DNA from: an uncultured SAR86 cluster bacterium | GTDB lineage: Bacteria; Pseudomonadota; Gammaproteobacteria; Magnimaribacterales; D2472 | Direction of reading: 5' to 3' | Assembly (NCBI GenBank): GCA_902518715.1 | Contig: CABYHU010000002.1 | Coordinates: forward strand, 1 to 37,355 | DNA length: 37,355 nt | Shown here: positions 1 to 37,355 of the stretch, in pieces | Numbering within the stretch: the first letter of the stretch is position 1 | Layout: the number at the start of each line of letters is the position of its first letter | Program-made: the position numbers and the translations under genes | The notes under the pieces: generated by a model | Database searches by the model: none | Told to the model about the DNA's origin: nothing | What the model saw: only the letters and a program-made list of their open reading frames with translations

Positions 1-743
1 GAAAGTTCCTTAGCAAATTCTTTTGAAAATCTTCTGTGTGCATTTATTCCTGATCCAACTGCAGTTCCTCCCTGAGGGAGAAAAAGAAGCTTCTCTAGAA
101 CAACTGATATAGATTCTCTAGAGCATTTAAGTTGTGTATTCCAAGCATTTAATTCATCAGACATATCCACTGGCATAGCATCCATAAGATGTGTTCTGCC
201 TGTTTTTGTAATTCCCTTCACTGATTCAGCTTTTTTCTCTAAAGTTTCAATGAGTAAATTTAATGCTGGCATTAATTTCTTTGTTGAGTCGAAGTAATAA
301 GCCAAATTCATGACAGTTGGAATTACATCGTTAGAGCTCTGGCTCATATTTACATCATCATTTGGATGAATCTTAACTTTGGAGGTTCTATAGCAAAGAT
401 TTGCTATTACCTCATTTGCATTCATATTTGTACTTGTTCCAGACCCAGTTTGAAAAACATCAATTGGAAACTCTTTTCCATGTTTATTAGTCCAAACCTC
501 TTTTGCAGCTCTTGAAATGACTTTTTGTTTTTTTGCTTCTAATAGCTTGAGATTCTTATTTGCTCTTGCTGCAGCATCTTTTACATAGCCAAGCATTGCT
601 ATAAAGGTATTCGTGAAAGGGAAGTTCATTGAGATGCCGCTAATTGGGAAATTATCTATTGCTCTTTGAGTCTGTGCTCCCCATAGAGCATTTCTTGGCA
701 CCCTTACTTTTCCAAGGCTATCTTCTTCAATTCTAAATTTCAT
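1..743 (-). CDS. fumC: Fumarate hydratase class II, N-terminal part (runs off the window)
   Basis: Encodes the first 247 codons of class II fumarase, the iron-independent homotetrameric enzyme that interconverts fumarate and L-malate in the TCA cycle. The frame starts with MKFRIEEDSLGKVRVP and contains the family signatures LWGAQTQRAI, SGTSTNMNANEV, NMSQSSND and GRTHLMDAMPV; the SSND and THLMDA stretches hold substrate-binding residues. The ATG at 743-741 is preceded by a GAGG ribosome-binding site at good spacing. The C-terminal half, with the catalytic-serine loop, lies beyond base 1. The gene is divergent from the class II aldolase gene across a 59-base spacer that carries a perfect palindrome. 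Confidence 0.95.
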   Translation of the reverse strand, partial: MKFRIEEDSLGKVRVPRNALWGAQTQRAIDNFPISGISMNFPFTNTFIAMLGYVKDAAARANKNLKLLEAKKQKVISRAAKEVWTNKHGKEFPIDVFQTGSGTSTNMNANEVIANLCYRTSKVKIHPNDDVNMSQSSNDVIPTVMNLAYYFDSTKKLMPALNLLIETLEKKAESVKGITKTGRTHLMDAMPVDMSDELNAWNTQLKCSRESISVVLEKLLFLPQGGTAVGSGINAHRRFSKEFAKEL

Positions 744-759
744 AATTACCTCGTTTTTA

Positions 760-775
760 TGTAAACTATTTTACA
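760..775. promoter_or_regulatory. Perfect 6-4-6 palindrome in the fumC/aldolase divergent spacer (candidate operator)
   Basis: TGTAAA-CTAT-TTTACA is a perfect inverted repeat in the middle of the 59-base spacer between the two divergent start codons. A dimeric repressor bound here would cover the likely core promoter of both genes. A TATAAA hexamer lies just downstream on the + strand. No particular regulator family can be named from the half-site. Confidence 0.4.
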
Positions 776-802
776 CCTATAAAGTTAAAGGAGATAGGAC
801 AT

Positions 803-1612
803 ATGGGAAAAGTAACTCCATTAAAAATTGATGTTAATGACGGTAGACTGCCTTTGAAAGATAAAGGCCTAGATATGAAAGATTTTTCATCTGTTGCAGA
901 ATTAAGAAGAGACCAACTTGAAAAGCTTGCTGCGGGTTTCAGAATGTTTGCACATTTTGGTTTTAACGAGGGGGTTGCAGGCCATATTACCTATAGAGAT
1001 CCTGAGTTCCCTGATCATTTCTGGGTAAACCCACTTGGTGTTCATTTCTCACAAATTTCGGTTTCAGATCTAATACTTGTTAATCATGATGGTGAAGTTG
1101 TTCAAGGCGATAAAGCAGTTAATGTTGCCGCTTTTGCAATTCACTCCAGATTGCATAAAGCAAGACCTGATGTAAATGCTGCAGCTCATTCTCATTCTAT
1201 TTATGGAAGAACGTTTTCAACCCTAGGAAAATTGCTTGATCCTATTTCTCAAGATGCATGTGCTTTTTATGAAACTCAAGCTATATATAAAGATTTTTCT
1301 GGTGTTGTTGAAGAAGTTGATGAAGGAGATCTTATTGCTGAAGCACTAGGAGATAAAAAAGTTATTATTCTTCAAAATCATGGAATTCTCACAACAGGTC
1401 CATCTGTTGATATTGCCCTATGGTTTTACACTTCTATGGAGCGATGCTGTCAGGCGCAATTAATGGCTGATGCAGCAGGTGAGACACAATTGATTCCTCA
1501 TGATACAGCAATCAAAACAAGATCATTTATAGCTAATGACGTAGCAGCATGGGCAAGTTTTCAACCTGCATTTGATATGATCTGTAAAAAGGAGCCTGAT
1601 TTATTCGACTAA
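803..1612 (+). CDS. Class II aldolase/adducin family protein
   Basis: A 269-residue member of the class II aldolase/adducin fold, whose enzymes use a divalent metal to cleave or epimerise sugar phosphates or related hydroxy-acids. The expected zinc ligands are visible: the HxH in AAHSHS (H129, H131) and the third His in ILQNHGIL (H193). The GFNEGVAGHIT segment near residue 53 is the typical substrate/phosphate-binding region. A strong AAAGGAG ribosome-binding site precedes the ATG. The substrate cannot be told: the protein fits the broad fuculose-phosphate-aldolase-like group found beside dehydrogenases, not a characterised enzyme. The gene is monocistronic, divergent from fumC, and its 3' end overlaps the converging aldehyde dehydrogenase by 12 bases. 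Confidence 0.85.
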   Translation: MGKVTPLKIDVNDGRLPLKDKGLDMKDFSSVAELRRDQLEKLAAGFRMFAHFGFNEGVAGHITYRDPEFPDHFWVNPLGVHFSQISVSDLILVNHDGEVVQGDKAVNVAAFAIHSRLHKARPDVNAAAHSHSIYGRTFSTLGKLLDPISQDACAFYETQAIYKDFSGVVEEVDEGDLIAEALGDKKVIILQNHGILTTGPSVDIALWFYTSMERCCQAQLMADAAGETQLIPHDTAIKTRSFIANDVAAWASFQPAFDMICKKEPDLFD

Positions 1613-3028
1613 AGCACCTATTACAGCTTTTGTCTCCAAACATTCTTCAAGGCCGTGCGTGCCATGCTCTCTTCCGTTACCGGAAGAGCCGTAACCACCA
1701 AAGGGTGCTGATCTAACTCTAGCTCCTTTATTAATAGTGACTTGGCCAGCCCTTATTTTTGAAGCAACTTCTACTGCATGAGCTTGTTCACCTTGAACAT
1801 ATCCAGCAAGACCATATGGAGTATCATTTGCAATTTCGACAGCCTCTTCTTCAGTTTCGTATTTTATTAAACATAAAACTGGACCAAAAATCTCCTCTCT
1901 TGCAATTGTCATATCATTAGTTACATCAGAAAATATAGTTGGTTTTACGTAATAACCGCTCTCACAACCATCTGGAAGACCAACGCCACCAGCAGATAAT
2001 GTTGCTCCTTCATCAATGCCAATCTGAATCATCCTTTGAACTTTCTCATATTGAGTCTTATTAGAAATTGGGCCCATCTTTGTATCAGCATCAAAAGGAT
2101 CTCCTACTTTCATAGCATTTGCAGTATTAATAGCAACTTCAACTGCTTTTTCATAGTTCTTAGATGACACAAGCATTCTTGTTGGTGCATTGCATGATTG
2201 TCCTGTATTTAGGAAACATGAAGAGACACCAGCAGATACAGCTTTTTCAATGTCTGCATCGTCAAGAACTATATTGGCAGATTTGCCACCTAGCTCCTGA
2301 GCAACTCTCTTCACTGTTGAGGCTGATGCTTGAGCAACAGCAACTCCAGCTCGTGTTGAACCAGTAAAATGCATCATATCTATATCTTTGTGTTCAGACA
2401 TTGAGGCACCAACAACAGGACCCATGCCATTTACTAAATTAAAGATTCCAGCGGGTACGCCAGCGTCGTGGATAATTTCTGCAAGGATTATTCCGCAGAA
2501 AGGAGTTATTTCACTTGGCTTAAGCACCATAGTACATCCAGCGGCTATGCCTGATGCTACTTTTGTGCACATCTGATTCATTGGCCAATTCCATGGAGTT
2601 ATCATTCCAATAACACCCACGGGCTCTTTTCGAACTAAATAACCATCTTTTTCATACTCAAAATCATAGCCTTTAAGGACATTTAGAGTATCTTTAAAAT
2701 GAGTAAGGCCAGAAGCAACCTGAGCAACTTGGGATAACCATATTGGAGCTCCCATTTCCTTAGATATTGTTTCTGCTAATTCCTCAGATCTTTTTTCATA
2801 TTCAGTAATAATATTTTCTAAAATCTGGACTCTTTCCTCTTTAGTTGAAAAACTAAAATCAACAAAAGCTGCTTTAGCTGCAGCAACCGCTTTATCCACA
2901 TCATCAGAATTACCTGCAGTTATAACTCCAAGAACAGAATCATCTGATGGGTTCATGACTTCAATCGTCTCAGTTGAATGAGAATCAACCCATTCTCCAT
3001 TTATATACATTTGTAATTTTTCTAACAT
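1601..3028 (-). CDS. NAD(P)-dependent aldehyde dehydrogenase
   Basis: A 475-residue ALDH-superfamily enzyme that oxidises an aldehyde to its carboxylate with NAD(P)+. All catalytic features are present: the oxyanion Asn in TPWNWPMNQ (N147), the cofactor-binding stretch MVLKPSEITP near 168-176, FTGSTRAG (221-228), the general-base Glu in QELGGKS (E245), the nucleophilic Cys in GQSCNAPTR (C279) and EEIFGPVL (from E378). Length is normal for the family. An AGAGGT ribosome-binding site precedes the ATG and a TATAAT hexamer lies 25-30 bases upstream. It resembles the broad-specificity group often labelled betaine or medium-chain aldehyde dehydrogenase; the substrate is not decidable. It is the last gene of a minus-strand run with the phosphatase and PQQ-enzyme genes. 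Confidence 0.93.
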   Translation of the reverse strand: MLEKLQMYINGEWVDSHSTETIEVMNPSDDSVLGVITAGNSDDVDKAVAAAKAAFVDFSFSTKEERVQILENIITEYEKRSEELAETISKEMGAPIWLSQVAQVASGLTHFKDTLNVLKGYDFEYEKDGYLVRKEPVGVIGMITPWNWPMNQMCTKVASGIAAGCTMVLKPSEITPFCGIILAEIIHDAGVPAGIFNLVNGMGPVVGASMSEHKDIDMMHFTGSTRAGVAVAQASASTVKRVAQELGGKSANIVLDDADIEKAVSAGVSSCFLNTGQSCNAPTRMLVSSKNYEKAVEVAINTANAMKVGDPFDADTKMGPISNKTQYEKVQRMIQIGIDEGATLSAGGVGLPDGCESGYYVKPTIFSDVTNDMTIAREEIFGPVLCLIKYETEEEAVEIANDTPYGLAGYVQGEQAHAVEVASKIRAGQVTINKGARVRSAPFGGYGSSGNGREHGTHGLEECLETKAVIGALVE

Positions 3029-3053
3029 AACTACCTCTTTAATTTGCCAAAAG

Positions 3054-3059
3054 ATTATA
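3054..3059 (-). promoter_or_regulatory. Candidate -10 box for the aldehyde dehydrogenase gene
   Basis: TATAAT on the minus strand, 25 bases upstream of the ATG at 3028 and followed by an AGAGGT ribosome-binding site. No good -35 hexamer is seen at 16-18 bases. The site lies in the 55-base spacer after the phosphatase gene, so the dehydrogenase could have its own promoter inside the gene run. Confidence 0.35.
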
Positions 3060-3083
3060 ACCTATAACTATTTCTTATTTTAT

Positions 3084-3824
3084 TCATAAACAGTTGTTAT
3101 TAGCTACTACATCTACTTTAAATTGATCTTCAGGATATGATTTAAATGTATAATTTCCTCCAGCTGCCTTAATTATTGAAAGTCCTGCAGCTATATCCCA
3201 TAAAAATATTCCTTTTTCTTGATATTGATCAAATTGCCCAGAAGCAACATAAGCACATGACATAGCTGCTGATCCAATCATTCTTACTTTTTTCCAACTT
3301 ACTAATTCATTTGATAGCTCACTCATGGATTCTCTATTAAAGTTTCCTTTTGCAGGAAGACCGGTAGCGAGCGTGGCTTTAGATTTATCATGAATTGATG
3401 AAACATATATATCTTCGTTATTCAATTTTGCTTTTGAGTCGATACTTCCCTCATAGAGCGAACCTCTATTGAAGTCATTTATAACACCCAGAGTAATTTC
3501 ATTTTCATGAATCAAGGCAATTGAAATACAGCACATTGGGAAATCTCTTGAATAATTTGAAGTTCCATCAAGAGGATCAACTACCCAAAAACTGTTTCCA
3601 AGATCTTGATTAGCACCAGATTCCTCAGCAAGGATTGGGAAGTTAGAGTTTTCTAATAAATAATCTTTTATAACTTTTTCAGACTCTAGATCAGCTTTTA
3701 ATTTAACATCTCGACCTTCATTAGAAATAATTTTATTAATATTATCTTTATTATCAATTAATAATGCAGCAGCAATTTCAGATGCTCTTTTTGCAACTTC
3801 AAGCTCATGTTTGATATTAATCAT
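3084..3824 (-). CDS. Inositol-monophosphatase-family sugar/nucleotide phosphatase
   Basis: A 246-residue member of the Mg2+-dependent, lithium-sensitive phosphatase family (inositol monophosphatase, CysQ, histidinol phosphatase). The metal-binding motifs are all present: AEESG (E67, E68), the DPLDGTSNY signature (D83, D86) and WDIAAG (W209, D210). Members remove phosphate from inositol-1-phosphate, 3'-phosphoadenosine 5'-phosphate or histidinol phosphate; the motifs do not separate these. The gene starts 18 bases after the upstream PQQ-enzyme gene and is probably cotranscribed with it. Length is close to the family norm (about 250-270). Confidence 0.85.
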   Translation of the reverse strand: MINIKHELEVAKRASEIAAALLIDNKDNINKIISNEGRDVKLKADLESEKVIKDYLLENSNFPILAEESGANQDLGNSFWVVDPLDGTSNYSRDFPMCCISIALIHENEITLGVINDFNRGSLYEGSIDSKAKLNNEDIYVSSIHDKSKATLATGLPAKGNFNRESMSELSNELVSWKKVRMIGSAAMSCAYVASGQFDQYQEKGIFLWDIAAGLSIIKAAGGNYTFKSYPEDQFKVDVVANNNCL

Positions 3825-3842
3825 TGTTTAGATGATCTTTAA

Positions 3843-4988
3843 TTAAGACTGCTGATAAGTGACTCTATAGATAACATTTGCTCCATCATCAGATATCAAA
3901 ATGGAGCCATCACTTTTTTGAAAAACGGATGCTGGTCTTCCTAAAACTTTTTCCTGACCATTGTTTTTTTGAAGCCACCCAGTAATGAAATCTTTGTGGT
4001 AAAGCAACTCTCCGCTCTCATCAAAATGAACGGCTATAACCTTATATCCGACTTTCCTTGATCGATTCCATGATCCATGAAGAGTCATAAATAAAGTATT
4101 CTTATATTTTGCTGGAAAATGATTACCATCATAAAAAGATAATCCTGTTGGAGCTACATGCGCACCAAGCTCAAGAATAGGATCAATAAATTCTTCAGCA
4201 TTATCTGGTATTTTTTTTGAATAATCTGGATCTAGTACATCCATTGAATGTTTATATGGATAGCCATAGAAAGAATCATCATTTTTAACTACATTAAGCT
4301 CGCATGATGGCATGTCATCTCCCATCCAGTCTCGTCCATTATCACCAAAATAAAGATTATCTGTTTCAGGATGCCAATCAAACCCAACTGTATTCCTAAC
4401 TCCCCTAGCTACATACTCCCACTCACCATCATTAAGTCTCATGATTGAGGCATATCTTTTGTCAAAGTTATACTTTTCTTCAAGTGAAGGATTGCAAATA
4501 TTGCATGGGGCACCAACAGGAACGTAAAGTTTGTTGTCCGGGCCAAAATCAATCCATTTCCAGCCATGCCATGTATCTGAAGGCAAATTATTGGTAACTA
4601 GAACCTTGTCCGGTATCTGTTCTGAACTTGAAAGAGCTTCATCAATATTCGGGATTTTCCAAATGGAGTTTACTTCGGAAAAATAAAGGTCACCGTTATG
4701 GTAAGTTACTCCAGTTGAATTAGACAATCCTTTAGCTATAACTCTAATATCTTTGTTAACACTGATTGCAATTATAGTTCCTGCATTTCTAGATCCTACA
4801 AATATATTCCCAGAGTCGCTTTCAGCAATTTGTCTAGGAGTATCTATATTTTCAACAAATATCTCTATTGAAAAACCTTTTTCAGTTTTTAAATTCTCAA
4901 TAAGTTTTGAAGAATCAGAAGAAACATTTAAAGAAAAAGATATAATAACCAATAGGTGTAAAAAAAACTTATAATTTAACTTTTCCAT
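3843..4988 (-). CDS. Secreted PQQ-dependent sugar (sorbosone/soluble glucose) dehydrogenase-like beta-propeller protein
   Basis: A 381-residue protein related to soluble quinoprotein glucose dehydrogenase and sorbosone dehydrogenase, six-bladed propellers that oxidise aldoses with PQQ and calcium. Supporting stretches are SDTWHGWKWIDFGPD, which includes the expected catalytic His, YVPVGAPCNIC, VARGVRNTVGFDWHPET and LGAHVAPTGLSFYDG. The N-terminus MEKLNYKFFLHLLVII continues into a hydrophobic signal peptide, so the product should be periplasmic. I place the start at 4988; the frame is open back to 5105, but that extension overlaps the divergent gene and would hide the signal peptide. Two Cys in the CNIC motif could form a disulfide or bind a cofactor. 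Whether this organism makes PQQ cannot be seen here. Confidence 0.8.
   Translation of the reverse strand: MEKLNYKFFLHLLVIISFSLNVSSDSSKLIENLKTEKGFSIEIFVENIDTPRQIAESDSGNIFVGSRNAGTIIAISVNKDIRVIAKGLSNSTGVTYHNGDLYFSEVNSIWKIPNIDEALSSSEQIPDKVLVTNNLPSDTWHGWKWIDFGPDNKLYVPVGAPCNICNPSLEEKYNFDKRYASIMRLNDGEWEYVARGVRNTVGFDWHPETDNLYFGDNGRDWMGDDMPSCELNVVKNDDSFYGYPYKHSMDVLDPDYSKKIPDNAEEFIDPILELGAHVAPTGLSFYDGNHFPAKYKNTLFMTLHGSWNRSRKVGYKVIAVHFDESGELLYHKDFITGWLQKNNGQEKVLGRPASVFQKSDGSILISDDGANVIYRVTYQQS
4970..4975 (+). promoter_or_regulatory. -10 box for the WecA-like gene, near-leaderless
   Basis: TATAAT on the + strand, with 11 bases between it and the ATG at 4987. A start site at the usual 6-8 bases downstream would leave a 5' leader of about 3-5 bases, and no Shine-Dalgarno sequence is present. 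The -35 region is weak. A single hexamer is modest evidence in AT-rich DNA, but it mirrors the opposite promoter at 4996-5001. Confidence 0.45.
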
Positions 4989-6258
4989 GATAAAGATTAT
5001 ACCAGTAGCCCTTTTCTTTTTAAGCTTTTTTGCATCCTTAGTATCAAATGCATGGCTTAGAATATTAGCAAAAAAGAATAACTTTCTGATTGATAGGCCT
5101 GACAAATACAGAAAATTTCATCAAGCTGCAACTCCGCTTACTGGAGGTATTGGAATTACATTTGGAATAATATTCAGTGGAATATTTCTATTCTTTTTCA
5201 CAAATCCTAGCTACGTTTCTGAGATTTCTTCATCTAATTTTTTAGGGAATCAACAAAGCGAATTGCATGCAATTAAAATATCTGAAGAAGAAGAAATATT
5301 AGTTAAGAAAATTGGGGAAGATAGTTTTTCTATAGTTTTACCTGACGGTACTAAGAATATATATGAAATTTCAGATAGCAATGAATCTGTTTTGATATCT
5401 CAAGAAAATATTTCTGATTCTTTAATAATATCTAATTTTAGTATTGGTCTTTTTTTATTTACCATTTTGCTTCAGTTTTTAATGATTCTTGATGACCTTT
5501 GGGGTTTAAAAGCTATTACAAGACTCTTAATACAGTCTTTTTGTGCAGGCGGACTTATCTTTTTCAGTGGAATTTATATTCAAAGCTTAGGTAATTTGTT
5601 TGGATTTGGGGAGATATTTTTGGGCTTACTAGGAATACCATTTACAGTTTTCTGTATTGTTGGGATGGTAAATGCATTTAATATGATAGACGGAATAAAT
5701 GGCCTTTGTGCAAGCTTATGTCTTGTTTGCTTTGTATCAATTATTTATATGATAAATGCAGATAGTGTTCCTAACCTGCTTCCATTAATACTGCCTGTTG
5801 GAGCCATTTCAGGCTTCTTAATGTATAACCTTGGTATTCTTGGTAATAAAAGAACTGTCTTCTTGGGCGATAATGGATCAAATGCATTAGGTTTCATGTG
5901 TGCATGGATACTTGTTTACTTTAGTACAATTGATTCAACAAATTTTGCTCCAGTAACTGCTTTATGGTTGGTAGCTATTCCATTCATTGATGCAGTTAAT
6001 GTGATGATTTCAAGAGCTTTAAAAGGTATTATGCCTTTGAGGCCTGGACGAGATCATATTCATCATAAGCTTCTGGATTATGGGTTCTCTTCAGATATGA
6101 TTTTCTCAACGCTAATATTATTATCAGGATTTTTTGCTTTTATAGGTTTAAGTTTTAATAACAATCTTTTAGTAAGTGATTATTACTCTTTTTATGGATT
6201 CTTATTAATTTGGTTATGCTACTATTTATTGACAAGGTACATAGGGAAAAATGTTTAG
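4987..6258 (+). CDS. WecA/MraY-family undecaprenyl-phosphate sugar-1-phosphate transferase
   Basis: A 423-residue polytopic membrane enzyme of the family that moves a sugar-1-phosphate (commonly GlcNAc-1-P) from UDP-sugar to undecaprenyl phosphate, the first step of O-antigen or capsule repeat synthesis. Motifs in order: RPDKYRKFHQ...TPLTGG (37-54), the metal-binding DD (169-170), NAFNMIDGINGL (229-240), FLGDNGSN (292-299) and the HIHH loop (357-360) that separates WecA-like enzymes from MraY. A hydrophilic insert of about 75 residues (roughly 73-148) between early membrane segments makes it longer than E. coli WecA (367 aa). The next gene overlaps its end by 8 bases. It is a plausible priming enzyme for the polysaccharide operon elsewhere in the window, though it lies well outside it. 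Confidence 0.88.
   Translation: MIKIIPVALFFLSFFASLVSNAWLRILAKKNNFLIDRPDKYRKFHQAATPLTGGIGITFGIIFSGIFLFFFTNPSYVSEISSSNFLGNQQSELHAIKISEEEEILVKKIGEDSFSIVLPDGTKNIYEISDSNESVLISQENISDSLIISNFSIGLFLFTILLQFLMILDDLWGLKAITRLLIQSFCAGGLIFFSGIYIQSLGNLFGFGEIFLGLLGIPFTVFCIVGMVNAFNMIDGINGLCASLCLVCFVSIIYMINADSVPNLLPLILPVGAISGFLMYNLGILGNKRTVFLGDNGSNALGFMCAWILVYFSTIDSTNFAPVTALWLVAIPFIDAVNVMISRALKGIMPLRPGRDHIHHKLLDYGFSSDMIFSTLILLSGFFAFIGLSFNNNLLVSDYYSFYGFLLIWLCYYLLTRYIGKNV
4996..5001 (-). promoter_or_regulatory. -10 box for the PQQ-enzyme gene, predicted leaderless
   Basis: TATAAT on the minus strand, with 7 bases between it and the ATG at 4988, so transcription would begin at or within a base or two of the start codon. 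No ribosome-binding site precedes the ATG. The box lies inside the 5' coding part of the divergent WecA-like gene. A CTTAAA hexamer at 5024-5019 is a poor -35 at 17-base spacing. Confidence 0.45.
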
Positions 6259-6673
6259 TTTTTTTAAGAAGAAAGAAAAAGAAAAAGAAAAGCCTAAAAA
6301 TCTAAAATTAATTGCATTATGTTTAGTTTATGAGGTCGCAAATGCAGATAATGATATCGATGTTAGAGAAAGGGATCTAATTTTAGAAAAGATTAAAGAG
6401 TCCATTGATGTAAGTGTCTTAACTGAAAAAGAAATCTTTGATGTTATTCAAGAAGAGAGTGAGAGAAGAGTATCATTTTATGACATCATTAATGATATTA
6501 ATCAAAACTTGGATAAAAAAGAAAAAATAGATGTTTTAAAGATGCTTTGGGAGATAGCTTATGCTGACAAAGTGTTAGATGTTGATGAAGAGAGGATAAT
6601 AAGAAGATCTGCAGAAATGCTAGGAATCAAACCATCAATAGTACTTAAAACAAAAGAAGAGTTTAAAAATTAA
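6251..6673 (+). CDS. TerB-like (tellurite-resistance/co-chaperone-type) small protein
   Basis: A 140-residue, mostly helical, highly charged protein with a TerB-like domain. The two internal repeats typical of the family are seen as YEVANADNDIDVRE (near 27-40) and WEIAYADKVLDVDEE (near 100-114), acidic metal-binding-type helices also found fused to DnaJ domains. The N-terminus MFSFFKKKEKEKEK is a short hydrophobic and lysine-rich stretch that could bind membrane. Its start lies inside the WecA-like gene (8-base overlap), so the two are translationally coupled. Its function is unknown. It converges on and overlaps the esterase gene by 11 bases. Confidence 0.75.
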   Translation: MFSFFKKKEKEKEKPKNLKLIALCLVYEVANADNDIDVRERDLILEKIKESIDVSVLTEKEIFDVIQEESERRVSFYDIINDINQNLDKKEKIDVLKMLWEIAYADKVLDVDEERIIRRSAEMLGIKPSIVLKTKEEFKN

Positions 6674-8540
6674 TAGTAGCTGAGTTTTTCTTTGAAATTC
6701 TCAGTGCCTCATCTCTAGAGCATTTAAAATTCACATCTTTTAAAGAGTCGTTAAATGAGTCGTCGCCAATATAATTTGTAGTTTCATATAAAAGAATGCA
6801 TTTTTCCTCAGTATCAATTATTTGAGAAGATAATATTCCACTCACTAATTCTTGCATGCTTAAATCAAGATTATCTATCCGAAAATCTTTCTTTTCATCA
6901 ATATGAAGAATACTTTTGTCTGTCATAGGATTATATTTGACCCAAATAATATCATTTGAAGATTTACCAGGTTCACCATTTCTAGCAAACTCAGTCCAGA
7001 AATTCATCATATTCTTGGAAACAAAACGCCTCGATGGTGATCGAGGATAAATGATCCATGCAAATTCTTCAGCTAGACTGTAATCCCCACTTATCATTGG
7101 TATTTCTAGTGCATGAGCAGCTCCAATAATTTTTCTAAAGTCGCCAACAAAGAAATCTCTTAAATTATCCCAATCATATCTATAGGCATAAAGATCTTCA
7201 TTTCCTGCAAAAAACATATTTTCGAGAGGCTCTTGAACTCCTCTTAGCTGCCATCCTTTTGATCTAATTTCATTATAAAATTGGTATTTTTCTTCATCCT
7301 TAATTTCAACCCTTGGTATACCAATACCCCTTGAAAGAAAAGACTGATTGGTTTCTATGAAGTACTTTGAAAATCCGAGCCAAAGCTTTATTTCGTCTTT
7401 ATTTGATCCAGCAATTGTAGGAACTTTGTTTAAATGTTCTTTAGAACGAAGTGCTTCTTTAAGACCCATTTTAGGAATTACTATGCCATCATTTGTAAGC
7501 AGAGGAGTTTCGAAAGTATCGCCATATAAATTCACTAAATATTGAGGTTTAGCCTCGTAAAGAACCTTTCTAAGGGCCTCTTTACTAGAATTTAATTGAA
7601 ATGTGTTTGCTTCTTCAAGATCATTTACTAACTGTTTGTCAACAATTATTTTATTTAATACTGTCCAACTGTCAGATATACCATCCTCATTAAAATTTTC
7701 TGATTTATAGGCATTTTGCAGTGATGATGATTTTGTATAGCCAGATTGAGAGATTGCTTTATGAAATAAGCCTTTGGCTTGGCTTGCAACTAAAAGCGAT
7801 AAAACATTGTGTCCTCCAGCAGACTCGCCAAAGATAGTAATATTGTTAGGATCGCCTCCAAAGGCAGCAATATTTTCATTTACCCATTTTAGTGCAAGCA
7901 CTAAATCTAAGATCCCAAAGTTTGATGTCTTATCTAAGCCTGAATGAAAGTCTTGAATTGCTGGGTGAGTAAAAAAGCCGAGAGGTCCTAGACGGTAATT
8001 TGGAGAAACAACGATAATATCTTTCTTTTTTACCAATTCTGAGAAATTATAAAAATCTTTATGTCCTGAAGTATTACCTCCTCCATGTATCCAAAACATA
8101 ACTGGCAAATTATCTCTATCTCCATGAGGTGCTCTTATATCAAGATATAAGCAGTCCTCCGTGCCAGCTTGATTGATTGCTTGAATCTGCCCGCCAATTT
8201 CTTGGTGACAAAAATTATTTTCTTTTGGATTAATATGAAAATCTTTAGCAACAAAAGCTACTGGTGCCTTCCATCTTAAGTCTCCTAAAGGAGGAAGTGC
8301 AAATGGAATATCCTCCCAATACAGAATTCCTTCTGTTCTTTGAGAGAGAACCTTCCCAGATGAAGTCTGAATAAAATCTCCCTTGAAGGTTTTAGCTCCA
8401 ATATAGTTAAAACTATCACCTTTATCTTGGTAATAATCATAAGTTGGAGGATTAGTTATTTCTTCAGGGACACCTAAAACAGAACCACAAAATAAAACTA
8501 TAAAAAGTTTAAAAGATTTTATATTTCTCAATAAGTTCAT
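6663..8540 (-). CDS. Type B carboxylesterase, exported (downstream copy)
   Basis: A 625-residue alpha/beta-hydrolase of the carboxylesterase type B/cholinesterase family, which hydrolyses carboxylic esters. The oxyanion-hole HGGG (152-155), nucleophile elbow GESAGG (S240), acidic residue in SNKDE and catalytic His in GAAHALEIP are all present. Other family landmarks are TEDCLYLDI, NYRLGPLGF and FGGDPNNITIFG. The N-terminus (MNLLRNIKSF then a hydrophobic run to VLG) is a signal peptide without a clear lipobox. The ATG lies 32 bases inside the upstream esterase gene, so the two are coupled. Length is at the upper end of the family. The ester substrate is unknown. Confidence 0.92.
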   Translation of the reverse strand: MNLLRNIKSFKLFIVLFCGSVLGVPEEITNPPTYDYYQDKGDSFNYIGAKTFKGDFIQTSSGKVLSQRTEGILYWEDIPFALPPLGDLRWKAPVAFVAKDFHINPKENNFCHQEIGGQIQAINQAGTEDCLYLDIRAPHGDRDNLPVMFWIHGGGNTSGHKDFYNFSELVKKKDIIVVSPNYRLGPLGFFTHPAIQDFHSGLDKTSNFGILDLVLALKWVNENIAAFGGDPNNITIFGESAGGHNVLSLLVASQAKGLFHKAISQSGYTKSSSLQNAYKSENFNEDGISDSWTVLNKIIVDKQLVNDLEEANTFQLNSSKEALRKVLYEAKPQYLVNLYGDTFETPLLTNDGIVIPKMGLKEALRSKEHLNKVPTIAGSNKDEIKLWLGFSKYFIETNQSFLSRGIGIPRVEIKDEEKYQFYNEIRSKGWQLRGVQEPLENMFFAGNEDLYAYRYDWDNLRDFFVGDFRKIIGAAHALEIPMISGDYSLAEEFAWIIYPRSPSRRFVSKNMMNFWTEFARNGEPGKSSNDIIWVKYNPMTDKSILHIDEKKDFRIDNLDLSMQELVSGILSSQIIDTEEKCILLYETTNYIGDDSFNDSLKDVNFKCSRDEALRISKKNSATINF

Positions 8541-10002
8541 ATCGTTCTAAAAAAGGATTTCTTAAAGCCCTTACTTTGTTACCAATAAGCGCTAATTCGA
8601 ACAGATCATTATAATTGTTCCATGAGAAATTTCCAAAACTTGGATCATTAGTTTTAGAAAAGTTTGTCCATGGTATTTGAAAATTATCAGAGATTTCTTG
8701 AGATTCCTTTGGGCCCCAACCTGAATAAGGTTTTTTTGAATGAACACCAAATACATATGGTAGTTCTGAGGCATGAAAACATCCTAGTTTCCCCCTTAAA
8801 ATTTCACTTTGGGTTGAGAATAAATATCCAAAAGAATTTCCTCCTTTTTTCTGAAGAGTTTTATGTGTTGGGATGCCAAAACAAATATCTGTGAGAATCG
8901 CTGAATAGATATCTCCTAATTCATTGATTTTTAAATATTCTCTGTAAGCAGAAATAATTTCTGATAATTTACTAGATTCAAACATTTTTGAGAGCCTTCT
9001 AATGATATATTCCTCATCATTTCTACCAATTCTTGGATGGAATGTACTCCAAAGCTTATATTCATCCAGAGTTGTCCCAGCAATTAAATGAATACTTGAG
9101 GATGAATATGTTTTTAAGTAATCATCCTTAATAAATTTGTTATCTATAACTGGAAGAAAGCCTACCTCAGGAAAAATCCATTTCTTACCATCACTTAATT
9201 TTGAATGTTTTAATTTTTTAGCTGAATTAATTATTGATTCCCAATCACATGATCTTAAATCAGAAACTTTATGGCCATCTTTTTTAAATTGCTCAATAAA
9301 TAATTCAGCCCACTGATTTGCTTTTTCTTTTGTAGCTATTGCATCTAACCCCCCGCTTTGACAAATCGCTTTTTGAAATAAACCATAATCGCCTGCTGCA
9401 ATTTGAAGATTACAACTCCAAGAACCTGCTGACTCCCCAAAAATAGTAATATTGTTTGGATCACCACCAAATGAAGAAATATTTTCTTTTACCCATTTTA
9501 TTGCATTCCTTTGATCCATCAAACCCTCGTTGCCTGATGAATTAATCTGACCATTTGTAACTTCATCAAGTCTAAGAAATCCTAGAGGGCCTAGTCTGTA
9601 GTTTATTGAAACTACTACAACACCTTTTTTTGATAAATGTTCTAAGTTATACATAATACTGCTGGAACCACCGGTGACTAGTGCGCCACCATGTATCCAA
9701 ATCATCACTGGATTTTTAGCTTTAATGTCATTTGAACAAATATTTAAAGTTAAACAATCTTCCGATTGTTTTGATAGAGATCTGTCCTGAAAGAAACTGG
9801 CTCCTGACTGACTTTGATCATCAGACCTTGTTTGAGGAGCCGAATCACCTTTTTCTAATGCCTTAAAGTATATTTCCTCTTCAAAAAGAAATGATTTTCT
9901 CCATCTCTGATTATATTTTGCATAGGGTATACCAAAAAACTGATGGCATTCATTTTGAAATAAGCCCTCAAATTTTCCAGCTTTACTTTCTACTAAACTC
10001 AT
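8509..10002 (-). CDS. Type B carboxylesterase, probably cytoplasmic (upstream copy)
   Basis: A second carboxylesterase type B enzyme, about 497 residues from the ATG at 10002 (MSLVESKAGKFEG). It carries the HGGA oxyanion hole, the GESAGS elbow (Ser near residue 191), an acidic residue in GTTLDEYKLW and the His in GCFHASELPYVFG, so it looks catalytically complete. No signal peptide is seen, unlike its neighbour. The frame is open to a TTG at 10035, but a TATAAT box at 10029-10024 would lie downstream of that TTG, which favours 10002. The pair probably arose by old tandem duplication, since they share NNITIFGESAG and NYRLGPLGF but differ widely elsewhere. Substrate unknown. Confidence 0.9.
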   Translation of the reverse strand: MSLVESKAGKFEGLFQNECHQFFGIPYAKYNQRWRKSFLFEEEIYFKALEKGDSAPQTRSDDQSQSGASFFQDRSLSKQSEDCLTLNICSNDIKAKNPVMIWIHGGALVTGGSSSIMYNLEHLSKKGVVVVSINYRLGPLGFLRLDEVTNGQINSSGNEGLMDQRNAIKWVKENISSFGGDPNNITIFGESAGSWSCNLQIAAGDYGLFQKAICQSGGLDAIATKEKANQWAELFIEQFKKDGHKVSDLRSCDWESIINSAKKLKHSKLSDGKKWIFPEVGFLPVIDNKFIKDDYLKTYSSSSIHLIAGTTLDEYKLWSTFHPRIGRNDEEYIIRRLSKMFESSKLSEIISAYREYLKINELGDIYSAILTDICFGIPTHKTLQKKGGNSFGYLFSTQSEILRGKLGCFHASELPYVFGVHSKKPYSGWGPKESQEISDNFQIPWTNFSKTNDPSFGNFSWNNYNDLFELALIGNKVRALRNPFLERYELIEKYKIF

Positions 10003-10023
10003 TCTTTTTTCATGTGGAAAGAT

Positions 10024-10029
10024 ATTATA
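10024..10029 (-). promoter_or_regulatory. Candidate -10 box for the carboxylesterase pair
   Basis: TATAAT on the minus strand, 21 bases upstream of the ATG at 10002. No convincing -35 hexamer is seen. It lies in the short gap between the divergent tRNA-Pro gene and the esterase, and helps decide the esterase start. Confidence 0.4.
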
Positions 10030-10050
10030 TAACAATAGATAATATCAGTT

Positions 10051-10127
10051 CGGGATGTAGCGCAGCCTGGTAGCGCACCACACTGGGGGTGTGGTGGTCG
10101 TCGGTTCAAATCCGGCCATCCCGACCA
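10051..10127 (+). tRNA. tRNA-Pro (anticodon GGG), CCA encoded
   Basis: A 77-base cloverleaf. The acceptor stem CGGGATG pairs with CATCCCG, with the C1-G72 pair typical of bacterial tRNA-Pro. The D arm has GCGC/GCGC stems around AGCCTGGTA. The anticodon stem CCACA/TGTGG encloses CTGGGGG, giving anticodon GGG (10085-10087), which reads CCC and CCU. The T-loop is GTTCAAATC, followed by discriminator A and a genome-encoded CCA (10125-10127). A GATAAT -10-like hexamer at 10038-10043 would place transcription start at the first base. A run of six T starts two bases after the CCA. The gene converges with ihfA, five bases away. Confidence 0.97.
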
Positions 10128-10132
10128 ATTTT

Positions 10133-10405
10133 TTAGTTAATGTTTTGTTTAACTTCTTCGGATGGTTTAAAGGTTAGTTTCTGCCTTGGCCTAATTTCAT
10201 ATTCTTGAAGAGTTTTAGGATTCCTTCCAACTCTTTTAGGAGTTTTTTTGTATAGAAAAGTCCCGAATTTATTTATGTTAATATTGGTACTCTTATAATC
10301 AGCTAAAACTTTAAAAAATTCTTGCACAAAAAAAAGGCTATCTTTTTGGGATAGCCCTAGTTTTTTTGAAATATTCTTAGCTAAGTCTTTTCTGGTTACC
10401 GACAA
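10133..10405 (-). CDS. ihfA: Integration host factor, alpha subunit (HU/IHF family)
   Basis: A 90-residue DNA-bending protein of the HU/IHF family. The DNA-binding arm signature is present as GRNPKT with the intercalating proline, and KLGLSQKDS matches the IhfA helix KLGLSKRDA. Position after pheT, with tRNA-Pro next door, supports IhfA rather than IhfB or HU, since this order is common in Gammaproteobacteria. The predicted start is TTG (10405-10403), only three bases after the stop of the upstream gene, with a weak GGA as ribosome-binding site. Residues 17-26 are encoded by a textbook intrinsic terminator hairpin. The usual glycine after KT in the arm is replaced (KTLQE). Length is slightly short against about 99 in E. 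coli. Confidence 0.88.
   Translation of the reverse strand: MSVTRKDLAKNISKKLGLSQKDSLFFVQEFFKVLADYKSTNININKFGTFLYKKTPKRVGRNPKTLQEYEIRPRQKLTFKPSEEVKQNIN
10328..10367. terminator. Bidirectional intrinsic terminator inside ihfA
   Basis: On the + strand: eight A (10328-10335), stem GGCTATC (10336-10342), a 7-base loop, stem GATAGCC (10350-10356), then CTAG and seven T (10361-10367). On the minus strand the perfect 7-bp hairpin is followed at once by eight T, a canonical Rho-independent terminator. It lies in codons 17-26 of ihfA. On the + strand it could stop read-through from tRNA-Pro; on the minus strand it could end transcripts coming from the polysaccharide module or attenuate ihfA. Confidence 0.65.
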
Positions 10406-10408
10406 CTA

Positions 10409-11539
10409 TTAAGTTCCAGTGCCTGTACCTGTACCTGTACCTGTACCTGTGCCTGTGCCTGTGCCTGTCGATGTTCCTGTTCCTGTTCCAGGATCATCAT
10501 CAATACCGCCAACATCATTTACGTTAACAGTGATGTCTTGCGTTGAAGAATTTGAACTAGCATCAGTTGCGGTAACTGTTGCTGTATAAACTGATTTAGT
10601 TTCGTAGTCAGGTGCAACAACAAAAGTTAAAACACCGCCTGAAGTAATTTGTAACTCAGTTCCAGATACAGCAAATGTAACTGTTTGAAGATCGGTAGCA
10701 GTAACTGTTCCAATTGCTGTTTGATTTTCATCGGCAACAAAAGTGTCCGAAGAAGTTATTACTGGAGCTGTGGTATCAACAACGTTTACTGTTCTTTCAA
10801 CGGTACCTACATTACCTGAAGCATCAGTAGATGTATATGAAACGATATATGTACCAACGGTATCAGTATCTACTGATCCAGTTATTACAACTATGACAGT
10901 CCCAGAGGCATCAGTAGCTGTTGCTCCTTGCTCAGTATAATCATCACCAAGTTCAACAGTAACCACAGCTGCACCCGTCAAGACAACAACTGGTGGTGTT
11001 GTATCGACAACATCAACTGTTCTTGAAGCAGTGCTAGTGTTACCAGCTGCGTCAGTAGCTGAATAAGTGATTGTATATGTTCCAACAGTGTTTGTATCAA
11101 CAAAACCAGTAGTAGTTACTGTCTCGCCCCCATCAGAAGTTGCTCCCGCATCGGTATATGTTCCACCAAGCTCAACAGTGGCTGGATTGTCTCCAAGAAT
11201 GGTAATAACAGGGAAAACTGTATCTGGAGGGGTTGTTGAATCTTCTGACACGTTGTCTGCTATAACAACGCCAAGAGCAACTAGTAAGGCTTCAATAATT
11301 GAAATTTCTAGAGCTCTCTCTGAAGGAGATCCTGCAGGAACTCCATTACTATCGTCCTCATCGTCACCTTCTTTATATGAAACTAAAAAATCTCTTCTTT
11401 CCTCAAGAGCATTGACGTTATAACTCTCTAGACGTTCTGAAATCTCTGATATTTTTTCATCAGAAACATTTTCATTAGCCATCACTAAACCAGACGATAA
11501 AAATAAAGTAAAAATAGATGTAATTAAAAAATGCTTCAT
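10409..11539 (-). CDS. Exported Ig-like/cadherin-like repeat protein with a Gly-Thr tail
   Basis: A 376-residue secreted or surface protein. The signal peptide MKHFLITSIFTLFLSSGLVMA is followed by a charged region with a SYKEGDDEDD patch and a hydrophobic stretch near 80-95 (IIEALLVALGVVIA). Then come two Ig-like repeats of the DUF5011/HYR type (about 105-180 and 181-255), each with VELG..Y...GA, VDT.TVGTY.. and DA.GN. A cadherin-like domain (about 258-340) ends in DITVNVNDVGG. The last 26 residues are a Gly-Thr repeat encoded by a hexanucleotide array. The function is unknown; position beside the export genes suggests a surface partner or matrix protein. A GGAG ribosome-binding site and a plausible promoter precede it. 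Confidence 0.75.
   Translation of the reverse strand: MKHFLITSIFTLFLSSGLVMANENVSDEKISEISERLESYNVNALEERRDFLVSYKEGDDEDDSNGVPAGSPSERALEISIIEALLVALGVVIADNVSEDSTTPPDTVFPVITILGDNPATVELGGTYTDAGATSDGGETVTTTGFVDTNTVGTYTITYSATDAAGNTSTASRTVDVVDTTPPVVVLTGAAVVTVELGDDYTEQGATATDASGTVIVVITGSVDTDTVGTYIVSYTSTDASGNVGTVERTVNVVDTTAPVITSSDTFVADENQTAIGTVTATDLQTVTFAVSGTELQITSGGVLTFVVAPDYETKSVYTATVTATDASSNSSTQDITVNVNDVGGIDDDPGTGTGTSTGTGTGTGTGTGTGTGTGT
10412..10489 (-). repeat. Hexanucleotide tandem repeat encoding the Gly-Thr C-terminus
   Basis: Thirteen in-frame 6-base units of the form GGNACN, one of them TCGACA, run directly to the stop codon at 10411-10409. In coding order the units are three GGAACA, one TCGACA, three GGCACA, four GGTACA, one GGCACT and one GGAACT. 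The blocks of identical units point to stepwise slippage duplication. Unit gain or loss keeps the frame and only changes tail length. Confidence 0.9.
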
Positions 11540-11559
11540 AAGGACTCCTCTAAAATATG

Positions 11560-11588
11560 ATTATGCATAAAAGTCGGTTTAAAAACAA
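11560..11588 (-). promoter_or_regulatory. Candidate sigma-70 promoter for the Ig-like repeat gene
   Basis: On the minus strand, TTGTTT (11588-11583) and CATAAT (11565-11560) are separated by exactly 17 bases, 20 bases upstream of the ATG at 11539 and ahead of a GGAG ribosome-binding site. It lies in the 86-base spacer after the YjbH-like gene, the largest gap in this part of the run, which suggests separate transcription of the surface protein and ihfA. Confidence 0.45.
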
Positions 11589-11625
11589 TAAAATCTAGCT
11601 AAAATGTCTATAAAATAAACGTATT

Positions 11626-13578
11626 CTAGTTTATTGGTTTAAATTTTACTAAAAGATCATATAAATTACTTTTTCTTATTAGCTTTGCTCCAGGATCTTT
11701 AGTTAGGGGTCTCCAAGAATAATTAATTAGATTCCCAAAAACTGGTATATTAAAGTAGATTCCTTTATCAAAAGACCCTTCACCAAACTGGTCGGAAGAA
11801 ACATCTGTGAAAGAAGCGAAAATGCCAAATTTTGTTCCATTAGAGAATGACCTTGAAAAATCAATAGTGACACCCTCATCGCCTGCAAGATATTCACCAT
11901 AAGATATTTTTGCATCGAAGGGTATATATCCATAATTTCTGTAGTAAAAATTTAGATGTCCTGTTACGTTTGAGTAATCAAGCGTACCAAATTGCATTTT
12001 ATAATCTCTTTTTTTTACATCAAACATTTCAAAACCAATTGCATAATTAGAGCTTTGGTCAAAAAAAAGATATTCAAATCCAACTCCATTAAACATTTCC
12101 TCTAATATGCCTGTCGTGAACATTAAATGATGGTTTTCTCTTAGAGAAAAGTAGTAGTCGAATTGCGCCCTTCCAATAAAAACACCATCATTAAAGTTTT
12201 TAAGATAATCTTTAACATCCGATCTTACTTGAGCTGGATATGTATCCACAGGAGGATATTGAAGATCATCAAAATTGTCTGCAAGAGAATACTTTATATT
12301 TGAAGAAAAATAAAAATTATCCAAAAAGCTGTATTCAGTCGTGTTTTCAAGCATTAGAGCTCCTTTAAAAAATTCTTCTCGCGAAGCTAGGAAAGGTCTA
12401 AATGAAAGGCTCACATTATTTTTGAATCTTTTCTTAGTTTGCCTCTGATAAATTAATTTTGCATCTTCTTCAAAAGTATCGTCATATTCAGTCTTTGCTT
12501 TTAGGTCTACAATTCTAAGGTCTTTTTTTACTGGCTTATCGAAACCGGCATCATTGGAAGCTTTTCTTATAATATCATCGATAATATCTAAATTTGGATG
12601 GGTAAATTGGGTCATTTGGACGCCTATTTGCTCAGCACTTTCATAAATCTTATTTACACCTACTCCATTTGCATTTAGATTTCTAATAAATTTTATGTAC
12701 TTACTATCTGTATCTTTGTGCTGAGATTCCTTGAATCGGTATCGTGGTTTTGACGACTTTGGATTATCTTTATAGCTAAATCTTATTGATGCTGTGTTTC
12801 CTCTTTCAGTTGATATTCCAATAGTGAAATTTTTTGTTAAGTTGATATCTAGACCAAATGAAAATTCCTGTTCAGGCTCTTTATAACCAACTTTGCCAGG
12901 TGTAATAGTCGTGTCATATTCAACTTTAAATATGTATTTTTCGTCAAATGCATGAGTTATTCCGAAAAAGGGTGATGCTGTCGCGCCAGAAAAATATCTT
13001 GACGGTTGAAACTGTCCTCCTTGGTCCTCAATCTTATCTGGTCTTTCATAAAAATCATCACTTATGATACCTAAAGGATTTTTAAAGTTTCTCTTTGATC
13101 CGTCAAGAACTCCCCAGCCAAGTCCAAAATGTAGGTCCGTTTTTCGAATACCATAACTTCCAACAATATATTCTGAACTGTAAAATCCTGATCCAGCAAT
13201 ATCATTTATGCCTATGGCTATTGCCGGCCAGTCTCCCTCTTCTTTCAGTCGAAGTTTAAAATTAAATCCTTTATCTTTGTAGTCTTGATTGCAAACTGGA
13301 TCAAACTCTACATCGCAATAAGGTTTATTTTGGATATTTGTATAAAAAAAAGAGGCTTCTAGCCAATCAAAAGGTGACGAAGACATTGTTATTTTTTGAT
13401 CTGGGTTACCATCATATAGAGTAAATCCAAATGATGACTCATCATAAAATCTTGCAGTTGGAGTATTTATCAGCCCTATAACGCCATGGTTATTGAAAGA
13501 GTTATATGTAAAGCTATCTGCATGAGTATTATCAATATATAAAAAAAAAGCTAAAAAAATAGAGAAACTTTTTCTCAT
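11626..13578 (-). CDS. YjbH-like exopolysaccharide-associated outer-membrane protein
   Basis: A 650-residue protein of the YjbH family, predicted outer-membrane beta-barrel lipoprotein-type proteins linked to exopolysaccharide production in enterobacteria and vibrios. The mature N-terminus NHGVIGLINTPTARFYDESSF is the diagnostic family signature. The sequence is rich in alternating aromatic/polar strands and ends in strand-like segments, consistent with a barrel. The signal peptide (MRKSFSIFLAFFLYIDNTHA) has no lipobox Cys. The gene lies 6 bases after the SLBB export gene, the usual YjbH partner type. Its likely role is outer-membrane passage or assembly of a polysaccharide; the polymer is unknown. 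Confidence 0.82.
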   Translation of the reverse strand: MRKSFSIFLAFFLYIDNTHADSFTYNSFNNHGVIGLINTPTARFYDESSFGFTLYDGNPDQKITMSSSPFDWLEASFFYTNIQNKPYCDVEFDPVCNQDYKDKGFNFKLRLKEEGDWPAIAIGINDIAGSGFYSSEYIVGSYGIRKTDLHFGLGWGVLDGSKRNFKNPLGIISDDFYERPDKIEDQGGQFQPSRYFSGATASPFFGITHAFDEKYIFKVEYDTTITPGKVGYKEPEQEFSFGLDINLTKNFTIGISTERGNTASIRFSYKDNPKSSKPRYRFKESQHKDTDSKYIKFIRNLNANGVGVNKIYESAEQIGVQMTQFTHPNLDIIDDIIRKASNDAGFDKPVKKDLRIVDLKAKTEYDDTFEEDAKLIYQRQTKKRFKNNVSLSFRPFLASREEFFKGALMLENTTEYSFLDNFYFSSNIKYSLADNFDDLQYPPVDTYPAQVRSDVKDYLKNFNDGVFIGRAQFDYYFSLRENHHLMFTTGILEEMFNGVGFEYLFFDQSSNYAIGFEMFDVKKRDYKMQFGTLDYSNVTGHLNFYYRNYGYIPFDAKISYGEYLAGDEGVTIDFSRSFSNGTKFGIFASFTDVSSDQFGEGSFDKGIYFNIPVFGNLINYSWRPLTKDPGAKLIRKSNLYDLLVKFKPIN

Positions 13579-13584
13579 ATCTTT

Positions 13585-15861
13585 TTAATCACTTAAGTTG
13601 TCGATTGCCGCTGCAGAGAATGCTAGATTTGATAGAATCTGAGTTATGGGAGTCAAAGCATTTAAGACAGCGGAATCTACCGCTACCATTCTTGGAACAA
13701 TTACTGTGTCTCCTGCCTCAAGTCTCAAATCCTTTACAAAAATATTTCTTTTAAAATTTTCTACTGTTCCATCAGATTTTATTACATAAACAGAAGACTT
13801 ATCAGCAAGCTTTTTGTATCCGCCTGCAAGAACAATTGCATCATTTACTTTTAAATTTTCTTGGAATTGAAAAGAGGTAGGATTTAAGACTTCTCCGAAA
13901 ACATTAATACCGAATGGTTTATTCGGAACAATAATTTTATCTCCGTCACTTAGAATCGTATTTATTGATCCTTTTGATCCCGGACTATAATTACCAGCAA
14001 CTCTTCCTAAATTAGCTGGCTCAATAGTTTCAGTTAGTCTAGAGTAAAACTCTATATCGTTTAAAGGTTCATTAGGGTTAGCTTTCAAAGAAATTAACAT
14101 AGCCTCATTTAATTTTCTTTTTGCTATTTCAAGAGATTCTAGCTGCTTCTCTCTAATTGCTTCTCTATTTAGAATAATTCCTTCTAGGTACGCCTGCTCT
14201 TTAAATTCACCTACCGCCCTATACAAATCCTCAAGAGTGCTTCCAGGTGTGAGAGTGTAGTTACCAGGAAAACTGATAGCTCCGGAAATATTAACTGTAA
14301 TTAAATCATTAACTGGAGATCTAAGAATCAGCGTATGAAATTTGGAAGCAAGAGCCGTTATTTTTCGATAGTCTTCATAAATAACCTTGTCCTCAGAAGG
14401 AACAATATATGTGACATTTAACTCTATATCGGAAAGATCGAGTCCAAGAAGTTTGATTAAGTCGATCGGGGAAAAATTACCAAAAACTGGTATCTTAAAT
14501 ACATTATCTTTGTAAAATATATTTAATGAATAATCATCAATAAGATTCTGAGTCAGTAATTCTGTTTCATATGTTCTTAAATCCAAATCTGCAAAATATA
14601 ACTTAGAATTTGGGAAGAGCTTTATATCTTGATAAGTTGAGATGTCTTTTAAACTAAACAATTTCGTAGTTTTGACCATATTTTTTTGATCAAATTGTTC
14701 AAGTACTGCTAACCAAGGATATACATCCACGAATGTTAGATCTTTGATTAAGTCATGGAGATATTCATATTCATCAATTGAATAGAATCCTTGCTTTTCA
14801 ACTGCGCCCAAAACCTTGATGCTAAAATTTTCTTCACTTAAAAGACCAAAAACCTCAACCTTGAGGGCATTATTTAAAGTGTATCCTAAATTAGACGTAG
14901 TTTTTTGCTCAATTTTAGTCTCTTTAAGATTTAAAAAAGAAACAGAAATATTTGACTTATTTGCAGTTTGAGTAAATCCAAGTGCAAATCTTACTATATC
15001 TTCAATTGATTCATCTTCAAGGATCTCATAAATTGCTGGACGATTAATTTCACCATTTATCTCCACAAATTGTGATGCAGAATTAATAAGTATTGTGTCT
15101 CCGGATTCAATGGTTATATCATTTGATCTATCTCCATCTATAAGTAAATCATATAGATCAAATGTAAATTTCTCACCTGAACTCCTAATGAGAATTATTT
15201 TTCTAAGTGAGCCAATTTCTGATATCCCACCTGAATAAGAAAGAGCACTTGTAATGGTGCTAAATGGGCTTACCAAATATGTTCCTGGTGTTTTGACAGC
15301 TCCAACGATTGATATTTTTTTACTGCTTAAGTTTTTAATTGATAAATCAACTCTCACTCCAATGTAAACTTGATCAACAAGGTTTGAAATTTTTTCTTTA
15401 ACTTCTCCAAAAGTCTCTCCCGCAACCGAAATAGAGCCAATTTCAGGAAATAGGATTGTTCCATCTAGCTTTACATTTAGATCAAAAATATCTTCCTTAG
15501 ACCCAGATAAGATAACTGTAAATTTATCTCTTAAAGAAATTTTGTAATCATTCGGGAGTGGTAAATCTCCAACTGCCACAGTTGATGATGGCGATGTTGA
15601 AAAAAAGTCATACCCAAATTTTTTACCGTTGACCATATTGCTATCCATCAAATCTGATTCTTCTTGAAGAGTCTCATCTAGTTGGATAATATCTAATTCG
15701 CTTTCGGTATCTCTATTACTAATTTCACCGGATAAAGAATTTGTAATAAGCTCAATTTCATTATTCGAAAGATTTTGAAGTAATGTTTCATCTATTTCCT
15801 GAGCTGATAATAAAAAAGGAAAATACATTAAGATGAATATTTTTGCTAATTTTATGTGCAT
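13585..15861 (-). CDS. Multi-SLBB-domain polysaccharide export protein (Wza-like)
   Basis: About 758 residues. A signal peptide (MHIKLAKIFILMYFPFLLSAQ) is followed by a polysaccharide-export domain (near 95-180: LPNDYKISLRDKFTVILSG, GTILFPEIGSISVAGET). Several SLBB modules follow, seen as ISIVGAVKTPGTY, VEINGEINRPAIYEI, ISGAISFPGNYTLTPGS and INVFGEVLNPTSFQF...AIVLAGG. A C-terminal amphipathic helix (LNALTPITQILSNLAFSAAA) resembles the Wza helix that crosses the outer membrane. It is about twice the length of Wza and lacks the lipobox Cys. I prefer the ATG at 15861: the open frame reaches a TTG at 15885, but that would bury the signal peptide. GGAGG lies 17 bases before the ATG, which is unusually far. 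Confidence 0.87.
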   Translation of the reverse strand: MHIKLAKIFILMYFPFLLSAQEIDETLLQNLSNNEIELITNSLSGEISNRDTESELDIIQLDETLQEESDLMDSNMVNGKKFGYDFFSTSPSSTVAVGDLPLPNDYKISLRDKFTVILSGSKEDIFDLNVKLDGTILFPEIGSISVAGETFGEVKEKISNLVDQVYIGVRVDLSIKNLSSKKISIVGAVKTPGTYLVSPFSTITSALSYSGGISEIGSLRKIILIRSSGEKFTFDLYDLLIDGDRSNDITIESGDTILINSASQFVEINGEINRPAIYEILEDESIEDIVRFALGFTQTANKSNISVSFLNLKETKIEQKTTSNLGYTLNNALKVEVFGLLSEENFSIKVLGAVEKQGFYSIDEYEYLHDLIKDLTFVDVYPWLAVLEQFDQKNMVKTTKLFSLKDISTYQDIKLFPNSKLYFADLDLRTYETELLTQNLIDDYSLNIFYKDNVFKIPVFGNFSPIDLIKLLGLDLSDIELNVTYIVPSEDKVIYEDYRKITALASKFHTLILRSPVNDLITVNISGAISFPGNYTLTPGSTLEDLYRAVGEFKEQAYLEGIILNREAIREKQLESLEIAKRKLNEAMLISLKANPNEPLNDIEFYSRLTETIEPANLGRVAGNYSPGSKGSINTILSDGDKIIVPNKPFGINVFGEVLNPTSFQFQENLKVNDAIVLAGGYKKLADKSSVYVIKSDGTVENFKRNIFVKDLRLEAGDTVIVPRMVAVDSAVLNALTPITQILSNLAFSAAAIDNLSD

Positions 15862-15924
15862 ACTTTTGTTTTTGAGATCCTCCAAAGCTAATTATAAACG
15901 TTTAAAGAATTTAGTATCAAATTT

Positions 15925-17835
15925 TTAAAGGAGACTTTCAAAACCTGGTATTTCTACACCTTCTTTTCTGAGAACTGGTTTAAGAATTTTAAGGACATGC
16001 TCTCTTATTTCATTATCAGATAAAGTTTTTGTAAATGATTGAAATACTAATCTATAGCCTAGCTTCACCTCATTTGTCTTTTCATTTTTATAAAAATCAA
16101 ATAGGAATACTTTTTTTAAATTTTCCTGACTCAGGCCATCAAAATAAGAAATGATCTCATTCACTACATGACTCTTAGAAATGGAGAACGAAAAATCTCT
16201 TGAGCTAGAAGGATATTCAGAAACTGATTTATAGGTGTTGAATTTATCAATCCTAGAATACTCTTTTTGTTTTTTTGGTAATTTTATTTGTGATTTATGA
16301 AGATCTACTTCGACATAAAAAATCTTATCGCTAATTTTCGTATCTAGATTGTTTCTTGATATTTCTTCGATTGTTGGTACTTCAACAAAAATTTGAGATA
16401 AAATTTTATCTAAAAATTTCTTATCTATTTTTTTAGAAAAATTTAAATAATCATGAGAAACTCTTCCAGATGCAATAAAAGCTAATTTTGTTTTTTTAGT
16501 TATTTGATTATCCTTTGAATATATATCTGAGAACTCAAATAGCTTTATAGAGTCATTTTGTCGTCTTTCGTTATATAAGAGATTATTAACGAGAGACTCT
16601 TTTAATGACGTCCTAAGAAATTTTTTATTTTTATCTAATGGGTTGTCAATAACTACTGAATCTTTAGTTTTAAATGTTACAAAAGGCAAATTAATTACTT
16701 CACTAAAGCCAAACTCAGTAAATTTTTCTTTAATATCATCAATATCCAGTTTTTTTTCTTTTTTAATTTTATTTCGTATTTGAAGCTCTTTGCTTTGTAT
16801 TTTGTTATAACCAATTAATCTTGCAATTTCCTCAGCAATATCATTATCAGTTTCTATATCATTTCTAAAAGAGGGTATTTCAATATTTTTGTTTATATCA
16901 AATCCAAGACTAATAAGAAACTCAACAAACTCATCTTTTGAAATAGAAGTTCCCAAAATTTTATTAACTTTATCGACATCTAGTCTCAGCTCTCTTTTAT
17001 TTTCTAGAGTGTATTCATTATATTGAGCCTCGATAGAAACAACATTTGAGTGATCGCGAACTATTTGTATGAATCTTCTAAGAGCTTTTTCTTGGAGTGC
17101 AATATCTACTCCTCTTTCAAATTTGTATGCTGCCTCTGAATTTATATTATATTTTACTGTTTTTCCCAAAATATTCTCTGGTCTAAAAGATGCAAATTCT
17201 ACAATTGCTGACTTGGTTGTATTAGAACATGCTGTATCAGCTCCACCTAAAATACCTCCAAGGCTTATAATCTTTCCATTCATTGAAAAAACGCAATTTT
17301 CTTCGGTTAGATTTATTTCAGTTCCAAGCAAAGTATTAAATTTCTCATCACATACTTTTTTTTCGAAGGTCACATTGCTTGTGATCTTAGTAGAATCAAA
17401 ACAGTGTGAGGGCTGACCCATTTCATATGAAAGATAGTTCGAAATATCTGCAAAGAAATTATTTTTCTTTTGTCCAGTATTTATAAAATATGAGTCTAAA
17501 TAGTCTTTATATTTCAAGGGGGCTTCATCTATCACAATATTTAAAAATGAAATTTTCGGGCATGCCTCTTTTGAAAAGTTTTCAAAATCAAAGTTAAATC
17601 TTTCGATCTTACCCTCGTAGATTTCAAGTGAGTCTTTGTACCCGAAAAAGATATTCAGATCTCTTGCTAAGCCCATTGCTGATAAGCAATCACCTCTATT
17701 TGGAGTAAATTCCATATCAAATATTTCATTCGACAAAATATGTTCATGTCCTAGTTGGTAAAGTGATTCTGAAATCTCACTGGCAGAAGGTTCTTGTTTT
17801 AAGAACTTTAATAGATCCTTATATAAAATTTTCAT
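15925..17835 (-). CDS. pheT: Phenylalanyl-tRNA synthetase beta subunit, lacking the N-terminal tRNA-binding domain
   Basis: A 636-residue PheRS beta chain; E. coli PheT has 795. The N-terminal 35 or so residues join directly to DMEFTPNRGDCLSAMGLARDL (40-60), which aligns with E. coli about residue 150, so the EMAP/OB-fold tRNA-binding domain is cleanly absent. The B3/B4 editing region (SNYLSYEMGQPSHCFD, LGGILGG, ERGVD), B5 (DIAEEIARLIGYN) and the C-terminal ferredoxin-fold anticodon-binding domain (YPSSSRDFSF to the end) remain. The segment between the catalytic-like core and that C-terminal domain is also shortened. The frame is open throughout with no internal stop. It overlaps pheS as ATGA. 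It works with PheS to charge tRNA-Phe. Confidence 0.95.
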   Translation of the reverse strand: MKILYKDLLKFLKQEPSASEISESLYQLGHEHILSNEIFDMEFTPNRGDCLSAMGLARDLNIFFGYKDSLEIYEGKIERFNFDFENFSKEACPKISFLNIVIDEAPLKYKDYLDSYFINTGQKKNNFFADISNYLSYEMGQPSHCFDSTKITSNVTFEKKVCDEKFNTLLGTEINLTEENCVFSMNGKIISLGGILGGADTACSNTTKSAIVEFASFRPENILGKTVKYNINSEAAYKFERGVDIALQEKALRRFIQIVRDHSNVVSIEAQYNEYTLENKRELRLDVDKVNKILGTSISKDEFVEFLISLGFDINKNIEIPSFRNDIETDNDIAEEIARLIGYNKIQSKELQIRNKIKKEKKLDIDDIKEKFTEFGFSEVINLPFVTFKTKDSVVIDNPLDKNKKFLRTSLKESLVNNLLYNERRQNDSIKLFEFSDIYSKDNQITKKTKLAFIASGRVSHDYLNFSKKIDKKFLDKILSQIFVEVPTIEEISRNNLDTKISDKIFYVEVDLHKSQIKLPKKQKEYSRIDKFNTYKSVSEYPSSSRDFSFSISKSHVVNEIISYFDGLSQENLKKVFLFDFYKNEKTNEVKLGYRLVFQSFTKTLSDNEIREHVLKILKPVLRKEGVEIPGFESLL

Positions 17836-18557
17836 TTAAATTGATTTAAGAAATCTAAATTAGATTTATAAAACTCTCTTATGTCAGTCACTCCAAATTT
17901 GAGCATAGCTATCCGCTCAATGCCTAATCCAAAAGCTAAGCCACTAAATTCTTCAGAATCAATTTTACAATTTTGAAGAACCTTCGGGTTTACAATCCCG
18001 CAACCAAGAATCTCTAACCATTTTCCATCTTCAGAAAGGATATCCACTTCAGCTGATGGTTCAGTGAAAGGAAAATATGATGGTCTAAATCTGATCCTAG
18101 TTGAATCATCAAATATCATGTAAATTATTTTATGTATTAAATCTTTTAAATTTGCAAAATTAACATCTTTATCAACATATATTCCCTCAATTTGATGAAA
18201 CATTGGAAGATGAGTAGAGTCATCATCTTTTCTGTAAACTTTACCAGCAGATGAAAAAGCAAATGGTGGCTTGGAGTGTGTCATACTTCTTATTTGAACT
18301 GGTGATGTATGAGTTCGCAATAACATCGATTTTTCTTCAACGTAAAAAGTATCATGCATCTGTCTTGCTGGATGTGTTTCTTTTATGTTGAGCATATCAA
18401 AATTAAACTCTTCGCTTTCAATTTCTGGCCCGCTAACTTCTTCAAATCCAAAATCAGATAATATCCCTAAAAGATGTTCCTTTATTTGATTAATGGGATG
18501 AAAAGAGCCTTTAGATTGAGGGATAATTGGCGAACCTAAATCATCAAATGAAGACAT
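17832..18557 (-). CDS. pheS: Phenylalanyl-tRNA synthetase alpha subunit, lacking the N-terminal coiled coil
   Basis: A 241-residue catalytic subunit of PheRS; E. coli PheS has 327. The class II core is intact: FHPINQIKEHLLGILSDFGF, ETHPARQMHDTF, LLRTHTSPVQIR (motif 2 region), MFHQIEGIYVD, RFRPSYFPFTEPSAEVD and the motif 3 stretch FGLGIERIAMLKFG. The usual N-terminal helical coiled coil of about 85 residues, which contacts tRNA-Phe, is missing. It cannot be hidden upstream, because only 8 bases separate the ATG from the stop of rplT. There is no room for a pheM-type attenuator leader. It pairs with the likewise shortened PheT. Confidence 0.95.
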   Translation of the reverse strand: MSSFDDLGSPIIPQSKGSFHPINQIKEHLLGILSDFGFEEVSGPEIESEEFNFDMLNIKETHPARQMHDTFYVEEKSMLLRTHTSPVQIRSMTHSKPPFAFSSAGKVYRKDDDSTHLPMFHQIEGIYVDKDVNFANLKDLIHKIIYMIFDDSTRIRFRPSYFPFTEPSAEVDILSEDGKWLEILGCGIVNPKVLQNCKIDSEEFSGLAFGLGIERIAMLKFGVTDIREFYKSNLDFLNQFK

Positions 18558-18565
18558 ATTAATGT

Positions 18566-18913
18566 CTACTTTGAAGCAATTTCAACAACCTTCTTAAAAG
18601 TATTTATATCTGTGGTTGCTATGTCAGCTAAAACTTTTCTATTCAACTTAATATTATTATCATTCATTTTTGAGATCAAAACAGAATATGATAACCCGTG
18701 CTCTCTGGCTGCAGCATTGATTCTGGAAATCCAAAGAGATCTAAAATTTCTTTTTCTATTTTTTCTATCTCTAAAAGAATACTGCAAAGCCTTAATATTT
18801 GACTGCTTAGCAGTTTTAAAAAGCTTTCTCCTTGCACCATAATGTCCTTTAGTAGATTTAAGAACTTTTTTATGTCTTGATTTAGCTTTTAAAGATTTAG
18901 TTACTCTTGGCAT
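18566..18913 (-). CDS. rplT: 50S ribosomal protein bL20
   Basis: A 115-residue bL20, a primary assembly protein of the large subunit that binds 23S rRNA. MPRVTKSLKAKSRHKKVLK, KGHYGARRKLFKTAKQ and WISRINAAAREHGLSYS are the family signatures and length is standard. It lies between rpmI and pheS in the conserved infC-rpmI-rplT-pheST order. In E. coli bL20 represses rpmI-rplT translation; no such structure was identified here. Confidence 0.98.
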   Translation of the reverse strand: MPRVTKSLKAKSRHKKVLKSTKGHYGARRKLFKTAKQSNIKALQYSFRDRKNRKRNFRSLWISRINAAAREHGLSYSVLISKMNDNNIKLNRKVLADIATTDINTFKKVVEIASK

Positions 18914-18918
18914 AATAG

Positions 18919-19110
18919 TTAACTTGTCAATTTTTGGGCTACTTTTAAAGTTGCTCCAGAAAGGTTATTCAAGGCTCTCTTATGTCTTTTTCTTTTAGTA
19001 GATTGTTTGGAAAGTATATGATTTCTCCCGGCGCTCCTTGATTTGAGCGAATTGCTAGTTTTCTTGAAGCGTTTTGCAGCGCCAGAATGTTTCTTTAGTT
19101 TGTATCCCAT
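18919..19110 (-). CDS. rpmI: 50S ribosomal protein bL35
   Basis: A 63-residue bL35. [10 protein letters not shown] near the N-terminus and [15 protein letters not shown] in the middle are characteristic, and length matches the family (about 65). It starts 14 bases after infC and ends 5 bases before rplT, so it is cotranscribed with both. Confidence 0.97.
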
Positions 19111-19124
19111 AATAACTTTAATAT

Positions 19125-19652
19125 TTATTTTCCCTTCTTAAGCGGTGATAATATCATCAATAGCTGCCTTCCTTCCAAAGAAGGTTCTTGGTCCACTTGA
19201 GCAAAATCTACTAGGTCGCCTTTGATTCTATTTAAAAGCTCTAGCCCCATATCACTATTTAATATTTCTCTGCCTCTAAAACGGACGCTAATTTTAGTCT
19301 TATTTTTATCAAGAATAAAGCTTTTAATCTTTTTTAATTTTATATTGTAGTCTCCCACATCTGTTGAGGGTCTAAACTTAATTTCCTTAAGAACAGGTCT
19401 TTTTGCTTTAGATTTCGATGAAGAGATGTTCTTCTTTTTGGAAAACATATGTTTTCCATAATCCATTAGCTTACAGATTATTGGGTTGGAGCCAACTGGA
19501 GATACTTGAACAAGATCTACGCCAGCCTCAACTGCTTTATTAAGTGCTTGCGAAAAATCAATAATACCTATTTTTTGTCCATCAACACCAATAAGCATGA
19601 CTTCATCTGCTTTGATATTATTATTTATTGGAGCGAAATTATTCTTTTTAAT
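19125..19652 (-). CDS. infC: Translation initiation factor IF-3, predicted AUU start
   Basis: IF-3 binds the 30S subunit and proofreads initiator codon pairing. Reading from the first ATG (19598) gives 157 residues and cuts off conserved N-terminal sequence. The frame continues upstream as [20 protein letters not shown], matching the E. coli RINGEIRAQEV region, to a TGA at 19667-19665. No ATG, GTG or TTG lies in this stretch, so the start must be unusual: ATT at 19652-19650 gives 175 residues, close to E. coli IF-3 (180, also AUU). ATA at 19658 or 19661 is the alternative. Downstream motifs are [30 protein letters not shown] and [14 protein letters not shown] ribosome-binding site is seen at 19669-19665. 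Confidence 0.92.
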
Positions 19653-19664
19653 AGCTATTATTTT

Positions 19665-19711
19665 TCACCGATTTATATAAATTATAGTCTTATGATGTTT
19701 AAAGGATGCAA
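19665..19711 (-). promoter_or_regulatory. infC operon promoter and ribosome-binding site
   Basis: On the minus strand a TATAAT (19686-19681) has a TTGCAT (19711-19706) upstream at 19-base spacing, slightly long. A start site near 19674 would give a leader of about 22 bases. GGTGA (19669-19665), complementary to the 3' end of 16S rRNA, is 12 bases before the ATT and 3 and 6 bases before two ATA codons. This promoter would drive infC-rpmI-rplT-pheS-pheT separately from the polysaccharide operon upstream. Confidence 0.5.
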
Positions 19712-19741
19712 TTTTATATTAATTATTATCATTTTTGAATG

Positions 19742-20335
19742 TTAAGGCTGTAAAAAATATTTTTTCCATTTTCCCTCACAAAGTTCAAAAACTTCTCTTC
19801 TATTTAATCTATATTTATCCCCGGTCCAAAACTCTATATAAAATGGTGAAAAGCAATAACCACCCCAATATTCTGGACAAATTGTTAAATCATCGCTCTG
19901 CATTACATCAAAAAAATTTTTCTTAACGCTTTGAAAGGAATCGATTTTTTTTGACTGTTTAGAGGATATTGCAAGCGCGTTCTTTTCTTTAGTCCTTTTC
20001 ATAAAATAATTTTGGTTAAACTCATTTGAGGTTTTTATAATATGAGATTTCATCCTTATTTGGGTGTTGGTTTGATTCCAATACAAAACAGCAGAAATTT
20101 GGTTATTTTCATTAAATTCATATGCCTTTTCAGATTCGTAGTTTGTAAAAAAGAAGAACTTATCATCATCAACGATCTTAAGATTTACAAACCTTGAATT
20201 TACACCATTTTTTTTTGAATATGATGAAATACAAATTGCTTCAATATTTCTCTGTTTTGCAATAAGTGCCTCTTTGTATAGATCTTCGATTCTGGCAAAA
20301 GGTTTTTTTTCGTCTATATTCTTAAAAAAAATCAT
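19742..20335 (-). CDS. PdxH-like pyridoxamine-phosphate-oxidase-family flavoprotein
   Basis: A 197-residue member of the PdxH family, whose FMN enzymes oxidise pyridoxine/pyridoxamine 5'-phosphate to PLP. Alignable blocks are SRFVNLKIVDDD, FTNYESEKAYEFNENNQ, QIRMKSHIIKTS, SSKQSKKI, WGGYCFSPFYIEFWTG and the terminal YRLNRR. In E. coli the last block reads RLHDR, with Arg197 and His199 contacting substrate; here the Arg is kept but the His is Asn. The start codon directly follows the stop of the upstream epimerase (TAAATG), so it is translationally coupled to the polysaccharide operon. It could be the housekeeping PdxH or an operon-specific relative. It lacks part of the usual N-terminal extension (E. 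coli 218 aa). Confidence 0.75.
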   Translation of the reverse strand: MIFFKNIDEKKPFARIEDLYKEALIAKQRNIEAICISSYSKKNGVNSRFVNLKIVDDDKFFFFTNYESEKAYEFNENNQISAVLYWNQTNTQIRMKSHIIKTSNEFNQNYFMKRTKEKNALAISSKQSKKIDSFQSVKKNFFDVMQSDDLTICPEYWGGYCFSPFYIEFWTGDKYRLNRREVFELCEGKWKKYFLQP

Positions 20336-21328
20336 TTATTCCGTATAAAATTCTTTTTTATTATCGATTTTTGATATGAATTCATAATCGAGGGTTCTCT
20401 CTAAAGCTTCATCTAGCTTAAATGGGGCTTGAAAATCTGTATTCCCAATAGAAGTATTAAATTGGGTTGTTTTAACAAATTTTTCAATCCTAATAGAGCT
20501 TATTGGGAATTTATAGCCTGATAAATTTGATAGTAAATCAAAAATTTTTCCTATGATTGCCCCAAAAAAATAAGGTAATCTAATCCCAACGTTTTCTTTA
20601 TTAAAAAGTTTCTTTCTAATTAATATTAAAAAAGAATTCATATCCAGGTCTGGTTTATCAACATAGTTATATATATGAAAGCCGTCGTTAATATTTGTGC
20701 AGTATTTTATGAAAGCAACAACATTTCTGACGTATGCCATGGATTTTAAATTATTGCCGCTGCCAATCATCACAAATCGTTTTTTTGAAACCTGATTAAG
20801 AAGATTATAAACATTTCCTCTATTCCCCTCTCCAAAGATAACTGTTGGTCTAATAATTACTAAACTTCGTGAGTCTGGATCTTTATAAAACCATTCCTTG
20901 TAAACGTTTTCAGCAAGATATTTCGTTCTTCCATAATCGTTGAAGTAGTTTGGTTCACCTGTTTCATCAGTATTTGCAGGAGCAAATCCATATACAGCTA
21001 CAGAACTTATAAAAATAATTTTATTGATCCCAAAATTTTCCGCAGCAATGCAAGTATTCTTTGCGCCTTGCACATTTATATCATCATATTTTGATATAGG
21101 CTTGATATCATCTCTATGCACTGCTGCTAGATTAATAAGAGTTGAGGTATTCGAAAGCTGCTTAAGTGAGTGCTGATCCTCAATATCAAGATATCGGATT
21201 TCTTTAGAATTATAAATATTATTTTTATCAAAGGCCTGAAATTCTATGCCCGAATTATTTAATTCTTCCCTGAGGTATGATCCGACAAAACCAGCAGCAC
21301 CAATTATTGATAAAAATTTTTTTGTCAT
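20336..21328 (-). CDS. NAD-dependent sugar epimerase/dehydratase (extended SDR)
   Basis: A 330-residue extended short-chain dehydrogenase of the UDP-glucose-4-epimerase type. The Rossmann motif GAAGFVG (about 10-16), the INLAA strand, the SSVAVYG loop and the catalytic YGRTK (Tyr and Lys of YxxxK) are all present, as is RPTVIFGEGNRGN, a substrate-binding segment. Such enzymes modify nucleotide sugars for polysaccharides, and members lie next to WecA-like transferases in many O-antigen loci. The product sugar cannot be predicted. The gene follows the Wzx-like gene by 4 bases and precedes the PdxH-like gene with no gap. Confidence 0.85.
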   Translation of the reverse strand: MTKKFLSIIGAAGFVGSYLREELNNSGIEFQAFDKNNIYNSKEIRYLDIEDQHSLKQLSNTSTLINLAAVHRDDIKPISKYDDINVQGAKNTCIAAENFGINKIIFISSVAVYGFAPANTDETGEPNYFNDYGRTKYLAENVYKEWFYKDPDSRSLVIIRPTVIFGEGNRGNVYNLLNQVSKKRFVMIGSGNNLKSMAYVRNVVAFIKYCTNINDGFHIYNYVDKPDLDMNSFLILIRKKLFNKENVGIRLPYFFGAIIGKIFDLLSNLSGYKFPISSIRIEKFVKTTQFNTSIGNTDFQAPFKLDEALERTLDYEFISKIDNKKEFYTE

Positions 21329-21332
21329 ATAT

Positions 21333-22520
21333 TTATAAATTAAGTTTAGAGATTTTAGTATTATATAGATATCTCACAAAACAAATAATAAAAAATATTA
21401 CCCAAAGTAATGAATAGGCTTGCACGTATAAAAATGTTGATTGTGAAAAATAAATCAGGAATCCTAATGAAATAATATAAGAAATATTTATTAAAAATAT
21501 TTGATTTGAGCTAAATAATCTTCCCCCAGATTGTCTTATGATGACGTATGAAGCTAGAGAAAAAATATAGCCACTCAGAATAAAAAATGATAGAAGATAA
21601 AGCCTATCAAGGCTAAGATTCATATTTTCTAAAATCCTATATCCAATTCCATATTTAAGAAAAATAGCCTGAATTCCCAAATAAAGAAGAACTAAGAAAA
21701 TTACTAAAACTACATATCTTGAGCTAGCTATAAAATCTTTTATTCTTACAAAGTCTTTGAAATAGAAAAAAATATAATTAACAGCTATGCCAGTTAGAAT
21801 TACTCCTACTCTATGAATTATTGCGATATGGGCATAATCATTACCTGCAAAATAACTGAATCCAATTCCCTCAATGAGTGGTGTAACAGTAAAAACTAAA
21901 TTATGCATTAAATTATTTTGGTCAACCTCGATAAGGTCTTCTGTAATTTTTAAAAATCCAAATTTTAGGATACAAAAAATGAGTAAAAACGAACTTGAAA
22001 TTAGGTAACAGTCTAAAAGAGAAAAGTTAGCATTTATTTGATAAGAGAGAATTAATATAGAGCAGACTAAAATGAGGTTTGCAATATTTATTGATAATGC
22101 CGTTTTACTTTTATCTGCGACTCTTAAATTTGTACTAAATATTATCAATAAAGATGCAAAGAAAAAATAAAAGCAGCTTTGAATCGAAGATTTAAAAGAA
22201 AAAAATTGAAAAAATGACGTTATTAAAATTAAGAAAGATACTAAAAGTATAATAATTAAGGCTTTTTTAGGAAGAATAAATGTTTCTATAAAACTTTTTT
22301 GTCTCTCAATGAGGGTTATGAGGTCTTCTCTAATGATTACAGTTATCAAGCCAATACCAAAAAATGGGACAGCAATTTCTGCAATTGATCTTTGCAAAAA
22401 GTCTGTAGATGCAGAGTACCCATAAAATACAAATTGAATAATTAGGCCAAGCAGTGCAGTTAAAAATGAGATAAAAAATGGAAAAAATATTTCTACTTTT
22501 TTAAATAAAGTGCTATTCAT
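21333..22520 (-). CDS. Polytopic membrane protein, probable Wzx-like O-unit flippase
   Basis: A 395-residue protein with about 11-12 hydrophobic segments (for example 11-32, 87-108, 113-130, 145-160). Its size, topology and operon position fit a Wzx/MATE-MVF-superfamily flippase that turns lipid-linked repeat units across the inner membrane. Sequence motifs for this family are weak, so the call rests on hydropathy and context, including an EpsG/Wzy-like polymerase in the same operon. It starts 8 bases inside the gtrA-like gene. Another undecaprenyl-linked-sugar transporter is possible. Confidence 0.55.
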   Translation of the reverse strand: MNSTLFKKVEIFFPFFISFLTALLGLIIQFVFYGYSASTDFLQRSIAEIAVPFFGIGLITVIIREDLITLIERQKSFIETFILPKKALIIILLVSFLILITSFFQFFSFKSSIQSCFYFFFASLLIIFSTNLRVADKSKTALSINIANLILVCSILILSYQINANFSLLDCYLISSSFLLIFCILKFGFLKITEDLIEVDQNNLMHNLVFTVTPLIEGIGFSYFAGNDYAHIAIIHRVGVILTGIAVNYIFFYFKDFVRIKDFIASSRYVVLVIFLVLLYLGIQAIFLKYGIGYRILENMNLSLDRLYLLSFFILSGYIFSLASYVIIRQSGGRLFSSNQIFLINISYIISLGFLIYFSQSTFLYVQAYSLLWVIFFIICFVRYLYNTKISKLNL

Positions 22521-22902
22521 TATGCATTCTAAAAGTGAAGAACTTATGAAGGAAATAACTTGATATGGCTGTTGATAAGACTCCTATAATGTGGGCTACA
22601 TCATTTGGGAAAAAATTAAATCCCAGCAGCGGGAAAATATAGTTTGATAATCCATTTGAAATTAAAAGTATAAAAATCAGCGAAAAAATATTTACTAAAT
22701 TAAATCTTACAAACTCTGTTGCTTGCCTTTCACCCGATTCAGTAAAAACATACTTTTTATTCAAGAAGTAAGCAGTTAAAACACCAAAAATATAAGCTAG
22801 AAATATTGAAAGTGAGTAAGTAAAAAAAAGATTGAAGAAAATCCTTGATATTATGTTTACAAGAGCTGCTACGCCACCTGTAAGTAAGAACCTTGTAAAC
22901 AT
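22513..22902 (-). CDS. GtrA-family membrane protein, candidate polyprenyl-phosphate-sugar translocator
   Basis: A 129-residue protein with four hydrophobic segments and the two GtrA half-motifs, FLNKKYVFTES and FLHKFFTFRM. GtrA-family proteins are thought to help move or anchor polyprenyl-phosphate sugars across the inner membrane. In mycobacteria a GtrA-family gene (Rv3789) is adjacent to dprE1/dprE2 and has been linked to decaprenyl-phospho-arabinose. Here the gene lies in the same operon as dprE1, dprE2 and the UbiA-type synthase, making the same role the natural inference. The ATG directly follows the stop of the upstream FAD oxidoreductase gene. Confidence 0.82.
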   Translation of the reverse strand: MFTRFLLTGGVAALVNIISRIFFNLFFTYSLSIFLAYIFGVLTAYFLNKKYVFTESGERQATEFVRFNLVNIFSLIFILLISNGLSNYIFPLLGFNFFPNDVAHIIGVLSTAISSYFLHKFFTFRMHNE

Positions 22903-24183
22903 CTATAGATTATTAACCATCTTTTTTGCAAATCCAATGCTTTCAGATATACCTCTATCTTCGGGATAATAAAAACATGTATCTGCAATCTGGAGACCTT
23001 TTATTGAAGTTTGTACACAAGGTATTTTTTCATAAAAATTAGGTTCGCAAATTGGCTGACTATATTTGAGCCTTCCAACATAAGAGAATAGAAAATCTTC
23101 CTTTTTAATTTTTTTGTTAATTTTACAAATATATTTCCTTGATTCATTTATGAAGAAATCATCAGGTTTTATAAATTTACTATTTGTTATTGGCATATAA
23201 TATGGAACGTAGACAACGCCAGCATCAACTTTTCTTAAATTAGAAAACTCAATTATTCCAGGTATTTCAAAATCTTCATCAATTATATTTAGCCAAAAAT
23301 TTTCAGTAATCTGTTTTTTAATCTTATGAACTACACAAACTACTCCAATATTTTCAATTGAATCATAATTTTGTTTTTCTTCATCAGTTAGTTGAGGAAC
23401 CATCTTACTAATTAATGGAGTAGGAATAGTAGAAATAACTTTTTCAAAAGTATGCTCATTTTTGTCAGTGATTACTTTCATATGTGTATCATCTATTGAC
23501 AAAACTTCCTTTACTTGGGTTGAAAGAAATATCTCTCCATCGTGTTTTTCAATGAATTTTACAAGAGCATTTACTAACGTTTCACTCCCTCCATCTATGT
23601 AACCTAACTCCTCTTTCATAATGGATTTTCTTGAATTTCCTATCCTTTTAATTCTAGTAGCGATCCATGATGCAGAGATTTTGTCTGTATATTCATAAAA
23701 TTTTAGTTTACTAAGTCTTTCCCACATTAGAGAGTAAACCCTTTTACCTAATTTTGAGATCATCCAATCCTTCATTGTTAGATGCTCTATATCATTGAAG
23801 TCTTTCTTTTTAGTAAGAAAAAAAACAAAAAAACCATATCGAATTTTTTCAAATATGTTCATAAGTGGGAAAAATAATAAAGCTAGAGGATTTCCCCATG
23901 AGTAATGCTTACCAGAAATAAAATAGCCCATTTTTGTCTCTTTCCAAATAAGTTTTTCTCTAATGCATAAATCATCCAATAACTGGAAAGTATGTTTATC
24001 ACTTTTACAAATAAAATGATAAAAACGCTCAATAGACATTCCATCAAGATCAAAATGAGCAGCCATTCCACCTGGAATTCTATCTACCTCAAAAATTGAT
24101 ACTCTATAACCTTTCTTAATTGCATAATAAGCAGCTGATAATCCCATTGCTCCAGCCCCAATAATTGCAATCCTCTTTTTCAT
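22903..24183 (-). CDS. FAD/NAD(P)-binding oxidoreductase (amine-oxidase/protoporphyrinogen-oxidase-like)
   Basis: About 426 residues from MKKRIAIIGAGAMGLSAAYY. The N-terminal dinucleotide fold GxGxxG (9-14) ends in the acidic residue of VSIFEVD, followed by the GGMAAHF flavin-contact motif. A second FAD-binding element is seen near the C-terminus (GLQIADTC...DRGISESIGFA). The middle is the substrate region of the flavin amine oxidase fold. Relatives are common in polysaccharide clusters but have no assigned reaction; it is not a clear UDP-galactopyranose mutase. I start at 24183, one base after the stop of the upstream epimerase; the frame is open to 24234 but that overlaps the neighbour. Role in arabinose or repeat-unit chemistry is unknown. 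Confidence 0.72.
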   Translation of the reverse strand: MKKRIAIIGAGAMGLSAAYYAIKKGYRVSIFEVDRIPGGMAAHFDLDGMSIERFYHFICKSDKHTFQLLDDLCIREKLIWKETKMGYFISGKHYSWGNPLALLFFPLMNIFEKIRYGFFVFFLTKKKDFNDIEHLTMKDWMISKLGKRVYSLMWERLSKLKFYEYTDKISASWIATRIKRIGNSRKSIMKEELGYIDGGSETLVNALVKFIEKHDGEIFLSTQVKEVLSIDDTHMKVITDKNEHTFEKVISTIPTPLISKMVPQLTDEEKQNYDSIENIGVVCVVHKIKKQITENFWLNIIDEDFEIPGIIEFSNLRKVDAGVVYVPYYMPITNSKFIKPDDFFINESRKYICKINKKIKKEDFLFSYVGRLKYSQPICEPNFYEKIPCVQTSIKGLQIADTCFYYPEDRGISESIGFAKKMVNNL

Positions 24184-24184
24184 T

Positions 24185-25117
24185 CTAGAATTTAAGGACA
24201 ATGTTTGAGTATTTTTCATCATTAAATGTCTCATTTAGAGCAGCTTTAAGAGAAGTAGAATTTATATTAAAAATAGATGGCCAGTCTATGATTTCAAACT
24301 CTTCGGGGATTACCAAAGCTTCCAACTGTGAAGTTGTGAAAGGTGGATTGCTTGAAAATAAAGAATATACTTTTAGTAATATCCAGAAGAGCGTATATGG
24401 AATCTTTAAAATATGTGATCTTCCCTTAGATGCTGACTTTAACATCTTAATAAGGTCTATGTAATAAATCTTCTCTAGACCGGAAATATTAAATCTCATA
24501 TTCACTTTCTTATTGAAGATGCATGACTCAATTATTTTGCAAAAATCACCAACATATAGAGGCTGTCTAATATATTTACCATCTCCGGGTATTGGGAAAA
24601 TTAATGATCTTTTCAAAAACCTTGATAGCCAGCCTAAATGTTTTCTGTCGAACCAGCCAAACATAAGCGTAGGTCGAAGTACTGTGAAAGGAATTCCATA
24701 TTTATCAATTAACTTTTCTTGCTCGGTCTTAGTATTTGTATAGAAATCATTAGCTTCTGAGAAGACTACGGAAGAGCTAATTAGAATTACATGATTAATA
24801 GAATATTTTTTACATGCCTCTAATACATTCTTTGTTGCGATTACATTATTATCGACAAAATCTTTTTTATTTAATGAACTAATCTGAGCATGATTGATGA
24901 TTACCGTATCAATATCCTCAAAATGCTTCTCCCAGCCAGATAATTCACTAAGATCAGCTTCAACGAAATTGATTTCTGGATGAGTATTTATAAAAATTTT
25001 ATTATTTTCTTTATGTTTATCAATACCGATAATCTTCAGATCATTCCTTTTTTTTAATCTTGTAACAAGATTCTGACCTACCAATCCAGCGCTTCCAGTT
25101 ATTAAAATATTCTTCAT
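24185..25117 (-). CDS. NAD-dependent epimerase/dehydratase family protein
   Basis: A 310-residue extended SDR. GSAGLVG (near 8-14), VEADLSEL, the ISSSVVF strand, a YTNTK that fits YxxxK, and RPTLMFGWFDRKH are present. Compared with its paralogue at 20336-21328, the region just before the active Tyr is shorter. A C-terminal hydrophobic segment (IPYTLFWILLKVYSLF) might associate with membrane, as seen in SDRs that act on lipid-linked sugars. It lies between dprE2 and the FAD oxidoreductase with 1-3 base gaps, so it may act on the same lipid-linked donor, but no specific step of the known arabinose pathway needs it. Confidence 0.78.
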   Translation of the reverse strand: MKNILITGSAGLVGQNLVTRLKKRNDLKIIGIDKHKENNKIFINTHPEINFVEADLSELSGWEKHFEDIDTVIINHAQISSLNKKDFVDNNVIATKNVLEACKKYSINHVILISSSVVFSEANDFYTNTKTEQEKLIDKYGIPFTVLRPTLMFGWFDRKHLGWLSRFLKRSLIFPIPGDGKYIRQPLYVGDFCKIIESCIFNKKVNMRFNISGLEKIYYIDLIKMLKSASKGRSHILKIPYTLFWILLKVYSLFSSNPPFTTSQLEALVIPEEFEIIDWPSIFNINSTSLKAALNETFNDEKYSNIVLKF

Positions 25118-25120
25118 TTT

Positions 25121-25876
25121 TTAAAAATTAGTTCTATTAAAGATTATGTTAGGTAAATTTCGGATTACAAACATTATAAATCTCCAATAGTTAGGAGTAT
25201 AAACTAGAAACTTTTTTCTTTTTATAGCCTTAGTTATATCCTCTGCTACCTTATCAGCGGTTGACCAAATAAAGCCTTTTTCAAAATCTTTGGTCATGGG
25301 TGTATCAATAAGACCTGGCTTAACAAGGGTAAAAAAAACTTCTTTGTAACTGAAAAACCTATGGTTAAGACCCTTTATATAAAATTCAATGCTTGCTTTT
25401 GAAGTGCCATAGATATAATTCTTTTTTCTGGCTCTGTCACCAGCAACAGATCCTATTAATATTAAATGTCCAAAAGTTTGTTTTTCAAAAAATTTAACTA
25501 TTTTTTCAGACCATAAAATATATGATGTTAAATTTACATCAACTTGTTCTCTTAGATAATTTAGGTTTGTAGATTTTTCGTTATCAGTTAAAGATCCTTG
25601 AAAAAGTAAAGCTTTATCAATTTTTTCTATTTTCTGAAGACAGTTTTCAATCTCTTTTGGACAAAGAATATCAATTTGATAATTCATTAAAGTAAAATTT
25701 ACTGATCTCGGCTCATTCTCAAATATGTTTGTTGATGGTTCTAACCTTGAAAAAAGATGAAAATTAATATGACATTCAGGGCTTAACTCATCGATGGTTT
25801 TTTTAATATATGATTTTGCAATGTAAGAAGTTGATCCGATTATAACTATGTCAATATTTTTGGATGTTTTATTCAT
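25121..25876 (-). CDS. dprE2: DprE2-like decaprenylphospho-2-keto-ribose reductase
   Basis: A 251-residue SDR. In mycobacteria DprE2 reduces the 2-keto intermediate made by DprE1 to polyprenyl-phospho-D-arabinofuranose. The cofactor motif GSTSYIA (14-20), catalytic Ser143 and Y156-x3-K160 are present. The stretch GSVAGDRARKKNYIYGTSK closely matches the mycobacterial VAGDR.R..NF.YG..K, and the C-terminus WRFIMFVIRNLPNIIF mirrors the hydrophobic tail of mycobacterial DprE2, which is much more specific than generic SDR similarity. The start overlaps dprE1 by 8 bases. Adjacency to dprE1 and the UbiA-type synthase makes the assignment strong. Confidence 0.87.
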   Translation of the reverse strand: MNKTSKNIDIVIIGSTSYIAKSYIKKTIDELSPECHINFHLFSRLEPSTNIFENEPRSVNFTLMNYQIDILCPKEIENCLQKIEKIDKALLFQGSLTDNEKSTNLNYLREQVDVNLTSYILWSEKIVKFFEKQTFGHLILIGSVAGDRARKKNYIYGTSKASIEFYIKGLNHRFFSYKEVFFTLVKPGLIDTPMTKDFEKGFIWSTADKVAEDITKAIKRKKFLVYTPNYWRFIMFVIRNLPNIIFNRTNF

Positions 25877-27164
25877 GTGTAACCCTTTCCCAGAATGCTG
25901 AACTTATGTTTGGGTCTTTAGCATCATCAAGCTCTTTCCAATTCTTAAAACAGTTTTTATAAATCTCAGATGACATATTTGCATCTTTTGCAGGATATAT
26001 CCTTCCACCATACTTATTGCATATTGAATCAAGCTTACTTAATAGATTAACTGTGTCTTTGCCATTATTTGGGAAGTCTAAAGCAAGGCTGGTTCCTTCG
26101 ATACAAAATGAATTTCTTCCAGGTGACAGCTCAGGTCCATGATTTTTTAGGACAGCCAGGAATGAGCCTTGCCCTGACCTACTTATTAAGCTTAGAAGCT
26201 CTTGAGTTGCATCGAATGCAAATTTTTTAGGAACAATACACTGATGCTGATAGAATCCCCTTTTTCCATACATCCTGTTCCAGTTTTTAATACTATCAAG
26301 CGGATATAAACTTTTTTTATAATTAGCTATCGCTGATTTAGACTGCTTTGAATGAATGCTTTGATACATAAAGTTAAATGCTTTGATTGAAGACTTATTA
26401 AGTGCCCAATTTGGTAAGCTAAATGGAAGTGATAAAAAATGCATATCCTTTTCAAAAATAAGTTTTCCGTCATCACAATGTTTGGACCTACTTAGTATTC
26501 CGCGGCCAATATTTTTTTCTGGTGCAAGGCAGTCTACCCATGCAGCAACATATTCCCATTCATTACTTTCTTTACTCAACTCAAAAAAATCGTCTAAAGA
26601 TTCATATCTAATGTTTTCAGTAACTAGATTTGTGGATGAAATCTTCTTTAGCTTTATTTCAACCCAGTCAATGAAACCAGTTAGTCCTAGACCGCTAATT
26701 GTTAGATTAAATAATTCTTGATTTTGTTCTCTTGATAGCTCGAGATATGATCCATCACTTCTTTTCAAACCTATTGATTTAACAAAATTACCAAAACTTC
26801 CTGATTTGTGATGATTCTTGCCATGAACATCATTTGCAACCGCGCCTCCAAGAGATACATAGCTTGACCCTGGAGATACATTCAAAAACCAACCATGTGG
26901 TATGCTATGCTCAAGAATCTGCTTCAGCGAAATACCTGATTTCGCTTTCATAACTCCTGATTCCCAATCTACAGAAATTATTTCATTGTAATCTTGTGTG
27001 CAGACTACTCCACCAGAGTTGTTAATTGGTAAGTCGCCATAAGATCTTCCAAACCCAAAAAAAGTAGTAGGCTTGTTATGAAAAATATTTTTATCTGTGG
27101 ATTTTAAAAAGGTAACTTCGCCATTTGTATGATGTATATTCCCCCAACTTGATAAATTCCTCAT
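25869..27164 (-). CDS. dprE1: DprE1-like decaprenylphospho-ribose 2-oxidase
   Basis: A 431-residue FAD enzyme of the vanillyl-alcohol-oxidase/D-lactone oxidase fold; mycobacterial DprE1 (461 aa) oxidises C2 of polyprenyl-phospho-ribose. The diagnostic stretches are GFGRSYGD (37-44), GGAVANDVHGKNHHKSGSFGN (about 107-126), LGLTGFI and the YPAKD motif with the active-site Lys (K393). HGKNHH holds the flavin-contact His region. The Cys of mycobacterial DprE1 that benzothiazinones attack (C387, in NICVDFP) is Ala here (A361, in SLALDFP). The product should act at the inner membrane with DprE2. The gene follows HAD-UbiA by 2 bases. Confidence 0.9.
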   Translation of the reverse strand: MRNLSSWGNIHHTNGEVTFLKSTDKNIFHNKPTTFFGFGRSYGDLPINNSGGVVCTQDYNEIISVDWESGVMKAKSGISLKQILEHSIPHGWFLNVSPGSSYVSLGGAVANDVHGKNHHKSGSFGNFVKSIGLKRSDGSYLELSREQNQELFNLTISGLGLTGFIDWVEIKLKKISSTNLVTENIRYESLDDFFELSKESNEWEYVAAWVDCLAPEKNIGRGILSRSKHCDDGKLIFEKDMHFLSLPFSLPNWALNKSSIKAFNFMYQSIHSKQSKSAIANYKKSLYPLDSIKNWNRMYGKRGFYQHQCIVPKKFAFDATQELLSLISRSGQGSFLAVLKNHGPELSPGRNSFCIEGTSLALDFPNNGKDTVNLLSKLDSICNKYGGRIYPAKDANMSSEIYKNCFKNWKELDDAKDPNISSAFWERVTHE

Positions 27165-27166
27165 AT

Positions 27167-28609
27167 CTAAAAAATCTGCTCTGCAAGAAGAATAACTATA
27201 ATTAAAAATAATGTGAACCTACTAATATTATCCTTTAATGCAAAAACTATTGGATCATCATTTACTAAATCTCTAATCATTAAGAACCAAAATCTTAGAA
27301 ACCACCAAACGATTAAAAAAATAATTGAGATTATTGAAATATTATTTGATACAACTACTGAAAGAGTAAGCATTAAGTAAATTAGAATTATTACTAAAGC
27401 TGCAAAACCAGAAGCAATACCAGAAGACATGATAAATATAATATCATCTGACGAGTAGCCTCTGCCTGGAAGAGAAAATTTACTCTGAGCACTTTGTGAA
27501 GTATTTGTTTTTTTTAGTTCAATAAATCTTTTACCCAATGCAAGTGAGAGAAAAATAAAACCTAAAGAAAGCATAAACCAAACATTAACTTCAAGGGATG
27601 CAACAACACCACCTGTGAAAACTCTCCAGCAAAATAAAAAAGAAAGAGTCATTACATCCAAAATAGCTATCCTCTTAAGAAAAAAAGAATATGTTATAGA
27701 TAAAAGTGCATATGCTCCCAAAATTAAAATCAAATTGTTTCCTACGATGCTTGATAATAAGAGTCCAAGCGAGAAAAGAATTAAGATCATTGTGACTGCA
27801 AATGGTATTGAGAGGTCTCCAGATGGTATTGGTCTAAACTTTTTTGATTTATGCCTTCTGTCAGACTCAATATCCAACAGATCATTTAGTAAATATGTAG
27901 CACTTGCAACAAGCCCAAATGAAAAAAAAGTTAGAAGAAGCAAATATACCCAATCGCTATTAAAATAATTTATATTTAAAAAAGGAATAGCAAAAACTAA
28001 AATATTTTTAAACCATTGGTGAATACGCATAGATTGGATTAAGGTTTTAAAAAAGCTTTTCTTTCTTGAAATAATTTTTAAGTTTATTCCCTTTTTAATT
28101 GCTTCATTAGCTGTATCTTTATTAATATTAATTCCATAGGCTTTATCAGCCTCTTCCCACACAGGAATATCATCTTTTGAGTTACCAATATAATCAAAGT
28201 CTTTACCAAAATTTGTTTGAATGTAATTAAGCTTATTTTTTCCAATTAAATTAATTTCTTCTGAGCTTCCTTTATAAGAATTAAAAATCTTTAGATGCTC
28301 TGCAACCTTTGCAACAAAAGCATTTGGTGAGCCAGATATTAATATCATTTTTCGATTCTTGAAATCTGATTCTTCAAAGATGTCTTTGTTATAAGGTAGA
28401 AACTCAGGATCAAAGTCTTTTAGATACTTATTAGAGAGGAAGTTTTTTAAAAATGCTTTCCCTTTATAAACACCTCTTAATAATTCGACGAAACCTGTAA
28501 ATTTTGTCTCTTTAAGGTGCCTTATGCAGAGTTCGTATGAAATATCTCCATTTGATAAAGTGCCATCGAGATCGATTATTAGTGGTTTTTCATATTCAGC
28601 TGCAGACAT
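27167..28609 (-). CDS. HAD phosphatase-UbiA prenyltransferase fusion (5-phosphoribosyl-1-diphosphate:polyprenyl-phosphate type)
   Basis: A 480-residue two-domain protein. Residues 1-180 form a HAD-superfamily hydrolase: DLDGT (D13, D15), ISGSP (91-95) and GNSKDDIPVW (142-151, acidic motif IV). Residues 195-480 are a UbiA-type integral membrane transferase with about nine membrane segments. RIHQWFKNILVF resembles RPRQWVKN of the mycobacterial DPPR synthase (Rv3806c), and NDLLDIESDRRHKSKKFRPI (242-261) is the metal-diphosphate motif. The UbiA part would join phosphoribose to polyprenyl phosphate; the HAD part is a candidate for removing the 5-phosphate, a step done by a separate enzyme in mycobacteria. 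It lies directly upstream of dprE1. Confidence 0.85.
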   Translation of the reverse strand: MSAAEYEKPLIIDLDGTLSNGDISYELCIRHLKETKFTGFVELLRGVYKGKAFLKNFLSNKYLKDFDPEFLPYNKDIFEESDFKNRKMILISGSPNAFVAKVAEHLKIFNSYKGSSEEINLIGKNKLNYIQTNFGKDFDYIGNSKDDIPVWEEADKAYGININKDTANEAIKKGINLKIISRKKSFFKTLIQSMRIHQWFKNILVFAIPFLNINYFNSDWVYLLLLTFFSFGLVASATYLLNDLLDIESDRRHKSKKFRPIPSGDLSIPFAVTMILILFSLGLLLSSIVGNNLILILGAYALLSITYSFFLKRIAILDVMTLSFLFCWRVFTGGVVASLEVNVWFMLSLGFIFLSLALGKRFIELKKTNTSQSAQSKFSLPGRGYSSDDIIFIMSSGIASGFAALVIILIYLMLTLSVVVSNNISIISIIFLIVWWFLRFWFLMIRDLVNDDPIVFALKDNISRFTLFLIIVILLAEQIF

Positions 28610-30281
28610 TGTTATACCTATAAAAATTTGTTTTAAAAAGCTCTAAATGAAAAAGCGTTTCATCCCTGCAATATCCAATTGAAAAAAGTGGGCCATTTTC
28701 AAGTTTAAATCTAAAATAAAATGAGTCTTTCTCAAGACGACTATTTTCTATGTTAAAGATATCATAAAAGTTTGGGACTTGTGATTTACTATAATGATTA
28801 ATTTCATTTTCAGTATAAATGAAGCTACCTTCATAAAATTCATCCTTAAAACTAAGATTTTTATTAAGACCTTTAATAAGCTCAACGGAAAGTTCTTCAT
28901 AATAATCATCTGTAATTAATAGCGCAGACCACCGATAATTCTCATTTAACTCAACTATTCTTTCAATATCATCTATAAGATCTTTATCATGAATCATTAA
29001 AGCCCTTCTTTGAGTTTCATATGGAATGATGGAATTGTAGCTTTCACCAAGAATAATTATGCCTCCAGGATCAACTTTTTCATTAATGACTAAAATTGCT
29101 TCATTATTTGAGGGCGTGATATATATACTTTTAAGATAAAAATAACCAAGACTTATGCTTAAAGTAATTGCTAATGCAAAGCCTGGTAGTAACTTTAAGT
29201 TTCTATTTTCGAAGAAATAATTACCAAGCAAGACTGAAAAAAATGCAATTAAGAAAATTCCATTAGCATAAGTGTAATAATCATGTCTTAGATGAAGATT
29301 GGTAAAAATTAAAATAGGGGCAATGAAGGCTATTAAGAAACTTCCTAATAGTAATTTTTTTTCTAAAGCAAGCTCCAAAAAGAAGTTTCTTACAGGAAGA
29401 AAGAAAGTAATTATAAATATTGCCCCAATTGAAAATATCATAGACTTAATAATGATAAATAAAATTAAAAAGACATTAGTTTTTTGATCAAGTGTTCCAT
29501 AACTCCAATCATTTAAATTCTTAGAGCTAATAGCCTCTCCAACTGGGGTTAACTCTCTGAGCGTATCGGTAAATCCAGTCCAGGAGAAAGCTATTAAAAC
29601 ATTTGGAAGAATAAAAATAATCAGGAAAACAAGGATTTGCTTTAAATCTAATTTACCAATAATAAAAAGAGAGAGGATATTACAAGTTAAAAAAGTTCCA
29701 AATGGAAACCAAGTTGTTGGCTTAGTGATGCTTGCAATCAATCCAAAGATAATTGAAACGAAAAGAAAAAGAAATGATTGATTCTCTAAAAACTTCAAAG
29801 CATATTTAAGGTATAAAGATGCTAAAAGAATTGCAGAGGACTCTATCATTACAGCAAAAGAGTAAGAAAAATAAATAGGAGAAGCTAGTAGAATCAATAA
29901 AAATGTATTATTGCTATCCTTTGTTAGACCTAAAATATCTAAAATATTTCTCCAAATCAAAACACTTCCAAAGAAAAATAAAAGGCTTAACAATCTTCCA
30001 ATATCTCTTATGTTATTGGTATCTTGTTCAGCAAATATTGAAACAAAGAATTGATAGAAAGGGAATTCAAAAGGTATCATCCAAGGATATCCCATAACTG
30101 GTGTCTCATATTTGAGAATATTTGAAATGTTGTCTATGAGATAATAAGCGGAAATTGCTGTTTGAGATTCCCTAAAAGGTGCAAGAAAAAAAATGTCAGG
30201 TAATTGTAGAAAAACAAGTAGATATAAACCAACAAAAAAAATAAAAAGAACTCTTGTGTTTAGGTAAGTAAAAATTTTCAA
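28596..30281 (-). CDS. GT-C family membrane glycosyltransferase (GT39/ArnT-like), candidate arabinosyltransferase
   Basis: A 561-residue protein with roughly 11 membrane segments and a C-terminal periplasmic region (about 410-561). The first periplasmic loop carries FRESQTA (36-42), in the position where GT-C transferases place a catalytic acidic residue. GT-C enzymes use polyprenyl-phosphate sugars as donors, so an enzyme using the arabinosyl-lipid made by its neighbours is a reasonable inference, though the donor could differ. The start is TTG (30281-30279), overlapping the GT4 stop as TTGA. It overlaps HAD-UbiA by 14 bases at its other end. Confidence 0.72.
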   Translation of the reverse strand: MKIFTYLNTRVLFIFFVGLYLLVFLQLPDIFFLAPFRESQTAISAYYLIDNISNILKYETPVMGYPWMIPFEFPFYQFFVSIFAEQDTNNIRDIGRLLSLLFFFGSVLIWRNILDILGLTKDSNNTFLLILLASPIYFSYSFAVMIESSAILLASLYLKYALKFLENQSFLFLFVSIIFGLIASITKPTTWFPFGTFLTCNILSLFIIGKLDLKQILVFLIIFILPNVLIAFSWTGFTDTLRELTPVGEAISSKNLNDWSYGTLDQKTNVFLILFIIIKSMIFSIGAIFIITFFLPVRNFFLELALEKKLLLGSFLIAFIAPILIFTNLHLRHDYYTYANGIFLIAFFSVLLGNYFFENRNLKLLPGFALAITLSISLGYFYLKSIYITPSNNEAILVINEKVDPGGIIILGESYNSIIPYETQRRALMIHDKDLIDDIERIVELNENYRWSALLITDDYYEELSVELIKGLNKNLSFKDEFYEGSFIYTENEINHYSKSQVPNFYDIFNIENSRLEKDSFYFRFKLENGPLFSIGYCRDETLFHLELFKTNFYRYNNVCS

Positions 30282-31483
30282 TTTATGACTTTCCTAAATT
30301 CGTCAATAACTGCATCAACTGTGTAACTTCTTAAAAAGGCATTGAAAGAATTTTCACCCATTTTTTTAAGATCATATTTATTTTGGTAGCAATCCATAAT
30401 AATTTCTGAGAGTTTTTCGTCATCTCCAGGCTCAACAACAAAACCACATTTATGTTCATCTATTGTTAAAGCAATTTCTGAATTTTTTGGAACAGATGCG
30501 ACTATAGGGCGGCCTGATGCTAGAATTCCATATAATTTTGATGGAACTGCGACACCTTCTAAATTGTTATTTAATGATATCAATGATAAATGGCAAGCTG
30601 CTAAACTTTGATCAAGGTCTTCTAAGTCGACAAAATCAATCCAAGAAATATTTTTAAGCCCAAGCTGATTGGCAAGGTCCTCTGAATGCTGCCTTTTGAT
30701 GCCTCCTCCAATAAAATTATAAGTTATCTTATTTATATTCATGGTTTTTGCAGCACATCTTACATATGTATCCATATCATGCCAAAGCCCCATGTTACCA
30801 GAATACTGGATTACAAATTTATCATTTAATTTTCTTTCATTTATAAACTTTGAATCACGAAACAATATAGATTTTTTTGGTTTTATAGAGCTCCAATGAG
30901 GAATGTAAGTAATTTTATTTTTTATATTATATTTTTCAAGGACATTAAACATATCTCTTCCAATAACAATCACCTTATCGGTCATTTTTAGTGAGATTCT
31001 ATTCAGAAAAATCCAGAATCTTGCAAAAATAGAATTTTGCTTTAAATTTCCTAGAGCTATTAAACCCTCAGGATAAATATCTAAATAAACATAAATATTC
31101 TCATTCCTTCTTAAAAGCTTTGCAAAAGCCATTATCCATAAATTTGAAAAAGGATTTGTTACCCCCATCAGTTTAGAGTTTTTTAGAAAAATAATTCTAA
31201 AGAGAACTTCGATATTGAATGAAAAATAAGATAATGCTCTATTTAAGAATCCTGATTTTACATCTATTTTTAATCCACATCTGATTACCTCAAAATTTTC
31301 ATACTTTTCACGTTTAATTATTTTTTTGTTTTTTAAGGATCTTGCTGAGGTAGATGGATAGCCAGAGAAAACTTTTATCTCATAGTCTCTTGAAAGACTT
31401 CTCATTAAATCGGTGAAAAGTATACTTGTTGCCTGATCATCTGGATAAAAAACCTGACAAATCAAAGATAGGTTTTTTTTCAT
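30278..31483 (-). CDS. GT4 family glycosyltransferase
   Basis: A 401-residue cytoplasmic glycosyltransferase of the GT-B fold. The N-terminal domain has LICQVFYPDDQATS; the C-terminal domain has FVIQYSGNMGLWHDMDTYV and the GT4 donor-binding motif EGVAVPSKLYGILASGRPIVAS. It resembles WbuB-type enzymes that add a sugar to lipid-linked O-units. Donor and acceptor are unknown. It lies 13 bases after the GDP-mannose-epimerase-like gene, so a GDP-sugar donor is possible but unproven. Confidence 0.87.
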   Translation of the reverse strand: MKKNLSLICQVFYPDDQATSILFTDLMRSLSRDYEIKVFSGYPSTSARSLKNKKIIKREKYENFEVIRCGLKIDVKSGFLNRALSYFSFNIEVLFRIIFLKNSKLMGVTNPFSNLWIMAFAKLLRRNENIYVYLDIYPEGLIALGNLKQNSIFARFWIFLNRISLKMTDKVIVIGRDMFNVLEKYNIKNKITYIPHWSSIKPKKSILFRDSKFINERKLNDKFVIQYSGNMGLWHDMDTYVRCAAKTMNINKITYNFIGGGIKRQHSEDLANQLGLKNISWIDFVDLEDLDQSLAACHLSLISLNNNLEGVAVPSKLYGILASGRPIVASVPKNSEIALTIDEHKCGFVVEPGDDEKLSEIIMDCYQNKYDLKKMGENSFNAFLRSYTVDAVIDEFRKVIN

Positions 31484-31496
31484 TTTCTTTTAAAAG

Positions 31497-32507
31497 TTAT
31501 TTTTGTTTTTCTACTTGCTCTAAAATCCATGGATAAGTTTCTACCAATCCATCAAATAGTGGTTTTTGAGGCTCCCAACCTATTTTGCTTTTAAAAAGTT
31601 TATTATCAGAGTTTCTTCCTCTGACACCTACAGGGCATTCATAGCCATATTTTTCTTGAAACTCTTTGCCATCAATGTTGTGGAAAGATATATTTTTGTT
31701 AGATATAGATATAGCCATCTCAGCGAGCTTATTAATAGTAACCATTTCTTCAGAGCCAATATTTACAGGCCCAATAAAGTCACTATTCATTTGTCTCAGA
31801 ACAGATTCGATACATTCATCGATATAAAGAAAGCTTCTTGTTTGAAGGCCATCACCCCAAACCTCGAATGATGCATTACTACCTGTTTCTGCTGCTTTTC
31901 TTAACATAGCTGCAGGTGCTTTTTCTTTACCACCAGTCCAAGTCCCCTGTGGACCAAAAATGTTGTGAAATCTTGCAACTCTGACATCTAAATTATAATT
32001 TCTATTAAATGCTAGAAAGAGTCTCTCTGAAAATAGTTTTTCCCAGCCATATTCAGAATCGGGATTAGCAGGATATGCTGACGATTCTTCACAATTAGGA
32101 TTGTCTGGGTCATTTTGATTATATTCAGGATACATACATGCTGAAGAAGAATAGAAAACCCTTCCAACTTTTTTAATACTGCATTGGTGAACTACATTTA
32201 AATTTATTAGAGCCGAATTATGCATAACATTAGCATCATTTTCACCAGTGAAAATATAACCTGCGCCTCCCATATCAGCTGCAAGCTGATAAACTTCATC
32301 AACTTTATCTGGGATTACCAATTCAACAAATTTAGGATCTCGTAAATCAGCTTTTATAAATTCATGACATATTTCTTGATGATCAAAAAATTCATGATTT
32401 TTAATATCTGCCACTCGCACATGGCATCCTTCATCTTTTAACCTTTTGGCAAGATGGCCGCCAATGAAGCCTCCGCCACCAAGGATTACTACTTTTTTCT
32501 GTTTCAT
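31497..32507 (-). CDS. GDP-mannose 3,5-epimerase-like SDR
   Basis: A 336-residue extended SDR closely resembling plant GDP-mannose 3,5-epimerase, which makes GDP-L-galactose (and GDP-L-gulose) from GDP-mannose. Shared landmarks are GGGGFIGG (10-17), QLAADMGGAGYI (about 74-85), SSACMYPEY with the catalytic Cys (C124), YGWEK (Y153, K157), RFHNIFGPQGTW, GGKEKAPAA, WGDGLQTRSFLYIDEC and GVRGRNSDN. The run of matches is far beyond generic SDR similarity. The inferred product is an L-galactose-type donor for the polysaccharide. A 58-base AT-rich spacer precedes the gene. Confidence 0.87.
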   Translation of the reverse strand: MKQKKVVILGGGGFIGGHLAKRLKDEGCHVRVADIKNHEFFDHQEICHEFIKADLRDPKFVELVIPDKVDEVYQLAADMGGAGYIFTGENDANVMHNSALINLNVVHQCSIKKVGRVFYSSSACMYPEYNQNDPDNPNCEESSAYPANPDSEYGWEKLFSERLFLAFNRNYNLDVRVARFHNIFGPQGTWTGGKEKAPAAMLRKAAETGSNASFEVWGDGLQTRSFLYIDECIESVLRQMNSDFIGPVNIGSEEMVTINKLAEMAISISNKNISFHNIDGKEFQEKYGYECPVGVRGRNSDNKLFKSKIGWEPQKPLFDGLVETYPWILEQVEKQK

Positions 32508-32565
32508 TAAAAAATATGTCTATAATTTATGCATAGTCTATCAAAGAAATAGTATTTTGTAATTT

Positions 32566-33564
32566 TTAAAAAATTATTGATATCCCCTCAAAGTAAAACT
32601 TTAAGGTATCTACTATTTTGCTCTCAAAAAATAATGAAAAATTTAAACCTAAGCAATAAAATAAAACAAAAAATCTTGCTAGATTTTTATTGATATCAAG
32701 TGTTATCAAGTAGCAAACCGAAATTATCAATAATGTATTAGTAATTCGAGACAAAGGCTCAAATTCCCATAGTAAAACTTTTATAAGAAAGGCAAAAATG
32801 GCTAAGAATAGGAAAACATTTATTTGAAAACGTGTACATATAAGTATAAAAATGACAGGTAACAAAAATTTTATAATTGAAAATATACTTAAGGCACCGT
32901 CTGAACCAATTCCTATTGAAAGATAATGCGAGTAATCTCGACCAATATATAGAGCAAAATTGACAAGAAGCTCTCTTATATTTATTTCACCGATCAAAAT
33001 AATAATAAAAAAGATTGCAGCTAAGAAATAAATAAATGATTGTAGGTTTTTTAATCTATCAAAAATAATGATTGGTAAAATTATAATTGTTGCAGTGTGA
33101 AATAATGGAGCCATGATTGTAGCCGTATATTTTTTTATCTTTGAAAGTGAAAATACAGCCAAACCCCCAATAATTATTGCTACAAAAAAACGCACCGAAA
33201 TTAAACCTGTTTGGAACTGAAGAAGGAGGATAACAAAAAAAATATTTTTTAGATTTTTCTCAATTAAAGCGAATGCTGTTATTGATACAAATAAAAAAGT
33301 CGTTGCAAGAACAAACTCTGATGGCAGAAATAAGTATAGGAATCTGGTAATAATTGTAAAAAGTGGCTCAAAAAAGAAATCATCCTGCTCAAATGAATTC
33401 ATTGTAACTACATGATCTTGAGCGCTGCTATGGGAAAAAACAAGTATATTGAATGAAATAAGCAGAATAGATAAAAGAAAAAAAATAGTCTTAAAGTTTT
33501 TCGAAAAGAGCCCAGCGCTTAATAGCAGGGTTATTAATATATTAAGGAAAAAGTACAAGTTCAT
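32566..33564 (-). CDS. EpsG/Wzy-like polysaccharide polymerase (membrane)
   Basis: A 332-residue protein of about ten membrane segments. The periplasmic-loop pattern FEPLFTIITRFLYLF (near 66-80) and the later RFFVAIIIGGLAVFSL and FHTATIIILPII segments fit the EpsG family, which includes Wzy-type polymerases that join lipid-linked repeat units outside the inner membrane. The start directly follows the stop of gmhB (TAAATG). The call rests on hydropathy, the EpsG-like pattern and operon context. Confidence 0.62.
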   Translation of the reverse strand: MNLYFFLNILITLLLSAGLFSKNFKTIFFLLSILLISFNILVFSHSSAQDHVVTMNSFEQDDFFFEPLFTIITRFLYLFLPSEFVLATTFLFVSITAFALIEKNLKNIFFVILLLQFQTGLISVRFFVAIIIGGLAVFSLSKIKKYTATIMAPLFHTATIIILPIIIFDRLKNLQSFIYFLAAIFFIIILIGEINIRELLVNFALYIGRDYSHYLSIGIGSDGALSIFSIIKFLLPVIFILICTRFQINVFLFLAIFAFLIKVLLWEFEPLSRITNTLLIISVCYLITLDINKNLARFFVLFYCLGLNFSLFFESKIVDTLKFYFEGISIIF

Positions 33565-34149
33565 TTAATCAAATATAATTCCCTTAAAATAATCATTCTT
33601 TCTCATTACTTGCTCTAGTGATTCATAGCTTTCAACTTTTAAATTAGAACTTACTTTAGTTTTACCAACCTGATATAAGTTTTTAATATTTGCATTTATG
33701 CCTGCTTCAATATCTGATTTTTTGTCACCTATTAAGACTGATTTCTTAACATTAATATTATATTTATCTACTGCAGCATTTATTAAGCCAGGTTTTGGCT
33801 TTCTGCAATCACAAATCTTCTTATATTTATCTATTTTGCCTTCAGGATGATGAGGACACATAAAAACATCTAGGATATTTATTTTATTTTCATTAAACTG
33901 ATTTAGCATATATCTGTTAATTAGCATGAAGTCTTTTTCACTAAAATAACCTCTTGCTATGCCACTTTGATTTGTAACTATAATAATATTTACATTTGCT
34001 TTTGATAACTTTTGTAGTGTCGGCAGAACGCCATCTATGAATTGAAAATCTTTCTCTTTATAAACATATCCATAATCAATATTTATCACTCCATCTCTAT
34101 CAAGAAATAAACAGGAGATTTTCTTATTTACTAGCTTTTTTGATAACAT
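33565..34149 (-). CDS. gmhB: D-glycero-D-manno-heptose 1,7-bisphosphate 7-phosphatase
   Basis: About 194 residues from MLSKKLVNKKISCLFLDRDG. GmhB removes the 7-phosphate from heptose bisphosphate in LPS-core heptose synthesis. The HAD motif FLDRDGVIN, VTNQSGIARG, the zinc-binding loop CPHHPEG...CDCRKP (as in E. coli GmhB) and GDKKSDIEAG are all present. The frame is open to 34197, but the ATG at 34149 fits the family N-terminus and leaves a 26-base overlap with hldC. Confidence 0.92.
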   Translation of the reverse strand: MLSKKLVNKKISCLFLDRDGVINIDYGYVYKEKDFQFIDGVLPTLQKLSKANVNIIIVTNQSGIARGYFSEKDFMLINRYMLNQFNENKINILDVFMCPHHPEGKIDKYKKICDCRKPKPGLINAAVDKYNINVKKSVLIGDKKSDIEAGINANIKNLYQVGKTKVSSNLKVESYESLEQVMRKNDYFKGIIFD

Positions 34150-34600
34150 CTGAAGAAGAATAGCCTTTTTTAAATTCTGATTTAATAACCTCTCCACCTA
34201 ATTCTTTTACCAATTTTGATTCAGGGATATTATTTAAATCATAATCACCACCTTTTGTATAAAATTCCGGTTTTAAAAAACTAATAAGGCTAAGAGGACA
34301 TGAATCATCAAAAATAATTACTGCATCAACGCATTTTATTGAACTTAGAAGTCTTGCTCTATCATCTTCATTATTAATGGGTCTATTTGGGCCTTTTCCT
34401 AATAATTTGGTTGAGATATCAGAATTAACTCCAACAATTAAAGAACCATTACGTTGTTTTGAATTTACTAAGTACTCAGCATGCCCTAAATGCAATATAT
34501 CAAAAACCCCATTTGTAAAGGTAAATGGTCTTTTAAGAGAATTAATCTCTTCTAAAGAGGTTTCTTTAAGATCTATGAAACATTTTGGTTGATCATTCAT
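34124..34600 (-). CDS. hldC: Heptose-1-phosphate adenylyltransferase (separate HldE C-terminal domain)
   Basis: A 158-residue nucleotidyltransferase of the cytidylyltransferase-like fold, corresponding to the C-terminal half of E. coli HldE (RfaE2). It activates D-glycero-D-manno-heptose 1-phosphate with ATP to ADP-heptose. FTNGVFDILHLGHAEYL holds the HxGH motif (H37, H40), and GKGPNRPINNEDDRARLL and FYTKGGDYD match the family. The start overlaps hldA as ATGA, so the two halves of the usual fusion are here adjacent and coupled. Confidence 0.92.
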   Translation of the reverse strand: MNDQPKCFIDLKETSLEEINSLKRPFTFTNGVFDILHLGHAEYLVNSKQRNGSLIVGVNSDISTKLLGKGPNRPINNEDDRARLLSSIKCVDAVIIFDDSCPLSLISFLKPEFYTKGGDYDLNNIPESKLVKELGGEVIKSEFKKGYSSSDVIKKASK

Positions 34601-35505
34601 GTATTTAAATCATCTAGGCTAGCTACATAGTTACCAATATGTTTAACAGATATCCCTGCTACGTTATTGGCAATTTTCACAGCCGAAATATTGTCATTAT
34701 TGCAGCTTAAAGCCTTTGTAAAAGATGATATAACAACATCTCCAGCTCCAGTAACATCATAAACTTCTTGTGCGTTTGTTGGAAAATCTGTAAATTCTCC
34801 ATTTTCATAGTAAAGAATGCCCTTTTCTGACATGGTTAAAATGACTCCTTTGCAATTTATATCCTCAGCAAAAGATTGCAGCTTAGTTCTCAATATTTCT
34901 TTTGAGGAGATATCACCTACAAATTCCTCTAATTCTTTTAGATTGGGAGTAATAAATGAAGCTCCATAATATTTATCGAATGATTTACCTTTTGGATCAA
35001 CTATTATTTCCAAGCCATGACTTTTGGCAACCTTAATAACTTCTCTAGAATATTTTACTGATCCTTTTTGATAATCGCTTATAACCAAATAATTAAAAGC
35101 TTCGATGCCATCAATAAGTATTTTTTTTATATCATCCTCAGTTGGGGATATTGATGTATCTTCAAAGTCAGCCCTTATCATTTGCTGTCCAGATGAGTAA
35201 ACCCTTAGTTTAGTAATTGTTTTATAGTTGTCAGGCTTAATAAGCCGCAAAGAAATATTATTAGATTCAAGAATTTCAGAAATCCTATCTCCATTTCTGT
35301 CATTTCCAACAAGTGCAATAAAAGTTACATCCATTCCAAGGGAGGATAGGTTTAGAGCAACATTAGCTGCGCCTCCAGCAATCATATTTGTATCACTAAT
35401 GTTTACTATGGGAACAGGTGCTTCAGGGCTTATCCTGGTTGATTTACCTGACCAGTATTGATCGAGTATACAGTCGCCCCAAACTAGAACTTTATTTTTT
35501 TTCAT
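34597..35505 (-). CDS. hldA: D-glycero-beta-D-manno-heptose-7-phosphate kinase (separate HldE N-terminal domain)
   Basis: A 302-residue PfkB/ribokinase-family sugar kinase matching the N-terminal half of E. coli HldE. It phosphorylates heptose 7-phosphate at C1. VLVWGDCILDQYWSG, ISPEAPVPIV, GGAANVALNL, IVDPKGKSFDKYYGASFITPN and the catalytic DVTGAGDVV near residue 250 are characteristic. A PfkB-type kinase points to the ADP-heptose branch; the GDP-heptose branch uses a GHMP-type kinase (HddA). It ends 6 bases from gmhA on the other side. Confidence 0.93.
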   Translation of the reverse strand: MKKNKVLVWGDCILDQYWSGKSTRISPEAPVPIVNISDTNMIAGGAANVALNLSSLGMDVTFIALVGNDRNGDRISEILESNNISLRLIKPDNYKTITKLRVYSSGQQMIRADFEDTSISPTEDDIKKILIDGIEAFNYLVISDYQKGSVKYSREVIKVAKSHGLEIIVDPKGKSFDKYYGASFITPNLKELEEFVGDISSKEILRTKLQSFAEDINCKGVILTMSEKGILYYENGEFTDFPTNAQEVYDVTGAGDVVISSFTKALSCNNDNISAVKIANNVAGISVKHIGNYVASLDDLNT

Positions 35506-35511
35506 TATTAA

Positions 35512-36081
35512 TTAAGTAAACTTTTCATCAAGAAGTTCACATATATAGTGGAGAATAAAAATGTGTGCTTCTTGAGTCCTAGCGGTTGAATCACTTGGAA
35601 CAATAACTGCATTTTCTACTTCACTCAAAAGCTTTCCTCCCCCTTTACCTAAGAGGCCAAAAGTTTTTATACCTTTTTCTTTTGCTTTATTTGCAGCCAA
35701 AACAAGGTTTTGAGAATTACCAGAAGTTGTTATCAAGATAATCAGATCTCCCTTTTTTCCAATAGCATCGAGCTGCCTACTAAAAACTTGCTCATAACCA
35801 TAATCATTACCTATGCATGTTAATGCAGATGAATCAGTGGTTAATGCTATCGCCGAAAGAGGTATGCGATCTTTTTTAAATCTGCCTGAAAGTTCTGAGG
35901 CAAAGTGTTGGCTATCAGCAGCTGAACCACCATTGCCGCAAACCAAAATAGTTTTTCCTGACTCAAGCGTGTTTATTACTTCTTCATACATTTCAAAAAT
36001 CTTTTCTTTGCATGAGATAAGATCTGAAAAAACTAGTTGGTGCTCTGATAACGATTTAGATAAGTTTAACTCTAAGTTCAT
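35512..36081 (-). CDS. gmhA: Sedoheptulose-7-phosphate isomerase
   Basis: A 189-residue SIS-domain isomerase that makes D-glycero-D-manno-heptose 7-phosphate, the first step of LPS-core heptose synthesis. CGNGGSAADSQHFASELSGR (near 48-67) and the catalytic Glu/His segment TARTQEAHIFILHYICE match GmhA (the E. coli version reads TARIQECHIFIGH). Length is standard (192 in E. coli). It overlaps the GT9 gene by 26 bases. Confidence 0.95.
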   Translation of the reverse strand: MNLELNLSKSLSEHQLVFSDLISCKEKIFEMYEEVINTLESGKTILVCGNGGSAADSQHFASELSGRFKKDRIPLSAIALTTDSSALTCIGNDYGYEQVFSRQLDAIGKKGDLIILITTSGNSQNLVLAANKAKEKGIKTFGLLGKGGGKLLSEVENAVIVPSDSTARTQEAHIFILHYICELLDEKFT

Positions 36082-37162
36082 CTTTTTCCTCTTTCAAAAA
36101 ATTTAACGTTTTTTTTACAGAATCCTCCAAAGGAATATAGTCCATACATGCAATATTTTTACAGCCATATTGATAATCATCAGAATAACATGGACCGCAT
36201 TTAAAATCATGAGATAAAGGTATTTGATTTTCGCTCAACGGTCCATTCTTCTCGAAATCAGTTACTCCAGAGAAAGTTATCATCTTGATACCTGTTGAAG
36301 CAAACATGTGTCCTTGACCTGTAGTTCCAGCAATTCCAAAATTACAGATTGATATATGATTAAAAAGATCACTGAAATCTAAATCTATTAATTCTCTGCA
36401 ATTTATATTAGGTAGAAGATTTTCTTTAAAATTAGACATTAAATCTCCATCTGAGCTAATTCCAAATAGAAAAACTTCAAAATCTATGTATTCATGCATC
36501 AAATTAATAAATTTAGCAAAATAACGTGCTGATGGAAGCTTGTGTCTCTCATGAGGTCCACAACTTAAGCCAACTGCAACTATATTCTTTTCATTATTTT
36601 TAGAAACATCACTTAAATTAAGAGGTTTTACTTTATAACTTGATGAATCTTTATAAGTAAAAATCTTATTTACCTTAGAGTAGGCATACATTAAATACAT
36701 TGATTGATGGCCCTTAAAGCTAAGTAAATTTGTAGATAGATTTTTTAACCAAAGAAAGGATTGAGAAAAGAAATTATTGGGTACATACGTTTCCTTAAAA
36801 AAAATGAGAAGTGGTAAGTAGCTTTGAAATTTTCTTGAAAGCATAGGTGCAATAATTTTTTTGCATGAAGATGCAAAAAAGAGAAAATCTAAAAAATTTC
36901 TGGAAAAAATCTTTCTTTTAAATACAAAACATTCTAACTCAGGAAAATATTCATGGGCTAGCTTTACAGAGGCATTATCCTTAAATATAAACAGATGGTC
37001 CTCAAGCGGAATATTTGAATTCTTTATCTCATGTATTAGAGGACAAAGCATAACTATGTCTCCCAAACCATAGGGGTACCAAAAGACAAACTTATATTTT
37101 TTTTTTAAATTAGCTCTTAGTTCTATCACTCTTAATGGCCCAAATAATAGTTTCAAATCCAT
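36056..37162 (-). CDS. GT9 (LPS heptosyltransferase) family protein
   Basis: About 368 residues from MDLKLLFGPLR. The N-terminal domain starts KFVFWYPYGLGDIVMLCPLIHEI, the GT9 pattern; the C-terminal domain has VAVGLSCGPHERHKLPSARYFAKF and GIAGTTGQGHMFASTGIKMITFSG, the ADP-heptose-binding region of heptosyltransferases. A C-terminal Cys cluster (CGPCYSDDYQYGCKNIACM) is common in GT9 members. Position directly before gmhA-hldA-hldC-gmhB supports heptose transfer to LPS core. The start is uncertain: ATG 37162 overlaps the preceding frame by 53 bases, and a GTG at 37129 is an alternative. Confidence 0.8.
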   Translation of the reverse strand: MDLKLLFGPLRVIELRANLKKKYKFVFWYPYGLGDIVMLCPLIHEIKNSNIPLEDHLFIFKDNASVKLAHEYFPELECFVFKRKIFSRNFLDFLFFASSCKKIIAPMLSRKFQSYLPLLIFFKETYVPNNFFSQSFLWLKNLSTNLLSFKGHQSMYLMYAYSKVNKIFTYKDSSSYKVKPLNLSDVSKNNEKNIVAVGLSCGPHERHKLPSARYFAKFINLMHEYIDFEVFLFGISSDGDLMSNFKENLLPNINCRELIDLDFSDLFNHISICNFGIAGTTGQGHMFASTGIKMITFSGVTDFEKNGPLSENQIPLSHDFKCGPCYSDDYQYGCKNIACMDYIPLEDSVKKTLNFLKEEKDELRVKLI

Positions 37163-37355
37163 AGTATGCCCAAGTTCCTTGTAAGTTCTTTCCAATTAAT
37201 CTTGAGAATGGCTCTTGCACTAAACCAATTATGTATAAGAGAGTAGGTTGATATTTTTTTTTAGAAAAAGTAACTTTAAAGTAATTTTCTTTTAAAATTT
37301 CCAAAACTTTTTCAAAATCTATTGGCTTATCTATATGCGTATCATCATCATAGAA
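37110..37355 (-). CDS. C-terminal fragment, possibly a SAM-dependent methyltransferase (runs off the window)
   Basis: The frame enters from beyond 37355 (FYDDDTHIDKPIDFEKVLEIL) and ends at 37110 with LQGTWAYYGFETIIWAIK and a short polar tail, 81 codons in all. The closing strand pattern is like that of class I methyltransferases found in polysaccharide loci, but the SAM-binding motifs lie outside the window, so the call is tentative. A TTG at 37304 is not needed as a start because the frame stays open upstream. It overlaps the GT9 start and is probably in the same operon. Confidence 0.45.
   Translation of the reverse strand, partial: FYDDDTHIDKPIDFEKVLEILKENYFKVTFSKKKYQPTLLYIIGLVQEPFSRLIGKNLQGTWAYYGFETIIWAIKSDRTKS

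Follow-up and report, generated by a model that had tools for sequence, protein, structure and literature searches.

A 37,355-nucleotide stretch of DNA from an uncultured SAR86 cluster bacterium (contig CABYHU010000002.1; hereafter the window) holds six genes that, in the reading we favor by something better than an even chance, form a mobile cassette which, with a locus-specific putative GT-C glycosyltransferase, makes, modifies and exports a lipid-linked pentose for a surface glycan. SAR86 is a small-genome ocean bacterium, and it appears to carry the arabinose-lipid pathway with which the tuberculosis bacterium makes its cell wall; the DprE1/DprE2 chemistry of that pathway ranks among the foremost drug targets in tuberculosis and is generally regarded as mycobacterial. 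The core idea is already known from a 2024 paper (PMC11127046), which described HAD-UbiA fusions that supply O antigens with polyprenyl-P-pentofuranose and, where the sugar is arabinose, DprE1/E2. The general idea goes back further still, to 2011 work cited in PMC12369383. The newer part is an extension of the pathway by two enzymes, the SDR Epi and the FAD oxidoreductase FADox, with a GtrA subfamily of their own; our literature search found no description of the cassette, and nothing that could be tied to it turned up in the literature on glycans with lyxofuranose or L-xylose.

Organization of the locus

The original prediction described a contiguous minus-strand run of seven open reading frames, and we confirmed it: all seven lie where they had been placed, in one nearly gapless operon with intergenic gaps of -50 to +3 bases, and the quoted motifs are all present in the translated proteins. 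The upstream neighbor in the same operon is a WcaI-like GT4 glycosyltransferase gene (30278-31483, minus strand; PF00534; NF007640 at 121 bits, below cut-off). Past GtrA the operon continues with a polytopic membrane protein (21333-22520, minus strand), possibly a Wzx/MATE-like flippase, which overlaps GtrA by 8 bases and matches no Pfam or NCBIfam family, and then with the second NAD-dependent epimerase of the island, also an SDR (20336-21328, minus strand; PF01370, 87 bits). The surroundings, with gmhA, hldE halves, gmhB, a GT9-like gene, an EpsG/Wzy-like gene and the GT4 gene, are those of an LPS or surface-glycan locus.

The core enzymes

HAD-UbiA (27167-28609, minus strand) scores 435 bits with NF006088/PRK08238 (cut-off 351), and its best match among solved structures is Rv3806c (E 1.8e-29). 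Its HAD motifs are kept, and 11 of the 13 Rv3806c residues that contact PRPP, Mg2+ or polyprenyl phosphate (taken from PMC10994848) are identical in it, the two differences being Q135S and Y157F; the fusion is thus predicted to be a polyprenyl-P 5-phosphoribosyltransferase of the Rv3806c type joined to a 5-phosphatase. The DprE1-like FAD oxidase (25869-27164, minus strand) has Mtb DprE1 as its best PDB match (E 1.6e-57) and keeps the equivalents of the catalytic and FAD-site residues H132, K418, Y60, Q334 and Q336, with C387 replaced by Ala. Since it scores 292 bits with model NF053785, below the equivalog cut-off of 500, we treat it as a DprE1 homologue that probably acts like DprE1 and not as an equivalog under the NCBI rule. 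The DprE2-like short-chain reductase (25121-25876, minus strand) carries the S-Y-K triad and has DprE2 as its best PDB match (21gq_C, E 8e-17); it scores 107 bits with NF053786 (equivalog cut-off 250) and higher, 159 bits, with PRK07102, also under that model's cut-off. That the DprE1 and DprE2 scores fall below the NCBIfam equivalog cut-offs counts against our preferred explanation. Because the mycobacterial enzymes are the best structure matches and 11 of 13 Rv3806c residues are kept, DprE1 and DprE2 do not fall among unrelated aldonolactone oxidases or SDRs, and the UbiA retains phosphoribosyl-diphosphate-binding residues, these being the two points on which the original prediction could have been refuted.

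The extension enzymes, exporter and glycosyltransferase

Epi (24185-25117, minus strand) is an extended SDR (PF01370, 89 bits; cut-off 21) in which S114-S116, Y126 and K130 are invariant across 13 relatives. It resembles NDUFA9-like SDRs as well as nucleotide-sugar epimerases and dehydratases; the SDR beside HAD-UbiA on pNGR234a is not a close relative. FADox (22903-24180, minus strand) scores 476 bits with NF005560/PRK07233 (curated cut-off 252), a family whose annotation reads only "hypothetical protein". Its frame is open from 24234, and the start is probably at codon 19 (24180), a placement that eliminates a 50-base overlap with Epi and a low-confidence N-terminus. The AF2 model of FADox (pLDDT 91.7) has the fold of the MAO/PPOX/desaturase/UGM superfamily; its top structural neighbor is phytoene desaturase (Z 34.5), PPOX scores nearly as high and UGM 4dsg reaches Z 30.9, so the fold search singles out no one reaction within this broad superfamily. 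FADox also matches phytoene desaturase and HpnE profiles, and UGM is not its nearest relative by sequence.

GtrA (22513-22902, minus strand; PF04138, 60 bits, gathering cut-off 26) is the proposed conserved exporter of the cassette. The GtrA proteins that we compared form two non-overlapping subfamilies that track the presence or absence of Epi and FADox, the extended cassettes carrying one that is distinct from the GtrA of core loci. The 561-residue putative GT-C glycosyltransferase (28596-30281, minus strand) matches no Pfam or NCBIfam family, and its assignment rests on its count of transmembrane segments, its context and a conserved motif, FR[EQ][ST]QTA..YETPV.G.PW.IPFEFP.YQ, common to two relatives that are both in genomes with the extended cassette. 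Structure prediction with three homologues gave a pLDDT of only 39, and a profile built from these three found no match among solved structures.

Distribution of the cassette

DprE1 homologues occur in 69 of the 369 class genomes surveyed, and Epi and FADox are found in an identical set of 13, all DprE1-positive (Fisher p 1.3e-10). The two are likewise both present on the same seven plasmids, all of which carry the six genes in a single arrangement. Across genomes and plasmids the order is nearly always UbiA-DprE1-DprE2-(GT-C)-Epi-FADox-GtrA, and two Pseudomonas genomes have exactly the gene order of the window, GT-C included. Distances among the cassette proteins are correlated, with r of 0.74-0.92 between enzymes. 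Co-occurrence places Epi, FADox and the cassette GtrA in the pathway, and that the epimerase and FAD enzyme travel with it goes beyond what the original prediction could draw on; HAD-UbiA, DprE1, DprE2, Epi, FADox and GtrA make up the proposed mobile cassette, to which the GT-C is a locus-specific addition. In one genome (G091) the cassette genes are dispersed, which counts against our preferred explanation. Two others in which Epi and FADox seemed naturally apart from DprE1 were mostly rejected as such, because a break falls within Epi in G342 and a contig end interrupts G403. FADox was absent from the phage records searched, which gave one partial, unannotated UbiA-like match. Since the two additional enzymes and their exporter almost always accompany the pathway, a cassette for a pentose sugar seems to be exchanged among Gram-negative bacteria. 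Its culturable hosts for reading out that sugar include Pseudomonas, Rhizobium, Agrobacterium and Rhodobacteraceae.

Proposed pathway and alternatives

In the pathway that we propose, UbiA would move 5-phosphoribose from PRPP onto polyprenyl phosphate, probably undecaprenyl-P, and HAD would strip the 5-phosphate from the product; DprE1 would then oxidize C2 and DprE2 reduce it, giving polyprenyl-P-D-arabinofuranose. These steps are predicted from homology, conserved residues and precedent, and they sustain the original prediction that a Gram-negative LPS locus encodes a DPA-type pathway, in which PRPP yields polyprenyl-P-ribose and then polyprenyl-P-arabinose and HAD acts as the 5-phosphatase. 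For HAD-UbiA the precedent is experimental, in Citrobacter (PMC11127046), and PMC10994848 offers a further experimental precedent for the core enzymes. We infer that Epi and FADox convert polyprenyl-P-Araf into a further lipid-linked pentose, which the cassette-specific GtrA would flip and the GT-C would attach, in the periplasm, to LPS or another surface glycan; LPS as acceptor is suggested by the neighboring genes. If Epi and FADox do diversify a lipid-linked pentose, they represent an undescribed branch of Gram-negative surface-sugar biochemistry that is spreading by way of plasmids and LPS islands.

The original prediction took the transferred sugar to be simply D-arabinofuranose, and as written this is not supported. 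Systems of the P. syringae and P. paraeruginosa types have the core, lack Epi and FADox and carry the other subfamily of GtrA, so that a product other than D-Araf is probably what the extended cassette exports. Plain D-Araf on LPS is possible and less favored, at about one chance in a handful: DprE1 and DprE2 suffice for Araf in mycobacteria and in candidate O-antigen systems (PMC11127046), the window has the complete UbiA-DprE1-DprE2 core, and Epi and FADox could be an accessory step that leaves the transferred sugar unaltered or could serve another part of the same glycan. However, no high-scoring Epi or FADox was found without DprE1 in the genomes and plasmids surveyed, the six genes lie side by side in a set order, and which subfamily the exporter belongs to switches along with Epi and FADox.

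What Epi and FADox might do admits several readings. A similarly modest likelihood attaches to a second oxidize-reduce pair acting at another carbon, which would make the cassette a horizontally traded module for a pentose new to bacterial glycans, for example D-lyxofuranose (inversion at C2 and C3), a sugar absent from all solved structures according to PMC11127046; members of the FADox superfamily are known more as amine oxidases, desaturases and UGM than as alcohol oxidases, which counts against our preferred explanation. UGM-type chemistry interconverts furanose and pyranose ring forms, and FADox might so act on polyprenyl-P-pentose, letting Epi invert a ring-locked carbon. The presence of UGM among its fold neighbors and the likeness of Epi to nucleotide-sugar epimerases and dehydratases speak for this, but the UGM likeness is at the fold level, common to many families, and the nearest sequence relative is another protein; a ring change is improbable. 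Slightly less probable again is that the pair alters the polyprenyl chain (for example its saturation or isomerization), marking a dedicated carrier for the arabinose donor and GtrA. The kinship of FADox with isoprenoid desaturases and that of Epi with NDUFA9-like SDRs would fit, but ranking inside the FADox superfamily is weak evidence, with PPOX and UGM scoring nearly equally, and Epi resembles sugar epimerases as well.

Comparison with known systems

The SAR86 locus resembles the three-component pentofuranose modification systems of Citrobacter youngae O1/O2 (GT136; PMC11127046), in which HAD-UbiA uses PRPP to load ribose onto polyprenyl-P, a flippase and GT-C lie in the O-antigen locus, and auxiliary epimerases set the pentose; candidate Araf systems of this type also have DprE1/E2 homologues. 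It differs in that the conserved cassette has GtrA and not a MATE protein, with an unclassified polytopic protein following, and in that DprE1/E2 are accompanied by a second SDR and an FAD oxidoreductase. The same paper also notes systems, so far without an explanation, that have several candidate epimerases. With the mycobacterial DPA pathway (Rv3806c, Rv3807c, DprE1, DprE2, Rv3789) the window shares its types of UbiA, DprE1, DprE2 and small exporter, and the catalytic residues are conserved, whereas HAD replaces Rv3807c as phosphatase, Epi and FADox are extra, and the setting is accessory LPS and not an essential cell wall. The D-Araf pilin glycosylation locus of Pseudomonas paraeruginosa (PSPA7_6245-6251, our L099; PMC12369383) similarly clusters UbiA, GtrA, DprE1, DprE2 and a polytopic protein, but has a core-type GtrA, a separate DprE1 clade and no HAD fusion. 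In Azorhizobium, noeCHOP (PMC2443382) shows arabinose donor genes of mycobacterial kind at work in another Gram-negative bacterium, with Nod factor as the acceptor.

Origin of the SAR86 cassette

In SAR86 the cassette is accessory and sits in a hypervariable LPS island, where eight genomes of the same genus hold other genes. Its closest version is on a Rhodobacteraceae plasmid, and it was probably acquired horizontally. Descent from one ancestral cassette shared by SAR86 relatives was rejected, because the window DprE1 stands apart from other SAR86 DprE1 proteins (AU p 0.02) and the island contents differ. The second epimerase has relatives at the same island edge in other SAR86 genomes; the score is 412 bits for L167, while L166 and L168 each reach about 105 bits.

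Operon content and conserved active sites

A minus-strand gene run occupies about 37.2 to 19.7 kb of the window, with gaps near zero over the stretch checked (31.5 to 19.7 kb), and all seven genes named in the original prediction are present in it: a 561-amino-acid polytopic protein with no family matches, here called a putative GT-C (28596–30281), HAD-UbiA (PRK08238), a DprE1-like FAD oxidase and a DprE2-like SDR (named for their matches to DprE1 and DprE2), the extended SDR Epi (24185–25117), the FAD oxidoreductase FADox (PRK07233 family, 22903–24180) and GtrA (PF04138), all on the minus strand. The top solved-structure match of each of the three core enzymes (HAD-UbiA, DprE1 and DprE2) is the corresponding mycobacterial pathway enzyme. 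Thirteen residues of Rv3806c, the mycobacterial UbiA-type DPPR synthase, contact PRPP, Mg2+ or decaprenyl phosphate (PMC10994848), and 11 of the 13 are identical in the window UbiA; the other two are Q135, here Ser, and Y157, here Phe as also in some mycobacteria (PMC10994848). A UbiA without PRPP-binding residues would have refuted the original prediction; these residues are kept, as judged from an alignment with the sequence of the solved protein rather than from a structural superposition, and the HAD motifs DLDGT and GNSKDD are intact. The other refuting outcome that was set, a DprE1 falling among unrelated aldonolactone oxidases, was not seen either: the window DprE1 groups among DprE1 homologues of UbiA-DprE1-DprE2 loci, and aldonolactone oxidases match it only weakly. 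The window DprE1 retains the equivalents of H132, K134, Y60, Q334, Q336, K367 and K418. C387 of mycobacterial DprE1 is the residue modified by benzothiazinones; its position is Ala (residue 361) in the window DprE1, so the usual binding of covalent benzothiazinones would not be expected. DprE2 has its S-Y-K motif, and Epi looks like a competent SDR, since S114–S116, Y126 and K130 are invariant in 13 relatives.

Epi and FADox travel together with DprE1

In one draw of 369 genomes of the class, DprE1 (E to 1e-30) was found in 69, and FADox (>380 bits) and Epi (>270 bits) in 13 each, with the score limits placed after the search at visible gaps (next-best scores 207 and 90, respectively). The two sets of 13 are the same genomes, span 10 families and lie entirely within the DprE1-positive 69; Fisher's test of FADox against DprE1 gives p 1.3e-10, and 7e-10 once the window genome is left out, on survey genomes that are not independent. 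The cassette genes occupy a single locus in 10 of the 13. The operon of genome G342 is broken within Epi (residues 4–70 at 2,041 kb, 76–310 at 728 kb), a contig end falls in the gene preceding Epi in G403, and the genes are truly dispersed only in G091. Among PLSDB plasmids, an independent collection, Epi and FADox occur in the same seven records (hosts Rhodobacteraceae SC52, four Rhizobium, Agrobacterium salinitolerans and Burkholderia stagnalis), and all seven have the order UbiA-DprE1-DprE2-Epi-FADox-GtrA, hereafter the extended cassette. Two Pseudomonas genomes match the window order exactly, including a polytopic GT-C-like gene ahead of the cassette, and a third has two cassettes near each other. 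Over the DprE1 tree the extended cassettes are scattered, with 12 label changes, so they must have been gained, lost or transferred more than once.

Genome G557 holds two seven-gene cassettes (L174 and L175) separated by about 12 kb; their GT-C genes differ, and one donor sugar may serve two acceptors there. DprE1 homologues are common outside Actinobacteria, both in the class survey and in loci named Pelagibacteraceae, SAR324, Spirochaetia, Planctomycetaceae, Desulfonatronospira and Acidimicrobiales.

GtrA changes with Epi and FADox

Core loci have UbiA, DprE1 and DprE2 without Epi or FADox. One genome we take, from gene position, to be P. paraeruginosa PA7. Its locus encodes UbiA, a core-type GtrA, DprE1, DprE2 and a polytopic protein and, unlike the window, has neither Epi nor FADox in the locus examined. 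In PA7/Pa5196, genes of this kind supply type IV pili with their D-Araf (PMC12369383). FADox is absent genome-wide from the five P. syringae-group genomes searched. Every GtrA beside Epi and FADox scores 48–123 bits to the window GtrA and 0–11 to core GtrA, and every core-locus GtrA does the reverse (63–96 bits to core GtrA versus 7–19 to the window GtrA, the range being that of loci outside SAR86). The subfamily of this putative flippase switches along with Epi and FADox, which suggests that its cargo may have changed.

An earlier paper already describes polyprenyl-phosphate-pentofuranose pathways that use HAD-UbiA and, for O antigens, DprE1/E2 as well; it also notes some systems, left unexplained, that have several candidate epimerases or GT-Cs (PMC11127046). 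No description of the extended cassette was found in the literature covered, mainly the main texts of open-access papers.

PRPP would be converted to polyprenyl-P-Araf by steps modelled on characterised homologues (PMC11127046, PMC10994848), after which Epi and FADox would act. One option is a second inversion, because an FAD enzyme with an SDR is the same enzyme-class pairing as DprE1 with DprE2; other options are a UGM-like ring change and modification of the carrier. FADox was modelled well by AF2 (pLDDT 91.7); structures close to the model range from phytoene desaturase and PPOX to amine oxidases and UGM, so that the fold does not single out one of these reactions. Neighbouring genes point to LPS as the probable acceptor.

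Origin of the window cassette

The host genome (1.06 Mb, 85% complete) is one of 3 among 61 relatives, itself counted, that have DprE1; its order also includes the genomes with DprE1 loci matching SAR86 AG-390-O18 and MED-G81. Neither Epi nor FADox is part of the other two SAR86 systems, which run UbiA-GtrA-DprE1-DprE2. Eight genomes of the same genus share the pdxH/infC flank, next to which their glycan genes differ, and the island stretches read in these eight contain no cassette genes. The plasmid cassette of Rhodobacteraceae bacterium SC52 is closest (FADox 56%, Epi 56%, DprE1 49%, HAD-UbiA 40%). Horizontal acquisition is the simplest reading for the window cassette; distance correlations among cassette proteins fit co-transfer and shared ancestry alike. 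Grouping of the window DprE1 with the other two SAR86 DprE1 was rejected (AU p 0.02, one test on a quick tree).

Other variants and neighbouring genes

On the B. stagnalis plasmid plas2 (L185, 1–12000), genes for an isonitrile synthase, an EryCIII-like glycosyltransferase and a methyltransferase adjoin the six-gene cassette, which there may therefore decorate a small molecule, not a polysaccharide. Four genomes that are not related to one another have a similar SAM methyltransferase gene beside the extended cassette (L009 16709–17377, L066 8889–9566, L177 8285–8947 and L185 4766–5443), hinting that the cassette sugar may be methylated in some hosts. Three extended cassettes (L057, L058 and L060) encode a UbiA that lacks the HAD fusion, and no HAD gene is evident among the immediate upstream neighbours checked. 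On the Rhizobium symbiosis plasmid pNGR234a (L189, 5941–10507), the neighbours of HAD-UbiA are another kind of SDR and a long hypothetical protein; DprE1 and DprE2 are missing, and the system may be of ribose or xylose type. In the window itself, a YjbH family protein adjoins a Wza-like (Poly_export/SLBB) protein at 11626–15885, which suggests a second surface polysaccharide export system, and the repeat protein at 10409–11539 ends in a long C-terminal Gly-Thr run (GTGTGT...) that could vary in length.
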